A stretch of DNA of 64,000 nt from an uncultured Lachnospiraceae bacterium (GTDB lineage Bacteria > Bacillota > Clostridia > Lachnospirales > Lachnospiraceae): positions 1 through 64,000 of the forward strand of contig CANOVJ010000005.1 of NCBI GenBank assembly GCA_947570615.1, in the 5' to 3' direction. Positions 1 to 64,000 of the stretch are shown piece by piece (position 1 is the stretch's first letter; each line of letters starts with the position of its first letter). Position numbers and translations under genes: made by a program. Under the pieces are notes generated by a model. It was not told where the DNA came from and searched no databases. It saw only the letters and a list, made by a program, of their open reading frames with translations.

Positions 1-457
1 TCCCTATCCTTTTTATGATTGTAACATTTTTGTAATTTCAAAAGTTTATCCTGTTTTTCCGCTGATTTTTCAATTCTGACTGACGGTTTCATAATTAATT
101 AAGGCGTATCCCTCTCATTCGGAATCCCCCTTGTCAGCCACACAAACCGGCATCTGCGCTTAAGCATTTGCGTATAATGCACTCTCTGCTTTTTCATATT
201 CCGCTTCCGTATATCCCAAAGATAATATCTGCTCTCTTTTTTGAAAAAATGGCCTCATGACGAATTTTGTTCACGAAACTGGTTTTTGACAGATCGAATA
301 ACCGCAACAAAGCCGGCCCGTATCCGGTAACACCAAACGTTCAAATATAATTAAAATTCTGACATTTCTCTTCCGATACAAACGCGGTTTTATATCATAC
401 CAGGATAAGACTTTGTTTTGACGGGCAGTCTTTACGGCTTTTGCCTCCCCTGTTCAG
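1..457. other. Intergenic edge region, no confident gene
   Basis: AT-richer than the rest of the window. The only coding-like trace is a 32-codon minus-strand frame at 160-258 (ATG at 258, stop at 160), whose translation is charged and helical-looking. It has no ribosome site and an in-frame stop just upstream, so it may be a gene remnant or chance. I see no RNA gene, repeat or promoter that I can defend. Confidence 0.5.
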
Positions 458-503
458 AAAAGTACGCAGGACAGATTGATTCCTGTCCTGCGGATACTTT
501 TTC
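458..503 (-). terminator. Rho-independent terminator downstream of the sigma-factor operon
   Basis: Perfect 10-bp stem CGCAGGACAG/CTGTCCTGCG (465-474 and 483-492) with an 8-nt loop, flanked by AAAAGTA on one side and TACTTTT on the other. It lies about 100 nt past the stop of the gene at 601-1818. A/T runs on both sides mean it could act in both directions. Confidence 0.75.
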
Positions 504-600
504 CATGAAACAATGTCTGTTTTATATCCGAAATACTCAGATAAGACTCTATGACCAGACCGCCCGGGTAAAGTGCGGGCTTTCCCTGATAAATTCCGCT

Positions 601-1818
601 CTACAGAATATAGGTATCTGCATTTACCACCTTACTGTTCAGAGCCTTTTTCAGCATTCCCATAAAGCCGCCTTCCTCGTCCGCGCCGTCCTTTTCCCCG
701 TCGCTGATCCTGGCCACATTGCCGCATACCAACTGGAGAGAGCTCTTCTGCTCCGGACTGCAAAAGGCCTGGGCACAGTTTCTGACATACAGTCTGTCCA
801 GGATCAGACCAGGCTCCACATCGCTCCTCACCTTCAAAACAGCGCAGTTCCCGATCTCCATACCGTCCGGAGAGGCTTCCAGAAGGGCCTTATCCACTGT
901 AACACTGGCGCCGTTTTCTATATACCTGCCCTTCACAAAAATCAGCTTCCCATAAACCGCATCCACCCTGGCAAAAGCCTCCTCCTGCCTTTTTAAAAGA
1001 CGCACATCACCGTTGACATAAAGTTTTTCCACTTTATCAAAGCAGTTCTCACTGTCAGCCTTCAAAGTGAGATTCCCGTCAATATACAGACGACTTCCGT
1101 TCTTTTTCACCAGTGCATCATTCAGCTCCACGTCTCCTTCCACAACTCCAAATCCCCCAGGCACCGCATTGATCTCCACGCTTTCATCAAACATCCCGAT
1201 TGACTGCGGAATCAGCTCCTCCCTCACGAGAAAGCGCTTCGTCACAAACCGCACATTTTTTGCCTGAAGAGCTTCCAGATCCACATCCGGATCCGTGAGC
1301 ACTACCTTTTCATCCACATAATATGCGCCGTCCTGCCTTGCACGCAAAGGAAAATACCTGTCGATCGTATACACCGGCTTCAATTCGATACAGCCGTCCG
1401 GAATACACTGCACACAGCCGTTGACTGTCATTTTACTCATGTACGGCCCCATGCTTTCAGGATATTTGGCGCTGCCATTGACACAGATTCTCAAAACCTT
1501 TTCCAGAACTTTCTCCGTGCCGGGGCGGACAGTAAGATCTCCGTTGACACAGATCACGGCCCGCTCTCCCAGAAGGGTATCTCCACTGATCTCATAGTCA
1601 CCGTTGACGCTGATCACAGATACCTCCCCCTCTGCCTCCAACGTCTCGTCTGCATTACATATCACGGGGAGATTATTCAGTATCCCTCTGCTGCGCTCAT
1701 CTACCAGAAGTAAATCCGTGTTCAGGACGATCTGCTCATAGCCTGACAACCCCTCCTCCTGTACTTTTCTCGCATCGCACACATCACAGTTCACAATAAA
1801 ATTTTTCTTCTCGAACAT
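601..1818 (-). CDS. Repeat-rich cytosolic protein paired with an ECF sigma factor
   Basis: A 405-aa protein of unknown function. It contains recurring short motifs of the form (I/L/V)-x-VNGD/G, for example ISVNGD, ICVNGD, ICVNGS, MTVNGC, LYIDGN and LYVNGD, spaced as in beta-solenoid or bactofilin-like proteins. A CxxC pair (NCDVC) lies near the N terminus. No signal peptide or membrane segment is visible, and the C terminus ends in NADTYIL. The start chosen is the ATG at 1818, preceded by GGATGAGGTG; longer frames overlap the sigma gene heavily. The gap to the sigma-factor stop is only 10 nt, so the two are cotranscribed. By position it could be a regulator or target of the sigma factor, but it does not resemble a zinc anti-sigma protein. 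Function is not known. Confidence 0.8.
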   Translation of the reverse strand: MFEKKNFIVNCDVCDARKVQEEGLSGYEQIVLNTDLLLVDERSRGILNNLPVICNADETLEAEGEVSVISVNGDYEISGDTLLGERAVICVNGDLTVRPGTEKVLEKVLRICVNGSAKYPESMGPYMSKMTVNGCVQCIPDGCIELKPVYTIDRYFPLRARQDGAYYVDEKVVLTDPDVDLEALQAKNVRFVTKRFLVREELIPQSIGMFDESVEINAVPGGFGVVEGDVELNDALVKKNGSRLYIDGNLTLKADSENCFDKVEKLYVNGDVRLLKRQEEAFARVDAVYGKLIFVKGRYIENGASVTVDKALLEASPDGMEIGNCAVLKVRSDVEPGLILDRLYVRNCAQAFCSPEQKSSLQLVCGNVARISDGEKDGADEEGGFMGMLKKALNSKVVNADTYIL

Positions 1819-1828
1819 AAAAAACACC

Positions 1829-2353
1829 TCATCCTTTCTCATTGTAATCGCCGGTTCTGGCCTTACCCCTTTCGGACTTCTTACTCGGACGATCATTTTC
1901 CTCAAGCATCTGCCGCAAATGTTTCCTGGCACTGGACAATTTGGATCTTACGGTTCCCGCAGGAAGTCCAAAAAGCTTTCCCAACTCTGCGGAATTGTAG
2001 CCTTCCAGGTAGCGCAGGACAAAAAGGGTCTTCTCATCCTCGGCAAGAAGGGACAGAAGAAGCGCATCGTCGATCCGGGCATACTGTGTCTCGTCCTGCC
2101 CTTCCTCCGGCAGTTGATCCACGACGGTCTCAAAGGCTTCCCTGCGTTTCCTGTCAATATACAGATTTTTTATGGTTCGGTACATCCAGGCTCTCCTGCG
2201 GCCCGGATTAAGCTCCTCCAGCAGTCCGGCATTTATCAGCGCGCGTAAAAATGCCTCCTGCACCAGATCCTCCGCAAGCGTCACTCTCCCCGTCATGGAT
2301 ACGCACCATTTTGTCAGCTCCTGACAGAGAGCCCCATACAACTCATCAATCAT
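1829..2353 (-). CDS. ECF-type RNA polymerase sigma factor (sigma-70 family)
   Basis: At 174 aa this has the usual ECF size. Region 2 is visible in the first third (AEDLVQEAFLRAL, then RRRAWMYRTIKNLYIDRKRR). Region 4 is a C-terminal helix-turn-helix (ALLLSLLAEDEKTLFVLRYLEG... ELGKLFGLPAGTVRSKLSSARKHLR; broken here to stay short). It directs core polymerase to a dedicated promoter set, probably including its own operon. It is first in a two-gene operon with the VNGD-repeat protein. A TATAAT-like hexamer lies upstream at 2402-2407 on the minus strand. No classical anti-sigma gene is next to it. Confidence 0.92.
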   Translation of the reverse strand: MIDELYGALCQELTKWCVSMTGRVTLAEDLVQEAFLRALINAGLLEELNPGRRRAWMYRTIKNLYIDRKRREAFETVVDQLPEEGQDETQYARIDDALLLSLLAEDEKTLFVLRYLEGYNSAELGKLFGLPAGTVRSKLSSARKHLRQMLEENDRPSKKSERGKARTGDYNEKG

Positions 2354-2401
2354 GACACGCCTGTACCTTTCTCTAAAATCTCTGTCCTTTGTGCCTTCCC
2401 A

Positions 2402-2407
2402 ATTATA
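2402..2407 (-). promoter_or_regulatory. Possible -10 hexamer of the ECF sigma operon
   Basis: TATAAT on the minus strand 49-54 nt upstream of the sigma-factor ATG. No convincing -35 sits at 16-18 nt, so the call is weak; the operon may instead use an ECF-type promoter that I cannot recognise. Confidence 0.3.
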
Positions 2408-2455
2408 TAACGTTTGAAAAGGGCAAAGTGTTGAAATTGTTGTGCTCCCCTGCGC

Positions 2456-2487
2456 AAAAAAATCCCCGTGCCGTTGCCGGCACAGGG
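2456..2487 (-). terminator. Terminator downstream of the sirtuin gene
   Basis: On the minus strand: stem GTGCCG/CGGCAC (2468-2483) with an outer CCC/GGG pairing, followed by GGGGA and a run of T (A-run at 2456-2462 on the plus strand). It lies about 45 nt past the sirtuin stop. Confidence 0.8.
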
Positions 2488-2531
2488 CGTATTATTGTAT
2501 CACGGTAAGAATATATATTTATGAACATATT

Positions 2532-3329
2532 TCATACCTCAATCTGATTCATCACTTTACCAATGCTGTCATGGAATACAAGGTCTGCCCTGCCTTCCAT
2601 TTTCGTTTTGCCTTTATTGATCATCACAAGATACTTTCCATGATACATATGCGCAAGCTGCGCCGCACTTCCCACCTCCAACGATGTCCCGCCAATCATC
2701 AGGCAGTCCGCATACCTGATGAGCGCAACGGCTTCCTCATATGCTTTTTGTGGCAGGAGCTCTCCATACAGGGTCACATCAGGACGTACCATCCCGCCAC
2801 ACTTCGGGCAGTGCGGTATATCCACTGCATTTTCAAAAATAAGCTCCGGCCCATATTCTGCACGGCAGCTTACACAATGGCAGCGGAGCGCACTTCCATG
2901 AATCTCCCATACCTTCCTGCTTCCTGCCTTCTGATGCAATCCATCGATGTTCTGGGTAACAATCCCGTCCAGCTTTCCTCTTTGCTCCATTTCCGCCAGT
3001 TTCTTATGCGCAGCATTCGGTTGTAAATTCCGGCAATCCAGATTTTTTCGGAAATAAGAGAAAAATATCCCCGGCCTTTTATCAAGGCAATCATAGCTGA
3101 GCAGATATTCCGGTTTATAATTCCGAAACTTACTGTCCTTCTTATTATATAGCCCATCCCTGCTCCGGAAATCCGGTATCCCGCTCTCTGTAGAGACACC
3201 TGCCCCGCCAAGAAAAACAATATGCTTCGATTTTTCTATAATCTCGTTCAGCGCATCTGTTTTCTGTCCGCCATCCAACCCACGGAAAAATTTTTCCTTT
3301 TCCCTCTGAGATAAAAACTCCGGCAGCAT
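2532..3329 (-). CDS. cobB: NAD-dependent protein deacylase, sirtuin (SIR2/CobB family)
   Basis: A 265-aa protein that removes acyl groups from lysine using NAD+, giving nicotinamide and O-acyl-ADP-ribose. Visible hallmarks are the NAD-binding GAGVSTESGIPDFRS loop near residue 43, TQNIDGLH, the catalytic His in WEIHGS, two zinc CxxC pairs (CVSC and CPKCGG), GGTSLEVGSA, and MINKG near the end. Length and domain order match bacterial class II/III-type sirtuins. The ATG at 3329 has only a weak upstream ribosome site. It stands alone between the sigma operon and fumarase, with its own terminator. Substrates cannot be read from sequence. Confidence 0.95.
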   Translation of the reverse strand: MLPEFLSQREKEKFFRGLDGGQKTDALNEIIEKSKHIVFLGGAGVSTESGIPDFRSRDGLYNKKDSKFRNYKPEYLLSYDCLDKRPGIFFSYFRKNLDCRNLQPNAAHKKLAEMEQRGKLDGIVTQNIDGLHQKAGSRKVWEIHGSALRCHCVSCRAEYGPELIFENAVDIPHCPKCGGMVRPDVTLYGELLPQKAYEEAVALIRYADCLMIGGTSLEVGSAAQLAHMYHGKYLVMINKGKTKMEGRADLVFHDSIGKVMNQIEV

Positions 3330-3385
3330 CGTATCAAATCACCCCGTCCATCGGCTCCTATACAGTCTCTTTAACTTAACTGTGT

Positions 3386-3940
3386 TTACTCTTCCTCCCG
3401 GTACTGTGAAACCGCCGTCTCATAGAGATTATTCCCCTGTGAATCGATAACCACAATAACCGGAAAGTCCCTGACCTTAAGCTTGCGGATCGCTTCCGTT
3501 CCCAGATCGTCATACGCGATTATCTCTGAGCTTTCGATGGATTTCGAGAGCAGCGCCCCCGCTCCTCCCACAGCGGCAAAATAAACAGCCCCATTGCGCA
3601 CAATCGCCTCTACGACCGCCTCCGATCTCTTTCCTTTTCCGATCATTCCCTTAATTCCCAGATCCAGAAGCGCAGGCGTATACTTATCCATCCTGCTGGC
3701 GGTGGTTGGGCCGGCCGAGCCGACAGGGCGTCCTTCCCGGGCCGGAGAAGGCCCCATATAATAAATAACATTGCCTTTCATCTCAAAGGGAAGCTTCTCT
3801 CCTTTGTTGAGAGCCTCATACATTCTCTTATGGGCAGCATCCCTCGCGGTGTAGATCGTCCCCGTCAGATATACATAATCGCCACTGCGCAGCTCCCCCG
3901 CTGTCCTGTCGTCAAACGGTACCGTAATATGCCTGTCCAA
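3386..3940 (-). CDS. fumB: Fumarate hydratase class I, beta (C-terminal) subunit
   Basis: A 184-aa beta subunit of the oxygen-sensitive two-subunit fumarase that interconverts fumarate and malate; L-tartrate dehydratase is the main alternative family member. It contains GDYVYLTGTIYTARDAAHKRM and the GPTTASRMD substrate-binding segment. I place the start at the TTG at 3940: GGAGG lies exactly 6 nt upstream, and the protein then begins LDRHITVPF, the usual N terminus of this family. The upstream ATG at 4003 would add 21 unconserved residues and has no such site. It follows the alpha subunit by about 95 nt. The symbol follows one convention; fumB/fumC-terminal naming varies. Confidence 0.9.
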   Translation of the reverse strand: MDRHITVPFDDRTAGELRSGDYVYLTGTIYTARDAAHKRMYEALNKGEKLPFEMKGNVIYYMGPSPAREGRPVGSAGPTTASRMDKYTPALLDLGIKGMIGKGKRSEAVVEAIVRNGAVYFAAVGGAGALLSKSIESSEIIAYDDLGTEAIRKLKVRDFPVIVVIDSQGNNLYETAVSQYREEE

Positions 3941-4035
3941 TGTAATCCTCCTGCTTTTGTCTGCATTCTCCGCCCGGAGCAGACTCCTTCCTGTTTTCAT
4001 CACCCTGTCATGAGAGGCCAGGCGCCGCCTGAATC

Positions 4036-4878
4036 TTAAAGCGCCCGCACACAGTGTCTGTTCACATGACAGCAGATATTGACCGCCACCGGAAGTCCCG
4101 CAATGTGGGTCGGAAAGGTATTAATGTTGACGGCCAGCGCAGTGTTGGTTCCTCCAAGCCCTCCGGGCCCGATTCCGGAACGGTTGATCTTCTCCAGAAG
4201 CTCTTTCTCCAGCTCCTGTACCCAGGAAACCTCCGACCGCTGATCCGCCGGTCTTGTCAGCGCCATTTTGGCCAGAAGCGCACATTTCTCAAAGGTTCCT
4301 CCAATCCCCACGCCCACCACCATGGGCGGACAGGCATTGGGCCCGGCCTCCTTCACCGCGGCAAGAACAGCGTCCCTGACCCCTTCTATCCCGTCCGCCG
4401 GTTTGAGCATAAAGATCCGGCTCATATTTTCACTGCCGAACCCCTTGGGCGCAACCGTGATTTTGAGCTGATCCCCGGGCACTATGTCATAATGAATTAC
4501 CGCGGGCGTATTATCCCTGGTATTCTCCCGGACAATGGGATCTCCCACCACCGACTTTCGCAGATATCCTTCCCGATAGCCCTGCCTGACGCCTTCATTT
4601 ACAGCCGCCGTGAGGGAACCGCCCTCGATATGAAGCTCCTGTCCCACTTCCATGAATATTACCGCCATCCCCGTATCCTGGCATATGGGGATATTCTCCC
4701 GGGCCGCAATCCGAAGATTATCCTCAAGCTGGCCCAGCACCTGTCTGCCGACCGGCGAGCGCTCCGCCTCCCTGGCCCTGCACAGTGCCCATTCCATATC
4801 CTGCGTCAGACAATGATTGGCCTCAATACACATTTCTTTTATGGCTGCTGTAACATCATCCACTCTGATTGTTCTCAT
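4036..4878 (-). CDS. fumA: Fumarate hydratase class I, alpha (N-terminal) subunit
   Basis: A subunit of about 280 aa carrying the [4Fe-4S] cluster of class I fumarase. Visible family marks are ENIPICQDTGMAV with the first cluster cysteine, the GSENMSR segment, NACPPMVVGVGIGG with the second cysteine, and RSGIGPGGLGG. I prefer the ATG at 4878 because MRTIRVDDV lines up with the family N terminus, but an ATG at 4887 is also close to the GGAGG site (3 nt spacing), so the start is unsettled. It is first in the alpha-beta pair. With the following HIT and flavodoxin genes on the same strand, it may belong to a longer transcript. Confidence 0.93.
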   Translation of the reverse strand: MRTIRVDDVTAAIKEMCIEANHCLTQDMEWALCRAREAERSPVGRQVLGQLEDNLRIAARENIPICQDTGMAVIFMEVGQELHIEGGSLTAAVNEGVRQGYREGYLRKSVVGDPIVRENTRDNTPAVIHYDIVPGDQLKITVAPKGFGSENMSRIFMLKPADGIEGVRDAVLAAVKEAGPNACPPMVVGVGIGGTFEKCALLAKMALTRPADQRSEVSWVQELEKELLEKINRSGIGPGGLGGTNTALAVNINTFPTHIAGLPVAVNICCHVNRHCVRAL

Positions 4879-4902
4879 ACCCGGCATTCTCCTCCCGCAG
4901 GC

Positions 4903-5313
4903 CTACTCCGCAATAATCCTCCTGATCTGCTCAAGCTCTTCCCTGTCAGGTTCTCCCGCAATATACTTCAGGATTTCCCCGTCGTTATGGTACCGGGGAA
5001 TCAGATGCATATGAAAGTGAAAAACCGTCTGCCCGGCAACCTCTCCGTTATTCTGCACAATGTTAAAGCCGTCGCAGCCCAGCTTCTGCGTCATGGTCGT
5101 CATCATTCTCCTGGCCAGCCGCATGGCATCGGCCGCCATGTCCTCGGGAAGCTCATAAAGATTCGCGTAATGCCGCCTGGGGATGATCAGCGCATGCCCC
5201 TTTGCAGCGGGGGCCACATCCAGAATCACCTTAAACTGCTCATCCTCAAAGATCGTAAACGACGGGATTTCCCCCGAAATAATTTTACAGAAAATACAAT
5301 TGTCCTGTTTCAT
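4903..5313 (-). CDS. HIT (histidine triad) family nucleotide-binding hydrolase
   Basis: A 136-aa HINT-like protein expected to hydrolyse or transfer nucleotidyl groups, such as AMP-lysine or AMP-phosphoramidate. It has the N-terminal CIFCKIISGEIPS motif with a CxxC pair, the HALIIPRRHY strand, and the catalytic triad HFHMHLIPR near residues 98-105. The ATG at 5313 sits 8 nt after GGAGG; an ATG 6 nt earlier abuts the site. It is 25 nt ahead of the fumarase alpha gene. Confidence 0.92.
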   Translation of the reverse strand: MKQDNCIFCKIISGEIPSFTIFEDEQFKVILDVAPAAKGHALIIPRRHYANLYELPEDMAADAMRLARRMMTTMTQKLGCDGFNIVQNNGEVAGQTVFHFHMHLIPRYHNDGEILKYIAGEPDREELEQIRRIIAE

Positions 5314-5352
5314 ATTCATCCCCTCCTGTCCGCCTGGCTTTGTATCCTTTAT

Positions 5353-6357
5353 TCACGCTTTTCCCATAAAGGAAAAGATCTGATCCAGCGTGCGCAGTAT
5401 TCTGAAATCACCCTTCATCTTCATTGCGCCTCCCATAAACGCTCTCTGGAAGGTCATTCTGGCAAAAAGAATATCATCCATGGTTTCTTTGCTCATCTGT
5501 AATTCCACGTCCGGATTTTCCACACTTCCATAATAATAGTTGTTCTCCGGTCCGTCCACTTCTATGATAAAGGGCTTTCTTTTCCCCTCCACCTGAATTT
5601 TGTAGAGCGCCTTAAAGCCCGGCTGGGGAATGAAATGCTCCCGGAACTCCCGGATATATTCCTCCTCGCTCTCCTCCTGATCGCCGTCTCCCATCAGATC
5701 CCGGAACAGACTGGTCAGCTCCTGGATATCCTCCTTCTGACGCTTCACATAGCTGTCGTCGGAGGCATACTGGGACAGCTGCTCGGATTCCTGCGGTGTC
5801 AGGTCAATGTTTTTCGTGATGGAGACCTTCTGCTTTACCGCCTGGTTGCTGGCCGGAAGGCATGCCATTTTCTGATTGATCGTGCGGTACATATTCTCCG
5901 CCTTTTTTTCGATAATTTTTATATACTCCTCATTATCGTCAAATACAGACGGATCCTCAATATAGCCGCAGATTCCACTGCACGGAAGTCCGCCCAGTAT
6001 CTCCCATGCCCCGGTGAGAGTCAGCTTTCCTTCCCGTTCTCCGTAGGTGGTGGACATGACAATGGGACACATATAAGTTCCGGCTATCTTTTCCTTATCG
6101 CCATAGAGCCAGCAGGCGTCAAGAAACTGATGCATATACCCGCCAATCCCATACCACTCCACCGTAGACGCGAGTATAATGCCGTCCGCATTTTTTATCG
6201 TCTGTGGAAGCGTGGTGATCCTGTTCTTCAGCTCATACAGGTTAAATCGCTCAACGGTAACATGGAGTTCCTCCAGAACCATCTGCATCCTGTTAATCAC
6301 ATATAGGGTAGGATCGTCCATCAGGCCTCTGCCGCCATAGTAAATGTTGATTTTCAT
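5353..6357 (-). CDS. Flavodoxin-fold NAD(P)H-dependent oxidoreductase fused to an SCP-2 domain
   Basis: A 334-aa protein. Residues 1-165 look like an FMN-reductase/flavodoxin fold (MKINIYYGG start, ADGIILASTVEWYGIGGYM phosphate and FMN region, LTLTGAWEILGGLPCSG). Residues about 225-334 look like an SCP-2 sterol-carrier lipid-binding domain (ALYKIQVEG... NNYYYGSVENPDVEL... GAMKMKGDF). The middle (175-225) is acidic linker. The likely role is flavin-dependent reduction with a bound hydrophobic ligand; the substrate is unknown. The ribosome site is AAAGGCGG. It is upstream of the HIT gene on the same strand, with a 39-nt gap. Confidence 0.8.
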   Translation of the reverse strand: MKINIYYGGRGLMDDPTLYVINRMQMVLEELHVTVERFNLYELKNRITTLPQTIKNADGIILASTVEWYGIGGYMHQFLDACWLYGDKEKIAGTYMCPIVMSTTYGEREGKLTLTGAWEILGGLPCSGICGYIEDPSVFDDNEEYIKIIEKKAENMYRTINQKMACLPASNQAVKQKVSITKNIDLTPQESEQLSQYASDDSYVKRQKEDIQELTSLFRDLMGDGDQEESEEEYIREFREHFIPQPGFKALYKIQVEGKRKPFIIEVDGPENNYYYGSVENPDVELQMSKETMDDILFARMTFQRAFMGGAMKMKGDFRILRTLDQIFSFMGKA

Positions 6358-6411
6358 ACCGACCGCCTTTCACTAAATCGCCGTATCGTATTTAGTATAA
6401 AGCGGATTGTC

Positions 6412-7821
6412 CTATCTGTAAATAAATTTTAATTTCCCCAGACGAATTTCATCGCCCGGTTCGATCCTTTCCGAGGCATTGGGCAAAAGACGCATTCCGT
6501 TTCGGAAGGTTCCGTTCGTGGAATTCAGATCCGTAATATAGACGTTGTTTTCGGTTCTGGAAAATTTCGCATGCATCCGGCTGACACTTTTTTCATCGAT
6601 CACCATGTCCACTGCACCGGCAAGCTTTCCCACCGTAAGCGGAAGCCTGCCCAGATCAATGTGGCATTTATTCTTTCCGTCCATACTGTAAAGCTTGTTT
6701 TCGCAGTTTTCCATCCAGGGTATGTAAACCGTGTTCCCGGCCTCCGCTGCAGCGGGCGCCGGCATGCTCTCATATGTGGGCGCAAAGCGGCTCTCCTCTC
6801 CCCGGTCCTCCTGTGTCCTCCGCTCATATGTTTTTTTCAAAAAGCAGGAATAAACCAGCCAGAGTACGGATCCTGCCATAACCGCCGCGATTACAAAAAG
6901 CCCGGCCATGAGAAATGTCTCCTCCTGGTAAGAAAGGCTGTATGCGCTCCTGAGCCAGAGCAGAACGCAGATTCCCGCCGCTCCTGCCGCCCACAGAGGA
7001 GACAGACGCAGGATACGTTTCCTGGTTACCCCATCCCTCTCTCCTTCATTTCCGGCGCCTTCCCCTGCGCCGGAGACTTTTTCCTCCGAAGGTTTTTCCA
7101 AAGAACAGCTCTGATCCGAAAATTCCCCGTACCCGTATCCTCTGTTTCCCCTCCGGTTTTCCTCCCGTATCCTTCCTTCGTCCGTACTGTCCGCCTCCTG
7201 ACAGGCGGTATCATGAAAACCGTTCCCCGGAGAGGGCGCTTTCCCGAATCCCGTCTCCTGCGGCCTCCTCCACCCGCCTCTGCCCCAATCATCCTGAAAC
7301 CATCTGAGCACCTCATCCATGGCAAACTGCTCCCGCCCTGCCAGATCCGCTATTTTATATACGGTTTCCACTGCCTCCATGTCCTCGTTATCCACCTTCG
7401 CAAGAAGGAACTCTACAAGCCCCGCAAAGCTTCCCTCTTCCGGGTCAGGGTAATATAAGAAGGAATACTCTCCCGTCTCAATATCCTGAAAAATATATTC
7501 AGGCTGTAAAACCAGGCAGTTTCCGTCCAGCAGAAATTTCTGCAGCAGGTCATTCACCATCTTAAGCTGCAAAAAGAACGTCCGAAGCTGCTCCATCCCG
7601 ATACTCTTTCCGTCACAGATGCTGAGCAGGCTCTGCCGCGAGGTAATCTCACAGTAGAGAAGGATTTCTCCGTTTATATGTCTTTCCTGACTCTCCAGCA
7701 GCCCTCTGATTTTGTTTTCCGTCACCATCTTTCGCTGGTAAACATTTTCTGACAAACATCCGTTATCCTTAAGAATCAGATAATTGTGCCGGTAATCCTT
7801 ATAATATTTTACATCAAGCAT
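6412..7821 (-). CDS. DUF6382/FHA domain protein, last gene of the Tad pilus operon
   Basis: A 469-aa protein. The N-terminal ~180 residues resemble the DUF6382 domain (YYKDYRHNYLILKD, FLLDGNCLVLQPEYIF). A charged low-complexity stretch follows, then two membrane segments around residues 270-330 (GVTRKR... LWAAGAAGICVLLWL and FLMAGLFVIAAVMAGSVLWL). A C-terminal FHA domain (about 390-469: SVSRMHAKFSR, DLNSTNGTFRNG) should bind phosphothreonine peptides. It overlaps the upstream TadE-like gene by 8 nt, so translation is probably coupled. The FHA domain suggests phospho-dependent control or assembly of the pilus machine, but no Ser/Thr kinase is in this window. Confidence 0.85.
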   Translation of the reverse strand: MLDVKYYKDYRHNYLILKDNGCLSENVYQRKMVTENKIRGLLESQERHINGEILLYCEITSRQSLLSICDGKSIGMEQLRTFFLQLKMVNDLLQKFLLDGNCLVLQPEYIFQDIETGEYSFLYYPDPEEGSFAGLVEFLLAKVDNEDMEAVETVYKIADLAGREQFAMDEVLRWFQDDWGRGGWRRPQETGFGKAPSPGNGFHDTACQEADSTDEGRIREENRRGNRGYGYGEFSDQSCSLEKPSEEKVSGAGEGAGNEGERDGVTRKRILRLSPLWAAGAAGICVLLWLRSAYSLSYQEETFLMAGLFVIAAVMAGSVLWLVYSCFLKKTYERRTQEDRGEESRFAPTYESMPAPAAAEAGNTVYIPWMENCENKLYSMDGKNKCHIDLGRLPLTVGKLAGAVDMVIDEKSVSRMHAKFSRTENNVYITDLNSTNGTFRNGMRLLPNASERIEPGDEIRLGKLKFIYR

Positions 7822-8272
7822 TCCGCCCTCCCCTTCCTTTCCTGATCATCTCCACAGGATTTAATTTCCACACCCTTTTCTCCACAGCCCCGTCCAGTCC
7901 CTTCTGCCCTGTCGCAACCAGCACGCTTTCCCCCAACTCCCTGTATTCTCCTGTCTGCGTCGGAAAAAAGGGATAAAATCTCCTTTTATAATGCAGCCTC
8001 TCCATCACATAACCCTCCGCATCCCACCTGTCCATTCCCTTCCCCGCAGCCGGATTTGTCGCTGGGATCTCCCCGTAAAGCACTTCCCCATAATCCTCAG
8101 CACCCCAAGTGAATCCCGCGCCCCGCATACCCAGCAGAAAATTATCCTGCGAGATGGCACACCGGCAGTACAGAAACAGCGCGGCAAGAATGATCAGCAG
8201 ATACAAAAATAAAACCAGCGGCATAATCAGCGACGCCTCCACCGTAAAATACCCCTTCCATTTCCTACGCAT
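7814..8272 (-). CDS. TadE-like pilus assembly protein
   Basis: A 152-aa protein with the classic TadE start: a short basic tail, FTVEASLIMPLVLFLYLLI (prepilin-like E followed by a membrane helix at about 10-35), then a small extracellular domain. These pseudopilins are cut by the TadV peptidase at the membrane and act in Flp pilus assembly. It overlaps both neighbours by 8 nt (stop of the peptidase gene upstream, start of the FHA gene downstream), a sign of translational coupling. Confidence 0.82.
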   Translation of the reverse strand: MRRKWKGYFTVEASLIMPLVLFLYLLIILAALFLYCRCAISQDNFLLGMRGAGFTWGAEDYGEVLYGEIPATNPAAGKGMDRWDAEGYVMERLHYKRRFYPFFPTQTGEYRELGESVLVATGQKGLDGAVEKRVWKLNPVEMIRKGRGGRNA

Positions 8273-8675
8273 AAAATAACATCACCTCCATCCCCAACAA
8301 CAGAAACGGCACGAAGGGAATCAGCTCCCTCCTGTTCCGGAGCAGGCAGATCCCCCCAAAGGTTCCCGCCAGCATAATTCCGGTCCCGGCCGCACAGGCG
8401 GCAAACCATCCCCCTGTCCACAGGCCCAGCACCAGAACCGTCATCCCATCTCCATATCCGATACCCTCTCCCGTAAGCCATGCCAGAAGCAGCAATACCG
8501 CGCCGGGAAATATCCTTCCGGGCAGCTCTCCCAGGGTAAACTCCCCGGAAAAAACCAGATACAGCAAAGCCGACGCACCGGATAAAACCAGCCTGCTTAC
8601 AGACAATTCCTTTTTCCGGATATCCTCCGCCGCCAGCACGGCCAGCGTAAGAAGGCCTCCGCAATATGAAACCAT
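8265..8675 (-). CDS. tadV: A24-family prepilin peptidase (TadV/CpaA-like)
   Basis: A 136-aa integral membrane aspartic protease that processes Flp prepilins. The two catalytic aspartates are visible: D18 in AAEDIRKKE and the GxGD motif in GEGIGYGDGM near residue 73. Four to five hydrophobic helices cover most of the chain, and the methylase half of the larger PilD enzymes is absent, as usual for TadV. The start at 8675 has GGAGG with 6-nt spacing. It lies between two TadE-like genes. Confidence 0.88.
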   Translation of the reverse strand: MVSYCGGLLTLAVLAAEDIRKKELSVSRLVLSGASALLYLVFSGEFTLGELPGRIFPGAVLLLLAWLTGEGIGYGDGMTVLVLGLWTGGWFAACAAGTGIMLAGTFGGICLLRNRRELIPFVPFLLLGMEVMLFYA

Positions 8676-8759
8676 TTCATCCCTCCGTCTCCAGGCCTGC
8701 CTCCCCTGGTCCGCCCGGGGCGCGATCGCCTGCTTTTTCCTGAAATATTCTCCCCCTGT

Positions 8760-9599
8760 TTATCCGCCGCATCTGCCGCAGGCTCCATACCCTGCGGCCT
8801 CGCTCAGGGGGATCATATAGATCGTTCTCTTAAGCGCAGAGCAGTCGGCGTCCCCGTGATAGCTCCCGCCCTCCGCGGTGATATAAACCATTCCGCCCCG
8901 GACGGGTCTGCATTTTAAGCAGGCCCGGTATTTTCCGCCGGACTGATTTCTCCGGTCTGAGAGCTCCTCATAATTTACAGCCTGAATCCTCACTCTGAGA
9001 TAGGTGCAGTCGCAGGACAAATGATATTTGCTCCCTGTTCTGGTTACATATACATATGTCTCGGGCCCGCTCTGTGCCGTCCCCTCCCCTCCACAGTATC
9101 CTGTCCAGGAATGGCCCAGAAATCCGTCCTGTATTTTTATATTTCCAATGGGAAGCCAGCCGATAAATGGCCTGAAGCCATATTCTGCCAGAAGCTCCAC
9201 CTGTCCGCTTTCCGCAGAAGATAAATCCCGTACCAGAACACCTGTCTCACCGCCGGCTGTGGGCAGATACGGGTACAACTGATTCCCCAGATATCCCTTC
9301 ACCTGTTCCTGCACATCCACGCCCGCCGCACCCAGATATTTCACCTGATATTCCATGAAGGCCTTTCGGTTGCCCGCCTGATGCAGGGCCTGCTGCACAT
9401 CCGACTGAAAGCGGATCGCCTCCAGCCCCAAAAGCACCGTCATCATATAAAACAGAAACAGCGGAAGCGCCAGACTTCCCTCCAGAGCCATACTTCCTCT
9501 GCATTTCCCGGAAAAAAGAAGAAGCGCTCTCTTTTCAGGCATCGCCCTTTTGTTACTTTTTAATCTGAGAGAAGGGATTTTTATCATATTCATAGCCAT
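8760..9599 (-). CDS. TadE-like protein with two C-terminal cysteine modules
   Basis: About 279 aa. A basic segment is followed by SMALEGSLALPLFLFYMMTVLLGLEAI, a TadE-type prepilin-like helix around residue 37-60. The C-terminal third has two similar modules: YHLSCDCTYL... CLKC and YHGDADCSALK... CGRC. Both have the pattern YHxxxxC...CxxC, like Ada-type or other small metal-binding units. The start is uncertain: ATG 9599, two further ATGs within 12 nt, or TTG 9611, none with an ideal ribosome site. It follows the DUF5702 gene by 40 nt. The modules are unusual for a pilin-like protein. Confidence 0.75.
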   Translation of the reverse strand: MAMNMIKIPSLRLKSNKRAMPEKRALLLFSGKCRGSMALEGSLALPLFLFYMMTVLLGLEAIRFQSDVQQALHQAGNRKAFMEYQVKYLGAAGVDVQEQVKGYLGNQLYPYLPTAGGETGVLVRDLSSAESGQVELLAEYGFRPFIGWLPIGNIKIQDGFLGHSWTGYCGGEGTAQSGPETYVYVTRTGSKYHLSCDCTYLRVRIQAVNYEELSDRRNQSGGKYRACLKCRPVRGGMVYITAEGGSYHGDADCSALKRTIYMIPLSEAAGYGACGRCGG

Positions 9600-9639
9600 A
9601 CTCTGCCGCAAGAGAGCACTTTTCCTTTCTTCCGAAGCA

Positions 9640-11025
9640 TCAGTAATACCCGTATTTTCGCCATATTTCGTATCTGTCCCTGCCGCTTCTGGCAGTCACC
9701 CTGGCTTCCAGCCTCTCCAGACACCAGTCCATGGCAAAATTCCGGTTTCCATCCTGATAACGGAGGTCCATCTCCATGATATCCATAGCCCGGAGGTTTA
9801 ATTCCTCCTCCCCGGCCAGCAGAACCATTGCAGCCAGGTACTGCCGGTAAGACCAGCCGCCGCCATCGCCTCCGCGGTATAAATTACCGTTCAGCACATG
9901 GCTCACTGACATGGTGTGACCGGATTTCCTTAAGGGAACGCTGCCCCCTGCCAGAATGCTTTCAACGTCCGCGATACTTTCCAGAAATGCGCACGCATAG
10001 AGAATGCTCTCCACCACCGGCTCCGAAAATTCTGCCTTTAGCGCTACCACCAGAAGCTCCTGCGCCGCGGCCGCGGCCTGAGACCTCAGATCCCCGTCCG
10101 CCCGGGCCCGGGAGGCGTTATCCGCAAATCGCCATTTAAGGAGCGTTTTGGCTACCGCCTCCATATTTTCCAGATCCGAATCCCCTCCATAAGCCAGATA
10201 CTCCAGCTGACAGTCAAGGAGAGATCCATCCCTGCCGTTCTCAAAATACCCCATCCGGTCAAAGAGATACGAGAGAAACAGCTCTTTTTCCTCCCTGTAC
10301 ACTCTGCCGCTGGCGGTGGAATTCTCCATCCCTCTGTGGGAAATATACTCCTGCAGCGACACCCTGGCCGGATTCAGATACGCCCCGTCCACCCTGGTCA
10401 GATAAAGAATGCTGCTCCCGACAAGTCCGAATACCCAGTCCGCGGGATTGGACAGCGGTACCTCCTCCCACTCCCCCTTTTCATTCTGAATACAGGGCAG
10501 CTCCATGCCGGCAAGGGTGGCCATCACTGACATCCATTCCCCCATGGGATCCTCCGCCTCCAGCGCCCGGATCTCTTCCATCTGCCCGAAGGCATCCCGC
10601 TCGTCTCCGCAGAGCTCCAGATCCTCCGCATAGCAGACAGCCTGACTTCTCATGGAAGCGCCCTGGTCTGCTGCTGCCGTCTCAAAGGACAGGATACGGA
10701 CCTGCTCCACAGCAGGGCTCCCCCATGGGGCGTTCCTCTGCTCAGGCAACTGCGTGGTATTGGCATCCACATAATATTTCAGTCTCCCCTCCACATTGGA
10801 AATGGCGGGAGCCTTTTCCAGATAAGAAGCATCCACATAGAGCAGGCCGTACCGCTCAAAAAGCTCTGTATGAAATTCCGCCAAAACTGCGTTCATCCCC
10901 GTATCCACCGCGCATTCCAGCCTCACCTTCCCCGCGTTTTTAACGGCCATTCCCGCAAGCAACAGAATAAATCCCGTCATGACGGAGAGGGTGAGTGCAA
11001 GAAATACGGTCAGATACCCCTTCAT
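9640..11025 (-). CDS. DUF5702 family membrane-anchored pilus protein (TadG-like position)
   Basis: A 461-aa protein that begins with a prepilin-like helix (GYLTVFLALTLSVMTGFILLLAGM), then a long extracellular region opening with LFERYGLLYVD, as in proteins labelled DUF5702. In other Tad loci this slot is held by TadG, which anchors or terminates the pilus. Its ATG overlaps the Flp pilin stop (TGATG at 11023-11027), so it should be translated with the pilin. Function is inferred from position only. Confidence 0.75.
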   Translation of the reverse strand: MKGYLTVFLALTLSVMTGFILLLAGMAVKNAGKVRLECAVDTGMNAVLAEFHTELFERYGLLYVDASYLEKAPAISNVEGRLKYYVDANTTQLPEQRNAPWGSPAVEQVRILSFETAAADQGASMRSQAVCYAEDLELCGDERDAFGQMEEIRALEAEDPMGEWMSVMATLAGMELPCIQNEKGEWEEVPLSNPADWVFGLVGSSILYLTRVDGAYLNPARVSLQEYISHRGMENSTASGRVYREEKELFLSYLFDRMGYFENGRDGSLLDCQLEYLAYGGDSDLENMEAVAKTLLKWRFADNASRARADGDLRSQAAAAAQELLVVALKAEFSEPVVESILYACAFLESIADVESILAGGSVPLRKSGHTMSVSHVLNGNLYRGGDGGGWSYRQYLAAMVLLAGEEELNLRAMDIMEMDLRYQDGNRNFAMDWCLERLEARVTARSGRDRYEIWRKYGYY

Positions 11026-11204
11026 CAGGCGAGAATCGCGGAGCTGTCCGCCGAGATCTTTTCAAATATCGTCCCTGCGAGCTCCTGAATCTGGGTCTTG
11101 AAAATCAGCACCAGACCAATCAGCACCACAATGATCAGTATCATCTCCACCGTTCCCATCCCGTCATTATTCTTCCAGACTTTTTTCAGTAAATTTTTCT
11201 TCAT
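11025..11204 (-). CDS. flp: Flp/Fap-type IVb major pilin
   Basis: A 59-aa prepilin. A short basic leader (MKKNLLKKVWKNNDG) is followed by MGTVEMILIIVVLIGLVL, the cleavage site with conserved E5 and the hydrophobic polymerisation helix, then a short polar tail. The size fits Flp pilins. The start at 11204 has AAGGAG; longer in-frame starts add a nonsense tail. It is followed by the DUF5702 gene with TGATG overlap and preceded by tadC. Confidence 0.88.
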   Translation of the reverse strand: MKKNLLKKVWKNNDGMGTVEMILIIVVLIGLVLIFKTQIQELAGTIFEKISADSSAILA

Positions 11205-11247
11205 ACTCTGATTTCTCCTTCCAGTTTTTGTTCGTCTTTTTCCTGGT

Positions 11248-12609
11248 TTATACGCTCCCAAAATCCATACAGGCGGGCAGAAGCACCAGAAACATCACCA
11301 CCACCAGCATCAGCATCATGGGCAGAAGCAATTTTGTCCCCGCCTCCTCCCCGGCCTTCCTGGCCATGCTCCTGCGATCCTCCTGGGCGCTGTCCGCCTC
11401 CTGGGATAAAAGTGCGAGAAGCTGTTCATTCCCCTGTTTCAGATGTACGGAAAGCAGAAAGCCCAGCCTGCGGTAGCGCATCTCCCCGCATCTTTTTCCC
11501 AGCTCCTGATAAACCTTCTCCTGCGCCACACCGTTTTCCAGCTGATGACAGGAAAGCTTCATTTCCTGATACAGACAGCGTTTCCCGCCCTTTCCCTGCT
11601 GCCCGTAATCCGCCGTCATTCTGAAAAACGCGCTTTTGACGGTGAGCCCTGCGGATAAATAAAGCCGCAGCCTGCTGACAAACTCCGGATAATCCGCAAG
11701 CAGCTCTCTGTCCCGCTTTTTACAGCTTCTCTCCAGATCATTCTCCATACCGCCGCAGACCAGCGCACAGCAGAGCGCTGTGAGCATCAGAAGCAGCAGA
11801 CCCTTCTGCCCCCGTCCCTGTCCCCTCTCCGTCCACACCACGCTTTGCCCCCGCAGGCTCTCCGGCAGCGTTACCCGGACCTGACTTTTCTGCTCCCCGT
11901 CGAGCCTGTCAAGCTCCTGCTCCAGCTCCCGGTAAAATTCCTCCTCCTGGCCGAGCGTCTCCGGGATCAGAAAAATTTCGTAGGACAGGCTCACACTCTC
12001 CCCCTGCCCGGAAATCCGCACTGTCAGATCGACGCTCTCCCCCTCCGGGGCAAGCCCTCTCCGGTCCACCCTCCCGCTTCTGTCGATCCTTCCGTTATCC
12101 GCGCTGCTCCATGCCAGGCGGAAAGGGTAGCCCTCCAGGGAGGTGACCAGCTCCAGGTTCCCTTTCACATGCTCCAGGTCCTCATTTTCTCCCCGGATCC
12201 GCTCCGGCAGCTCCCTTTGCAGCCGCACCAGCAGCTCTGCCCTTTCTTCCTCCGAAAGCTTCCTCTCCCTTACCAGAAAGGGAATCTCCCTGCTCCACTC
12301 TCCGGTCCGGGCCTGCAATGTAACTCTGTAATCTCCTGCGCCCCATTCGTTTCTGATTAACTGCGCCCCTTCCGCCAGCTTCCCCTCTGTCCGGCTGCAC
12401 AGACACATAAGGAGGGCGGACACTGCCCCTGAAATCACAACCGCAAGCGCCGCGGCCAGCCTCTGTACCTGAAAGCTCCGATAAAGCTTTTGCGTATCTT
12501 CCATGGGATAAAGCCGGGACAGAGCCCCGTAAACTCTCCGGTTCCTTCCGGCCCTCGTCCCAAACCGCCTGTAAATCCCCTCCGCAGGCCCGGTAAACGG
12601 ATTTTTCAT
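11248..12609 (-). CDS. tadC: TadC-type T2SS F-domain membrane protein with a large extracellular insert
   Basis: A 453-aa protein. The first membrane helix is at about 50-70 (LAAALAVVISGAVSALLMCL). A roughly 200-residue exported segment then contains the Ig-like (BIG-type) signature LAWSSADNGRIDRSGRVDR... VRISGQG. The second helix is near 270 (GLLLLMLTALCCALVC). A cytoplasmic GspF-like domain follows (DYPEFVSRLRLYLSAGLTVKSAF... LGFLLSVHLKQGNEQLLALL), then a C-terminal helix (LLLPMMLMLVVVMFLVLLPA). TadC normally pairs with TadB as the inner-membrane platform. The Ig-like insert is not in standard TadC. It is 13 nt after tadB. Confidence 0.82.
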   Translation of the reverse strand: MKNPFTGPAEGIYRRFGTRAGRNRRVYGALSRLYPMEDTQKLYRSFQVQRLAAALAVVISGAVSALLMCLCSRTEGKLAEGAQLIRNEWGAGDYRVTLQARTGEWSREIPFLVRERKLSEEERAELLVRLQRELPERIRGENEDLEHVKGNLELVTSLEGYPFRLAWSSADNGRIDRSGRVDRRGLAPEGESVDLTVRISGQGESVSLSYEIFLIPETLGQEEEFYRELEQELDRLDGEQKSQVRVTLPESLRGQSVVWTERGQGRGQKGLLLLMLTALCCALVCGGMENDLERSCKKRDRELLADYPEFVSRLRLYLSAGLTVKSAFFRMTADYGQQGKGGKRCLYQEMKLSCHQLENGVAQEKVYQELGKRCGEMRYRRLGFLLSVHLKQGNEQLLALLSQEADSAQEDRRSMARKAGEEAGTKLLLPMMLMLVVVMFLVLLPACMDFGSV

Positions 12610-12622
12610 CTCTCCCCTCCTT

Positions 12623-13381
12623 TCAAACCTCGATCGCGATCATCCGCACCGACAGCGCATAGGCTCCCAGATAGATCAGAAGGCAGATACTCATCACCAC
12701 TGTTCCCTGTGCCGAATGATACAGTCCTTTAAAATAACCCGGGGAGGTAAGGCTGATATAGAGCATGATCAAAAACGGCATGGCATTCATAATTTTCTGT
12801 TCCAGCCTTCTGGCGCTGAGCAGAACGGCGATCTCCTTTTCCGTGTCGATCTTATGGACGATGATATCCGCCGTCTTCTCCATAACAGATGCCATGTTTC
12901 CACTGCTCCTGTGGGAAATTTCATATACCTGCGCAAACTCTCTGATCTCGCTGATCTGTGTCTGATCCCCAATCCGTCTCCACAGCTCCGGAAATCCCAC
13001 ATTATTTTCTCTGCCGGATCTGAGCATGCGGATCATCCGGCAGATACTGCTGCCTTCTCCGTACAGGGCCCGCATATCCCCATAACTGGCAAGAAATGCG
13101 TTTTCCGCAGAAAACCCGGCCTTCTGTCCGGCAGATACCAGCAGCATCAGCTCCTTGAACTGCTCTCTGGCCTGCTCCTTCTTTTTCCGGCAAAGATTTT
13201 TTTCCTCCATGCGGTAGTACAGATATCCCACCACGGTCAGAGGAGCCATGGCCCAGAGAGACTGATAAAAGAAGTAATTTAAAGCGAAAACTGCCAGAAC
13301 GCTTTTTACCGCCAGAACGCCCCTCTCCCTGGCGCTGACCGGCAGAAAATCATTTTCCTTCCGCTTTCCTGATACTCTCAT
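12623..13381 (-). CDS. tadB: TadB-like T2SS F-domain platform protein
   Basis: A 252-aa inner-membrane protein of the Flp pilus machine. It has two N-terminal hydrophobic segments, a cytoplasmic GspF-type domain (FKELMLLVSAGQKAGFSAENAF and ISHRSSGNMASVMEKTADII) and two C-terminal helices. It is on the short side for TadB because the N-terminal domain is reduced. It overlaps tadA by 32 nt. Confidence 0.85.
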   Translation of the reverse strand: MRVSGKRKENDFLPVSARERGVLAVKSVLAVFALNYFFYQSLWAMAPLTVVGYLYYRMEEKNLCRKKKEQAREQFKELMLLVSAGQKAGFSAENAFLASYGDMRALYGEGSSICRMIRMLRSGRENNVGFPELWRRIGDQTQISEIREFAQVYEISHRSSGNMASVMEKTADIIVHKIDTEKEIAVLLSARRLEQKIMNAMPFLIMLYISLTSPGYFKGLYHSAQGTVVMSICLLIYLGAYALSVRMIAIEV

Positions 13382-14558
13382 CTGCGGATTCCCCCACCTT
13401 TCTCAGCTCTCCCTGTATTTTTCCATTCTCCGCGATTCCACTTCGCTCAAACCGGTAGATCGTGCGCATGACCACATCCCCCTGGTCAAAGCCCACGGGC
13501 TGTGCGACCTCCAGAATCCTTCTGCTGCCGTCGGCAAGCCGGCCCAAATGAACCATCAGCCCAAATCCGGCGGCAATCTGCTTTCGTATGGCCGAAAGCG
13601 GCATCTCCATCCCCATAAGCACCATGGTCTCGAGACGGCTGACCACATCCCGGACACTGTTGGCGTGTACCGTGGTCATGGCGCTGTGTCCCACATTGAC
13701 ACTCTGTAGCATATCCACCGCCTCCTTTCCGCGGACCTCCCCCACAATAATCCTGTCCGGCCTCATCCTCAGAGACGCCCGGATCAGATCCCGTATGGTG
13801 ATCTCCCTGCACCCCTCCACATTTGCATTTCGGGTCTCAAGGCTCACAAGGTTGGGTATGTTCCTGATCTGCAGCTCAGCGCTGTCCTCAATGGTGATCA
13901 CTCGCTCCGTATCCGGGATAAACCGCGAGAGCACATTCAGGAAAGTCGTCTTACCGGAGCCGGTACCGCCGCTCACCAGTATGTTACAGCCCGCACGCAC
14001 CAGTCTCTCCAGCTCGTCCCGGCATTCCCGGGTCAGCGCCCCCATGGCAAGAAGCTGCTCCATGGTGATGGGCCTGGGCGGAAAACGTCTGATGGTGAGA
14101 ATGGGCCCGTTGACAGCCACCGGATCCAGCACCACATTCACCCTCGCCCCGTCCGGCAGTCTGGCGTCCACAATGGGCGACGCCTCATTCACCACACGGT
14201 TACAGCCCGCCGTGATCTGCCAGATTACATGCCTGAGCTTTTCCCTAGAGTCAAAGGCTATGGGGAGTTTTTCCAGCTTTCCCTCCCTTTCTATGAAAAT
14301 TCCTTCCACGCCGTTCACCATAATTTCCGTGATTTCCGGGTTTTCAATCAGCTCCTGCAAAATTCCGAGCTGACGGATGGAATGAAAAATCTCCCGCCGC
14401 AGCCGCTCCCTTTCCGCCACCTCCAGATGGCGCTTTTTGCTTTCCTGACGGATCTGCTCATCGATCAGCTCCCTGATCTCCTCCTCCGTCATCTCCCTGG
14501 ATAAATCCAGCCTCTGCGTGATCAGCTCCTGAAGGCGTCTCTCATCCTCCCTCTCCAT
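13350..14558 (-). CDS. tadA: TadA/CpaF secretion ATPase
   Basis: A 402-aa hexameric ATPase that powers Flp pilus assembly. Walker A is GGTGSGKTT (about residue 193), followed by the Asp box with IEDSAELQ, Walker B near RIIVGEVRGKE, and the His box THANSVRD. The N-terminal helical domain carries EIMVNGVEGIFIERE. The ribosome site GGAGG has 6-nt spacing. It overlaps tadZ upstream by 17 nt and tadB downstream. Confidence 0.95.
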   Translation of the reverse strand: MEREDERRLQELITQRLDLSREMTEEEIRELIDEQIRQESKKRHLEVAERERLRREIFHSIRQLGILQELIENPEITEIMVNGVEGIFIEREGKLEKLPIAFDSREKLRHVIWQITAGCNRVVNEASPIVDARLPDGARVNVVLDPVAVNGPILTIRRFPPRPITMEQLLAMGALTRECRDELERLVRAGCNILVSGGTGSGKTTFLNVLSRFIPDTERVITIEDSAELQIRNIPNLVSLETRNANVEGCREITIRDLIRASLRMRPDRIIVGEVRGKEAVDMLQSVNVGHSAMTTVHANSVRDVVSRLETMVLMGMEMPLSAIRKQIAAGFGLMVHLGRLADGSRRILEVAQPVGFDQGDVVMRTIYRFERSGIAENGKIQGELRKVGESADESIRKAEGK

Positions 14559-15570
14559 CCTTCTCCTCCTTAAACAGCTCCGGGAAAACCTGCGCCCGGA
14601 TATATTGGGCCAGCTCCCCGTAGGTCAGCTCCTCAAACCGCCGCGGAAGCTGTTTGAATACCGGCAGCTTCCATCTGACGGTCCTTGCGGTGATCTCTCC
14701 GTATTCCATTTGCTCCAGGGCCTTTTCATACTGCTCGATCTTGGCCATGGCCAGCCCGTCCTGCCTTGCGATCATATAAATATGGTCGCACCCTCTTAAG
14801 ACCTCCCAGAGATCCATAATCCCGTCCGTCAGATCCAGGATCAGATACTCGTACTCGCTGGTCTTTTCGATCTCCTGAAACAGATCCAGCCACTGACTTC
14901 CCCGGATTCCCGCAAGATTCTGATAGATCTGCGCAGGAGGAATAAAATCCAGGCCGTTCACCGTCTCCACCATACTTTCCATGCGAAGAGACAGCTTTTC
15001 CCTGGCGCAGGCAAAGTAATACATCAGATCCGAAATATCGCTGTCGAAATCTCTGCTCAGCATCCGGGAAAAGCCCGAATAAATTTCAAAGTTCAGGTAA
15101 AGCGTTTTGAATTGTCTGGCCAGCATCTGTCCCAGCGTCAGTGAAAATGTGGTTTGCAGACATCTCCCAACGGGCGTGTAGATCCCTATCACCCTCATTT
15201 TCTTCAGACCCGTACGCAGCGTCGTGGGCGCCGATTCCGATCTGTCCGTATAATATTCCATTACCTCGTGGAGAATGTTTTCACATGACTGATACTTGTT
15301 GACATGATGCAGAGCTTTGTTCAGATTTGCTCCGTTTTCACTGAGAATAATGATATGTGGAATTTTTAAGGCTTCCACTTCCTGTCTGTAGGCATTTTCT
15401 GATATGAGGAGACACTCGATGTCTCTGTCTCCGGCACAGGAGTAAAACTTATTTTCATCGGTAAAGACGTCCACCTCGAAGGGAAGATTTCTCTTTTCGC
15501 CGAAATATTCCATCAGCCGGTACGCATAGCTCTCCTCGCCGTCAAAAATCGCAAGGATTCTTTTGTCCAA
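14542..15570 (-). CDS. tadZ: TadZ/CpaE-like pilus localisation ATPase, degenerate P-loop
   Basis: A 342-aa ParA/MinD-superfamily protein with a receiver-like N-terminal domain. It is first in the Tad operon and probably sets where the pilus machine assembles. The P-loop region reads GIYTPVGRCLQTTFS, with the usual KGGxGKT lysines replaced, as in several TadZ proteins. I favour TTG 15570 because AAAGGGGG sits 5 nt upstream, giving LDKRILAIFDGEE; the GTG at 15597 lacks a site. It is preceded by about 290 nt of non-coding sequence. Confidence 0.8.
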   Translation of the reverse strand: MDKRILAIFDGEESYAYRLMEYFGEKRNLPFEVDVFTDENKFYSCAGDRDIECLLISENAYRQEVEALKIPHIIILSENGANLNKALHHVNKYQSCENILHEVMEYYTDRSESAPTTLRTGLKKMRVIGIYTPVGRCLQTTFSLTLGQMLARQFKTLYLNFEIYSGFSRMLSRDFDSDISDLMYYFACAREKLSLRMESMVETVNGLDFIPPAQIYQNLAGIRGSQWLDLFQEIEKTSEYEYLILDLTDGIMDLWEVLRGCDHIYMIARQDGLAMAKIEQYEKALEQMEYGEITARTVRWKLPVFKQLPRRFEELTYGELAQYIRAQVFPELFKEEKDGEGG

Positions 15571-15865
15571 CCTAACCCCCTTTCCAAGGTCATTCACAAA
15601 AACAAAATCAGATTTTTCTCAAGCCATGGCTGTGCTCAAATTAAAAAAGTGATTTGCGGAAGGATACCTTCCAAATGAACTTCAGATCAGGCCTGTGTCC
15701 GCCCGGCGGATCTGCCTGTAAAAAATTGATCGTCAATCGCTGTCACGCTCCGCGGAACAGCTACTGCATTGAATTTCAGAACGTTCTGTCTGTAAACTGA
15801 ATTATATAGAAAAAGAAATGGATTGTCCAGTGGAAAAAGGGAAGTTTTTCATCTTTGTTAAAACC
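15571..15865. other. Intergenic region between tadZ and bofA
   Basis: No gene seen. A folded element lies near 15690-15722, where CAGGC/GCCTG arms enclose a TCCGCC/GGCGGA-like hairpin. It is not followed by a T run on either strand, so it is not a clear terminator. I searched it for a c-di-GMP riboswitch core without a convincing match, and no well-spaced -35/-10 pair was found for the Tad operon. Confidence 0.4.
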
Positions 15866-16138
15866 TCACAACAGCATGTAAAAATTTATCCCGTAAAGCA
15901 TCGCAACCCCCGGAAATCCAAGGATTCCGGATGTCAAAAAAGTGATCGGATTGTAGCCGAGCTTCATCCCGGGCATCGAATTTGCAAAGGCGAGATTCGC
16001 AAAATAAATCGACATCATTCCCAGAACTCCCCGCAGGACAAAATTGACAACCCACTCCCCCCGGTTTTTCACCGCGCCGATCAGCAGCACCGCGACGAGA
16101 ATCCCAACAATAAAAACTGCCCCCATACCGTTATCCAT
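15866..16138 (-). CDS. bofA: BofA family protein (pro-sigma-K processing inhibitor family)
   Basis: A 90-aa membrane protein with helices at about 6-22 (AVFIVGILVAVLLIGAV), 35-50 and 70-88, and the family C-terminal half YNPITFLTSGILGFPGVAMLYG. In Bacillus, BofA holds back SpoIVFB so that sigma-K matures late in sporulation. Start at 16138 after AGGAGAGGA. It is divergent from the YaaL-like gene, whereas yaaL-bofA are collinear in Bacillus. This suggests a spore-forming lineage. Confidence 0.88.
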   Translation of the reverse strand: MDNGMGAVFIVGILVAVLLIGAVKNRGEWVVNFVLRGVLGMMSIYFANLAFANSMPGMKLGYNPITFLTSGILGFPGVAMLYGINFYMLL

Positions 16139-16379
16139 AAACGCCGTCCTCTCCTGTTTCCTTTCGGTCAGTTTAATATATGTCCTGGATTTCTGGCATA
16201 TACCGGAATAAATGGAAAATTTTTGATCATACTCATAGCAAAAGGGAATTATTGGATGGAACCGGAATAAGATGTAATAAACCGAACCGGCTGGAAATAA
16301 GGAGCGTCTGAGATTCCTTTCAGGCCCCTTATGTATGCCGCTTTTGCAGGCATGGCCCTGTGGAATGCAGGAGGTATGT

Positions 16380-16682
16380 ATGAAAATGTATTTTAGCCAA
16401 AGCTCACGGGCAAACCGCGCTCTGACGGAACGGGAGATCGAGCGCAACGCGCTTTTGTCCGATCTGGAAAAGACCAAACGGGCGCTGGAGGTTGCCTACG
16501 CCGGATTTGACAATGTGACAGAACCGGATCTGATCGACTGTTATATTTATGAGGTGAATTCTGTGCTGAAGCGCTATAAGTTCCTGATGGAACAGGCAGC
16601 GGCCTTACTTCCGCTGCCTGAAGAAAATACGCATCCCGCCCCGTTAGGCGCGGAAACCCCTCTCACCTCCCTGACCGGCTAA
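16380..16682 (+). CDS. YaaL-like DUF2508 family protein
   Basis: A 100-aa helical protein with the DUF2508 pattern: ALLSDLEKTKRALEVAYAGFDNVTEPDLIDCYIYEVN, here cited in part (residues ~24-60), then LKRYKFLMEQA. Role unknown; the family commonly sits beside recR and bofA. The start at 16380 has GGAGG with 5-nt spacing. Its 3' end overlaps the fliS 3' end by 39 nt in the opposite orientation. Confidence 0.8.
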   Translation: MKMYFSQSSRANRALTEREIERNALLSDLEKTKRALEVAYAGFDNVTEPDLIDCYIYEVNSVLKRYKFLMEQAAALLPLPEENTHPAPLGAETPLTSLTG

Positions 16683-17120
16683 GTTTTCGGTCAGGGAATC
16701 TCTTCCGTAGGTAAGCCCCGCGTAAACGGTCTGAGTATTGGTCATGATAGGGGCGGAGGTATCCGTCCCGGCAATTTTTTCATAAGCCCCGTGGAGCTTT
16801 TCCATCATTGCCTTTACATGGGAAAGCTCCTTACTGCTTCCATATATGGCGGCCCTGGTCAGCTCCTTACCGGCAAATATATACAGCTTACGCAGATTCC
16901 CTGCCGGTTCATATTCCATGTGCAGGGAGGCCATCAGCTCTTTGATACACCCTCTGGCCTTCCTGATTCCATCCTTAAAGCCGCGTTCATCCCCATCCTC
17001 ATGAGCCTTCATGGCATCCTCCAGATAGGTGATGGTCATCTCATAGAGAATCACCACCAGAGCGCTCTTATTAGCCTGGGTAATCCTGAGCGTGTACTGC
17101 TGCTTCAGTTCCTTCGTCAT
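16644..17120 (-). CDS. fliS: Flagellar export chaperone FliS
   Basis: A 158-aa chaperone that binds the flagellin C terminus in the cytoplasm and keeps it export-competent. The FliS pattern is clear: Q-Y-Tx-R-I-TQANKSALVVILYEMTITYLEDA near the N terminus, then MASLHMEYEPAGNLRKLYIF. The C-terminal ~30 residues are extended and low in conservation. It follows flagellin by 17 nt. The 3' end overlaps the convergent YaaL-like gene by 39 nt. Confidence 0.9.
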   Translation of the reverse strand: MTKELKQQYTLRITQANKSALVVILYEMTITYLEDAMKAHEDGDERGFKDGIRKARGCIKELMASLHMEYEPAGNLRKLYIFAGKELTRAAIYGSSKELSHVKAMMEKLHGAYEKIAGTDTSAPIMTNTQTVYAGLTYGRDSLTENLAGQGGERGFRA

Positions 17121-17137
17121 TCCTCATACCCTTCCTT

Positions 17138-18304
17138 TTACTGCAACAGCTGCAAAACCTGTGCCGGTCTTTCATTTGCCTGAGCCAGAACCGAGGTGCT
17201 GGCCTGGGAAAGCACCTGAAGCGTAGTGTACTCCGTCATCTCCTCGGACATATCCGTATCCATGATGCGGGAGTAGGCCGCCGTCATGTTTTCGCTGATG
17301 ATATCCAGATTGTTGACCGTGTGCTCCAGCCGGTTCTGGTACGCGCCAATGCGGCTGCGCACCGAGGATACATACTTGATCGCGCCGTCCATCCTGCCCA
17401 GAGCGTCTTTTGCCCCCTCCTGAGTGGACAGATCGATGTTGGAAATTCCCATCAGCTCTATGGACACCTTCGGAATCCGGGCGGCAAGCTGCTGGCCCTC
17501 ATTGGCCCCGATCTCCATATCCAGAGAGCCAAAGCCCTCCAGCGCTATATGGGCGTTTATACTCAGACCGGCAGGCGTCTTGGGCTCGCTGACCCTGAAC
17601 TTGATTTCTTCCCCCTGAACCCCTTTCACAGAGACAATATTTCCGTCCCAGTTAACCTCCGTCCCGGAGGGAACGGCCGCGTTTTCCTCGTAGTCGGAAA
17701 TTCCGGGGATACCGGGAATCGGAGGGTTCGCCTGGTCATCCCCGTTTTTAAAGCCCTTTACCTTCTCGATCGTTCCGTCCGCCTTAAAATCAACATCAAG
17801 GGATACCAGATACTCCCCGCCAATCACTGTGTCGCTGTAATAAATCACCTGCATATCCTGATTATCCGAATACCCTCTCAGATCAAAGGAGCCGTCAAGG
17901 AGCTTCTGCCCGTTGAACTCCACCTCGCCGGCCGTCCTGTCGATCTCCTCCGTGAGCTGTTTCACCTCATTGTCGATGATCTCCCGGTCATCGTCCGTCA
18001 GCGTCCCTGTGCTGGCCTTCACGGAGAGCTCGTTGATCCTCTGGAGCATCTCATGGATCTCCGAGAGCGCCCCGTCGGCGATCTCCATGATGGAGATTCC
18101 GTCGTTGGAGTTCTGGGTCGCCTGATCCAGATTCTCGATCTGGGAATTCATGCGCTTTGCCATTGCAAGCCCGGCCGGGTTATCCTTTGCATTGACGATC
18201 TTAAGGCCGGAGGAGAGCCTTGCCATGGACTCCTGCAGCTTATTATCAGATTTGTTTAAATAGTTGTTGGCAATCACTGCCGAAACATTATAATTGATTC
18301 TCAT
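17138..18304 (-). CDS. hag: Flagellin
   Basis: A 388-aa filament subunit. The D0/D1 N terminus reads MRINYNVSAVIANNYLNKS then LSSGLKIVNAKDNPAGLA. The C-terminal D1/D0 shows RIGAYQNRLEHTVNNLD and ends VLAQANERPAQVLQLLQ. The central region carries a proline-rich PPIPGIPGISDY loop and a compact beta domain, unlike the classical Bacillus Hag core. Upstream, its ATG lies inside the end of the helical-repeat gene (17-nt overlap); downstream is fliS. FlgK, FlgL, FliD, FliW and CsrA are not in the window, so the rest of the flagellar genes must lie elsewhere. Confidence 0.93.
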   Translation of the reverse strand: MRINYNVSAVIANNYLNKSDNKLQESMARLSSGLKIVNAKDNPAGLAMAKRMNSQIENLDQATQNSNDGISIMEIADGALSEIHEMLQRINELSVKASTGTLTDDDREIIDNEVKQLTEEIDRTAGEVEFNGQKLLDGSFDLRGYSDNQDMQVIYYSDTVIGGEYLVSLDVDFKADGTIEKVKGFKNGDDQANPPIPGIPGISDYEENAAVPSGTEVNWDGNIVSVKGVQGEEIKFRVSEPKTPAGLSINAHIALEGFGSLDMEIGANEGQQLAARIPKVSIELMGISNIDLSTQEGAKDALGRMDGAIKYVSSVRSRIGAYQNRLEHTVNNLDIISENMTAAYSRIMDTDMSEEMTEYTTLQVLSQASTSVLAQANERPAQVLQLLQ

Positions 18305-20237
18305 ACCCCGTCATTCCTTTCTCTCGCCCGGTTTCCTGTATATATCCTATAAAAGCCCTCGCCGCCCGGTAAAGCGCCGCGCTCTCCTCCCCCGCCCCGG
18401 CGGCTCTCTCTCCCGCGGAAGACTCCTTTAAGGCGAACTGCGCCAGATCCAGCTTTTCTCCCGTGGCAAAGTAAAGACTGCCGCTCTCAAGCTCCTCCCC
18501 CTGGAGCATTTTCTCAAGGAGAGGCTGATTTTCCTTAAGAATTCCCGTTCCTTCCTCTGAGCTGCATATACACAGCCCCTCCAGCCCCCTGGCAGTGAGC
18601 TGAAACTCCGCGGCGGTCTTTCCAAAGGAAGGGGACTCAAAGGCAACGGCAACCCTGCTCTCCTGCCCGGAGCTGTGAATAACCTTTAAGTTGATGGAGG
18701 TGAGGAATCCGCCGATGTTGGCCGGAATCTCATAATTTTCCTCCCTGGCCATGCTCCCCATGAAGGAAAACTGCTTATACAGAGCGCTCATGGCTTTCAC
18801 GTCCAGCGCTCCTGCGGATGATCCGAAAGCCATCCTCTCCAGAAGCCCCTGCCAGGATTTCGTAAGCCCCTCATATGCCTTCTGCGCATTCTCCCGTCCG
18901 TCCAGAGCCTTTATGACTTCCTCCCCGGACTGCCCCGCCGCGCTTTCTTCCTCCTGCGTCCGCACAGATTCCCGGGAATCGCTCTTCTCCTTCTCTTTAA
19001 GCCTCTGCGCTCTCCTCCAGATCCCTGAAGGATCCTTCAGAAATTCCGCCGCCGCCAGCAGATGGTCGGCCGTAACCGGCTTCTCATAGTCGGAAAGCGT
19101 CCGCAGCACGTCCGCCTCGCTTCTGGCCGCACTGCGCGCCTGCTCATACAGCATCCGGTCAAATTCCTCCCCGGCCTGTTCGTCTCCCGCCTCCTCAAGG
19201 AGTCTGCCCGGCTCCTGATCCCCGGGCAGGACATCCAGCGGAATGCCTCTGGCGATCTGGCTGGTGATACTCTCGCCGGCGCTTCCCTTCCTCTGTGCGC
19301 CGCCAAAGTGCTCATCCACGGAGTAGTCCATACTCCCCCGCCTGGCGCTGCGCAGCTCCCGCAGGAGATTTCCGAGAGTAAGCTCCGCCCCGCTGTGCCA
19401 GAGCGCACCCACCGCCGCGTCGTCGGCCTTTTCAAGCTGACGGACCAGCCTGTAGACACCGATATAGGCGCTTTTTTCCTCCTGCGAAATGCCTTTCTTT
19501 TTTTCCAGCTTATACAGGAAACGACTGTAGGACTCCATCTCCCCGGCCGGATCCTCCTGCTGACCGGAGAAATAGTTCCCCAGCTCCTCAAGAGGCATGA
19601 TCAGAGGGTTGATTCCCTCCCGGATCATATTCAGAACCCTCCCCGGGCTCATCTCCTTTATGACATCCTTTAAAAGATCGTCCTTTTCTCTGATCTGACT
19701 GATATTCTCCTGCGTGATTTCCAGCGAATTATAGCCCAGAATCCGCACCGCCCGCCGGTTCTTCTGAGAGTTCTCAAGGTTCATCTCCTCCAGAATATCG
19801 TCCACATTGCGGAACGCCTTCTGTATGGAGTCCCCCAGATCCCCGCGGGGCTGAGTCATCATGGTCTCATAGCTCTTTCCGGCCTTCTCCATGGCCAGAC
19901 TCTCCTGCCTGCCGCAGTGGTGTACTTCTCTTAACGTATATGTAACGGAAATCCGGGCCACCATGGAGACCGGCGCGGAGCGTATCCCCTTCAGAACATC
20001 CAGGGTTTCCTCATACAGCGAGGCCTTCTCCCGGGCCTTATCCGTGTCCACCTCTCCCGTCATGGCCCTGGCAAGGCTGTTCTCCGCCTCCCGGAGCTTA
20101 TTCACCAGCTTTTCCAGAGACGAAGTCTCGATCTGTATCCCTCTGCGCAGAAGCCTTAAGTTGGCCTCCACCGTCATGGACAGACGCACCTCCTCGAGAA
20201 GCCTGCGCCCGCGAAGACTCTCCTCCCCGCTCTGTTC

Positions 20238-20700
20238 CCTCCCGGAGGTATGGGAACGGTAATCTGTCCTTCCCCCCGCCGAAAGCTCACCCTGGGCTGC
20301 GAACAGATTCCTCAGAGTAAGAGGTAAATCCCTGGCTACAATGATATCCACCGCCCGGGCTGTGACGGAAGCGGTCTGTTCCATGATGGAGAGGGCGCGC
20401 TCTACATACGTCTCCTTCCTTCCCAGATCGGCCCTCGCCGGATTGATTCCGTCCGCCAGGCCGCAGGCCGCAGACGAAAGGAAATCCTCCGCACTCACCG
20501 GAAAGGAATGGTCCCTGATCTGCTGTAACAGAGAAAAAGTGTCCTCATTTAAGGGAACCCCCTTCTCCACCAACCACCTGGCGTCCTCCAGGGTTTCCTG
20601 AGACACCGGACAGCCCGCCTGTCTGATCACCTTCTCCATCTGAGGCCTGAGCCCGTCAAAGTCGATCTCCTCCGGCTTCCTGGCATAGTACCCCGCCACG
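20238..20700. repeat. 463-bp direct tandem repeat, copy A
   Basis: Identical by eye to 20701-21163. On the coding (minus) strand this copy is read second and out of frame. The unit starts with CCTCCCG. Confidence 0.95.
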
Positions 20701-21163
20701 CCTCCCGGAGGTATGGGAACGGTAATCTGTCCTTCCCCCCGCCGAAAGCTCACCCTGGGCTGCGAACAGATTCCTCAGAGTAAGAGGTAAATCCCTGGCT
20801 ACAATGATATCCACCGCCCGGGCTGTGACGGAAGCGGTCTGTTCCATGATGGAGAGGGCGCGCTCTACATACGTCTCCTTCCTTCCCAGATCGGCCCTCG
20901 CCGGATTGATTCCGTCCGCCAGGCCGCAGGCCGCAGACGAAAGGAAATCCTCCGCACTCACCGGAAAGGAATGGTCCCTGATCTGCTGTAACAGAGAAAA
21001 AGTGTCCTCATTTAAGGGAACCCCCTTCTCCACCAACCACCTGGCGTCCTCCAGGGTTTCCTGAGACACCGGACAGCCCGCCTGTCTGATCACCTTCTCC
21101 ATCTGAGGCCTGAGCCCGTCAAAGTCGATCTCCTCCGGCTTCCTGGCATAGTACCCCGCCACG
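20701..21163. repeat. 463-bp direct tandem repeat, copy B
   Basis: Second identical copy, directly abutting copy A. CCTCCCG recurs at 20238, 20701 and 21164, so the junctions show 7-bp microhomology. On the coding strand this copy is read first and in frame; the frame breaks at 20700/20701. Confidence 0.95.
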
Positions 21164-21904
21164 CCTCCCGCCGCGTAATAGCCTCTTCCCTGACGGTCCG
21201 CATCTGCGGCGGAGGAATATTTCGCCGTGTAGAGATTCTCCGCATCAGGCGTCAGATTATTTTCCACCATATATTTCACGCTGCCGTCGGTGAGTTCCCC
21301 CGCCTGACTCAGCAGCTTCCACGCCTCCATGACGGAAGCGATGTTCTCCTGCGTGAGAGGAACGTTCTTCTCCTCAAACTGCTTTTTCAGCTCTCTGGCA
21401 AAGGCTTCGCTTCCCGCGATCTCCTCAAGGGCCCCGTCGCTGACCGTATCCGTATAGCCCGCCACCTGCGTCCCGCCCCTGGCCAGAGCCACCTTTATCC
21501 TGTCCACAATGGTGACCACCGTCTCAATATCCGTACTGCCGGGGTGAAAGCCTTCCTTCTGGAGCCTGGCGAAATCCTCGTCGGACATGGATCCGGCCAT
21601 CACCGCCATATAGTTACGGCGCGCCGTCACATCCTCCTGCTCAACCTGCCGGACCAGCTCCTCCACGCTCCGTCCATGCCCCGCATAGGCGCCCTCATCC
21701 GCCGACGTGCCGGAAATGTCCATCACAAAACCGCCCGCACCAGACCTTGCCGTTTCCTGCGGGGCTGCGTGCGGAGCCGTCTCCCTTCCCGTATTTATAT
21801 ATCCATGAGCGCCCTTTATCCCGGCGCTTTCGACCAGAATGTTCATACCATCTCTCATTTCTCTGAAACTGACAGACGCTGCCGCGCTTCGCGGCCAGCT
21901 AATT

Positions 21905-21940
21905 GTAAAAAAGGATGAATGCAGGAGCATTCACCCTTTA
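21905..21940 (-). terminator. Terminator of glgB
   Basis: On the minus strand: AAGGGTGAATGC/GCATTCATCCTT stem (21911-21922 with 21927-21938, one mismatch), 4-nt loop and a T run (A run at 21907-21912 on the plus strand). It lies about 35 nt past the glgB stop and just upstream of the flagellar-locus gene. Confidence 0.85.
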
Positions 21941-21973
21941 TTTCGGCATATACAATCTTTTTCTTAACCGCGC

Positions 21974-23887
21974 TCAGAAAACAAATATGGCGGCGCTGTA
22001 GGGCGGAAGATCCAGCGTGATACTGTAATCCCTGTAATCGCACTGGCCTTTGACGGCTGTGATCTCCTTCGGGATCTCTCCCCCCGCTCCCCCGAACCTC
22101 TCCTCGGCGCTGTTTAAAAGGAGTTTATATTTTTTCTTTTTTGGTACGCCCAGCCTGTAATTCTCCCACGCGATGGGCGTCATGTTGATGATAAAGAGAA
22201 GGTTGTTTTTGCCACTGGAGGATTTCCTGAAAAAGCTGTAGGTGCTCCTGTCCCTGTCGTCGCAGTTGAGCCATTCAAACCCGTCCCAGCAGTTGTCGAA
22301 CTCATACATGCAGGGATACTTCCGGTAAATCTTCAAAAGCTCCTTCATGTATTCGTGGAGACCCCTGTTGAGATCCTCTCCCAGCAGATACCAGTCCAGC
22401 TCCCTCTCCTCGCTCCATTCCCGCTCCTGCCCGAAGTCCTGGCCCATGAACAGAAGCTTCTTGCCCGCATGGCCAAACATATAGGCGTAGCCGCAGCGCA
22501 GATTCGCATATTTATCGATCTGGTATCCCGGCATCTTGTTCACCATGGAGCATTTCAGATGCACCACCTCGTCGTGGGAGAGGGGCAGGATATAGTTCTC
22601 ATATTCATTGTAGGACATGGCAAAGGTAAGGGCGTAGTGATTGTTCTTCCGGAAATAGGGATCCAGCTTCATGTACTCGCAGAAATCATGCATCCATCCC
22701 ATATTCCACTTGAAGGAGAATCCCAGGCCGTCCTCCTCCACGCTTCCTGTCACCTTCGGCCACGCGGTGGATTCCTCCGCTATGGTCAGAAATCCCGGAT
22801 ATGTACCCAGCACCACGGAATTTAAATGCTTAAAGAACTCAATGGCCTCCAGATTTTTGTTTCCCCCGTACCTGTTGGCCACCCACTGCCCGTCCTTCTT
22901 CCCGTAGTCCAGATAAAGCATGGAAGCCACCGCGTCCACCCGGATCCCGTCCACATGGAACTCTTTGATCCAGTAGAGCACGTTGGCGATCAGAAAGTTT
23001 TTGACCTCGGTCTTTCCATAGTTAAAAATCTTTGTCCCCCAGTCGGGATGCTCGCCCTTTCGGGGATCCGGATCCTCAAAAATACACTGACCGTCAAACC
23101 TTCCAAGACCGTGGGCATCCGTGGCGAAATGGGCCGGAACCCAGTCAAGGATCACGCCAATCTTATTCCTGTGCAGCTTATTGACAAGGTACATGAAATC
23201 CTCCGGCTCGCCGTAGCGGGAGGTGGGCGCATAGTATCCCGTCACCTGATAGCCCCAGGAGCCGTCGAAGGGATGCTCCGCGATCCCCATCAGCTCGATA
23301 TGAGTGTACTTCATCTCCTTTAAATACTCCACAATCCGGTCCGCAAACTCCCGGTAATTGTAAAATCTCGCCTCCTCCGGCCTTGGATGGCACATCCAGG
23401 AACCGATATGGCACTCGTAAATGGCAACCGGCTCTTTGCGGTAATCCTTCTCGCCGCGCTCCTTCATCCACACGTCGTCCGACCAGGAAAAAACGGAAAT
23501 ATCCGCCGTCCGGGAGGCCGTCCCGGGGCGCAGCTCCGCGCTGTTTGCAAAGGGATCCGCCTTATAGAGCTTTTCCCCGGAAGGAGTTGTGATCATAAAC
23601 TTGTAGAGCTCATGCACCCCCACTCCCGGGATAAACACGGTATGGATCCCTCCGGGCCCGAGCCTGGTCATGGGATGAGCCGTTTCGTCCCACCCATTAA
23701 AGGTTCCGATCACATGGACGCTGGCCGCATTGGGCGCCCACACGCCGAAAAACATGCCCTTTTTTCCATCCTGAACGCTTGGATGCGCTCCAAGCTTTTT
23801 GTAAATGTCATAGTGCGTCCCCTGGGCAAACAGGTACTGGTCTGCCTCCGAAATAAATACTTCTCCCTCTGTTCTCTTTGCTTCCAT
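21974..23887 (-). CDS. glgB: 1,4-alpha-glucan branching enzyme
   Basis: A 637-aa GH13 enzyme that forms alpha-1,6 branches in glycogen. An N-terminal CBM48-like domain (FFGVWAPNAASVHVIG and FNGW) precedes the barrel. Catalytic segments are visible: DWVPAHF, GIRVDAVASM (nucleophile Asp), TIAEEST (acid Glu), LPLSHDEVVH (transition-state Asp). Length is normal. The ATG at 23887 follows GAAGG; a longer frame to 23926 overlaps the upstream gene. Other glycogen genes (glgC, glgA, glgP) are not present here. It lies 19 nt after the TPR/pseudo-AAA gene, so is probably cotranscribed with it. Confidence 0.95.
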   Translation of the reverse strand: MEAKRTEGEVFISEADQYLFAQGTHYDIYKKLGAHPSVQDGKKGMFFGVWAPNAASVHVIGTFNGWDETAHPMTRLGPGGIHTVFIPGVGVHELYKFMITTPSGEKLYKADPFANSAELRPGTASRTADISVFSWSDDVWMKERGEKDYRKEPVAIYECHIGSWMCHPRPEEARFYNYREFADRIVEYLKEMKYTHIELMGIAEHPFDGSWGYQVTGYYAPTSRYGEPEDFMYLVNKLHRNKIGVILDWVPAHFATDAHGLGRFDGQCIFEDPDPRKGEHPDWGTKIFNYGKTEVKNFLIANVLYWIKEFHVDGIRVDAVASMLYLDYGKKDGQWVANRYGGNKNLEAIEFFKHLNSVVLGTYPGFLTIAEESTAWPKVTGSVEEDGLGFSFKWNMGWMHDFCEYMKLDPYFRKNNHYALTFAMSYNEYENYILPLSHDEVVHLKCSMVNKMPGYQIDKYANLRCGYAYMFGHAGKKLLFMGQDFGQEREWSEERELDWYLLGEDLNRGLHEYMKELLKIYRKYPCMYEFDNCWDGFEWLNCDDRDRSTYSFFRKSSSGKNNLLFIINMTPIAWENYRLGVPKKKKYKLLLNSAEERFGGAGGEIPKEITAVKGQCDYRDYSITLDLPPYSAAIFVF

Positions 23888-23906
23888 TGCCTTCAACCCC
23901 CAAAAT

Positions 23907-26900
23907 TCAGTAGTGCATAAAATCATTTTCCCGGAGAACGATCATGTCCTCCTCGTCATACCGCTTTCCCAACAGCACGTCGAAAAAGTGCTTCGGCGTC
24001 TTTTTGTCCGCATAGTAGATGGCCTCATCCACCAGCTCCTCGATCTCCGTCAGCGTGACCTCATGGTCGCTGGTCTGCATGTCCGCGATCCTGGTGTGCA
24101 GCGCCAGTACCCCCAGCTCATCGATGGCATACTCCTGTTCCAGTGCGTATTTGCGCGCATATTTGACAAGCGTCTGGTCGTCCAGGGCCTCCACGTCCAC
24201 TCTGAGATTAAAGACCTCCGATATCTCCGGATACGCGCCGACAAGCTCCTCCATGGCCGCCTTTGTATCCTCCAAAAGGACGATCAGGCCTTTCCCCTCC
24301 TGGTTCAGCGTATCCAGAAGCTGTTCCATGGCCGCCTTCTTCATGGCTGACGCGGACTCCACGATAAGCGCTCCCCCGGAAAGCTTGCCCAGAGTGGCCG
24401 GGACATCCTTCCTGTTCATGGTGCTTCCGGAAATCTTCGCCACCTTGCCGGAAAAATTGCTGTCCGAGAGCTGTACCTCCTTTACCAGCAACTTTGCAAG
24501 GGCTATGGTTCCCGTTCCCTCCTCCCCCGTAATGATCACATTCCCGGTGTAGGAAGCCATGCTGATATTATCGATCGTATCCACGATCTGCCTTCTGGTG
24601 CGCTTATGATGGATAAAGGGGGCGAACATCTCCCTTTCCCCGTTGGTCATCTCCCTGGAGGCGTGTTTTTCCTCGCTCTCCTCCTCCCTGGTGCCTTCCC
24701 GTTCCGCAGGCTTTTCAGCGGCTGCTTTTTCGGAGGAATTTTTCTCCTGCGCGGGCTTTCTGAAGGAAATCTTCCTTCCCCTGGGCTTCTCCTCCGGCTC
24801 CTGCTCTGCCTCCTGCAGTTCGCCGGAATCGGCTACCCGGACTTCGTCGTCCTCCGCCTCATCTCCGGCTCCTTCCGCCTCTTTTTCCATCGCCGCACGC
24901 GCTTCCTCCTGCTGCCAGAGCTTCTCCTCCAGCTCCTCCAGCGTCAGGTTCTCCTTCGTCCAGAGGGATTCCTCCCTTATCTGTCCGGGCTCTCCTCCGT
25001 CGGACGGCTCCTTCTGCGTGGGCGCTTTCGCTGCCGGCGTTTTCGCCGTCGATATATTCATCGACGTATTCGTCGTCTCTTCCTGCGGCATATCCGCGGT
25101 CTGCCCCGTCTCCTCTTCCTCTCCCGCCGGCTCCGCCTTTCGGTTTCTGTCAACCGCCCGCAGGATCCCCAGACGCTCCTTTGCGATTTTGAGCTTTTCC
25201 TCCTTTATGGCGGCGGTGACCATGGCCTTTTCCAGCTCCTCCAGAAGTCCCGATTTGGTGGCCTCGTCGAAATCCGCAAAAAGGGTGTCGGTCTGCTGAT
25301 GCACACGCTTCCGAATCTCCTCCATCCGCCTGCGCTCATTGTCCTGCTTCATCTTTTCCCATTCGGCCATCACATCGTCTATGCTGAGCTGACCGGTGAT
25401 CTGCTTCTCGATCCTCTCCTGCTCGGGAACCACCAGCGAAAGCTGTCCGTCATATTCCTGGGTGAGGATATTATCGTAGCCGGAGGGCTTATGAAAGGTT
25501 CTGATCACCCCGGTGTTGCTCAGGGCCGGATCCGCGCCGGCCGCCGCTTCCCTTCCCTGCCCGGATTCCTCCGGCCCGCCGGCCTGTTCCCCGATGGGGG
25601 TAAACAGCGTCCTGGTTCCGTTCCGCTCCGCCAGCTCGGACACCACGTCCTGGATATTGACCTCCTCCGTGTTCCCGAAAAATACCTCCTCGGCGGAATT
25701 GCTGCCAGCAAAATTCTGCGGCCTTAACCGGGGCGCAGTCCTGGACTCCTGCTTTTGTTCCTGCGAGGAGGGCCCCTCCGGCATACGCTCGTCATACCCC
25801 TTCACCGGCTCGTATACCTGGGTTTTCTGACGATCCGCCTGCCGGGCAGGCCGCTCCTGTCCGTTCATGATCTGATCCGCTGCGCTGGCCGGTGCGTTTT
25901 TCTCCCGGGCTCTGCGCTCCCCGGTTTTTTCAAAAGCTCCGGATCCCTTCAGATTCTCCCCCGCCTGCCCTGCAGAAGCGTCCGATCCGCTCTCGCCGGC
26001 TCCTGCCTCCTGTCCGGAAGACTCCGGCCTTTTATGCTCATCCAGAATCTCCTTCATGCTCTCCGCCAGCTCCTTCTGGAGATTCATGGTATTGTACTGA
26101 CTTACATCCACGGTCTTTACCTGGATATCGAGCTCCTCTTTTCCCGGCACCTCCTGGGTATCGTCTGTCAGGATGTTCTCCTCCAGGCTGAACTCGTCGT
26201 CCTCTTCCTCCTCGTCGGGAACCTGCTCCGCAGCCTCCTGGATTGCTTTCTGATCCGCCGCAAAATCGGAGGTGATAAAGCCTCCTCCCTGCTTCATCTG
26301 CTCATATCTGGTCTGCTGCTCCTCGCTTAAGGGTTCATGAAGCATCTTAAGCTCCAGCGCCTTCACCACATAGCGGCCCTCCCCGAACCAGAGGGCCATC
26401 TCGTTACACTCTTCGACACATTTGGACTCAAGTCCAACCCTGTGATAGAGATAGGCCAGCTCATAAGCCCATTTTTCGCGGTAATCCCGCTTCTTGAGCT
26501 CCTCGAGCACCTCAATCCTCTCCTCAAGGCTCACCTCCTGCGCCTCGTACAGCTTGTATTGCAGCACATATCTCCCGCTGTCTTTGGGAGCCAGGTGTAC
26601 AAATTCCTTGTAATACTCTATCGCCTGCACGTACTCGCCCAGCTTGATGGATAACTCACACAGAGAATAGACGATCAGCCGGCCGCCGGCGTGCCGTTCA
26701 TAGGCAAGCAGGAGAATATCCCGGCTGTCCTCATATCTTCTGTTGATCTTATACAGATCGCTGATGGTACAGAGCATCATGGTGCTCTTGACGCGCCGCC
26801 AGTCAATGCTGTCCGCAATCTTCACGGCGTCCGCGTATCTGCCTTCCGCGATCAGTGATTTTATTTCATCCGCACGTACTTTGTACTCATATTTATCCAA
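23907..26900 (-). CDS. TPR protein with a C-terminal AAA+-like domain lacking a normal P-loop
   Basis: A 997-aa protein in three parts. Residues 1-200 are TPR-like helical repeats (RYADAVKIADSIDW, YVQAIEYYKEFVHLAPKD). Residues 200-750 are very charged, mostly Glu/Lys/Gln-rich and probably disordered or coiled-coil. Residues 750-997 resemble an AAA+ core of the CbxX/CfxQ kind. The Walker A position reads GEEGTGTI (about 792-799), without the K-S/T. The Walker B position reads GGALIVESA, without D-E. It is therefore probably a non-hydrolysing scaffold. The start is likely TTG 26900 with GAGGTGG 5 nt upstream; GTG 26909 lacks a site. It sits between rsmA and glgB on the same strand. Function unknown. 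Confidence 0.75.
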   Translation of the reverse strand: MDKYEYKVRADEIKSLIAEGRYADAVKIADSIDWRRVKSTMMLCTISDLYKINRRYEDSRDILLLAYERHAGGRLIVYSLCELSIKLGEYVQAIEYYKEFVHLAPKDSGRYVLQYKLYEAQEVSLEERIEVLEELKKRDYREKWAYELAYLYHRVGLESKCVEECNEMALWFGEGRYVVKALELKMLHEPLSEEQQTRYEQMKQGGGFITSDFAADQKAIQEAAEQVPDEEEEDDEFSLEENILTDDTQEVPGKEELDIQVKTVDVSQYNTMNLQKELAESMKEILDEHKRPESSGQEAGAGESGSDASAGQAGENLKGSGAFEKTGERRAREKNAPASAADQIMNGQERPARQADRQKTQVYEPVKGYDERMPEGPSSQEQKQESRTAPRLRPQNFAGSNSAEEVFFGNTEEVNIQDVVSELAERNGTRTLFTPIGEQAGGPEESGQGREAAAGADPALSNTGVIRTFHKPSGYDNILTQEYDGQLSLVVPEQERIEKQITGQLSIDDVMAEWEKMKQDNERRRMEEIRKRVHQQTDTLFADFDEATKSGLLEELEKAMVTAAIKEEKLKIAKERLGILRAVDRNRKAEPAGEEEETGQTADMPQEETTNTSMNISTAKTPAAKAPTQKEPSDGGEPGQIREESLWTKENLTLEELEEKLWQQEEARAAMEKEAEGAGDEAEDDEVRVADSGELQEAEQEPEEKPRGRKISFRKPAQEKNSSEKAAAEKPAEREGTREEESEEKHASREMTNGEREMFAPFIHHKRTRRQIVDTIDNISMASYTGNVIITGEEGTGTIALAKLLVKEVQLSDSNFSGKVAKISGSTMNRKDVPATLGKLSGGALIVESASAMKKAAMEQLLDTLNQEGKGLIVLLEDTKAAMEELVGAYPEISEVFNLRVDVEALDDQTLVKYARKYALEQEYAIDELGVLALHTRIADMQTSDHEVTLTEIEELVDEAIYYADKKTPKHFFDVLLGKRYDEEDMIVLRENDFMHY

Positions 26901-26923
26901 GGCCGCCACCTCATACGTCTTTT

Positions 26924-27862
26924 TTATGGCATAAATGTCCTATTATCATCTGTTAAGTTTACCATATGATTTTTGCTGTGTAAAATACAATTTCGGGAAA
27001 ATTCGGCAAATTGCTCCAGATTCAGGGCCTCTCCCCTGATCGTACGGCTAAGGCCCATTTTATCCAGCACGTCATGCACCTCTTCTCTGGTCAGCGGAAG
27101 CGTCCTCCCGCCTTCTCCCGTAAGGCCGGGGGCATTGGCCAGTGCATTGGCCAGCGTTTTCCTGCGCTGATTGAAGGCCGCCCGGATGATGGAAAAGAGC
27201 ATCCGCTCATCCCCCGCCTCCACCGGCCTGTCCCTGAGCCTGGCAAGGCGGATCACAGCGCTTCCCACGCCCGGCCTTGGCATGAAGCAGGAGGGCGGCA
27301 CATTCATCACAATCTCCGGCCTCGAGTAATACTGCACCGCAAGGCTTAAGGTTCCATAATCCTTGCTCCCGGGGCCCGCCTGCATCCGCTCGGCCACCTC
27401 CTTCTGCACCATGACGGTCATGTCGGAAATGGGCGCATGACTTTCAAACAGCCCCATGATGATGGGAGTGGTAATATAATAAGGAAGATTTGCCACCACC
27501 TTAAACGTCTGCCCATTGTTATTTTCTCCGGCCAGCCCGGCGATATCCACCTTCAGAATATCCTCGTTCAGAACCGTCACATTGTCATATTCAGAGAGCG
27601 TCTCCTCCAGTATGGGAATCAGCTTTCTGTCGATCTCCACCGCGACCACCCGGCCGGCGCTCTCCGCCAGGTACTGGGTCAGCGCGCCGATACCCGGACC
27701 GATCTCTATCACAAAATCCCTGTCGGTAATCCCCGCCGAGGACACGATCTTTCTTAAAATATTGGCGTCGATGAGAAAGTTCTGTCCGTATTTTTTCTGA
27801 AAGCCGAATCCATATTTCCGGATGATCTCCGCCGTCGCCGTGGGCGTGCCCAGATATGCCAT
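26924..27862 (-). CDS. rsmA: 16S rRNA dimethyladenosine transferase
   Basis: A 312-aa KsgA-family enzyme that dimethylates A1518 and A1519 of 16S rRNA using SAM. Marks are KKYGQNFLIDANIL, the SAM loop IEIGPGIGALTQ, VEIDRKLIP, and the catalytic NLPYYITTPI. The C-terminal helical domain (FNQRRKTLANAL) is intact; the last ~30 residues (CILHSKNHMVNLTDDN...) extend past the usual end. Start after AAAGGAG. It follows tatD, as in the common tatD-rnmV-rsmA order, but rnmV (M5 RNase) is absent between them. Confidence 0.96.
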   Translation of the reverse strand: MAYLGTPTATAEIIRKYGFGFQKKYGQNFLIDANILRKIVSSAGITDRDFVIEIGPGIGALTQYLAESAGRVVAVEIDRKLIPILEETLSEYDNVTVLNEDILKVDIAGLAGENNNGQTFKVVANLPYYITTPIIMGLFESHAPISDMTVMVQKEVAERMQAGPGSKDYGTLSLAVQYYSRPEIVMNVPPSCFMPRPGVGSAVIRLARLRDRPVEAGDERMLFSIIRAAFNQRRKTLANALANAPGLTGEGGRTLPLTREEVHDVLDKMGLSRTIRGEALNLEQFAEFSRNCILHSKNHMVNLTDDNRTFMP

Positions 27863-27964
27863 CTGTATTCTCCTTTCCCTTCCAGGTCTTATGTCCCTTC
27901 CGGCTCCGTATCCGTCCCGGAGCCGCCAGGCCTGCTTTCTGTGCGCCGTCTCCCGGGCGCCCGC

Positions 27965-28750
27965 TCATTTCTGCGACGCAGGATCGGAAATCCCGTAAAA
28001 GTCCACCCCGTTCTGCCAGGTCTGCTCCAGCGCCTGCCGCTTCGTGACCCCCTTAATCTGCGCCAGCTTCCCGGCCACGAAGTCGAGCCAGACGGACTGG
28101 TTGCGCCTTCCCCGGTAAGGCTCCGGCGCAAGGTAGGGGCAGTCCGTCTCCAGCAGGATCCTGTTCAGGGGAATATACTCCGCCGCCTCCAGGAGTCTTC
28201 TGGCATTCTTAAAGGTGAGAACGCCCCCGATCCCAAAATAATAATCCATGTCCAGATACTCCCGGGCCACTTCCCTGGTGTAGGCAAAGCAGTGAATAAC
28301 TCCCCTGGTCTTATCCTTCTGCCAGCCCTTAAGGATCTCCAGGGTATCCCTGGCGGCGTCCCTGGAATGAATGATAACCGGAAGCCGCACCTGCGACGCC
28401 AGCGCCAGTTGTCTTTCAAACCATTTTTTCTGGATATCCCTCTCCGGCGTGGACCAGTGGTAATCCAGGCCGATCTCCCCGATGGCCACCACCTTCGGCG
28501 CCGCAGCCTTTTCCCTCAGCCACTGCATGTCCTGCTCCGTAAGCTTTTCCGTCTCTGAGGGATGCACTCCGATCGCCCCGTAGATAAACGGATATTCCTC
28601 CGTCAGCCCGAGCACCCTGCGGCAGGATTCCATGCTGGCCCCCACATCCACAATACACCCCACTCCGTTCTCCGGCATACTCGCAAGCAGTGTTTTCCTG
28701 TCCCCGTCGAATGCCTCGTCGTCATAATGGGCGTGCGTGTCAAATATCAT
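27965..28750 (-). CDS. tatD: TatD family metal-dependent hydrolase
   Basis: A 261-aa TIM-barrel DNase/hydrolase. The metal ligands are visible: FDTHAHYDD (residues 3-9), GEIGLDYHW (Glu), VIIHSRDAA, IHCFAYT and LLETDCPYLAPEP (Asp). Length and motif order are normal. TatD proteins have 3'-5' exonuclease activity on DNA/RNA ends; the exact role is unsettled. Its 5' side faces the tRNA-Lys gene. A ~100-nt gap separates it from rsmA. Confidence 0.95.
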   Translation of the reverse strand: MIFDTHAHYDDEAFDGDRKTLLASMPENGVGCIVDVGASMESCRRVLGLTEEYPFIYGAIGVHPSETEKLTEQDMQWLREKAAAPKVVAIGEIGLDYHWSTPERDIQKKWFERQLALASQVRLPVIIHSRDAARDTLEILKGWQKDKTRGVIHCFAYTREVAREYLDMDYYFGIGGVLTFKNARRLLEAAEYIPLNRILLETDCPYLAPEPYRGRRNQSVWLDFVAGKLAQIKGVTKRQALEQTWQNGVDFYGISDPASQK

Positions 28751-28872
28751 TTTTCCTGCTCCTTTCGATCCTCATCCATCCTGCCGCCTGACTTCGCGCA
28801 TGTTACCATGGATATAAATCAGGAAGTGATTAAAAAAGTTATTTATTTCTTAAAAATTTTTTTAAAAAATAC

Positions 28873-28901
28873 TTGCAAACCAAAAGACATTATACTATAA
28901 T
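28873..28901 (+). promoter_or_regulatory. Sigma-A-type promoter of tRNA-Lys
   Basis: TTGCAA at 28873-28878, 17-nt spacer, TATAAT at 28896-28901, ending 39 nt before the tRNA. The upstream stretch is A/T rich (runs of A and T at 28830-28870), resembling an UP element. Confidence 0.85.
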
Positions 28902-28940
28902 AACAAATGCGTTGTAAATGAATCATTCGATAAATCTTTC

Positions 28941-29013
28941 GCGCCTTTAGCTCAGTTGGTAGAGCACCTGACTCTTAATCAGGGTGTCCAGGGTTCGAGC
29001 CCCTGAAGGCGCA
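28941..29013 (+). tRNA. tRNA-Lys (anticodon CTT)
   Basis: 73-nt cloverleaf. Acceptor GCGCCTT pairs with AAGGCGC, D-arm GCTC/GAGC, anticodon stem CCTGA/TCAGG around the loop CTCTTAA (anticodon CTT, reads AAG), T-arm CAGGG/CCCTG with TTCGAGC, discriminator A. No encoded CCA; ACG follows. Confidence 0.96.
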
Positions 29014-29017
29014 CGCG

Positions 29018-29064
29018 AGTACCATTTTTGAGGACGTATGCGCCTTGGGGATGGTGCTTTTTTT
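29018..29064 (+). terminator. Probable terminator of tRNA-Lys
   Basis: Stem AGTACCAT/ATGGTGCT (29018-29025 with 29051-29058, one G-T pair), a 25-nt loop, then T7. The large loop makes it only moderately convincing; the esterase ATG follows at 29094. Confidence 0.6.
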
Positions 29065-29093
29065 ATAACAATTCAGAACAGGAGGATGAGCGT

Positions 29094-29939
29094 ATGCGCG
29101 AAACAATCAACATCAACGTGACGGAACCGTCTTATTTTGCCACCACAGGCGTTACCTTTTCCCAGGTGGACGCATGGTTTGGGCATACCAGAAGGGATTT
29201 GAAGATGGATATCATCTATCCGGAGGATCCGGAAAAAACTTATCCCTGCATCGTATGGATCTGCGGCGGCGCATGGCTGCAGATGGACAGGTCCGCCCAT
29301 CTGGCTTATCTGGCCGGACTGGCCCGGGAGGGATTCGTCGTGGCAAGCGCAGAATACCGCACCAGCAATGAAGCCGTCTATCCGGCCCAGCTTGTGGATA
29401 TCAAATCGGCAATCCGGTATCTGCGCGCGCACAGTGAACGCTACCGGATCGACCCGGAGCATTTCGGCGTTATGGGCGAATCCGCAGGCGGCCATCTCAC
29501 CGCCATGGCCGCGCTGGCAGACGATCCCGCCCTTGATGTGGGAAGCTACACAGAGTATTCGAGCCGGGTGCAGGCCGCCTGCCCCTGGTATCCGCCCACG
29601 GATGTGACCACCTTCCCCTATCCCTCGCCCCTGGAGGCCGCCGCTTCGCCGGAGTCCCTGATGATGGGAGGAAATGTGATGCTCAACCGTAAAGAAGCGC
29701 AAAAGGCATGTCCCGTGTCGTATGTGTCCCCGGATGCGCCGCCCTTTATGATCCTCCACGGAATCAATGACCACACGGTTCCCTTTGCCCAGGGAGAAAT
29801 TCTGCACGATAAGCTGGAGGCGGCAGGATGCGATGTGACGCTGGTTGCCATCGAGGGAGCCGACCACGCCGACCGTCAGTTTTTCCAGAGAGAGCTCTGG
29901 CAGCGAATCGCACAGTTTTTCCACGGAAAGCTGGGATAA
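29094..29939 (+). CDS. Alpha/beta hydrolase (acetyl esterase/lipase type)
   Basis: A 281-aa serine hydrolase. The oxyanion-hole region ICGGAWLQ is a HGGG-like variant. The nucleophile elbow is GVMGESAGGH, the catalytic Asp lies in HGINDHTVP and the His in EGADHADRQF. It resembles the BD-FAE/Aes-like carbohydrate or acetyl esterases. No signal peptide. The start chosen at 29094 has GGAGG with 8-nt spacing; the frame upstream overlaps the tRNA terminator. It may be cotranscribed with the metal exporter gene 76 nt downstream. Substrate unknown. Confidence 0.85.
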   Translation: MRETININVTEPSYFATTGVTFSQVDAWFGHTRRDLKMDIIYPEDPEKTYPCIVWICGGAWLQMDRSAHLAYLAGLAREGFVVASAEYRTSNEAVYPAQLVDIKSAIRYLRAHSERYRIDPEHFGVMGESAGGHLTAMAALADDPALDVGSYTEYSSRVQAACPWYPPTDVTTFPYPSPLEAAASPESLMMGGNVMLNRKEAQKACPVSYVSPDAPPFMILHGINDHTVPFAQGEILHDKLEAAGCDVTLVAIEGADHADRQFFQRELWQRIAQFFHGKLG

Positions 29940-30015
29940 CGGCGCAGGGCCCCGGCGCTCCCTGCCGCAATAACAGATCTGACGCCGCAGACAAGTTTTA
30001 TGAGGAGTAAATGAT

Positions 30016-30900
30016 ATGATACTGCCTGTCGCACAGGACACCTTACTGGACGGGATCCGGCTGCTTCCGTTCCTCTTCGTCACCTATCTGGTGATGGAGT
30101 ATATCGAACATAAAACCAGCGAAAAATCCCGCCAGGTCATGAAAAAATCCGGGAAATGGGGCCCTGCCATAGGCGGGCTCATGGGCGTCGCCCCCCAGTG
30201 CGGCTTCTCCGCCGCGGCTGCCAATCTGTACGCAGGACGGATTATCACTCCCGGAACGCTGATAGCCGTGTTCTTATCCACCTCCGATGAGATGCTCCCC
30301 GTGCTGATCTCCGAGCAGGCGCCCCTGGGCCTGATCCTGAAAATTCTGGCCGCAAAGGCGGTTATTGGCATCTGCGCAGGCTTTCTCACGGACCTGCTGC
30401 TGCGAGACCGCATCGGAAGCAGGGGGGACGAAATGCGCATAGAGCGCCTGTGCGATCACCAGCACTGTCACTGCGGCGAGGGACGGATCCTCTCCTCTGC
30501 GCTGCGCCACACGGTTCAGATTTTTGTGTTCATCCTGGGCATTTCCTTTCTTCTGAATCTGCTGGTGGAGGCGGCCGGACAGGAGCGGCTTGAGACCCTT
30601 CTGTGCGGCAGAACCCTTCTGGGGCCGCTCTTTGCCGGGCTGATCGGACTGATCCCCAACTGCGCCTCCTCCGTGCTTCTGACCAGACTCTTCCTTTCCG
30701 GAATGTTAAGCGCCGGCTCCATGCTGGCAGGATTGCTGGCAGGCTCCGGCGTCGGGCTTTTAGTGCTCTTTAAGGTTAACGACAATCTCCGGGAAAACCT
30801 GCGGATCGCCCTGCTGCTTTATGTGGTGGGAGTGGTATGCGGGATCGCGATGGAGGCGGCGGGCGGAGCAGGGCTCGTTTACTTCTCCTCGCAGACCTGA
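30016..30900 (+). CDS. Putative manganese/heavy-metal exporter (ArsP_2-type permease)
   Basis: A 294-aa polytopic membrane protein with about eight to ten helices in two similar halves. Each half carries a motif of the form G-L-(M/I)-G-(V/L)-x-P-x-C (GLMGVAPQCGFSAAAANLY and LIGLIPNCASSVLLT). A cytoplasmic loop around residue 150 has HQHCHCGEG, a likely metal-binding cluster. These features match the family annotated as putative manganese transporter/10TM exporter. Its 3' end overlaps the convergent methyltransferase by 22 nt. The transported ion is inferred from family naming only. Confidence 0.8.
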   Translation: MILPVAQDTLLDGIRLLPFLFVTYLVMEYIEHKTSEKSRQVMKKSGKWGPAIGGLMGVAPQCGFSAAAANLYAGRIITPGTLIAVFLSTSDEMLPVLISEQAPLGLILKILAAKAVIGICAGFLTDLLLRDRIGSRGDEMRIERLCDHQHCHCGEGRILSSALRHTVQIFVFILGISFLLNLLVEAAGQERLETLLCGRTLLGPLFAGLIGLIPNCASSVLLTRLFLSGMLSAGSMLAGLLAGSGVGLLVLFKVNDNLRENLRIALLLYVVGVVCGIAMEAAGGAGLVYFSSQT

Positions 30901-32081
30901 AAAATGTAAAATTTTAAATAAGAAGACTCCTCCGCCTCCCACAGAATCGGATGGTCGGGGGCCTGTGTCCGGAACTCTGCCTGTCTGATGCGCTTATGGG
31001 CGCTGCGGGCCGCCTGATGCAGGGTCTGGATAAACAGCTCATACGTCATAAAATGCGAGCAGGTGCAGGTGGCCAGAAACCCGCCGTCCCTCACCAGCCT
31101 CATGGCGCGCAGGTTGATCTCCCGATACCCCTTCGTCGCATTCTTTACAGAGCTGCGGGATTTGGTGAAGGCCGGGGGATCCAGGATCACCAGGTCAAAC
31201 TTCTCCCCTCCCGCTTCCAGCTCGGGAAGCAGTTCAAAGACATCCCGGCGCCAGAAGCTCACCCGCTCCTCCAGGCCGTTTAAGACGGCGTTTCTGCGGG
31301 CCTGTTCCACGGCCGTTTCCGAGGCGTCCACCCCGATCACCTCCCGGGCTCCGGCAATCGCGGCATTTAAGGCAAAGGAGCCCGTATGGGTAAAGCAGTC
31401 CAGCACCCTGGCGTCCCTGCACAGTCTCCGTATGGCCAGCCGGTTATACTTCTGATCCAGGAAAAAGCCGGTTTTCTGTCCATCCTTCACGTCCACAAGG
31501 TATTTCACCCCGTTTTCCTCAATCTCCACGCTGGTATCAAACGCTTCCCCCAGGAACCCCTTGAAGCGCTCCATCCCCTCATTCTCACGAACCTTTGCAT
31601 CGCTGCGCTCGTACACGCCTCTTATGGAGATCCCGTCCCTTCGAAGCTCTTCCTTTAAAAGCTCCAGTATGGTTTCCTTTAGCCGGTCGATGCCCAGGGC
31701 CAGGGATTCCACCACCAGCACATCCGAAAACCGGTCCACCACCAGCCCCGGCAGAAAATCCGCCTCCCCGAAAATGATCCGGCAGCTGTGCGTGTCCACC
31801 GTCCTTTTGCGGTACTCCCAGGCGTCCCTCACTCTCCCGCGCAGAAACTCCCTGTCTATCTCCTGATGCGCATTTCTGGTCATAAGCCGGATCCTGATTC
31901 TGGAATTGCGGTTCATAAAGCCCTTTCCCAGAGGATAACCGTCAAAATCATGCACCGTCACCATATCCCCGTTGACGAAGTCTCCCGTCACACTCTCTAT
32001 TTCATTGTCAAAAATCCACATGCCGCCTGACTTTACAGTGCGGCCCTCCCCCTTTTTCAGGGTAACGATCGTCTCGCTCAT
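30879..32081 (-). CDS. Class I SAM-dependent rRNA (cytosine-C5) methyltransferase, RlmI-like
   Basis: A 400-aa protein. An N-terminal PUA domain (VKSGGMWIFDNEIE, FVNGDMVTVHDFDGYPLGKGF) precedes a Rossmann methyltransferase domain with LDCFTHTGSFALNAAIAG, GVDASETAVEQA, FDLVILDPPAFTKS (motif IV) and CTCSHFM (catalytic cysteine). RlmI methylates 23S rRNA C1962; the Clostridia homologue is presumed similar. Length normal. It follows AraC gene 32142-33047 by 60 nt on the same strand, so it may share its transcript. Confidence 0.9.
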   Translation of the reverse strand: MSETIVTLKKGEGRTVKSGGMWIFDNEIESVTGDFVNGDMVTVHDFDGYPLGKGFMNRNSRIRIRLMTRNAHQEIDREFLRGRVRDAWEYRKRTVDTHSCRIIFGEADFLPGLVVDRFSDVLVVESLALGIDRLKETILELLKEELRRDGISIRGVYERSDAKVRENEGMERFKGFLGEAFDTSVEIEENGVKYLVDVKDGQKTGFFLDQKYNRLAIRRLCRDARVLDCFTHTGSFALNAAIAGAREVIGVDASETAVEQARRNAVLNGLEERVSFWRRDVFELLPELEAGGEKFDLVILDPPAFTKSRSSVKNATKGYREINLRAMRLVRDGGFLATCTCSHFMTYELFIQTLHQAARSAHKRIRQAEFRTQAPDHPILWEAEESSYLKFYIFQVCEEK

Positions 32082-32141
32082 AAAAATATTCCTTTCCTGC
32101 TACGGTATCAACGGCCGCATCTGATTTCCTGTCCGTCCCCC

Positions 32142-33047
32142 TCACGCTCCCACCGGCCGTCCCCCGGGCGCCTTGCGGAACTGGGAGGGCGTCATCAGAA
32201 ACTGTCCCCGAAACTGGTGACAGAAGGAGGTACTGTCCACAAAGCCGCAGGAGTAGGCGATCTCCGAAACCCGCAGACTGGTGGAGGAGAGCATCTGCTT
32301 GGCCACGGAGAGCCGGTAGCTGATCAGATACTGCTGGGGAGAAGTCCCCACCTCCTGGCAGAAAAGCTTGTACAGGTAGGTGCGGTCGATTCCCACATGT
32401 CTGGCCACGTCCCGGATCTTAATGTCGTAGGCGTAGTTGTTCTGTATATAGTCTATGGCCTTCTGGAGATAACCGATTGAATCCTTCTGAACTCTGGTCC
32501 TGGGGGGCGATATCAGGGCGAAGAAACGGTAGAGGAGAGAGAGCTGCAAATAGACGTTCTCCGGATCCTCCACAAGCAGCTCATTGATAGAGAGCAGCAC
32601 CTGCCCGATCTCCCTGCTCTCATTTGCGGACACATTTCCTTCCCTGCGCTCTCCCGAACCAGAGCGGGCTGCGCCTGCGCCGATCTCAGCCGAACCGGCA
32701 CAGGCGGAATAAACCGGACTCTCCGCATTGAGCCCGCAGGCCTTAAGCGTGTCCCTGGCATCCCGCCCGTCAAACCCGATCCAGCAATACTCCCAGGGAT
32801 TTTCCTCGCTGGCCTGATAGCTGGAAATCACTCCCGGAATGATGAGAAAGGCATCCCCCGCGTTCAGCTTCCATGTACGGCCCGCACTGGTAAACGTCCC
32901 CTTTCCGGCAAGCACATAGTGCAGCAGATAATGAGGCCACACTCCCGGCCCGCAGGCATGGGAGGGCGAAGTCTGCTCATGCCCGCCAAAAAAGATACGG
33001 ACAGGGAGGGATACGGAGGTACTGTTCTGAAAACCGGCTATCTGCAT
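32142..33047 (-). CDS. AraC family transcriptional regulator
   Basis: A 301-aa regulator. The N-terminal cupin-like sensor domain (HYLLHYVLAGKGTF, AGDAFLIIPGV) is followed by a Gly/Ser/Arg-rich linker around residues 115-150 and a C-terminal two-HTH AraC domain (IRDVARHVGIDRTYLYKLFCQ and VSEIAYSCGFVDSTSFCHQF). It is divergent from a second AraC gene, and both face the sugar cluster region. The sensor domain suggests a sugar effector. Start 33047 after AAGGA with 7-nt spacing; promoter seen at 33087-33115. Confidence 0.9.
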   Translation of the reverse strand: MQIAGFQNSTSVSLPVRIFFGGHEQTSPSHACGPGVWPHYLLHYVLAGKGTFTSAGRTWKLNAGDAFLIIPGVISSYQASEENPWEYCWIGFDGRDARDTLKACGLNAESPVYSACAGSAEIGAGAARSGSGERREGNVSANESREIGQVLLSINELLVEDPENVYLQLSLLYRFFALISPPRTRVQKDSIGYLQKAIDYIQNNYAYDIKIRDVARHVGIDRTYLYKLFCQEVGTSPQQYLISYRLSVAKQMLSSTSLRVSEIAYSCGFVDSTSFCHQFRGQFLMTPSQFRKAPGGRPVGA

Positions 33048-33086
33048 CAGGTATTCCTTCTTTCCTGTATAATAAACGCTGAATTT

Positions 33087-33115
33087 ATTATATCCTGCGG
33101 AGGCGGATTTTACAA
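33087..33115 (-). promoter_or_regulatory. Sigma-A-type promoter of the minus-strand AraC gene
   Basis: On the minus strand: TTGTAA (33110-33115), 17-nt spacer, TATAAT (33087-33092), 40 nt before the ATG at 33047. It lies 24 nt from the divergent -35 at 33139, so the two promoters share one control region. Confidence 0.8.
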
Positions 33116-33138
33116 GGACTCTCCTTCCCCCGCAGCAT

Positions 33139-33167
33139 TAGACAAACCCCCTCCATTCTGCTATACT
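33139..33167 (+). promoter_or_regulatory. Sigma-A-type promoter of the plus-strand AraC gene
   Basis: TAGACA (33139-33144), 17-nt spacer, TATACT (33162-33167), 25 nt before the ATG at 33192. Divergent from the promoter at 33087-33115. Confidence 0.75.
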
Positions 33168-33191
33168 ATGTGCAACAGAAAGGACAGGCCC

Positions 33192-34019
33192 ATGCAATCC
33201 CTCAATTACTTATATGAACAGAAAGTGATCAGCGATCCGGAATTTCCGGTACAGATGCATATCGATTCCACCAGCCGTAAATCCTGGTATTTCCCCCAGC
33301 ACTGGCACGAGCATATCGAGCTCCACTATGTCCTGGAGGGCCGGACGCTGTTATGTCTCAACCAGCAGGAATTCTGGGTTGAAAAGGGCAGTCTGATCAT
33401 TGTCAACAGCAATGAGCTCCACGCCGGCTACTGTGACGGAAATCCCATCAAGGTCATGGTGATCATCTTTGAGATGGAAGCCTTTTCCCGGGAGATCGCG
33501 GAGGGAAACCTGATTTTCCAGTCCCTGGTGGAACGGGACGAAACCATCAACGCCATCATGTCCACCATCTACCGGGAATACCAGGGCCAGGAGATCGGCT
33601 ACCGCCTGGTCTGCAAGGGGGAGCTGATGAAGCTGATCGCGTATCTGGTGCGCAGATATGCGGTGAGAATCGTCTCCGAGCAGGAGGACTCCAAACGGAA
33701 AAAGCAGCTTGAGAGGCTGAACACGGTGCTCAATTACATCCAGGCCAATTATACCAGACAGATCTCCAACAGAGAGCTGGCCGACGTGATCCACCTGAGC
33801 GAGGACAGATTTAATCATCTGTTCAAGGAGAGCATGGATATGCCGCCCCTGCAGTACATCAATGAGATCCGGATCAAAAAGGCCATGAACCTGTTAAAGC
33901 GAAAGGAGGGAACAGTGGCTGAAATTGCGGAAAGCGTGGGATTTACGGATTACAACCATTTCGGACGGCAGTTCCGCCGTTATTACGGCTGTAATCCCTC
34001 CGAAATATTAAAAAAATAA
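33192..34019 (+). CDS. AraC family transcriptional regulator next to the sugar cluster
   Basis: A 275-aa AraC regulator. The cupin-like N-terminal domain starts with FPQHWHEHIELHYVLEG (His-rich ligand site) and includes KGSLIIVNSNELHAG. The C-terminal AraC HTH pair is NRELADVIHLSEDRFNHLF and VAEIAESVGFTDYNHFGRQF. Start at 33192, after AAGGA with 7-nt spacing. It sits directly upstream of the sugar operon, with a terminator between, and is the best candidate for its activator. The effector is unknown. Confidence 0.9.
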   Translation: MQSLNYLYEQKVISDPEFPVQMHIDSTSRKSWYFPQHWHEHIELHYVLEGRTLLCLNQQEFWVEKGSLIIVNSNELHAGYCDGNPIKVMVIIFEMEAFSREIAEGNLIFQSLVERDETINAIMSTIYREYQGQEIGYRLVCKGELMKLIAYLVRRYAVRIVSEQEDSKRKKQLERLNTVLNYIQANYTRQISNRELADVIHLSEDRFNHLFKESMDMPPLQYINEIRIKKAMNLLKRKEGTVAEIAESVGFTDYNHFGRQFRRYYGCNPSEILKK

Positions 34020-34038
34020 TAGCAGAATCGTATGTGTA

Positions 34039-34077
34039 AACAGCAGAAAGAAACTATCTTTTTCTGTTGTTTTTTTT
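34039..34077 (+). terminator. Terminator between the AraC gene and the sugar operon
   Basis: Stem AACAGCAGAAAGA (34039-34051) with TCTTTTTCTGTTGTT (34057-34071), two unpaired bases and one wobble, followed by T8 to 34077. A TATAAT at 34077-34082 overlaps its end and could be the -10 of the sugar operon, though no -35 is clear. Confidence 0.7.
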
Positions 34078-34119
34078 ATAATACAATTATAGAATATCTA
34101 CAATGAAAACGGAGGAATT

Positions 34120-35094
34120 GTGATGAAATTAGGTACATTGACGGTAGCATTAGGTGATCTTCCCTTTGACGAGGCATGTAAATTCCTGTCGGAGAGAGGC
34201 GTTCAGATGGTGGAGATCGGCTGCGGCGGATTTCCCGGAAAAGCCCACTGCGACGCGGCGGAGCTCCTTGCAGACGAAGGAAAAAGACAGGCCTTTGTGG
34301 ATACCTTAAGCAGATACCATCTGGAGATCAGCGCGCTCAGCAGCCACGGAAACATGGTTCACCCTGATCCCGCAGTAGCAGAAAAGTATGAAACGGATTT
34401 CACAAACGCCATCCTGCTTGCAGAAAAGCTCGGCGTTCCCGTGGTCAACACCTTCTCCGGCTGTCCGGGAGGAAGCAGACAGGACAAAACCCCCAACTGG
34501 GTTACCTGCCCCTGGCCGGATGATTTTTCCGAAATTCTGGAATACCAGTGGAACGAGGTTCTGATCCCCTACTGGAAAGAGAAGGTCGCCTTTGCCGAGG
34601 CCCACGGCGTTTCCAGAATCGCTCTGGAGCTCCACCCCGGCTTCTGCGTATACAACACCAAAAGCCTCTTAAAGCTCCGCCATGCAGTCGGCCCTCAAAT
34701 CGGCGCCAATTTTGATCCCAGCCATCTGATCTGGCAGGGAATGGATCCCTGCGTTTCTATCCGCGAGCTCGGAAAGGAAAACGCCATTTTCCATTTCCAC
34801 GCAAAGGATACGGGAATCGACGAAAGGAACACATCCGTCAACGGCGTTCTGGATACCACCCATTATGGAGAGGAGCTGGAGCGCTCCTGGATCTTCCGCA
34901 CGGTGGGCTATGGACACGGGGAGGACTACTGGAAGAATATCATCTCCCAGCTCCGCATGGTGGGCTATGACTATGCCATCAGCATCGAACACGAGGACGG
35001 CCTGATGTCCGGCAGAGAAGGCCTTGAGAAGGCCATCAGCTTCCTGAAAAACGTGCTGATCTACGAGGAGAGAGGAGCCATGTACTGGGCATAG
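34120..35094 (+). CDS. TIM-barrel sugar isomerase/epimerase-like protein (first of three)
   Basis: A 324-aa AP-endonuclease-2-fold protein. Barrel metal ligands are visible: Glu in IALELHPGF, Asp and His in NFDPSHLIW, His in FHFHAKD, Glu in SIEHEDGLMS. Extra features are VNTFSGCPGGSRQD and an insert around residue 120-135. Relatives act as sugar-phosphate or keto-sugar isomerases or epimerases, or as lyase/hydratases. RBS GGAGG with 7-nt spacing. It is first in the operon that continues with Gfo/Idh/MocA, two more barrels and alpha-galactosidases. The exact reaction is unknown. Confidence 0.85.
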   Translation: MMKLGTLTVALGDLPFDEACKFLSERGVQMVEIGCGGFPGKAHCDAAELLADEGKRQAFVDTLSRYHLEISALSSHGNMVHPDPAVAEKYETDFTNAILLAEKLGVPVVNTFSGCPGGSRQDKTPNWVTCPWPDDFSEILEYQWNEVLIPYWKEKVAFAEAHGVSRIALELHPGFCVYNTKSLLKLRHAVGPQIGANFDPSHLIWQGMDPCVSIRELGKENAIFHFHAKDTGIDERNTSVNGVLDTTHYGEELERSWIFRTVGYGHGEDYWKNIISQLRMVGYDYAISIEHEDGLMSGREGLEKAISFLKNVLIYEERGAMYWA

Positions 35095-35175
35095 CCGATC
35101 TCTGACGCGCCGGGGTTCGTCCCCCTCAGCGGGCGCGCTTCAAATGAAACTATTGAAAGGAGTATCCTGATAATC

Positions 35176-36225
35176 ATGAAACACAAAATGGCCATAGTCG
35201 GCTTTGGAGGAATGGCCGGCTGGCATCATAAGGAAATTCAGACCATCGACGATCTGGAGATTGCCGGAATCTGGGATATCAAAGAGGAGAGAAGAGCAGT
35301 TGCAAACCAGAAGGGGCTTCATGTGTACGAAAGCCTTGAGGATCTTCTGGCCGATCCCGAAACCGACCTGGTGCTGATCGCCACCCCCAACGATGTGCAT
35401 AAGCCTGTTGCCATCGCGGCAATGGAGGCCGGCAAAAACGTGATCAGCGAAAAGCCCGTCACCTTAAGCTCTGCCGATTTACAGGAAATGATGGAGGCCT
35501 CCACCCGGACCGGGCGTTTCCTCACCGTTCACCAGAACAGGCGCTGGGACGAGGATTTCCTGACGGTTCGAAACATTCTTAAGGAGGGCAGGCTGGGAGA
35601 GTTATTCCGCGTGGAATCCAGAGTACACGGCTCCAGGGGGATCCCCGGAGACTGGCGTCAGGAAAAGGAGCATGGCGGCGGAATGATCCTGGACTGGGGC
35701 GTACATCTTTTAGACCAGATGCTCCTGCTCTTTCCGGGCGTCTCCATCCGCAGTGTGTACGCTACCTGGACCCACGTGACCAATCAGCTTGTGGACGATG
35801 GATTCTCTGCGGAGCTTCTATTTGAGAACAACGTCCGCGCCCTGGTGGAGGTGGGCACCAGTAACTTTATCTCCCTGCCCAGATGGTACGTGCTGGGAAC
35901 CGACGGGACCGCCGTTATCGAGGACTGGGATTTGAGCGGAAGGATCGTGCGGGCCTCCGGCGTGGATGAGAAGGATGTCATGCCGGTGATCACCGCGGCC
36001 GGGCTGACCAAGACCATGGCCCCGAGACGGGACGACAGTATTTTCACCGAAGAGCTGCCCAAAGCCAGAAGCGATGTGAGGGAGTTTTATCTGAATGTGA
36101 TGGCCGTCTTAGAGGGCCGGGAGGAAAGCCGGATTAAGCTGCCCGAGGTCATGAGGGTTATGAAGCTGATGGAGGCCATCGCCAGATCTGCCGAAAGCGG
36201 AGAGGTCGTTAAGGAAATACTTTAA
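35176..36225 (+). CDS. Gfo/Idh/MocA family oxidoreductase (first of two)
   Basis: A 349-aa NAD(P)-dependent dehydrogenase. The Rossmann loop is IVGFGGMAGWH, with ATPNDVHKP, and the EKP catalytic lysine is in ISEKPVTLSS. The substrate-domain markers include HQNRRWDEDF and the GGGMILDWGVHLLDQML helix. Family members oxidise sugar hydroxyls, often at C3. It lies 81 nt after the first barrel gene, with a structured spacer. The GHIxx order and pairing with isomerase-like barrels suggest 3-keto sugar chemistry. Confidence 0.88.
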   Translation: MKHKMAIVGFGGMAGWHHKEIQTIDDLEIAGIWDIKEERRAVANQKGLHVYESLEDLLADPETDLVLIATPNDVHKPVAIAAMEAGKNVISEKPVTLSSADLQEMMEASTRTGRFLTVHQNRRWDEDFLTVRNILKEGRLGELFRVESRVHGSRGIPGDWRQEKEHGGGMILDWGVHLLDQMLLLFPGVSIRSVYATWTHVTNQLVDDGFSAELLFENNVRALVEVGTSNFISLPRWYVLGTDGTAVIEDWDLSGRIVRASGVDEKDVMPVITAAGLTKTMAPRRDDSIFTEELPKARSDVREFYLNVMAVLEGREESRIKLPEVMRVMKLMEAIARSAESGEVVKEIL

Positions 36226-36314
36226 TATCATATTGTGCAGATTTGCAGCTCTGAATCTGCAGGGCGTGAGCAAACCTGATATATGCAGGAAACTGCACAG
36301 AAACGAGGGAAATT

Positions 36315-37076
36315 ATGAGTAATGTAAAAATCGCCGCACAGGTCTATTCCGTGCGGGAGCTGGCCCAGGCAGATTTCAGAAAAACCATGGAAGGTCTGCG
36401 CGAAATCGGCTATGAGGGCGTGGAGCTGGCCGGTTTGTACGGACTTACTCCAACGGAGGTGAGAGACACTCTGAAGGAGACAGGCCTTGAAGCCGTCAGC
36501 GCCCATGTGGGCATCGATCTGTTTCTGGAGGATCTGGAGGGAACCGTCCAGGACTACCGCACCATTGGCTGCAGCTATATCGGAATCCCCGCCCTGAAAA
36601 CAGACCGGCATTTCGGAGGTGAAAAATTCCAGGAAACCTGCGCCTTTATCAGAAAGCTCTCCACCTGCTGCGCGGAAAACGGAATGGTTCTTCTCTATCA
36701 TAACCACAGCTTCGAATTTGAGAAGACACCCGCCGGGACGTATCTGTTAGACGAGTTCTATCAGGCACTGGACGCGGATACCATCCAGACCGAGCTGGAC
36801 ACCTGCTGGGTTGCCAACGGCGGAGAGAGCCCCGTGGCGTATCTCGAAAAATATCGGGGGCGTTGCCCGCTGGTACATATGAAGGATTCCCGCCGTTCCG
36901 GGGACAGTGTGGAGCTGATGGCCCTGGGAGAAGGGGAGCTGGACGTTGCCGCCATCGCCAGAGCTGCCGTCGCATGCGGCGCAAAATGGCTGGTGGTGGA
37001 ACAGGACCATCATCCCTTCGGAGAACCCATGGAAAATATGCGCACCAGCTTTTCTTATCTGAAAAGCATCATATAA
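36315..37076 (+). CDS. TIM-barrel sugar isomerase/epimerase-like protein (second of three)
   Basis: A 253-aa barrel protein. Visible ligands include the His/Glu of LLYHNHSFEFE, the Asp of TELDTCWV, the His of LVHMKDSR and the Glu of VVEQDHHP. It is shorter than the first barrel. RBS around GAGG upstream of 36315. It lies 89 nt after the first oxidoreductase and 25 nt before the second. Confidence 0.85.
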   Translation: MSNVKIAAQVYSVRELAQADFRKTMEGLREIGYEGVELAGLYGLTPTEVRDTLKETGLEAVSAHVGIDLFLEDLEGTVQDYRTIGCSYIGIPALKTDRHFGGEKFQETCAFIRKLSTCCAENGMVLLYHNHSFEFEKTPAGTYLLDEFYQALDADTIQTELDTCWVANGGESPVAYLEKYRGRCPLVHMKDSRRSGDSVELMALGEGELDVAAIARAAVACGAKWLVVEQDHHPFGEPMENMRTSFSYLKSII

Positions 37077-37101
37077 CATGACACACGGAGGTTAAAACAA
37101 T

Positions 37102-38178
37102 ATGCGGAAAATCAGAGCTGGAATTATCGGCTGCGGCGGGATCGCCAACGGAAAGCATCTTCCCGCTATGAAAAAAAACGGAAACTTTGAGATCGTCGCC
37201 TTCTGCGACCTGGTCGAGGAGAGAGCGCAGAAAGCCAGGCAGGAGTACGGCACAGAGGATGCGAAAGTCTTTACCGATTACAAAGAGCTGTTAAAGGAGG
37301 ATGTGGAGGTCGTATACGTACTGACGCCCAACAGCGCCCACGCTCCTCTTAGCATTGATGCGCTGGAAGCCGGAAAGCATGTTATGTGCGAAAAGCCCAT
37401 GGCAAAGACCTATGCGGAGGCCAAAGCCATGGTGGAGGCCGCCGAGCGCACCGGGAAAATTCTCACCATCGGCTATCAAAATCGTTACCGTGCGGATTCT
37501 TCCTATTTAAAAAAGGCCTGCCAGGACGGCGAGCTGGGCGAAATCTATTACGCAAAGGCTCACGCCATCCGCAGGAGGGCGGTTCCCACCTGGGGCGTTT
37601 TCCTGGATGCGGAGAAACAGGGCGGCGGCCCCCTGATCGATATCGGCACCCACGCGCTGGATCTCACGCTGTGGATGATGGACAACTACGAGCCCGAAAT
37701 GGTCGTCGGCTCCGTATACCGCAAGCTGGCTGACCAGACACAGACCGGAAATGCCTGGGGCGACTGGGATCCTTCGGTCTTTACCGTAGAGGATTCCGCA
37801 TTCGGCTTTATCAGAATGAAAAACGGAGCAACCATCTGTCTTGAGTCCTCCTGGGCTCTGAACAGTCTGGACGTGCGGGAAGCTCAGACCACACTCTGCG
37901 GGACAAAAGCCGGCGCGGATATGTCGGATGGTCTTCGCATCAACCGTGTAAACCACAACAGACAGTGTGTGGAAAAGCCTGACTTAAACGCCGGAGGCGT
38001 GGCTTTCTACGACGGGAAGAGTGAGGACGCCAGCGACGTGGAGCAGAGGGTTTTCTACAACGCTGTGGTAAACGGTGAGCCTTTGGTGGTGGAGCCCGGA
38101 CAGGCCATGGTGGTGACCCGGATCCTGGAGGCCATCTACGAATCCGGCGAAACCGGAAAAGCCGTTTATTTCGATTAA
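37102..38178 (+). CDS. Gfo/Idh/MocA family oxidoreductase (second of two)
   Basis: A 358-aa dehydrogenase. GIIGCGGIANGKH is the nucleotide loop, with the CEKPMAKTYAE catalytic motif, IGYQNRYRADS, and GGGPLIDIGTHALDLTLW in the substrate domain. It is clearly different from the first oxidoreductase, so the pair probably works on two substrates or positions, or one oxidises and the other reduces. Strong RBS GGAGG. Confidence 0.9.
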   Translation: MRKIRAGIIGCGGIANGKHLPAMKKNGNFEIVAFCDLVEERAQKARQEYGTEDAKVFTDYKELLKEDVEVVYVLTPNSAHAPLSIDALEAGKHVMCEKPMAKTYAEAKAMVEAAERTGKILTIGYQNRYRADSSYLKKACQDGELGEIYYAKAHAIRRRAVPTWGVFLDAEKQGGGPLIDIGTHALDLTLWMMDNYEPEMVVGSVYRKLADQTQTGNAWGDWDPSVFTVEDSAFGFIRMKNGATICLESSWALNSLDVREAQTTLCGTKAGADMSDGLRINRVNHNRQCVEKPDLNAGGVAFYDGKSEDASDVEQRVFYNAVVNGEPLVVEPGQAMVVTRILEAIYESGETGKAVYFD

Positions 38179-38265
38179 ATTTTTCCATCGGAGCCGCCCT
38201 CGGGCCGGCTCCGACCGGCTGCGGGCTTTCGCCGGTGGAAAGCACTGATAAGGAGGACTTTAAAG
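38179..38265 (+). other. Structured spacer between the second oxidoreductase and the third barrel gene
   Basis: Two adjacent hairpins, CGGAGCCG/CGGCTCCG (38189-38213) and CCGGC/GCCGG (38215-38235), enclosed by an outer TTTCCA/TGGAAA pairing (38182-38187 with 38236-38241). The structure ends about 10 nt before the GGAGG of the next gene. Possible mRNA processing or translation control. Confidence 0.55.
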
Positions 38266-39045
38266 ATGATGAAACTTGGCAGAATCGCATGGTTCGAGGA
38301 GGCTGACTTCCAGGACGCGAAGGAGCGGGGAATGGCCTTTATAGAGCTGGATGTGAACGACAGAGCAGAGCTGTTTCTGGAGAATCTGGACGCCATTAAG
38401 GAGAGAAGCGAAAGGTACCAGATGCCCATCGGCGCTGTGGGAAGATGGGGGAGCGAGCGCATCTCCAAAGAGGGGATCTGCTCCGATGAGCTGAATCTGG
38501 AGTGCAGGCTGATCGACGCGTCGGCCCGGCTGGGCTGCGGGGTATACATCACCGGCTGTAACTTTGTGGATGAGCTCTCCTATTACGAGAACTGCACCCT
38601 GGCGATCTCCTACTTTGAAAAACTGATTGCCTACGGCAGGGAGAAGGGCGTAAAAATTTCCACCTACAACTGCCGTTGGAATAACTTTGTCTGTGACCCC
38701 ATGGCTTTTACCCTGATCCACGGTTATCTGAAGGATCTGTATATCAAATACGACCCCTCCCACTGCGTTTATGCCGGAGGCGACTACTTACAGGAGGCCA
38801 GGGACTGGGGCGACCGCTTTTTACATGTACATATAAAGGGCTCGCTGGTAATCGACGGCGAGCGCTATGACGATCCCCCCGCAGGGCTGGATCAGACCAA
38901 CTGGGGCGCATTCATGTCTGTCCTGTATGCCAAAGGGTACGACGGCTGCCTGAGCATTGAGCCTCATTCCCAGAACTGGCGCGGCGAGCTGGGCGAAAAG
39001 GGGATCGACTATACGATCCGCTACATTAAAAACCTTATGTTATAG
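38266..39045 (+). CDS. TIM-barrel sugar isomerase/epimerase-like protein, divergent metal site (third of three)
   Basis: A 259-aa barrel protein. It keeps KYDPSHCVYAGGDY, the His of HVHIKGS and the Glu of LSIEPHSQNW. Where the other two have a Glu/His (ELHP or NHSFE), it reads ISTYNCRWNNFV, so one metal ligand seems replaced. It is 14 nt before the GH27 gene. RBS AAGGAGG. Confidence 0.8.
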   Translation: MMKLGRIAWFEEADFQDAKERGMAFIELDVNDRAELFLENLDAIKERSERYQMPIGAVGRWGSERISKEGICSDELNLECRLIDASARLGCGVYITGCNFVDELSYYENCTLAISYFEKLIAYGREKGVKISTYNCRWNNFVCDPMAFTLIHGYLKDLYIKYDPSHCVYAGGDYLQEARDWGDRFLHVHIKGSLVIDGERYDDPPAGLDQTNWGAFMSVLYAKGYDGCLSIEPHSQNWRGELGEKGIDYTIRYIKNLML

Positions 39046-39059
39046 GAAAGGAGAATTTT

Positions 39060-40190
39060 ATGGTTAAATTAACACCCCCCATGGGCTGGAACTCATGGAA
39101 CACCTTCGGAGAAAACATCAATGAGCAGCTGATCTTTGAGACTGCCGACGCCATGGTCGCCAACGGCCTTCCGGAAAAGGGTTACGACTATCTGGTAATC
39201 GACGACTGCTGGTCCTTAAAGGAGCGTGACGAGAACCAGCGTCTGGTCCCGGATCCCGCCAAATTCCCCAACGGAATGAAGGCTGTTGCGGACTATGTTC
39301 ACTCCAAAGGCCTTAAATTCGGCATGTACTCCTGTGCCGGAAATCTGACCTGCGCCGGGTATCCCGGAAGCTTCGAGCACGAATTTATCGATGCGGAGAC
39401 CTTCGCAGAGTGGGGCGTGGATTTTCTGAAATACGACTACTGCTATCACAGCCCCATCATTCACGGGAAATACCTGTACAAGCGCATGGGGCTTGCCCTT
39501 GAGAACTGCGGCAGGGACATCCTGTTCAGCGCCTGCTCCTGGGGAACCGACGAGACCCACGAGTGGATCAAGACCACCGGCGCCTCCATGTGGCGTTCCA
39601 CCGGCGATATCTTCGACACCTGGGAGTCCATCAAGGATCTGACCAGACAGCAGGAAAAGCTTCACCCCTACAACGGCGTGGGCTGCTTTAACGATATGGA
39701 TATGCTGGTAGTGGGAATGTATGGCAAGGGCAACGTGGGCTTGAAGGGCTGTAACGACACCCAGTACAAAACCCACTTCTCCATCTGGGCCTTCATGGGA
39801 TCCCCTCTGATGATCGGCTGTGACATCCGCGATATGAATCAGGCCACGAAGGACATCCTTTTTAATGAGGAGCTGATCAGGATCAATCAGGACAGAGCCT
39901 GCCGTCAGCCGGTGAAGCTGGTTGGCACCTGGTCCAGAGAGGACGTTCTTCTGTATTCCAGACAGCTTGAGAACGGTGATCTGGCCATCGGGCTGTTTAA
40001 CTTAAGCGATCAGAAGACCTCCGTCAGGCTGAATCTGGATGAGCTTGGCCTTCCCTTCAGCACCGGGAAAACCCTTGAGACAAAGGAAGTATGGACCGGC
40101 GAAACCTCCAGGGTGAAAAATTCCACCCTCATCCGGGAGCTGGAAGCTTTTGACTGTGCCGTGCTTCGCGCAAAAATTGTGAATCTGTAA
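39060..40190 (+). CDS. GH27 alpha-galactosidase
   Basis: A 376-aa glycoside hydrolase that removes terminal alpha-galactose with retention. GH27 marks are PPMGWNSWN near the N terminus, IDDCW, the nucleophile D126 in FLKYDYCYH, and acid/base D183 in MWRSTGDI. A short beta-sandwich follows the barrel. No signal peptide, so it acts in the cytoplasm. GH27 is less usual than GH36 in Firmicutes, and here both are present. The stop overlaps the next ATG (TAATG). Confidence 0.93.
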   Translation: MVKLTPPMGWNSWNTFGENINEQLIFETADAMVANGLPEKGYDYLVIDDCWSLKERDENQRLVPDPAKFPNGMKAVADYVHSKGLKFGMYSCAGNLTCAGYPGSFEHEFIDAETFAEWGVDFLKYDYCYHSPIIHGKYLYKRMGLALENCGRDILFSACSWGTDETHEWIKTTGASMWRSTGDIFDTWESIKDLTRQQEKLHPYNGVGCFNDMDMLVVGMYGKGNVGLKGCNDTQYKTHFSIWAFMGSPLMIGCDIRDMNQATKDILFNEELIRINQDRACRQPVKLVGTWSREDVLLYSRQLENGDLAIGLFNLSDQKTSVRLNLDELGLPFSTGKTLETKEVWTGETSRVKNSTLIRELEAFDCAVLRAKIVNL

Positions 40191-40381
40191 TGAATGCCTG
40201 CATGAAATGCGGCAGGGAGCTTACCTTCAACGATATTGGCGCTTACAGGAAGTTTATCAACCGGGGAAGCACACAGTATCTGTGCAAAGAGTGTCTTGCC
40301 GCCAGACTGGATGTGACGGTGGAGGATATCAACCGCAAAATTGAACAGTTTAAGCTCCAGGGATGCACATTGTTTGTATAA
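40190..40381 (+). CDS. 63-aa zinc-ribbon-like small protein
   Basis: Two cysteine pairs, CMKC near residue 4 and CKEC near residue 32, probably bind one zinc. The C-terminal half (DVTVEDINRKIEQFKLQGC) is helical. The ATG overlaps the GH27 stop codon (TAATG), so expression is tied to GH27. It is not recognised. It may be an assembly, regulatory or nucleic-acid-binding factor; no function is claimed. Confidence 0.75.
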   Translation: MNACMKCGRELTFNDIGAYRKFINRGSTQYLCKECLAARLDVTVEDINRKIEQFKLQGCTLFV

Positions 40382-40382
40382 A

Positions 40383-40411
40383 TTGTAGGAAAATACTGTT
40401 TTTTCCTGCAA
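40383..40411 (+). terminator. Hairpin after the zinc-ribbon gene
   Basis: TTGTAGGAAAA/TTTTCCTGCAA stem (40383-40393 with 40401-40411, one G-T pair), beginning 2 nt after the stop. There is no T run after it, so it may be partial or a processing site rather than a terminator. Confidence 0.5.
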
Positions 40412-40418
40412 TATGATG

Positions 40419-40479
40419 TATAATATGATCAGAGCGTGCGTGATCCCTTTCGGTTTCCGGCGGTCTGGTCATATTTTTT
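40419..40479 (+). promoter_or_regulatory. Possible -10 and leader hairpin/terminator upstream of GH36
   Basis: TATAAT at 40419-40424 is followed by ATGATCAGA (40425-40433) pairing with TCTGGTCAT (40464-40472, one G-T pair) and T6 at 40474-40479. This could be the operon terminator, or a leader attenuator if transcription starts near 40430. The -35 (CTGTTT, 40396-40401) is weak. Confidence 0.5.
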
Positions 40480-40513
40480 GTAACTTTTAACTGGAATTTC
40501 ATGGAGGATGAAA

Positions 40514-42715
40514 ATGGCAATCAAGGTTTGCGACGAAAAGAAAATTTTTCAGATCAACACTCCCAACACCACCTATCTTATGGGCGTTGTGAAGGACAAA
40601 TATCTGGGACACATGTATTATGGACCGAGGATGGAGGACTGCGACGGACTTTATCTGCTCCGCGCTCCGCAGGGGGAGAAGGCGGATCACTTCCTGTACA
40701 AAAAGAACAAGATCGGCTTTATGGACAGCTTCAGCTTCGAGTATCCTGCCTGGGGTACGGGTGATTTCCGGGACACCTGCCTGAAGGTAAGAGACGAAAG
40801 AGGATACGACACCTGCGAGCTGGCCTATGAGGGCTATGAGCTCATGGACGATAAACCTGCCCTTACGGGAATGCCCGCCACCTTTGCCGGGAAGGAACCC
40901 GCAGGAGCTGCGCAGACTCTGACAATCATCCTGCGGGATAGGCTGATCGGGCTGAAAATCCTCCTGCGCTACAGCACCTTCGAGGACTCCGACGCCATCA
41001 TCCGCAGCGTTGTAGCGGTCAATGAAGGGACGCAGAAGCTGTATCTTGAAAAAATCCTGAGCGCCTGTCTGGATATGGACGATGAAAATTTTGATCTGAT
41101 CACCCTCCATGGCTGCTGGGGCAGAGAGCGCCACACGGCCGTGCGCAGAGTCTCCATCGGAAAGCACATTGTATCCTCCCTGCGCGGTGAGTCCAGCCAT
41201 CAGGTACAGCCCTTTATGGCTCTTACTACCAACGGCACCAATCAGAAGAGCGGCGACGTATACGCCATGAATTTCGTTTATTCCGGCAACTTTATCGCCG
41301 AGACCGAACTGGATCATCAGGACGGCGTGCGGATGAGTCTTGGGCTTCACCCCGACACCTTCGAGTGGGTGCTGGATCCCGGCGCTTCCTTTGAGACCCC
41401 CGAAGCCGTTGTGGTATACTCCGATAAGGGCCTTGGCCAGATGACCAGAACTTTCCACAATCTGTACAAAAACCATCTGATCCGCAGCAAATATCTCCAC
41501 TCCAAACGTCCGATCCTGGTCAACAACTGGGAGGCTACCTATTTTAATTTTGACACCGAAAAGCTGGTTGCCATTGCGGAGGAAGCCAAAAAGCTCGGTA
41601 TCGAAATGCTTGTGCTGGACGACGGATGGTTTGGCAAGAGGGATAACGACGAAAGCGGTCTGGGCGACTGGCAGGTAAACGAGGAAAAGATAAAGGGCGG
41701 TATGAAATCCCTGGCAGAGCGCATCAACGGCGTGGGGCTTAAATTTGGCCTCTGGTTTGAGCCGGAGATGGTTTCTCCTGATTCCGATCTTTTCCGCGCC
41801 CATCCCGACTGGGCGATACAGGTGGAGGGCAGAGAGCCCAGTATGGGAAGACACCAGTATGTGCTTGATTTAACCCGTCAGGAAGTGGTGGATTATGTAT
41901 ATGAAAGCGTGGCTGCAGTCCTGCGCAGCGCCAATATCGAATACGTAAAATGGGATATGAACCGTTCTCTCACGGACCTGGGAAGCCTGGCCCTGGATCG
42001 TGAGCACATGGGCGAGTTCTCTCACCGGTATGTACTTGGCCTGTACCAGATGCAGGAGCGTCTTTTAAACGACTTCCCGGACCTGTTGCTTGAGAACTGC
42101 TCCAGCGGAGGCGCACGCTTTGACGCCGGGATGCTCTACTACAGCCCGCAGATCTGGACCTCCGACGACATGGATCCCATTGAGCGTCTTTCCATTCAGG
42201 AGGGTACCGCCATGCTTTACCCTCTCAGCTCCATGGGCGCACATATCTGCGTATGTCCCAACCATTCTGTGGGGCGCAACACTCCCATGGAGACGAGAGC
42301 TCATGTCGCCCTGGCTGGAACCTTCGGCTACGAGCTGGATCTGACGAAGCTCTCCGAGGAGGACAAGGAAAAGGCGGTCGTCTTTAATAAGGAATATCAC
42401 AAATACAACGATGTGGTCCGCGAGGGGGACTATTACCGCATCGCCTCCTACCAGGAAAACAATATGTACGACTGCTGGCAGGTGGTAAGCCCCGATAAGA
42501 GCGAAAGCCTCGTAACCTATGTGCAGGTTCGTTTTGAGACCATGCGCAAATCCAGACGCCTGCGGCTGGAAGGTCTGGAGCCTGGCGCAATCTACCAGCT
42601 CGAGGGAACCGAACAGACCTTCTCCGGAGAAATGCTCATGAACGCCGGCTATCTCCAGCCTATGCTCCACGGCGACTACAACAGCATTCTGCTTCACTTC
42701 GTGAAAAAGAATTAG
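40514..42715 (+). CDS. GH36 alpha-galactosidase
   Basis: A 733-aa enzyme with the full GH36 layout: N-terminal beta-supersandwich, TIM barrel and C-terminal domain. The barrel shows LVLDDGWFGKRDND, KWDMNRSLTD with nucleophile D481, the SSGGARFDAG loop, and WTSDDMDP with acid/base D551. No signal peptide, so cytoplasmic. It hydrolyses melibiose, raffinose-family sugars and similar. The ATG at 40514 sits 6 nt after GGAGG; an ATG 6 nt upstream touches the site. Confidence 0.96.
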   Translation: MAIKVCDEKKIFQINTPNTTYLMGVVKDKYLGHMYYGPRMEDCDGLYLLRAPQGEKADHFLYKKNKIGFMDSFSFEYPAWGTGDFRDTCLKVRDERGYDTCELAYEGYELMDDKPALTGMPATFAGKEPAGAAQTLTIILRDRLIGLKILLRYSTFEDSDAIIRSVVAVNEGTQKLYLEKILSACLDMDDENFDLITLHGCWGRERHTAVRRVSIGKHIVSSLRGESSHQVQPFMALTTNGTNQKSGDVYAMNFVYSGNFIAETELDHQDGVRMSLGLHPDTFEWVLDPGASFETPEAVVVYSDKGLGQMTRTFHNLYKNHLIRSKYLHSKRPILVNNWEATYFNFDTEKLVAIAEEAKKLGIEMLVLDDGWFGKRDNDESGLGDWQVNEEKIKGGMKSLAERINGVGLKFGLWFEPEMVSPDSDLFRAHPDWAIQVEGREPSMGRHQYVLDLTRQEVVDYVYESVAAVLRSANIEYVKWDMNRSLTDLGSLALDREHMGEFSHRYVLGLYQMQERLLNDFPDLLLENCSSGGARFDAGMLYYSPQIWTSDDMDPIERLSIQEGTAMLYPLSSMGAHICVCPNHSVGRNTPMETRAHVALAGTFGYELDLTKLSEEDKEKAVVFNKEYHKYNDVVREGDYYRIASYQENNMYDCWQVVSPDKSESLVTYVQVRFETMRKSRRLRLEGLEPGAIYQLEGTEQTFSGEMLMNAGYLQPMLHGDYNSILLHFVKKN

Positions 42716-42734
42716 AACTATCCCATCATTTTAA

Positions 42735-42762
42735 GAGGGACAGGTCATCCGACCTGTCCCTC
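42735..42762. terminator. Convergent-gene hairpin (bidirectional terminator-like)
   Basis: Perfect 12-bp stem GAGGGACAGGTC/GACCTGTCCCTC with loop ATCC, between the ends of GH36 (plus) and the protease gene (minus). T runs are short on both sides. Confidence 0.7.
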
Positions 42763-42767
42763 CTGTA

Positions 42768-44117
42768 TTATCCGATCTTACCTTCCAGCACCTCAATGGC
42801 CCGCTCCACCTGGTTATCCATACCGGCTGCCTCGCTGGCCTCCTCGTCATATTCCAGCTCGATATCCGGCTCAATTCCGATTCCGTGAATATTTCTCCCT
42901 GATGGTGTAAAGTAGGCGCTGATGGTCAGCTTCACCGCCGTGCCGTCGTCCAGTCTGTGTATCTTCTGGACAATCCCCTTTCCAAAGGTGGTGGTGCCGA
43001 TCAGCGTTCCCTTATTGTAATCCTGAATGGCCCCCGCCAGGATCTCCGACGCGCTCGCCGAATATTCGTTTACCAGCACCGCCAGCGGAATATTGATCTC
43101 CGACGGGTCATCCCTTGTATATTCCACTCTCTTGCCGTATTTGTCCTCCGTGTAGACAATCAGACCTTTGGGAACGATCTTTCCCGCGATGTCCACCACC
43201 GCCGTCAGATCGCCGCCGGGATTACTGCGAAGATCCAGTATCAGTCCCTTCATGCCATATTCTTTGAGCTCCGCCATGGCTTCCGTATACTGATCCACTG
43301 TCACGCCGTCAAACTCCCGGATGCGCAGATAACCGATGCCGTCCGTATCCTCCAGCATACCGCTCTCCACGGTGGTGGCCACGATCTGTTTTGACCTTTT
43401 AATATCCATATCCAGGAAGTCGTTTTCGCCCTCCCGGTAAATGCTCAGATGTACGGTGCTTCCCTCTCTTCCCTTTACAAGGCTCACCACCTGGGTCAGG
43501 CTCATCCCCTGAGTGGACTCCCCGTCCACCTCATAGATGATATCCCCCTCCTCAAGGCCTGCCTCCTGGGCCGGAGACCCCTCCATCACCCCGTTGATCA
43601 TGGCCAGATTCAGATCCCTGCTCATGGAAATGTAAGCGCCGATCCCGTAGGAAATCCCCTGGTTGCTGTTCACCGCATCCTCTAACTCCTCCCGGGAGTA
43701 ATACTCAGAGTAGGGATCGCCCAGCGCCTTCACCATCCCCTTGTAGATGCCGTCCTGAAGCTCCTCCTGGGACACCTCATCCCCGTAAAAGTAATACTGG
43801 TCGATGGCCTCCTCCAGGGTCTTCATCTTCTGGATGGTATCCCCGCTGACCACGCTCTCCTTTTCTTCCCCGTCCTCCGTCGCCGCGGTAGCCTGCGCCT
43901 GACGCACTCTGAAAATCTGATAAGCCATCCTTCCCGCCCAGACTGCGGTCACAACAAGGGACGCCGTAAGCACTCCCATGATAACCCCGCTGCGGAAATA
44001 TCTGGAGCGTATCTTCTTTTCATTTCCCTCATCGCAGATTGTTTCCTTCCCGGAAACCTCCGCCGGACGCAAACTGCGTTCTGCCTCTTCTGATCTGTCC
44101 ACGAAACTCTCTCCCAT
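42768..44117 (-). CDS. ctpA: S41 family carboxy-terminal processing protease (CtpA-like)
   Basis: A 449-aa membrane-anchored serine protease. There is a charged N-terminal ~40 residues, then a helix (GVIMGVLTASLVVTAVW), then an extracellular PDZ (SMSRDLNLAMING... AQEAGLEEGDIIYEVDGES) and an S41 domain. The catalytic serine is in VNEYSASASEILAG and the lysine in TTFGKGIVQK. It is last in the operon cdaR-like-ftsE-ftsX-envC-like-ctpA-like; its ATG directly follows the upstream TAG stop. It probably acts on cell-wall or division proteins, by context. Confidence 0.93.
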   Translation of the reverse strand: MGESFVDRSEEAERSLRPAEVSGKETICDEGNEKKIRSRYFRSGVIMGVLTASLVVTAVWAGRMAYQIFRVRQAQATAATEDGEEKESVVSGDTIQKMKTLEEAIDQYYFYGDEVSQEELQDGIYKGMVKALGDPYSEYYSREELEDAVNSNQGISYGIGAYISMSRDLNLAMINGVMEGSPAQEAGLEEGDIIYEVDGESTQGMSLTQVVSLVKGREGSTVHLSIYREGENDFLDMDIKRSKQIVATTVESGMLEDTDGIGYLRIREFDGVTVDQYTEAMAELKEYGMKGLILDLRSNPGGDLTAVVDIAGKIVPKGLIVYTEDKYGKRVEYTRDDPSEINIPLAVLVNEYSASASEILAGAIQDYNKGTLIGTTTFGKGIVQKIHRLDDGTAVKLTISAYFTPSGRNIHGIGIEPDIELEYDEEASEAAGMDNQVERAIEVLEGKIG

Positions 44118-45335
44118 CTATCCGATATAATTCCACGGGCTTACATAGCTTCCATTCAGCCGGACGCTGAAATGAAGATGGTTTCCCGTAGAACGTCCGG
44201 TGCTTCCCACCGCCGCTATCTTCTGTCCCTTTGTCACCTCCGCGCCTTTGGAAACATAGAGCGCGGACGCGTGCATATAAATCGTATACAGGCTGTCCCC
44301 ATGATCGATCATGACATAATTGCCCATGGAGCTGTTATAATCCGCGGCTACCACCTTTCCATTATAGGCGGCATAAATCGCCGTTCCTCCGGGCGCGGCA
44401 ATATCGACTCCGTTGTGAAACTGGGGAACCTTCAAAATGGGGTGGATCCGGTTTCCGTACTGCTCCGAAATTCTGGTGTAGGAGGCCAGCGGGAAAGCGA
44501 AAACACCTCCGTCGTATTTGCGTCTCTGCTCCTCAGCCAGCTTTTTGCGTTCCTCCGCCACGGCCGCCTCCAGCGTCTTGATGGTGTTATTCTGGGCCGC
44601 GATCTCCGCCTCGTATTCCCGGATTGCATCCTCCTTGCTCTCGATATCTGTGGAGACCTTATAGATCTCCTGCTCCTTCTCCGCGATAAGCGCGTTCAGA
44701 GAAGCCTCCTCCTCCTCCACAGCCGCCTGGGCTTCCTTTAAGACTTCCCTTTCCTCCTCAAGCCCCTCCCTGCAAAGAGCCACATACTCCGCATAGGAGA
44801 CATACTCATCCAGCTTCTTCCTGTCATAGGAGGAGAGCTTCTCGATATACTCCGCCTTGTTGAGCATATCGCCAAAACTCTCCGATCCCAGGAAAAGCTC
44901 CAGATACATGGTCTCCCCTTTTTCGTACATGAACTTGATCCGGGTTTTCATGGCCTCGTACTGCCGGCGCTGTACCTCCAGCGCCTCCTCAAGCTCCTGA
45001 CTTTTCTCCTCGATCTGTTCTTCCTTCTGCGTGATCATGGTTTTCAGTTCATTGATCTTCGCCTGGATCTTCGAAAGATTGGCGTCCAGCTCCTGCACAT
45101 AGCCGGCCAGCTCCGCCTTGGAGGCCTCCAGCTCCTTCTTCAGGGCCTGGACGTTCGTAAGGCCGCTCTGCAGGGCCTTTTTTTCTTCCTTCGCCCTGTT
45201 GATCTCAGCCTCTTTTTCTTTGATACTCTCGTTTGTCAGGCTGCTGGCATAAATGGGCGTCTCACGTCGAAACGCCCCCCCAAGCACCAGCGCAACCCCA
45301 AGCGCAATGCAAAGCGCCTTATTCCATCGTCTCAT
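44118..45335 (-). CDS. EnvC-like murein hydrolase activator / M23 peptidase
   Basis: A 405-aa secreted protein. The signal sequence is at the start (ALCIALGVALVLGGAF). A long coiled coil spans residues about 40-270. The C-terminal LytM/M23 domain has HNGVD, MIDHGDSLYTIYMHAS and GNHLHFSVR. These zinc-ligand motifs are largely present, so it may be an active endopeptidase rather than a pure activator. With ftsEX just upstream, it is very likely coupled to FtsEX-driven septal wall remodelling. Length is normal for the family. Confidence 0.92.
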   Translation of the reverse strand: MRRWNKALCIALGVALVLGGAFRRETPIYASSLTNESIKEKEAEINRAKEEKKALQSGLTNVQALKKELEASKAELAGYVQELDANLSKIQAKINELKTMITQKEEQIEEKSQELEEALEVQRRQYEAMKTRIKFMYEKGETMYLELFLGSESFGDMLNKAEYIEKLSSYDRKKLDEYVSYAEYVALCREGLEEEREVLKEAQAAVEEEEASLNALIAEKEQEIYKVSTDIESKEDAIREYEAEIAAQNNTIKTLEAAVAEERKKLAEEQRRKYDGGVFAFPLASYTRISEQYGNRIHPILKVPQFHNGVDIAAPGGTAIYAAYNGKVVAADYNSSMGNYVMIDHGDSLYTIYMHASALYVSKGAEVTKGQKIAAVGSTGRSTGNHLHFSVRLNGSYVSPWNYIG

Positions 45336-45368
45336 ATCCTTCCCTTTCCAGCCGGTTTTTCAGCGAAA

Positions 45369-46265
45369 TTATACCCTTAAGTGCTTTCTCACCGTGGTGA
45401 TACTTCCCAGGAAGCCGATTCCCACGCCCATAATGACAGATGCGGGCAGCAGAATCGAAAAGATCGTCTCTACCGGCAGGAATATGAGAAGACGGGCCAG
45501 AATTGAGAATTTTACCATAATATATTCAATGATCCGGTTGTAGAGAACATAGATAATCCCCATGGGGATCAGCGCTCCGATCACTCCGATCAGCATTCCC
45601 TCAATCACAAAGGGGGAACGGACAAAAAAATCGGTGGCGCCAATGTATTTCATGATGGCGATCTCCTCCTTGCGGACCGAAATGCCGATTGTAACTGTGT
45701 TGCTGATCAGGAAAATGGAAACTGCAAACAGTATCACTATGATGCCAACCGAAATATAGGCCACAAGAGCGTTGACCCCGGTCAGCATCCCCGCCACTAT
45801 CTCGGACCGGTGTACCTCCCTGACGCCCTCCACTCCCTCCAGATATGTCACCAGCGCAGGCTGCATGGACACGTCGCTTAAATAAATCTCGTAGCTGTCA
45901 GACCCTTCCAGAGGATTCTCCAGAAAGCCGTCCTCATACCCCTGGAGATAATCAACCTTAAACTCGTCCCAGGCTTCATCCGCCGACTTGAAATATATCC
46001 TGGACACCTCCGGCCGCCGGTCGATCATGGCGCCAATCTCCTCCATTCTCTCCATGCCGACGCCCTCGTCAAAAAGGACCGTGACGCAGACTCCTTCCTG
46101 GGCCGTCTTAACAATATTCTGAAAATTCATAATGACAGAATAAAAAAGCCCGAACAGAAACAGGCAGGCCCCGATGGTCGCAATGGACGCCAGAGAAAAC
46201 CATTTATTTCTGAAGATATTGATAAAGCCCTGTCTGATGGTATAAAAAAATGTACTAATCCTCAT
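45369..46265 (-). CDS. ftsX: Cell-division ABC permease FtsX
   Basis: A 298-aa membrane protein with four helices: one near residues 25-45 (FSLASIATIGACLFLFGLF), a large extracellular loop (50-165) and three at the C terminus. It signals to extracellular hydrolases through ATP hydrolysis by FtsE. The ATG at 46265 overlaps ftsE by 11 nt; the GTG at 46277 is an alternative. RBS AAGGGTGG. Confidence 0.93.
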   Translation of the reverse strand: MRISTFFYTIRQGFINIFRNKWFSLASIATIGACLFLFGLFYSVIMNFQNIVKTAQEGVCVTVLFDEGVGMERMEEIGAMIDRRPEVSRIYFKSADEAWDEFKVDYLQGYEDGFLENPLEGSDSYEIYLSDVSMQPALVTYLEGVEGVREVHRSEIVAGMLTGVNALVAYISVGIIVILFAVSIFLISNTVTIGISVRKEEIAIMKYIGATDFFVRSPFVIEGMLIGVIGALIPMGIIYVLYNRIIEYIMVKFSILARLLIFLPVETIFSILLPASVIMGVGIGFLGSITTVRKHLRV

Positions 46266-47013
46266 CGATATAACCACCCTTTTCCTCGTCGCTGACGATA
46301 ACGCCTTTCTTCATTGTGACCACCCTCTTTTGCATGGCATTGACGATCTCACGATTATGCGTTACCACAAGCACGGTAGTTCCGTTTTCGTTGATCTGCT
46401 CGAGCAACTTCATGATCTCCCAGGAATTCTTGGGATCCAGATTTCCGGTGGGCTCGTCCGCCAGCAAAATGGTGGGGCGGTTCACAAGCGCTCTCGCGAT
46501 GGCCACTCTCTGCTGTTCTCCCCCCGAAAGCTGCCTGGGCTTCGCCTTGTATTTCCCCGCAAGACCTACGGTCGCAAGGATACTGGGCACATTCCTCTTG
46601 ATCTCCTTGTTGGATACCTGTATGATGCGCTGGGCAAAAGCGACGTTCTCATATACATTCCGGTCTTTCAGCAGACGGAAATCCTGAAAGACAATCCCCA
46701 GGTTTCTTCTGAATTTCGGGATCTTCCTGTGCCGGATATGCACCAGGTCATATCCCATAACCGTTATCTCCCCGTCCGTGGGAACCAGCTCCCGCAGAAG
46801 AAGCTTGATCATGGTGGATTTCCCCGAACCGCTGTCCCCTACGATAAATACAAATTCGCCCTTGTTGATATGTAAATCTACTCCGTTCAGCGCCGGTGCG
46901 CCGGTGGCATACGCTTTGCTCACGTTTTTCAGCGTGATAATCTCATGATTCTCAAAGCTCTGCCTTTTTCTCCTTCTGGTTCTTACATCACTTTTCGCCA
47001 AATTGTCCACCAC
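46255..47013 (-). CDS. ftsE: Cell-division ABC ATPase FtsE
   Basis: A 252-aa ABC protein. Walker A is [10 protein letters not shown], the Q-loop is VFQDFRLL, the signature is LSGGEQQRV and Walker B is ILLADEPTG. An extra ~20-residue basic tail precedes the domain. GTG start at 47013, or TTG 47001 after GGTGG. It powers FtsX. It lies 21 nt after the CdaR-like gene. Confidence 0.94.
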
Positions 47014-47034
47014 CTGTAATATTTATGTTAATAG

Positions 47035-48135
47035 TTAATACTCAAAGCTTTCCATATAATTCATGTATTTCACAACCATGAGGGCGATCCTGAAGGTAAT
47101 CGCATCCTCAAACACCCGAAGATCAAGCCCTGTGCTTTTCTGGAGCTTATCCAGACGGTACACCAGCGTATTCCTGTGGATAAAGAGCTGTCTGGAGGTC
47201 TCCGACACGTTCAGGCTGTTCTCAAAAAACTTACTGATCGTGGTAAGCGTCTCCTCGTCAAAATCATCGGGACTCTTACCGCCAAAAATTTCCCTGATAA
47301 ACATTTTACACAGCGGAATGGGAAGCTGATAAATCAGACGCCCGATCCCCAGCTCGCTGTAGGCGATCACATTCCTCTCGTCAAAGAATATCTTACCCAC
47401 GTCCATGGCCATCCTGGCTTCCTTGTAGGAACGGCTGACCTCCTTGATCTCCTTCACCACCGTGCCGTAGGCAATATGGATATCCCGCATATTCTCCTTT
47501 ACCAGGAGCGCCTCCACACTGTGGGCGATCCGGTCGATCTCACGGGCCAGATCCTTAAATCCGTCCCCCTCCGAGAGATCCCTGACCAGAATCACGCTGT
47601 TCTCATCCACCGCCGTGACGAAATCCCTGATGCTGGCTGCGAAAAATCCCCTCATGATCTCCAGAACGTTGCTGTCCCTGGTTTCTGCGGTCTCTATGAT
47701 CATCACCACCCGCTTTACGTCCGTCTGGATATGAAGCTTTTTGGCGCGGCTGTAGATATCAATCAGAAGAAGGTTGTCCAGAAGAAGGTTCTTGATAAAG
47801 TTGTCCTTGTCAAAGCGTTCCTTGTAGGCAACCAGAAGATTCTGTATCTGGAACGCGGCCACCTTGCCCACCGTGTAGACATCCTCCCCGGTGCCCTCCG
47901 CGACCAGAATATATTCAAGCTGCTGTTCATCAAAAATCTTAAAATACTGACAGCCCTGTATTTCCTGGGAATCCGCCGGAGATTTGGCGAACTTTTCCGC
48001 CTCCGGGCCGCATCCCGAAAGCTCCTCCCGGGTGGACGCCGTCTCCTTGCCGTCCGTATCCATGATACAGAAATCTACCCTGACAATCGACTTAAGCCCC
48101 TCGATCGTATTCTGTAAGATCTGATTAGAAATCAT
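47035..48135 (-). CDS. CdaR/PucR-type transcriptional regulator
   Basis: A 366-aa protein. The N-terminal ~110 residues may bind a ligand (sugar-diacid-like domain). The middle region is GGDEF-like in fold. The C-terminal PucR-type HTH reads FFENSLNVSETSRQLFIHRNTLVYRLDKL. It is the first gene of the ftsEX-envC-ctpA operon, only 21 nt upstream of ftsE. Its regulon is unknown; the operon position suggests a link to cell-wall or growth-phase control. Confidence 0.85.
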   Translation of the reverse strand: MISNQILQNTIEGLKSIVRVDFCIMDTDGKETASTREELSGCGPEAEKFAKSPADSQEIQGCQYFKIFDEQQLEYILVAEGTGEDVYTVGKVAAFQIQNLLVAYKERFDKDNFIKNLLLDNLLLIDIYSRAKKLHIQTDVKRVVMIIETAETRDSNVLEIMRGFFAASIRDFVTAVDENSVILVRDLSEGDGFKDLAREIDRIAHSVEALLVKENMRDIHIAYGTVVKEIKEVSRSYKEARMAMDVGKIFFDERNVIAYSELGIGRLIYQLPIPLCKMFIREIFGGKSPDDFDEETLTTISKFFENSLNVSETSRQLFIHRNTLVYRLDKLQKSTGLDLRVFEDAITFRIALMVVKYMNYMESFEY

Positions 48136-48336
48136 TCGCCCCTCTCTTTCCCATCAAAATATTATGCAAATTAAACAATATTTCTCATGTCCGTATCCGC
48201 TCCTTAGTCATCTTCCTTTTTCATTTTAATATGAATGTACAAATAAATCTACCGTCAATTGTGAATTTTTTGTGTGATCTTCGCTCCTTATGGTGTATAA
48301 TGACAGTGATGGCTTTTTCAGGAAAGGAGTGATCAG
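48136..48336. other. Divergent control region between the CdaR-like gene and yjfB-like gene
   Basis: About 200 nt with no gene. TATAAT occurs about 40 nt before the yjfB-like start (near 48296-48301), but no well-spaced -35 is visible. No sigma-D consensus was found. Confidence 0.4.
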
Positions 48337-48525
48337 ATGAACATACCTGAATTATCCACTGCGCTGGCCAATGCCCGGCTCGCTGGCCAGGTGGGGATCG
48401 CCGTACTTGACAGGGCGCTGGAAAGCTCGCAGGCTTCGGGCGAGAGCATGATTTCCATGATGGAACGCTCCATGGAGCTGTCCGTCAATCCCTCTCTGGG
48501 AGGCAATATCGATATCCTGGTTTAA
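48337..48525 (+). CDS. YjfB family putative motility protein
   Basis: A 62-aa protein that opens MNIPELSTALANAR and ends LSVNPSLGGNIDILV, matching the remembered Bacillus YjfB pattern (N-terminal DIP/NIP, C-terminal NPxLGGxIDIxV). In Bacillus the gene belongs to the motility regulon; its function is not established. RBS GGAG at 48323. It is convergent with the CPBP protease gene, 20 nt apart. Confidence 0.82.
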   Translation: MNIPELSTALANARLAGQVGIAVLDRALESSQASGESMISMMERSMELSVNPSLGGNIDILV

Positions 48526-48545
48526 CGGGACGGGCGGGCCTTCTG

Positions 48546-49532
48546 TCACGGAAAGGAAATTCCGAAATATGTGACAGCGGCCAGCACCAGACGGGACACC
48601 AGTCCCGTCATAACCCCGATACTCAGGATAACAGCCAGCATTAAGGGTAAGGTGAACACCTTATCCTTTTTTATATGCGCAGGGGAAAAATCCCCTTCGC
48701 CCGCCAGCGCCGCTCTCTCCCGCCAGATTCCTGAAAGCGCTCCATGTCCCGCCTCGTTCCCCTCCAGCCAGACCAGCACCGCCCAGGATAAGGGAAGGGT
48801 GACGGCGGCCAGCACCAGGTAAACGCCGATCCCATACAGAAGAAAATCACTGGTTATAAGCGCCGCCTGTTCACTGTAGGCCTGGGGATTATCCCGAAGC
48901 ACTCCCATCATAAGGAACGCCTGGCTGCCGTTGATCAGTCCGTGATAAATAATGCCGGACCACAGGCTCTGCGTCGCTTCCAGAAGAAGCACCGAGAGAA
49001 CTCCCACCACGAAGGCATACCCGGCCTGATTAAAATTCATATGTACCAGCGCAAACACAAGAGCCGACAAAAGCATGGCCGACAGAGCGCTGGCAGATTT
49101 GCGGTAAGAATGGTAGAAAAACCCTCTGCATGCGATTTCCTCCAGCAGCGGGGCGATGACTCCCACCGAGAGATAGAGAAGCCCGAAGGAAGTCTGGCTC
49201 TGGCCTTCCATCATGGCCGCCACCTCGTTTCTCACCCAGAGCTGTGAGATCAGGTTCAGCAGCGTCAGCGTGGGAATGGTCAGGAATGTAAAAAGCGCCA
49301 CCATCAGAACAGATCTGAACTTAATCCTGCGGAAGGTCAGAAACGTGCTCAGTTTTTCCTTTGAAAACACTGTGAAAAGAAATATGGGGGTCAGAACCAC
49401 CAGCTCGCAGAGGAGATTTCCCCAGAGCAGACTCTCCCCCACCGCAGGAAAATACAGGGCCAGTACATAAGCCAGCCCGATATAACACACAATCGTGATC
49501 AGAAACGCCCAGTTCGCCCTGCGTCCGTTCAT
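48546..49532 (-). CDS. CPBP family intramembrane protease (CAAX/Abi type)
   Basis: A 328-aa protein with about eight membrane helices. Active-site motifs are visible: EEIACRGFFYHSYRK (EExxxR) and ALVHMNFN (H). This glutamic intramembrane protease family is used in peptide or bacteriocin handling or protein turnover. It lies 18 nt after the CvfB-like gene. Specific role unknown. Confidence 0.88.
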   Translation of the reverse strand: MNGRRANWAFLITIVCYIGLAYVLALYFPAVGESLLWGNLLCELVVLTPIFLFTVFSKEKLSTFLTFRRIKFRSVLMVALFTFLTIPTLTLLNLISQLWVRNEVAAMMEGQSQTSFGLLYLSVGVIAPLLEEIACRGFFYHSYRKSASALSAMLLSALVFALVHMNFNQAGYAFVVGVLSVLLLEATQSLWSGIIYHGLINGSQAFLMMGVLRDNPQAYSEQAALITSDFLLYGIGVYLVLAAVTLPLSWAVLVWLEGNEAGHGALSGIWRERAALAGEGDFSPAHIKKDKVFTLPLMLAVILSIGVMTGLVSRLVLAAVTYFGISFP

Positions 49533-49550
49533 CGCACTTAACCGCCTTCC

Positions 49551-50399
49551 CTATACCTTCCTGATCCCGTCCGCCTCTATCACGATCAGTCTCTGCCTGT
49601 ACAGATTTCCCACCGCCCGCTTAAACTCATTCTTACTCATGCCGGTTCTGACCCGGATCAGCTCCGGATCCGACTTGTCATTAAGGTGCAGATGCCCGCC
49701 CTCCTTATCGAGCATTTCCATCAGACGCCGGGCGTCCATCCCTGTCTGTATCCAGGCCTTCTCCCGAAGGCTCAGGTTCAGCTTCCCGTCCTCGAGAACG
49801 TCCGATACCCGGGCGCTTATCCGATCGCCCGCATGGATCCCTGCGGCCGGCTCGTTTAAAGGGATACGGGCGGAATATTTGTCGTCCACCGCCACGAAAA
49901 TCCCGAATCTCTGATTTATCTCGTAGACCCTGCCCTCTACTTTGTCGTCCTTCTGATAAGGGCTGTCCGTCCGCAGATAAGGGTACACCTTCATGGTGGT
50001 GCAGAGCCGCCCGCTCTTATCCACATACAGCCCCACCAAGCATTCCTCTCCCACCTTCACAGGCCTGGTCTGCTCCTTGAACGGGAGAAGCAGATCCTTC
50101 TCCAGCGCCCAGCCCAGAAAAGCCCCGATCTTTCCGGTCTCCTTCACCTTAAGCGCCGCCGTCTCTCCCACGCAGAGCTCCGTCTGCCTGGTGGTGGCGA
50201 TCAGACGGTCTCTGGAATCCCTGTAAATAAATACGGTGAGCGGATCGCCGATCTGCGCATCCTCCGGCGTCTCCTTTCCCGGAAGCAGAACCCGCTCCCC
50301 GGCTTCATCGTCCCTTTCCGAGAGATAGACTCCGAAGTCTACCTTTTTGACAATTAAAAGCTCCTGTCTCTTCCCCAGTTCAATCATATTGATAGCCAT
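49551..50399 (-). CDS. CvfB-like S1-domain RNA-binding protein
   Basis: A 282-aa protein. N-terminal S1-like module (KKVDFGVYLSER), two further S1-like modules (GAFLGWALEKDLLLPF; VEGRVYEINQRFGIFVAVDDKY, cited in part) and a C-terminal winged-helix (MSKNEFKRAVGNLYRQRLI). This layout matches CvfB/YitL. The start is ambiguous: AAAGGAG is only 1 nt before ATG 50399 and 13 nt before an ATG at 50387. It follows the thioesterase gene by about 40 nt. Confidence 0.88.
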   Translation of the reverse strand: MAINMIELGKRQELLIVKKVDFGVYLSERDDEAGERVLLPGKETPEDAQIGDPLTVFIYRDSRDRLIATTRQTELCVGETAALKVKETGKIGAFLGWALEKDLLLPFKEQTRPVKVGEECLVGLYVDKSGRLCTTMKVYPYLRTDSPYQKDDKVEGRVYEINQRFGIFVAVDDKYSARIPLNEPAAGIHAGDRISARVSDVLEDGKLNLSLREKAWIQTGMDARRLMEMLDKEGGHLHLNDKSDPELIRVRTGMSKNEFKRAVGNLYRQRLIVIEADGIRKV

Positions 50400-50439
50400 G
50401 CTCCTTTCCAGCCCCACCGCCCTGTGGACTCTCATCCCG

Positions 50440-51159
50440 TCAGATCTGTTTCTTTTCCCTAAGCTCCACCACACAGCTCACCGCGCCCTCCTGATCCCGC
50501 AGTGAGACCACGCATCCGCCGTCAGCCGTCTGCGCGATAAAGGGCGTGAGAACATCCCCCAGAACCGCCTGCTTTTTGTACTCCGCGCGAAGCTGGCTCA
50601 CCTGACAGCTCCTTTTCAGGGCGTCCAGCGCAATCCTTACAAACTGTCCGTTGTTCACATGATGATTCGTATCCAGGTGATGGGGCCTGATCTGCACCGG
50701 CTCCCCCTCCCTGCCGTTTTCCGGAATCGCGATCCTTCTGGGGGCATACTCCATATCGAGCCTTGGCTCGAGAACATAACCCCTGAGCATTTCCTGCGAA
50801 GGCCGGGCTGGCTTGCCGCTCCTGGTATCGAGAAGGCTCCAGAGCGTATTGGCATACGAAAGGCGCTTTCCCTCCTGATCCGTCATGAGAAAATTCCGAA
50901 AGCCGATAAAGCCCTTAAGTTCATAGGGCGCTGTGCCCACCGTGACGGTTTCTCCCAGCTTCGGATAATGCTCCACAACGATCTGCCAGGAGGATAACAC
51001 CCACACGAGATTATGTGTCTTTAAATAATCCACCCCCAGACCGATATCCTCCGAGTGAAAGGTGGAGCAGTCCTGAAAATAATCCAGCAGAGACTCAAGC
51101 CGTAAATGGCCCGTCTCGTCCAGCTCACTGTATCTGATCCTGCTTTTATAGCTGTACAT
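50440..51159 (-). CDS. Acyl-ACP thioesterase
   Basis: A 239-aa FatA/B-like double-hotdog enzyme that releases fatty acids from acyl-ACP. Conserved features are SELDETGHLRL, the DYFQD helix, the SSWQIVVEHYPKLGETVTV strand (first hotdog), and PHHLDTNHHVNNGQF in the second, with the catalytic N/H region. Length normal for bacterial versions. It is first in the minus-strand group with cvfB-like and CPBP genes. Confidence 0.9.
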   Translation of the reverse strand: MYSYKSRIRYSELDETGHLRLESLLDYFQDCSTFHSEDIGLGVDYLKTHNLVWVLSSWQIVVEHYPKLGETVTVGTAPYELKGFIGFRNFLMTDQEGKRLSYANTLWSLLDTRSGKPARPSQEMLRGYVLEPRLDMEYAPRRIAIPENGREGEPVQIRPHHLDTNHHVNNGQFVRIALDALKRSCQVSQLRAEYKKQAVLGDVLTPFIAQTADGGCVVSLRDQEGAVSCVVELREKKQI

Positions 51160-51465
51160 ATTTCTGTCACTTCCCGCTTATAATAATTCATTCCCTGCGC
51201 AGAACGCCCTTTCCGGCGGGAAGCTCCCTCCTTGTCTGCGTTCCCGCGCACGCATCAGCCCTATTATAGCATGAACCGCCTCAAAGAACAGCATTTTAAT
51301 CCATAAAAAATTTCTAAACATATTCCTTTTCCTGGATATATTTGAAGTTTTTTCCCGGCAGGAATGATTGCGTTTAAAAAACCTGATTTCGTGTAACTTA
51401 AATTACGCCTGTGTAAGAGAAATATGTTATAATAGCCTTATCAAAGGAAAGGAAGGATCAGAACT
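51160..51465. other. Divergent control region between thioesterase and SDR genes
   Basis: 306 nt without a gene. For the SDR gene: TATAAT at 51428-51433, no clear -35. An imperfect inverted repeat GTGTAA-CTTAAA-TTACGC (51391-51408) and a second GTGTAA at 51411-51416 lie just upstream, an operator candidate. TATAAT also occurs toward the thioesterase (near 51264-51269 on the minus strand). Confidence 0.45.
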
Positions 51466-52212
51466 ATGTTATTGAAAGGAAAAGTAGCTGTCGTCACCGG
51501 CGGAACCAGAGGAATCGGCTTCGAGATCGTCCGCAAGTATCTCGCCAACGGCGCCAGAGTGGTGCTGTTCGGCTCCAGGCAGGAGACCGTGGACAAGGCT
51601 CTGGCAAAGCTGAAGGAGGAAAACGCCGACTGGGAAGTGGAGGGCATGCATCCCGCGCTGACCGACGCGGCAGAGGTTGAGAAGGCTATCCTGTCCGTGA
51701 AGGAGAAATTCGGAAGGATCGATATTCTGGTAAACAATGCGGGAATTTCCCAGAGCACTCCCCTTTACGATTACACCCCCCAGGAGTTTGACAAGGTGAT
51801 CAGCTTAAATGTGTGCGCTCTGTTTTATACCATTCTGCCCACAGCCAGAATCATGAAGGAGCAGGGCGGCGGCTGCATTCTCAACACCAGCTCCATGGTA
51901 AGCATTTCGGGCCAGCCCGCAGGCGTGGGCTATCCCACCAGTAAATTTGCGGTCAACGGCATGACGCTCTCTCTGGCAAGAGAGCTGGCCAAAGACCACA
52001 TCCGGGTCAACGCGGTAGCGCCCGGGGTTACCAGGACGGATATGGTGGCGTCCCTTCCCCAGCAGGTGGTAGAGAGGATTTCCTCCACCATCCCTCTGGG
52101 AAGGCCGGGCGAGCCGGAGGAGGTTGCCAGCGCATTCCTCTATCTTGCCAGCGATCTGGCAAGCTATGTGACCGGGGAGGTTCTCTCGGTGGACGGGGCC
52201 TGCAGGGCATAG
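51466..52212 (+). CDS. SDR family oxidoreductase, FabG/BaiA-like
   Basis: A 248-aa classical short-chain dehydrogenase. Cofactor loop TGGTRGIGF, the NNAG strand, catalytic Ser in NTSSMVS, Tyr and Lys in GYPTSKF, and VAPG. The cofactor region (VVLFGSRQETVDKALAKLK) and the C-terminal LASDLASYVTGEVLSVDGA are closer to my memory of BaiA-type hydroxysteroid dehydrogenases than to core FabG. It could act on a bile-acid hydroxyl or on 3-oxoacyl groups; the sequence alone does not decide. RBS AAGGA. It has its own terminator. Confidence 0.85.
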   Translation: MLLKGKVAVVTGGTRGIGFEIVRKYLANGARVVLFGSRQETVDKALAKLKEENADWEVEGMHPALTDAAEVEKAILSVKEKFGRIDILVNNAGISQSTPLYDYTPQEFDKVISLNVCALFYTILPTARIMKEQGGGCILNTSSMVSISGQPAGVGYPTSKFAVNGMTLSLARELAKDHIRVNAVAPGVTRTDMVASLPQQVVERISSTIPLGRPGEPEEVASAFLYLASDLASYVTGEVLSVDGACRA

Positions 52213-52245
52213 AGGGGCAGTTACGGCTCTTACGTTTTATGTGAT

Positions 52246-52283
52246 AAACAAAAGGAGACTTCCCAGGAGGTCTCCTTTTGTTT
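52246..52283 (+). terminator. Terminator of the SDR gene
   Basis: Perfect 14-bp stem AAACAAAAGGAGAC/GTCTCCTTTTGTTT (52246-52259 with 52270-52283), 10-nt loop, T-rich 3' side. It lies 34 nt past the SDR stop. Confidence 0.9.
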
Positions 52284-52350
52284 ATAATGGAAGCTGTAGA
52301 TGGTCTGGACAACAGATGTCATATTCTGCATTGGCGTAAGGGGTATAAAA

Positions 52351-53286
52351 ATGGATAATCATCAGTTAGCGCAGGATTTAGCGGACAATATAAACAGGAT
52401 TTTCGTGGGAAAAGAAGATGTGGTGGAGAAGCTGCTGACCGCCTTTCTGGCGGGAGGCCATGTGCTTCTCGAGGATGTGCCGGGGGTTGGAAAAACCACG
52501 CTGGCTCTGGCCCTGGCCCGCAGCGTGGCCTGCAGCTTCGGGCGGATCCAGTTTACGCCGGATACCCTGCCCGGAGACGTGACGGGACTGTCCGTATATA
52601 ATATGAAGACAGGGGAATTTTCCTATCAGGCCGGCGTAGTGATGAATCAGGTGATTCTGGCCGACGAGATCAACAGAACCTCCCCCAAAACACAGGCCAG
52701 CCTGCTGGAAGCCATGGCTGAGGGGCAGGTCACGGTGGACGGGACTGTCCATTCGCTTCCACAGCCCTTCTTTGTCATAGCCACCCAGAACCCCATAGAA
52801 TTTCTGGGCACCTACCCTCTGCCGGAGGCCCAGATGGACCGCTTCATGATGCGTCTGTCCATCGGTTACCCCGACCGGGAGCAGGAGATCCGAATGGCCT
52901 CCCAGTTTCTGCAGGGCAGGACGCTCGCTACGGTGAAGGCACTCTGTCAGGCGGAGGATATCCTTTCCCTGCGGCAGGAGGTTTCATCCATCTGTGTAAA
53001 GGAGTCCGTTCTCGGATACATGGAGGATATCATAGCCGCCACCAGAGCTGAACAGCGCTTCGTATCAGGGGCAAGCCCCAGGGCCATGCTCGCGCTCGTG
53101 CGCGCCTGCCAGGCCAGAGCCTTCCTGCTGGGCAGGGACTATGTGAAACCGGACGACGTAAAGGATGTGGCCATGCAGGTGCTTGGCCACAGGCTCACGC
53201 TCTCCTCCGAGGCCAGAATCCGGAAGGAGGACAGGGATAAAATTTTAAAAAGCCTGGTACTGCAAATCAAAATTCCGGTGGGGTAA
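52351..53286 (+). CDS. MoxR family AAA+ ATPase
   Basis: A 311-aa AAA+ chaperone-like ATPase. Walker A is EDVPGVGKTTLA, Walker B LADEINR, and MoxR markers TQNPIEFLGTYPLPEAQMDRF and SPRAMLALVRA are present. Start at 52351 after AAGGGG. It forms the usual three-gene module with the DUF58 and transglutaminase genes downstream and probably aids folding or metal insertion of a partner. The partner is unknown. Confidence 0.93.
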   Translation: MDNHQLAQDLADNINRIFVGKEDVVEKLLTAFLAGGHVLLEDVPGVGKTTLALALARSVACSFGRIQFTPDTLPGDVTGLSVYNMKTGEFSYQAGVVMNQVILADEINRTSPKTQASLLEAMAEGQVTVDGTVHSLPQPFFVIATQNPIEFLGTYPLPEAQMDRFMMRLSIGYPDREQEIRMASQFLQGRTLATVKALCQAEDILSLRQEVSSICVKESVLGYMEDIIAATRAEQRFVSGASPRAMLALVRACQARAFLLGRDYVKPDDVKDVAMQVLGHRLTLSSEARIRKEDRDKILKSLVLQIKIPVG

Positions 53287-53328
53287 AAGACAGCGGCTGC
53301 CGGTCCAAAAAGGGAGGGACACACCGAC

Positions 53329-54495
53329 ATGACAATACGCAGATGGATTTTACTGGATTTATGGGTTCTGTCCCTGGCGGCGATCAGCTTTTACGGCGGC
53401 GCTGTGAGCTATGGTATCTTCTGGGGAATCACGCTGATTCCCGTAACCTCCCTGCTCTACCTGGCATTCGTCTACTTCAGTCTGCGGATTTTACAGCAGA
53501 TCGAGAGCCGGGATATGGTCTGCGGACAGCCCATGCCCTATTTTTTTGTACTGCAAAACGACGGTCTGTGCGTATTCGCAGGCGTAAGCGTCAACCTGTT
53601 TTCCTCCTTCTCCTGCGTGGAGGATCTTCCGGGGGATACGGAGTATGAGCTTTTGCCAGGCGATAAGGTTTCCTTTGAGACGAGACTGACCTGCAAATAC
53701 CGGGGCGAATACGAGGTGGGCGTAAAGGAAATCGTCATGACGGATTTTCTGCGGATCTTCCGGATCCGATACCGGATTCCCGGCACCATCAAGGCGCTGG
53801 TGATGCCGAAAATCACCCGCCTTGAGAGACTGCACAGCATAGAGGACATAAGCGGCCTGCCCCGCAGGGAATCCCGCAAAAGCCCTGCGGAGCCGGATAT
53901 TCTCACAAGGGATTATTTTCCGGGGGATCCCCTGAAACAGATCCACTGGAAGTCCACAGCAAGGGAGCAGAAGCTGAAGATAAGAAACCGGACGGGAGAG
54001 GAAAAACAGGGCGTCTGCCTGCTCTGGGACACCAGGCGCTACAGCTCAAAGCCGGGAGACTATCTTCCCGTTGAAAGCCGGATCCTGGAGGTCTGCCTCG
54101 CCCTGGGGATGTTTCTGGCAGAAAGGAATATCCCCTTCGACGCATATTACGGGCAAAAGGGAATCGTCTCCTCCCATGTGTCTTCTCTGCGGGATTTCGA
54201 CGGCTTCTACCGTCAGGTATCAGACATCCATTTTGACCGTGAGGAGGATTTTGGCCGGACCCTTCCTGAAGTCCTGGAAAGGGGAGTTCTTTTTGAGAGC
54301 GGCGTGATCTTCTGCGTCCTTCACCGGATGGACGGGACACTTTCGGAGCTGGCTGAACGGCTGGAACGGGCCGGAAGTCTGGTGGTTCTCTATCTTGTCA
54401 CCGATGAGAATGCGGACGATTACATCCGGCAGGGCAGCGAACGAGTGCGGATCATCGGGGTTCCTCTGGACGCCGTCCTGGAAGGGAGACTGTGA
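53329..54495 (+). CDS. DUF58 domain protein
   Basis: A 388-aa protein. Two membrane helices lie near the N terminus (AISFYGGAVSYGIFW and VTSLLYLAFVYFS region). The DUF58 core has RDYFPGDPLKQIHWKSTARE, then a vWA-like region (VCLLWDTRRYSS). Its TGA overlaps the next ATG (TGATG), so it is translationally coupled to the transglutaminase gene. Confidence 0.88.
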   Translation: MTIRRWILLDLWVLSLAAISFYGGAVSYGIFWGITLIPVTSLLYLAFVYFSLRILQQIESRDMVCGQPMPYFFVLQNDGLCVFAGVSVNLFSSFSCVEDLPGDTEYELLPGDKVSFETRLTCKYRGEYEVGVKEIVMTDFLRIFRIRYRIPGTIKALVMPKITRLERLHSIEDISGLPRRESRKSPAEPDILTRDYFPGDPLKQIHWKSTAREQKLKIRNRTGEEKQGVCLLWDTRRYSSKPGDYLPVESRILEVCLALGMFLAERNIPFDAYYGQKGIVSSHVSSLRDFDGFYRQVSDIHFDREEDFGRTLPEVLERGVLFESGVIFCVLHRMDGTLSELAERLERAGSLVVLYLVTDENADDYIRQGSERVRIIGVPLDAVLEGRL

Positions 54496-56831
54496 TGGAT
54501 ACGCTTTTTAACCCAGATAAAAAAATTCTCTGGCGTATGGCCAATGCGATTCTCCTGACAGGGATCTGTCTTTCCTGCGCCGGGAGGTTTCTCAGAATTC
54601 CCACTCTGGCGCCGGTCCACGTGCTCACGTCCCTGGCTGTGGTTTTGGTGCTGACATTTTTAAGCAGCATGACCGCGCGCGGGCGTCTCCTTGTCCTCAC
54701 AGGAACGCTCCTGCTCATTTTCGGGGCCATGTCTGCCGTCGGACTTAAAAACTGTGTTTCCTTTTTCCTCTCTTATTTTCACTGGCTTGGGGGAGCTCCC
54801 CTCCCGGCCGGCCAGTCGGCGGCCGGCTTCGAGCTGATCCAGGCGATCCTGTCCGCCCTGTCCTGTTATCTTCTTCAGATCCTCATGGAAAAGGATTTCC
54901 GTCTCAAAACAGCAAAACTGGCCGTTCTGATCTCGATCCTTCTGTACTGCCTCTTTGCCCGGAAAGCGCTCTCCAGGATAAGCGTAGCCCTGATCCTGTG
55001 CCAGGGGGCTTTTATCCTTTCCGAATGGACCCAGCTACGCTGGAAAAAGGAGAAAAGCGGAAGTCTTTCGGCCTACATGCTCTGGCTCATCCCCTTTCTG
55101 GGAATCTATTTTCTGCTGATGCTGCTGCCCGCCGCGCCGAACGAGCCCTATGACTGGCAGATCGTAAAAAACGCTTACCGCCAGATCCGGGAATCCTTCC
55201 TGAAATTTTCCTATAACTTTTCAGGCTTTGGAGGGGACGACTACGACCTGACCTTAAGCGGATTTTCCGCAAGGGGGGAGCTGAGCGGAGAATCGGTGGA
55301 AACCAGCCGGGAGATCATGACGGTAAAGAGCGCAAAAAGGCTGGCCGCCAATCTTTATCTCACCGGAAAGGCCTACGACAGCTTCGACGGAAAAGAATGG
55401 ACTGCTGCCAACACGGCTCCGTCCAATAGCCATTATCTGGATACCATCGAAACCCTGCATACGCTGGAGCGCTACGACGGGGATTATCTGAGCGACTATC
55501 TCTATCAGGCGGACATCACCATAAATTACCGTTATTTCCGCTCGGAGTTTCTCTTTGCTCCCCTGAAAACCCTGTCCCTGAAGCAGAACTCCTCAAACCT
55601 GGCCTTTCAGGAATCCGGCGCAGGCCTTTCCTTTGACAGACGGAAAGGCTACGGAACGGAATATAAGGCTTCCTTCTATCAGCTCAATGCGGGGGATGCG
55701 CTCTTTGAAGAATTTTTAGATCAGGCGGAGTATTACCCGCAGGAGGAAATCCCGGAGGGGCTCTTTCGGATGCTGCGGGAGCGAACCGGCGTCAGCCTTG
55801 ATATGGATGATCTGTCCGCCTACCGTCAGACGGTTTGGGACTGTTATACAGAGGAAGTGGCGCTCTCACCAGAGGCCCGGGCATATCTTACGGAAATCAC
55901 AGCCGGATGCCGCACACAGGCCCAGCGGCTTCGGGCTATCGAGCGGGAGCTCTCCACCTTCACCTATACCCGCAGCCCCGGAAGCCTGCCGGAGCAGATT
56001 CATAACGCCGCAGGATTTCTGGACTATTTCCTGCTGGAAAAGAAGGAAGGCTACTGCAACCACTTTGCCACGGCCTTCGTACTCCTGGCAAGAGCCCAGG
56101 GACTTCCCGCCCGCTTCGTCCAGGGCTTCTGTGTCCCCATAAAGGGAAAGACACAGGCAGACGTCTATTCCGGCATGGCCCACGCCTGGCCGGAGGTCTA
56201 CTTCGAGGGAATCGGCTGGATCCCCTTTGAGCCCACCCCCGGATACTCGGAAATACGATACGCCTCCTGGGCACCTCGAAACAGAGACGCAGGATCTGCC
56301 TCCAGCCTTCCGGCCCCCTCGCCCCTGCCGGAAAAGGAGCGGGATTCGCTTCGCGCCTCCCTTCTGAAGGAGACTGAGGCCCCGCCGGAATCCGAAGGTT
56401 CCTCCGGAGAGAATTCCTTCAGACAGATTCTGCGCACCCTGCTTCTGGCCCTTTTGTCGATTCTGGGCGCGGGCGTCCTGCTTCTTTTCCTGAGCGGTCT
56501 GGTGAGCCGCCGCCGTTACCGGAAAATGCCCCCGTCCCTGAAATTCAAGGCGCTGGTTGCCGCAAATCTGCGGATTCTATCGCTTCTGGGATATAAGAGG
56601 AAAAAAACGGAGACACTGGCGGAATTTAAAGACCGCGTACTGCCTTCCCTTCCTGAAAAGGAGAATCTGGCGTTTCTGAACAGCTATGAGGATTTTCTGT
56701 ACGGGGAGCAGGAAATAACTCTCCTTATCCTGGAGGATACCGCGAACGCGCGGGGACGTCTTATGCGGCTTTTGAAGCAGAAAAAACGGTGGACATATCT
56801 CTTTTTCAGGATGATCACTGTGGGGAGGTAA
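54495..56831 (+). CDS. Transglutaminase-like membrane protein (TgpA-like)
   Basis: A 778-aa protein. Several N-terminal helices (residues 15-210), then an extracellular transglutaminase-core domain around 475-590. The Cys is in EGYCNHFATAFVLLARAQG, the His in HAWPEVYFEG and the third position in GIGWIPFEPTPGYSE (cited apart). A C-terminal helix near 640-665 precedes a cytoplasmic tail. It is the third member of the MoxR-DUF58-TGc module, a system of cysteine-protease fold found in many bacteria. Role unknown. Confidence 0.88.
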   Translation: MDTLFNPDKKILWRMANAILLTGICLSCAGRFLRIPTLAPVHVLTSLAVVLVLTFLSSMTARGRLLVLTGTLLLIFGAMSAVGLKNCVSFFLSYFHWLGGAPLPAGQSAAGFELIQAILSALSCYLLQILMEKDFRLKTAKLAVLISILLYCLFARKALSRISVALILCQGAFILSEWTQLRWKKEKSGSLSAYMLWLIPFLGIYFLLMLLPAAPNEPYDWQIVKNAYRQIRESFLKFSYNFSGFGGDDYDLTLSGFSARGELSGESVETSREIMTVKSAKRLAANLYLTGKAYDSFDGKEWTAANTAPSNSHYLDTIETLHTLERYDGDYLSDYLYQADITINYRYFRSEFLFAPLKTLSLKQNSSNLAFQESGAGLSFDRRKGYGTEYKASFYQLNAGDALFEEFLDQAEYYPQEEIPEGLFRMLRERTGVSLDMDDLSAYRQTVWDCYTEEVALSPEARAYLTEITAGCRTQAQRLRAIERELSTFTYTRSPGSLPEQIHNAAGFLDYFLLEKKEGYCNHFATAFVLLARAQGLPARFVQGFCVPIKGKTQADVYSGMAHAWPEVYFEGIGWIPFEPTPGYSEIRYASWAPRNRDAGSASSLPAPSPLPEKERDSLRASLLKETEAPPESEGSSGENSFRQILRTLLLALLSILGAGVLLLFLSGLVSRRRYRKMPPSLKFKALVAANLRILSLLGYKRKKTETLAEFKDRVLPSLPEKENLAFLNSYEDFLYGEQEITLLILEDTANARGRLMRLLKQKKRWTYLFFRMITVGR

Positions 56832-56870
56832 CGCGGGCTTCATCAAAATGCTTTTTTAACGCTTTATGTC

Positions 56871-56899
56871 TTGCAAACAATAATCACTTCTTATATGAT
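56871..56899 (+). promoter_or_regulatory. Sigma-A-type promoter of the purine pair
   Basis: TTGCAA (56871-56876), 17-nt spacer, TATGAT (56894-56899), 23 nt before the ATG at 56923. No PurR-type box was recognised. Confidence 0.75.
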
Positions 56900-56922
56900 T
56901 AAGAAAAAAGGAGGGACAGGAA

Positions 56923-57636
56923 ATGAAGTTATTATCGCTCGCCAGAGAGCTCTCAGAGAACGCCTATCCGGGCAGGGGGATTGTGATCGGAAAATCCGCC
57001 GACGCCAGAGCGGCCGTGATCGCTTACTTTATCATGGGCAGAAGCACCAACAGCCGCAACCGCGTCTTTGTGACGGAAGGGGACGGAATCAGGACCCAGT
57101 GCCACGATCCGGCCAAAATGCAGGATCCAAGTCTTGTCATCTATGCGCCTGTGCGAGTGCTCGGGCACAGAACCATCGTAACCAACGGGGATCAGACCGA
57201 CACCATCTACGACGGACTTAAAGGTGGGCTGACCTTTGAACAGGCGCTGCGCAGCCGTGAATTTGAACCGGACGGGCCCAACTACACTCCCAGGATCTCA
57301 GGGCTGGTCTCTGTAGCGGACGGTAATTTCAATTATTTTCTGTCCATCTTAAAGAGCAATAACGGAAATCCCGACGCATGCCACAGATTTACCTTTTCCT
57401 ATGAGAATCCTGCTGCCGGACAGGGACATTTTATCCACACCTACATGCACGATGGCAATCCCCTCCCCAGCTTCCAGGGAGAGCCCAAACCGGTGGAATT
57501 ATCCGGCTCCATCGACGAATTTACAGGGCAGCTCTGGGAAAGCCTGAACGAGGAGAATAAGGTATCGCTGTTCGTGAGATATATCTATCTGTCGGACAGA
57601 AGCTTTGAGACAAGGATCATGAATAAAAATCAATAG
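56923..57636 (+). CDS. purO: IMP cyclohydrolase, PurO type
   Basis: A 237-aa protein matching the IMP cyclohydrolase family first known from archaea (closes the last ring to form IMP from FAICAR). Family marks: AYPGRGIVIGKSADARAAVIAYFIMGRS (start region, cited partly), TEGDGIRTQCHDPAKM, NGDQTDTI and GPNYTPRISG. It is not the bacterial PurH N-terminal domain. GGAGG RBS. Its partner, a separate AICAR formyltransferase, starts 48 nt downstream. Confidence 0.88.
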   Translation: MKLLSLARELSENAYPGRGIVIGKSADARAAVIAYFIMGRSTNSRNRVFVTEGDGIRTQCHDPAKMQDPSLVIYAPVRVLGHRTIVTNGDQTDTIYDGLKGGLTFEQALRSREFEPDGPNYTPRISGLVSVADGNFNYFLSILKSNNGNPDACHRFTFSYENPAAGQGHFIHTYMHDGNPLPSFQGEPKPVELSGSIDEFTGQLWESLNEENKVSLFVRYIYLSDRSFETRIMNKNQ

Positions 57637-57684
57637 CCACGCAAAAACAGTCGCGCGCCGCCAAAGACGCGGCATGGAGGTACT

Positions 57685-58863
57685 ATGAACGAAATTCAAC
57701 TGAAATACGGATGCAACCCCAACCAGAAGCCTTCCCGGATCTTCATGGGGAACGGCGGGGAGCTTCCCGTGACCGTCCTGAACGGAAAACCGGGCTATAT
57801 CAACTTTCTGGACGCCTTTAACGGATGGCAGCTTGTAAAGGAGTTAAAAAAGGCCACAGGGCTTCCTGCCGCCACCTCCTTCAAGCATGTTTCCCCTGCC
57901 GGGGCCGCGGTGGGCCTTCCCCTGACGCCGACTCTGGCGAAGATCTACTGGGTGGACGACCTGGGAGATCTCTCCCCTCTGGCCTGCGCCTACGCAAGAG
58001 CCAGAGGCGCGGACCGGATGTCCTCCTTCGGGGATTTCATCGCCCTGTCGGATGTGTGCGATGAGGATACCGCCAGGCTGATTAAGAGAGAGGTTTCCGA
58101 CGGCGTGATCGCGCCGGGCTACACCGATCAGGCATTGGAGCTTTTAAAGGCCAAGAAAAAGGGAAATTATAATGTCATCCGGATCGATCCCTCCTATGAG
58201 CCCGCCCCCATCGAACGCAAGCAGGTGTATGGCATTACTTTTGAACAGGGGAGAAACGAGCTGGACATCGACCAGGATCTGCTCTCCCATATCGTAACAC
58301 AGAATAAGGACATTCCAAAATCCGCCCTGATCGATATGAAGATCGCCCTGATCACTCTGAAATACACCCAGTCCAATTCCGTCTGCTATGTGAAGGAGGG
58401 ACAGGCCATCGGCATCGGCGCGGGGCAGCAGTCCCGGATCCACTGCACCCGGCTGGCAGGCCAGAAGGCCGACAACTGGTATCTGCGCCAGGCCCCCCAG
58501 GTGCTGGATCTCCAGTTTGTGGACAGCCTGGGACGGGCCGACAGAGACAACGCCATCGACGTCTACATCGGGGACGAGTATGACGATGTTCTGCGGGAGG
58601 GCGAGTGGCAGCAGCGCTTTAAGGTGAAGCCTCCCGTCTTTACCAGAGAAGAAAAAAGGGCGTGGCTCGACGGCAATCAGAATGTGACCCTCGGCTCCGA
58701 CGCGTTCTTTCCCTTCTCCGACAACATCGAGAGAGCCCACAAGAGCGGCGTGAAATATATCGCCCAGCCCGGCGGCTCCGTCCGGGACGATCTGGTGATC
58801 GATTGCTGCGATAAGTATCAGATGGTGATGGCGTTTACGGGGATCCGGCTGTTTCATCATTAA
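57685..58863 (+). CDS. Stand-alone AICAR formyltransferase (PurH C-terminal domain homologue)
   Basis: A 392-aa protein that formylates AICAR using 10-formyl-THF. It contains the catalytic Lys-His of SFKHVSPAGAAVG near residue 70, LKYTQSNSV, GIGAGQQSRIHC and DAFFPFSDNIERA. It has only the transformylase half of usual PurH, and the cyclohydrolase is supplied by the PurO-like neighbour. This split form is known as a lineage-specific variant; which Clostridia carry it I cannot check. Confidence 0.93.
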   Translation: MNEIQLKYGCNPNQKPSRIFMGNGGELPVTVLNGKPGYINFLDAFNGWQLVKELKKATGLPAATSFKHVSPAGAAVGLPLTPTLAKIYWVDDLGDLSPLACAYARARGADRMSSFGDFIALSDVCDEDTARLIKREVSDGVIAPGYTDQALELLKAKKKGNYNVIRIDPSYEPAPIERKQVYGITFEQGRNELDIDQDLLSHIVTQNKDIPKSALIDMKIALITLKYTQSNSVCYVKEGQAIGIGAGQQSRIHCTRLAGQKADNWYLRQAPQVLDLQFVDSLGRADRDNAIDVYIGDEYDDVLREGEWQQRFKVKPPVFTREEKRAWLDGNQNVTLGSDAFFPFSDNIERAHKSGVKYIAQPGGSVRDDLVIDCCDKYQMVMAFTGIRLFHH

Positions 58864-58910
58864 ACCACAGGGTGATTATACATTTGCAGAGCAGGAGATG
58901 AATACTGTCT

Positions 58911-59956
58911 ATGGCAAAGGTGATTGGTATTGGAAATCAGGACTTTGAAAAAATCAGAATGAACGACAGCTTCTATGTGGATAAAACAGATTTTATCCGT
59001 CAGTGGTGGGAGTCTGCCGACGATGTGACCCTGATCACCCGTCCGGGACGGTTTGGAAAAACTCTGAACATGAGTATGGTTGAGAAGTTTTTCTCCGTGG
59101 AGTATGCCGGAAGAGGGGATCTGAGGGGCTGAACATCTGGAAGGATGAAAAATACCGTAATCTGCAGGGGACATATCCCGTTATATCGATCAGCTTTGCC
59201 AGTATAAAGGAGACAAATTACGTTTCTGCCCGCAGGAAAATCTGCCAGCTTCTGGTAGATGAATATGTCAGACACAATTATTTACTTAAACAGGATTGCC
59301 TGGCAGAGCCTGAAAAGGACTCCTTTCTCAGGAAAACCATCGACATGGACGATGTGGACGCCACGCTGGCCATCCAACAGCTTTCTCTTTATCTGTCCCG
59401 CTTTTATGGAAAAAGGACGATCCTTCTTCTGGACGAATACGATACGCCCATGCAGGAGGCTTATGTAAACGGGTACTGGAGAGGGCCATCATGACAGGAA
59501 TCACAAGGGTCAGTAAGGAATCTATCTTTACGGAAACAGCTTGTGAAGGACTGGTATGACGGCTTTTCCTTCGGAGAAAAAAAGGACATCTATAATCCCT
59601 GGTCCGTCATCAATTTCCTCAACAAAAAGAAAGCGGACGCTTACTGGGCAAATACCAGCTCCAACAGCCTTGCAGGAACACTGATCCGGGAGGGAAGCCC
59701 CGATGTTAAGAAAACCTTTGAACGTCTGATGCGGGGCGAAAGCTTTTGTGTGGAGCTGGACGAACAGATCGTCTATGATCAGTTAAATGACGACGAACAG
59801 GCAATCTGGAGCCTTTTGCTGGCCAGCGGCTATCTGAAGGTAAAGAGTTTTAACGCTTATATGACCGATTTTGGGCAGTGGAAAAAGGAATACGAACTGG
59901 AGCTGACCAATTTTGAAGTGAAAGTGATGTTTCAGAAAATGATACGGAAATGGGAA
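58911..59956 (+). pseudogene. Decayed AAA-ATPase-like / PD-(D/E)XK nuclease-family protein
   Basis: N-terminal piece 58911-59132 has the P-loop RPGRFGKT and then hits a frameshift at GDL-RG, where GDLFEGLNIW is expected; a small deletion (perhaps 4 nt) fits. A second frame (about 59119-59494) continues LNIWKDEKYR... ILLLDEYDTPMQEAYVNGYW (Walker B). Then a fragment ERAIMTGITRVSKESIF is joined to KDWYDGFSFG with about 25 and 45 codons missing. The rest continues to about 59956 (MIRKWE). The C-terminal PD-(D/E)XK domain that usually follows is missing. Family resembles PF09820/PF08011 proteins, common in multiple copies in gut anaerobes. Confidence 0.88.
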
Positions 59957-60007
59957 AGTGCTGATCGCCGGCGCGCCCAAAACACCCAGAACCGAAAGGA
60001 ACAACCC

Positions 60008-60205
60008 ATGACCCACCCGGAAGATATCATTCAAATGCTCGACTCCATGACCAGCTCAGGAGTCAGCCGCATAAAAGTAGAGACAGCCGATTCCCTGGAG
60101 GAGGGCTGCGCCCAAAAATCTTATCATCACGGAAGATGCGACGTGGGAAGCCCCTTTGCCACGGGAAAGCTCTTTGATCTGGAGGAGCAGGAAAACGATG
60201 ATTGA
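60008..60205 (+). CDS. 65-aa acidic small protein
   Basis: Reads MTHPEDIIQMLDSMTSSGVS and ends FDLEEQENDD, with a SYHHGRCDVGSPFATGKLFD segment that looks conserved. AAAGGA lies 7 nt upstream of the ATG. It is in the same frame as the pseudogene tail, but the composition changes at this point, so I call it a separate gene. It lacks a recognised domain; a single Cys and two His suggest possible metal binding. Function unknown. Confidence 0.6.
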   Translation: MTHPEDIIQMLDSMTSSGVSRIKVETADSLEEGCAQKSYHHGRCDVGSPFATGKLFDLEEQENDD

Positions 60206-60309
60206 ATCAGCGCTTCCTCAGAAATTTTTAAGATGCATAAATTCCTTAAATGTAGTATAGTAAAAATGGGATTTTTAACAAATTATATTACAGATAAGGA
60301 GAATGTGAA

Positions 60310-61194
60310 ATGGCCTTTTGTATTATTACCGATTCTGCTTCCGATGTTCCGGAACATGTGATAAAAGAATACAATTTACATGTGATACCCACGCCTGTTA
60401 CCATAGAAGGAAAAGATTATTTCGACGGGGAGACCATCTTCCCGGATGATTTTTACAGAATACAGGCTGAGGGCAAAGATATCACCACCTATCATGTCAG
60501 TCAGTATATGTTTCACGAGCATTTCCTCCCCTTCGCCCAGCGTGGGGACGAGGTGCTTTATCTTTGCTTCTCCACAGGCATTGCCGGAACCTACAACGCC
60601 GCAAAGCTGGCCTTTGAGGAAGTCCTGGAGGAATACCCCGATTTTAAACTTACCATAATCGATACGAAATGCGCCTCCCTGGGCTACGGCCTGGTCGCGG
60701 AGCGGCTCCTTCACATGCAGCGAAACGGCGCGCCCGCAGAGCTTCTGATCGAGGCGGCCCACTTCTTCTGCGAGCACATGGAGCATGCGGTTACCGTTTC
60801 GGAGCTGGACTATCTCTTTAAGGGCGGAAGGCTCACCAGAACCTCCTTCCTTGCGGGCACCGTGCTGGATATCAAGCCCATCATCATCGTGGATGAAAAC
60901 GGATCCCTGAAGGCCGTGGAAAAGACCCGGGGCTGGAAGAGAGCCCAGAAAAGAATTCTGGACATGGTAGGGGAAAAGGGAAAGAATCTGGAAAGCCAGG
61001 TGATCGGCGCCTGCTACGGAATGGACAGGGAGGCCTTCGACTTTCTCAAAAGCGAGCTCATAAACAGATACCATGTAAAGGGGATCCTGGAGGGCCGGGT
61101 GGGGTGTGCCATCGGCGCACACACAGGCCCCAGCATTCTGGGAATCGTATTCTTAAACGAGACGGAAGGTAAATTCGACGAATATCTGAAATAA
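60310..61194 (+). CDS. DegV family fatty-acid-binding protein
   Basis: A 294-aa DegV protein. The N-terminal EDD domain has TDSASDVPEHV and the fatty-acid head-group site STGIAGTYNAAKLA; ELDYLFKGGRLTR follows, with SFLAGTVLDIKPII. These act as fatty-acid-binding subunits delivering substrate to FakA kinases; FakA is not seen here. Length normal. RBS AAGGAG. Confidence 0.94.
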   Translation: MAFCIITDSASDVPEHVIKEYNLHVIPTPVTIEGKDYFDGETIFPDDFYRIQAEGKDITTYHVSQYMFHEHFLPFAQRGDEVLYLCFSTGIAGTYNAAKLAFEEVLEEYPDFKLTIIDTKCASLGYGLVAERLLHMQRNGAPAELLIEAAHFFCEHMEHAVTVSELDYLFKGGRLTRTSFLAGTVLDIKPIIIVDENGSLKAVEKTRGWKRAQKRILDMVGEKGKNLESQVIGACYGMDREAFDFLKSELINRYHVKGILEGRVGCAIGAHTGPSILGIVFLNETEGKFDEYLK

Positions 61195-61217
61195 GCTCTT
61201 CGAGCTTCGAAAGGAGC

Positions 61218-61964
61218 ATGGCTGTCATTATGCTTGAGGTCAGAAATCTTGTATTCCATCCCCTTGAAAACGGTTTGGAAATCAGTATCATAGAAAACAT
61301 AAGCTTTACGGTGGAGCAGGGAGAGATGCTGGTGATCACCGGCCCCAACGGGGGCGGAAAGTCCACGGTGGCAAGGCTTCTTATGGGGATCGAGACCCCG
61401 GACAGCGGAGAGATCCTGCTCGACGGGGTGGATATCACCGGCTGGAGCATCGCCCAGAGAGCCAACGCAGGGATAGGCTTTGCTTTTCAGCAGCCTCCCA
61501 GATTTAAGGGTATGACAGTGAAAAGGCTTCTCTCCATCGCCGCCGGCTGTGAACTGCCGGAAAGCAGATGCTGCGATTACTTAAGCGCCGTAGGATTATG
61601 CGCCAGGGAATATCTGGACCGGGAGGTGGATAATACCCTCTCCGGCGGGGAAATGAAGCGGCTGGAGATTGCAACGGTCCTTGCCAGGCCCCATAAGCTT
61701 TGTATTTTTGACGAACCGGAGGCCGGGATCGATCTCTGGAGCTTTTCCATGCTGGTGGATCAGTTCAGAAGGCTTCACGCGGAAAAAAAACAAAGCCTGA
61801 TCCTTATCTCCCATCAGGAAAAAATCATACAGATGGCAGACCGGATCATGGTCATCCGGGACGGAAGGGTGGCTGCCCTGGGCCCCGGAGACGAGGTTCT
61901 CCCGCAGCTTTTAGGCGGTGAAAAGGACTGCGGCTGCACAGCAAATTCACCCTGCCGGGCATAA
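61218..61964 (+). CDS. SufC-like ABC ATPase of a minimal Fe-S assembly pair
   Basis: A 248-aa ABC ATPase. Walker A is GPNGGGKSTV, the signature is LSGGEMKRLEI and Walker B is FDEPEAGID. The C-terminal tail has CGCTANSPC, absent from standard SufC. It pairs with the SufB/D-like gene 81 nt downstream; together they resemble the two-component SmsCB/SUF-like minimal system. The start is ambiguous: AAAGGAG lies 1 nt before ATG 61218 and 13 nt before ATG 61230. Confidence 0.88.
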   Translation: MAVIMLEVRNLVFHPLENGLEISIIENISFTVEQGEMLVITGPNGGGKSTVARLLMGIETPDSGEILLDGVDITGWSIAQRANAGIGFAFQQPPRFKGMTVKRLLSIAAGCELPESRCCDYLSAVGLCAREYLDREVDNTLSGGEMKRLEIATVLARPHKLCIFDEPEAGIDLWSFSMLVDQFRRLHAEKKQSLILISHQEKIIQMADRIMVIRDGRVAALGPGDEVLPQLLGGEKDCGCTANSPCRA

Positions 61965-62021
61965 ACCCTTTCAGGCATAAACCCGGTTGGCTATAAAACC
62001 TGTTGGGCATATAAATAAGAC
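61958..62021 (+). repeat. Four imperfect 16-bp tandem repeats
   Basis: Units at 61958, 61974, 61990 and 62006: GGCATAAACCCTTTCA, GGCATAAACCCGGTTG, GCTATAAAACCTGTTG, GGCATATAAATAAGAC. The first unit contains the stop codon of the SufC-like gene. It fills most of the gap before the SufB-like gene. Confidence 0.8.
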
Positions 62022-62045
62022 TTTCAGACAGAAAGGAAGAAAACA

Positions 62046-62972
62046 GTGGCAAATCTGGATCAGATCACAGAGTCGGTTCTCACGCAGATAGACGGCGGGG
62101 GCTTCCGGCAGGAAGGGGCATACAATTTAAGATACAATGGATATTCCCTGTGCCATGGAAACACAGAGCACATTACCATTAAACGAAAAGAGGACAGAGA
62201 AGGGATCGACGTTTACATCAGCGGCCAGACAAAAGGGGAGCAGGTTCACATCCCCGTGGTGGTGTCCGCCTCCGGAATCACGGACGAGGTTTACAACGAT
62301 TTTTATATCGAGGACGGAGCGCAGGTTACCATCGTGGCAGGCTGCGGCATCCACAACAGCGGCTGCAACGACAGCCGCCATGACGGGATTCACTCCTTTC
62401 ATGTGGGAAAGGACGCCAACGTTCGTTATGAGGAAAAGCACTATGGCGAGGGAGAGGGAACCGGCGCAAGGATCTTAAATCCGGTGACCAGGATCTATAT
62501 GGATGAGCGTTCCGTCTTTACCCTGGACACGGTACAGATCAGAGGGGTAGACTCCACCCGGCGAAAGACAGAGGTTGTGATGGAGGGCGATTCCAGATTA
62601 TACGTCATGGAAAAGCTGATGACCCACGACAGCCAGAGCGCTGTCTCTGATATGGATATCTGCTTAAACGGGCCGGGAAGCTCCGCCCGGATCATTTCCC
62701 GCTCGGTAGCCAGAGACAATTCCCATCAGGTGTTTCACCCCAAAGCCATCGGAAACGCCCTCTGCCATGCCCATATCCAGTGCGATTCCATCATCATGGA
62801 TCATGCCCGTGTCTGCTCCATCCCTGAGATCGACGCCAGGCACGTGGACGCGGCCATCATCCATGAGGCGGCCATCGGAAGGATCAACAGCGAACAGCTG
62901 ATCAAGCTAAATACCTTCGGTCTCAGCGAGGAAGCGGCGGAGGCCATCATCATAGAAAATTTCCTAAACTAA
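62046..62972 (+). CDS. SufB/SufD-like Fe-S scaffold protein
   Basis: A 308-aa protein with the SufB/D beta-helix pattern and the C-terminal IDARHVDAAIIHEAAIGRI, whose His-Glu resembles the SufB cluster-handling region. It is much shorter than E. coli SufB (about 495 aa), as in minimal systems, with no clear SufD partner. GTG start after AAGGAAG. SufS and SufU are not in the window. Confidence 0.85.
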   Translation: MANLDQITESVLTQIDGGGFRQEGAYNLRYNGYSLCHGNTEHITIKRKEDREGIDVYISGQTKGEQVHIPVVVSASGITDEVYNDFYIEDGAQVTIVAGCGIHNSGCNDSRHDGIHSFHVGKDANVRYEEKHYGEGEGTGARILNPVTRIYMDERSVFTLDTVQIRGVDSTRRKTEVVMEGDSRLYVMEKLMTHDSQSAVSDMDICLNGPGSSARIISRSVARDNSHQVFHPKAIGNALCHAHIQCDSIIMDHARVCSIPEIDARHVDAAIIHEAAIGRINSEQLIKLNTFGLSEEAAEAIIIENFLN

Positions 62973-62990
62973 AGCAAGGTGGAAGCGAAA

Positions 62991-64000
62991 ATGAAAAAAC
63001 TTCTCATTTATTTAAGCGCGTATAAAAAAGAAAGCGTACTGGGGCCTCTGTTTAAACTGCTGGAGGCTTCTTTCGAGCTTATCGTACCGCTGGTGGTGGC
63101 GTCCATGATCGACGTGGGTATCGTCAGCAATGATAAGGGCTATATCGTAAGAATGTGTCTGATCATGACGGCCCTGGGGCTGATCGGTCTGGTCTGCTCG
63201 GTAACGGCCCAGTATTTCGCGGCCAAAGCCGCGGTGGGCTTTGCCTCCAGGCTGCGTCACGGACTCTTTTCCCATATCCAGAGTCTCTCCTTCTCCCAGA
63301 TGGATAAGGAAGGAACCTCAACGCTGATCACCAGAATGACCAGCGACATCAATCAGGTGCAGTCCGGCGTCAATCTGGTGCTGCGCCTGTTTCTGCGCTC
63401 GCCCTTTATCGTGTTCGGGGCGATGATCATGGCCTTCACAGTGGATGTCAAGGCTGCCCTGATCTTTGTGGTGGTGATTCCCATTCTCTCCGTGATCGTT
63501 TTCGGCATCATGCTCATCAGCATCCCCATGTTCAAAAAGGTACAGGGCGGGCTGGATAAGGTGCTGGGCATCACCAGAGAAAACTTAACCGGCGTGCGGG
63601 TGATCCGCGCCTTCGGGGAGGAGGAGCATGAGATACAGAAATTTGACAGGGAAACCGACGCCTTAAAACGCCTGCAAATGACCGCCGGAAGAATCTCCGC
63701 GCTGATGAATCCTCTGACCTATGTGGTGATCAACGCCGGTCTCATGGCCCTGATCTATGTGGGAGCCCTGCGGGTGGAGGCGGGTATCCTCTCACAGGGA
63801 CAGGTGGTGGCTCTGGTCAATTATATGTCCCAGATTCTGGTAGAGCTGGTAAAGCTGGCAAATCTGATCATTACCGTGACCAAGGCGGTGGCCTGCGGCA
63901 ACCGAATCCAGAGTATTTTCGAGATCCCCCCGGGTATGGATGCGCCCTCCCGGATTTCGGAGGACTCTTCCAAAAAAGCTTCCTCTGTTAAAGACGAGAC
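62991..64000 (+). CDS. ABC exporter (membrane + ATPase half-transporter), truncated by the window edge
   Basis: 336 codons present with no stop. This is the six-helix exporter membrane domain: helices around residues 15-32, 57-80, 130-175 and 245-285, an intervening coupling region with MDKEGTSTLITRMTSDINQ, and VRVIRAFGEEEHE. The ATPase domain is beyond the edge. RBS AAGGTGG. It is 18 nt after the SufB-like gene and on the same strand, but a functional link is unproven; export of lipid or peptide is usual. Confidence 0.88.
   Translation, partial: MKKLLIYLSAYKKESVLGPLFKLLEASFELIVPLVVASMIDVGIVSNDKGYIVRMCLIMTALGLIGLVCSVTAQYFAAKAAVGFASRLRHGLFSHIQSLSFSQMDKEGTSTLITRMTSDINQVQSGVNLVLRLFLRSPFIVFGAMIMAFTVDVKAALIFVVVIPILSVIVFGIMLISIPMFKKVQGGLDKVLGITRENLTGVRVIRAFGEEEHEIQKFDRETDALKRLQMTAGRISALMNPLTYVVINAGLMALIYVGALRVEAGILSQGQVVALVNYMSQILVELVKLANLIITVTKAVACGNRIQSIFEIPPGMDAPSRISEDSSKKASSVKDE

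Follow-up and report, generated by a model that had tools for sequence, protein, structure and literature searches.

The draft genome of an uncultured Lachnospiraceae bacterium contains a perfect 463-bp tandem duplication within a gene of the DUF6240 family, which lies directly upstream of a flagellin gene. The duplication shifts the reading frame of the DUF6240 gene, which is a single open frame in all 29 same-genus loci that were read. The most plausible explanation, with a probability of about three in four, is a recent chance duplication that turned the gene off and that is reversible in principle, without a built-in switch. The window analysed here is a stretch of 64,000 nt comprising bases 1-64000 of contig 5 (119,421 bases) from a draft assembly of 112 contigs with 4,047,824 bases in total and a completeness of 94.78%.

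The 463-bp tandem duplication

The two copies of the repeat unit are located at positions 20238-20700 and 20701-21163 of the window. Relative to the DUF6240 gene, which is encoded on the minus strand, these are the distal (downstream) and the promoter-proximal copy, respectively. Direct comparison confirmed the original prediction that both are identical, with 0 differences over 463 positions, and Tandem Repeats Finder reported a repeat at 20238-21170 with a period of 463, 2.0 copies, 100% matches and 0 indels. The heptamer CCTCCCG, which had been noted at the junctions, starts at 20238, 20701 and 21164 and thus marks the distal end of the duplicated region (20238-20244), the junction between the two copies (20701-20707) and the promoter-proximal end (21164-21170; no strand assigned to the three sites). 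Because CCTCCCG flanks the 463-bp unit, the shifted self-match of the duplicated region is 470 nt long, corresponding to 463 nt plus the heptamer.

The only other row of Tandem Repeats Finder in the 64-kb window is a 49-nt repeat (80%), and none else is of the size of the 463-bp unit. Exact repeats of at least 40 nt at distances of 20-5999 were searched in the window and in 20 further stretches of the source genome (L055-L074), which together cover 459,421 bases or about 11% of the genome. The 463-bp duplication was the sole repeat of this kind, which rules out chance as the origin of the repeat itself. Exact repeats of at least 40 nt were also absent from 37 related loci with a total of 254,921 bases, in which L003 and L042 share an overlap.

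The interrupted DUF6240 gene

Including both pieces, the DUF6240 gene extends on the minus strand from an ATG at 21846 to a stop codon ending at 18288. A frame shift had been predicted from the length of the unit and follows from 463 = 3 x 154 + 1. The complementary claim, that a one-copy gene would be in frame, holds as well, as removal of one copy leaves 3559 - 463 = 3096 nt, which is 3 x 1032. In its present form, the gene is divided into an upstream piece (20656-21846, minus strand), consisting of 396 codons followed by a stop, and a downstream piece (18288-20774, minus strand). Position 20774 and the stop at 18288 delimit the open downstream frame, which has no clear start of its own. Its earliest start codon is a GTG at 20753, and no clear ribosome-binding site was seen before this codon when the sequence was read by eye. 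Both frames are open between 20659 and 20774 on the minus strand. This overlap of 116 nt exists because of the duplication alone and includes a run of six Gs on the coding strand at 20735-20740.

Both pieces match the DUF6240 family PF19753 well above its cut-off of 26.6 bits, the upstream piece with 82.5 bits (E 4.2e-23) and the downstream piece with 371 bits (E 4.6e-111), the latter in two stretches. No second DUF6240 locus was found in the source genome, in which the gene of the window is the sole one. Translation from the normal start would end after 396 codons in the shifted frame, so that the protein would lack its second DUF6240 domain and C-terminal part unless these are made from weak internal starts. 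Given the early stop and the lack of a clear downstream start, it is probable that neither the second DUF6240 match nor the C-terminal part is made. Judged from these features, it is very likely that the DUF6240 protein is switched off in the cells that were sequenced.

At the C-terminus of the downstream piece, a match to the Flg_hook domain (PF02120) was obtained with 15.9 bits and an E-value of 0.011, which is below the cut-off of 29.8 bits, so that the DUF6240 protein of the window does not reach a FliK-type Flg_hook assignment. Two other genes in the source genome exceed this cut-off, and both are of the FliK type with open frames. Among 29 intact relatives, DUF6240 was found in all 29 and Flg_hook at E-values of 0.1 or lower in 14, with a best value of 4.9e-7. 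These matches in the window protein and in 14 of 29 relatives suggest that the C-terminal part of the DUF6240 protein may be distantly related to FliK. A search of PDB sequences with a 29-member profile of the C-terminal part returned nothing convincing (best E 0.081), and NCBIfam contained no family for the upstream or the downstream piece. Rfam gave one sub-threshold match inside the DUF6240 gene (22.2 bits, cut-off 50), which was taken as chance. A search for the word DUF6240 found no paper in the literature collection used.

The probable DUF6240-flagellin operon and its upstream element

The flagellin gene is located at 17138-18304 on the minus strand. Its predicted overlap with the DUF6240 gene was borne out, as the flagellin start at 18304 and the DUF6240 stop codon at 18290-18288 overlap by 17 nt. 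Flagellin is followed downstream by fliS (16644-17120), and both frames are intact; GlgB is encoded at 21974-23926, upstream of the DUF6240 gene. The DUF6240 and flagellin genes are probably organised in one operon.

A putative sigma28-like promoter with the motif TTAAG-N15-GCCGAAAT and a hairpin lie upstream of this unit at 21910-21967 on the minus strand, with the motif at 21967-21940 and the hairpin at 21939-21910. In an exact-motif scan, TTAAG-N15-GCCGAAAT was present in 28 of 29 relatives (the exception being L031) and once in the source genome. The sigma28 consensus used consists of a -35 element TAAA, a spacer of about 15-17 nt and a -10 element similar to CCGATA. TAAG-N15-GCCGAAAT is close to the consensus given in a part of PMC3720852, while a loose sigma28 scan yields 47 matches in the window. 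Scans for sigma70 promoters and terminators detected no more sites in the window than in shuffled sequence (3 vs 2.2 and 6 vs 4.5, respectively), and the terminator scan listed the upstream hairpin on the plus strand only. As flagellin begins within the end of the broken gene and the whole unit lies downstream of the sigma28-like promoter, flagellin may suffer from the duplication as well. Its expression would perhaps be reduced via polarity and lost translational coupling.

The same locus in related genomes

The downstream piece had matches in 30 of the 35 same-genus genomes that were searched. Five genomes were without a match (G010, G013, G019, G034 and G035), two of which are only 59% complete, and the DUF6240 gene may therefore be dispensable in some species. 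The locus was read in 29 of the 30 matching genomes (L003-L031; G033 was left out). In all 29, the DUF6240 gene is a single open frame of 1000-1065 codons and flagellin, as located by tblastn, is directly downstream. The two genes overlap in 22 of these loci and are separated by a gap of 1-112 nt in the other seven. A comparison with sister genomes had been suggested as a check of the duplication, and it shows the duplicated form in none of the 29 same-genus relatives and the whole gene in each of them. This comparison of loci identifies an open gene with one copy as the ancestral state, from which the two-copy form of the window is derived. The nearest relative is G006 (contig CANDAG010000003.1), with an identity of 69% at the protein and 73% at the DNA level.

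Origin and age of the duplication

Presumably, CCTCCCG occurred by chance twice within the DUF6240 gene, at a distance of 463 bp, and the initial event was a tandem duplication between these 7-bp repeats, for which slipped or illegitimate recombination during replication would be the route. A junction homology of at least 7 bp occurs at 40 of 61,073 positions at a distance of 463 in the window outside the duplicated region (0.00065), in a fraction of 0.0009 among 379,052 randomly chosen pairs spaced 100-999 apart and at none of 1,487 positions in the distal part of the DUF6240 gene. Thus, such a homology is expected by chance in about 7-9 of 10,000 cases, which favours a duplication between short repeats over an unmerged contig overlap.

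The proximal site is not conserved, with the coding-strand heptamer CGGGAGG present there in none of 29 relatives. The distal heptamer is part of a linker between two DUF6240 stretches, and both the length and the sequence of this linker vary among relatives. Five copies of the heptamer were found elsewhere in the DUF6240 genes of relatives, none of them at the position of the distal site. CGGGAGG is not rare in the G+C-rich gene of the window, where the downstream piece contains it at two additional positions, which speaks against anything special about the sites of the duplication.

Neither the upstream nor the downstream piece contains a second stop or frame shift. Since both pieces are undecayed and the copies are identical, the duplication looks recent. 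In comparison with the nearest relative, pS and pN are 0.64 and 0.18 for the upstream piece (371 codons) and 0.72 and 0.20 for the downstream piece (797 codons). These values show past constraint on the DUF6240 gene and mostly reflect the time before the duplication; as synonymous sites are near saturation, they cannot date the event. With the nearest relative only 69% identical in protein, the dating is based on the identity of the copies alone.

Since its two copies match perfectly and lie side by side, the two-copy allele would be expected to collapse to one copy at an appreciable rate wherever recombination is present. Part of the original prediction was that the duplication could act as a reversible on/off switch. 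The reversible part holds to a limited degree, in that a perfect adjacent repeat could by precedent collapse in principle, while no mark of an evolved switch was found.

Alternative explanations

An artefact would mean that the cells have one copy and that the second one stems from an unmerged contig overlap or from a chimeric molecule. The sequence is known from one draft assembly in 112 contigs, the copies are perfectly identical and the relatives have the one-copy form only, all of which would fit. An unmerged overlap, however, predicts no homology between its end and its start, and the 7 bp shared here have a chance probability of about 0.0007-0.0009. In addition, no similar repeat exists in the other 395,421 genome bases sampled or in the rest of the window. 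A chimera formed at the heptamer during PCR or amplification would be compatible with the junction homology and with the absence of other repeats. Overall, an artefact is considered unlikely. A beginning loss of the gene under relaxed selection, in which motility has become dispensable and the DUF6240 gene is decaying, is possible but doubtful. It is in line with the five of 35 same-genus genomes that have no match, some of which are incomplete. Against it stand the absence of a second lesion in either piece, the intact frames of the adjacent flagellin and FliS genes and the two other open genes of the FliK type. A further reading concerns the 116-nt frame overlap with its G6 run (20735-20740), at which slippage could yield a longer protein with an internal duplication of 154 residues. 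This would need a +1 shift or the loss of one RNA base, six Gs are a short run, and nothing about the site is conserved, the overlap being a product of the duplication alone. Slippage is scarcely credible as an explanation, and ribosomal frameshifting as a function was rejected because of this origin of the overlap.

An evolved switch, in which selected duplication and collapse turn the DUF6240-flagellin operon off and on, can be motivated by the position of the gene in a flagellar operon, as the surface product of such an operon is a common target of phase variation. Between repeats as short as these, a new duplication should be much less frequent than collapse, and a switch cycle would thus be lopsided. 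Two-copy forms in relatives and kept repeats would be predicted for an evolved switch; the counts given above show neither, with no two-copy locus and no proximal heptamer among 29 relatives and a distal site in a variable linker. Moreover, the 7-bp homology is an ordinary chance repeat. Although reversible intragenic duplications have been published for motA of Campylobacter jejuni and for pneumococcal capsule genes, an evolved switch is highly improbable here. It also appears improbable, if somewhat less so, that one- and two-copy forms coexist and that duplication and collapse toggle the DUF6240 protein and the output of flagellin as a motility or antigen switch. Flagellin would in that case be toggled via its overlapping start and via transcription from the one upstream sigma28-like promoter. 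The preferred reading of a recent chance duplication makes the two-copy form a contingent and probably unstable loss-of-function allele of an already known kind.

Comparison with known intragenic duplications

Intragenic duplications in the pneumococcal genes cap3A, cap8E/wchA and tts have reportedly been described by Waite et al. in 2001 and 2003. The DUF6240 gene shares the features of the cap3A and motA kind, namely a perfect intragenic tandem duplication with a unit that is not a multiple of 3, by which the frame is lost. For pneumococcal capsule genes, loss by 'spontaneous, reversible sequence duplication' is stated in a passage of PMC4243769, and a reversion of a nine-base insertion of at most about 1e-5 is given in a passage of PMC4022640 that cites Waite et al. 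As in the present case, the capsule duplications are within an open frame, and according to these passages expression was abolished there and could be regained by reversion. The gene and the organism are different, however, and reversion and coexisting forms were shown for the capsule genes, whereas reversion is inferred and coexistence proposed for the DUF6240 gene.

In C. jejuni, three variants had spontaneously acquired a 49-bp duplication in motA, and one of them, taken as representative, reverted to the wild-type sequence in motility agar (PMC3928116). This Type C change resembles the duplication in the window, as it forms a direct repeat in a flagellar gene and shifts the frame. The unit is 49 bp in motA compared to 463 bp here, and Type C was one of several spontaneous classes in laboratory culture, whereas the present duplication is known from an assembly alone. 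For Xenorhabdus nematophila, PMC6786866 describes tandem duplications in lrp, 26-116 bp in length, under a heading 'diverse and not reversible'. From what is presented there, these are also intragenic tandem duplications that represent spontaneous loss-of-function alleles, although lrp, unlike the gene in the window, is a regulator gene. The case of lrp indicates that reversibility of tandem duplications is no general rule.

If real, the allele provides a natural case in which a flagellar operon contains a frame-shifting duplication that is probably unstable, and a warning that draft genomes may list alleles of this type wrongly, as pseudogenes or as two genes. The uncharacterised DUF6240 gene deserves notice too, as it immediately precedes flagellin in each of the same-genus loci that were read. 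Natural mutants of this kind could reveal whether the DUF6240 protein is needed for motility.

The conserved hairpin and further observations

The hairpin directly follows the sigma28-like motif at the predicted start point, and a 100-nt sequence folds there with -40.8 kcal/mol (z -4.6). In an alignment of the window with 28 relatives, 99.5% of 377 cells pair, and two-sided changes were found in 5 of 13 pairs (16 cells). Neither the pairing fraction nor the number of two-sided changes was reached by any of 500 shuffles; 10 further pair types in the hairpin alignment were not above shuffles. A model of the hairpin had 19 matches at an E-value of 0.001 or lower among 146 genomes of the order. 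These comprise the source genome, six further members of the family and 12 genomes from other families. The DUF6240 gene is directly downstream of the hairpin in all six other family members. GlgB is upstream in four of these six; in another, the start of the contig is too near for GlgB to be assessed, and L079 has no GlgB within the 1.5 kb examined. The 12 loci from other families had no match to DUF6240, GlgB or flagellin. As the element accompanies the DUF6240 gene, it may be more than a terminator of GlgB, and the hairpin may serve as this terminator, as a 5' RNA structure, or as both.

Near the flagellin cluster, a TadA/VirB11-like secretion ATPase (T2SSE) is encoded at 13350-14558 on the minus strand. 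Its best NCBIfam model is TIGR03819 with 293.9 bits, below the cut-off of 373.15. In eight named loci of the Lachnospiraceae type (L042-L049), GlgB is located at most about 250 nt upstream of the DUF6240 gene in seven and 3.7 kb upstream in L045, and a flagellin match follows the DUF6240 gene in all eight, in seven of them adjacent to it.
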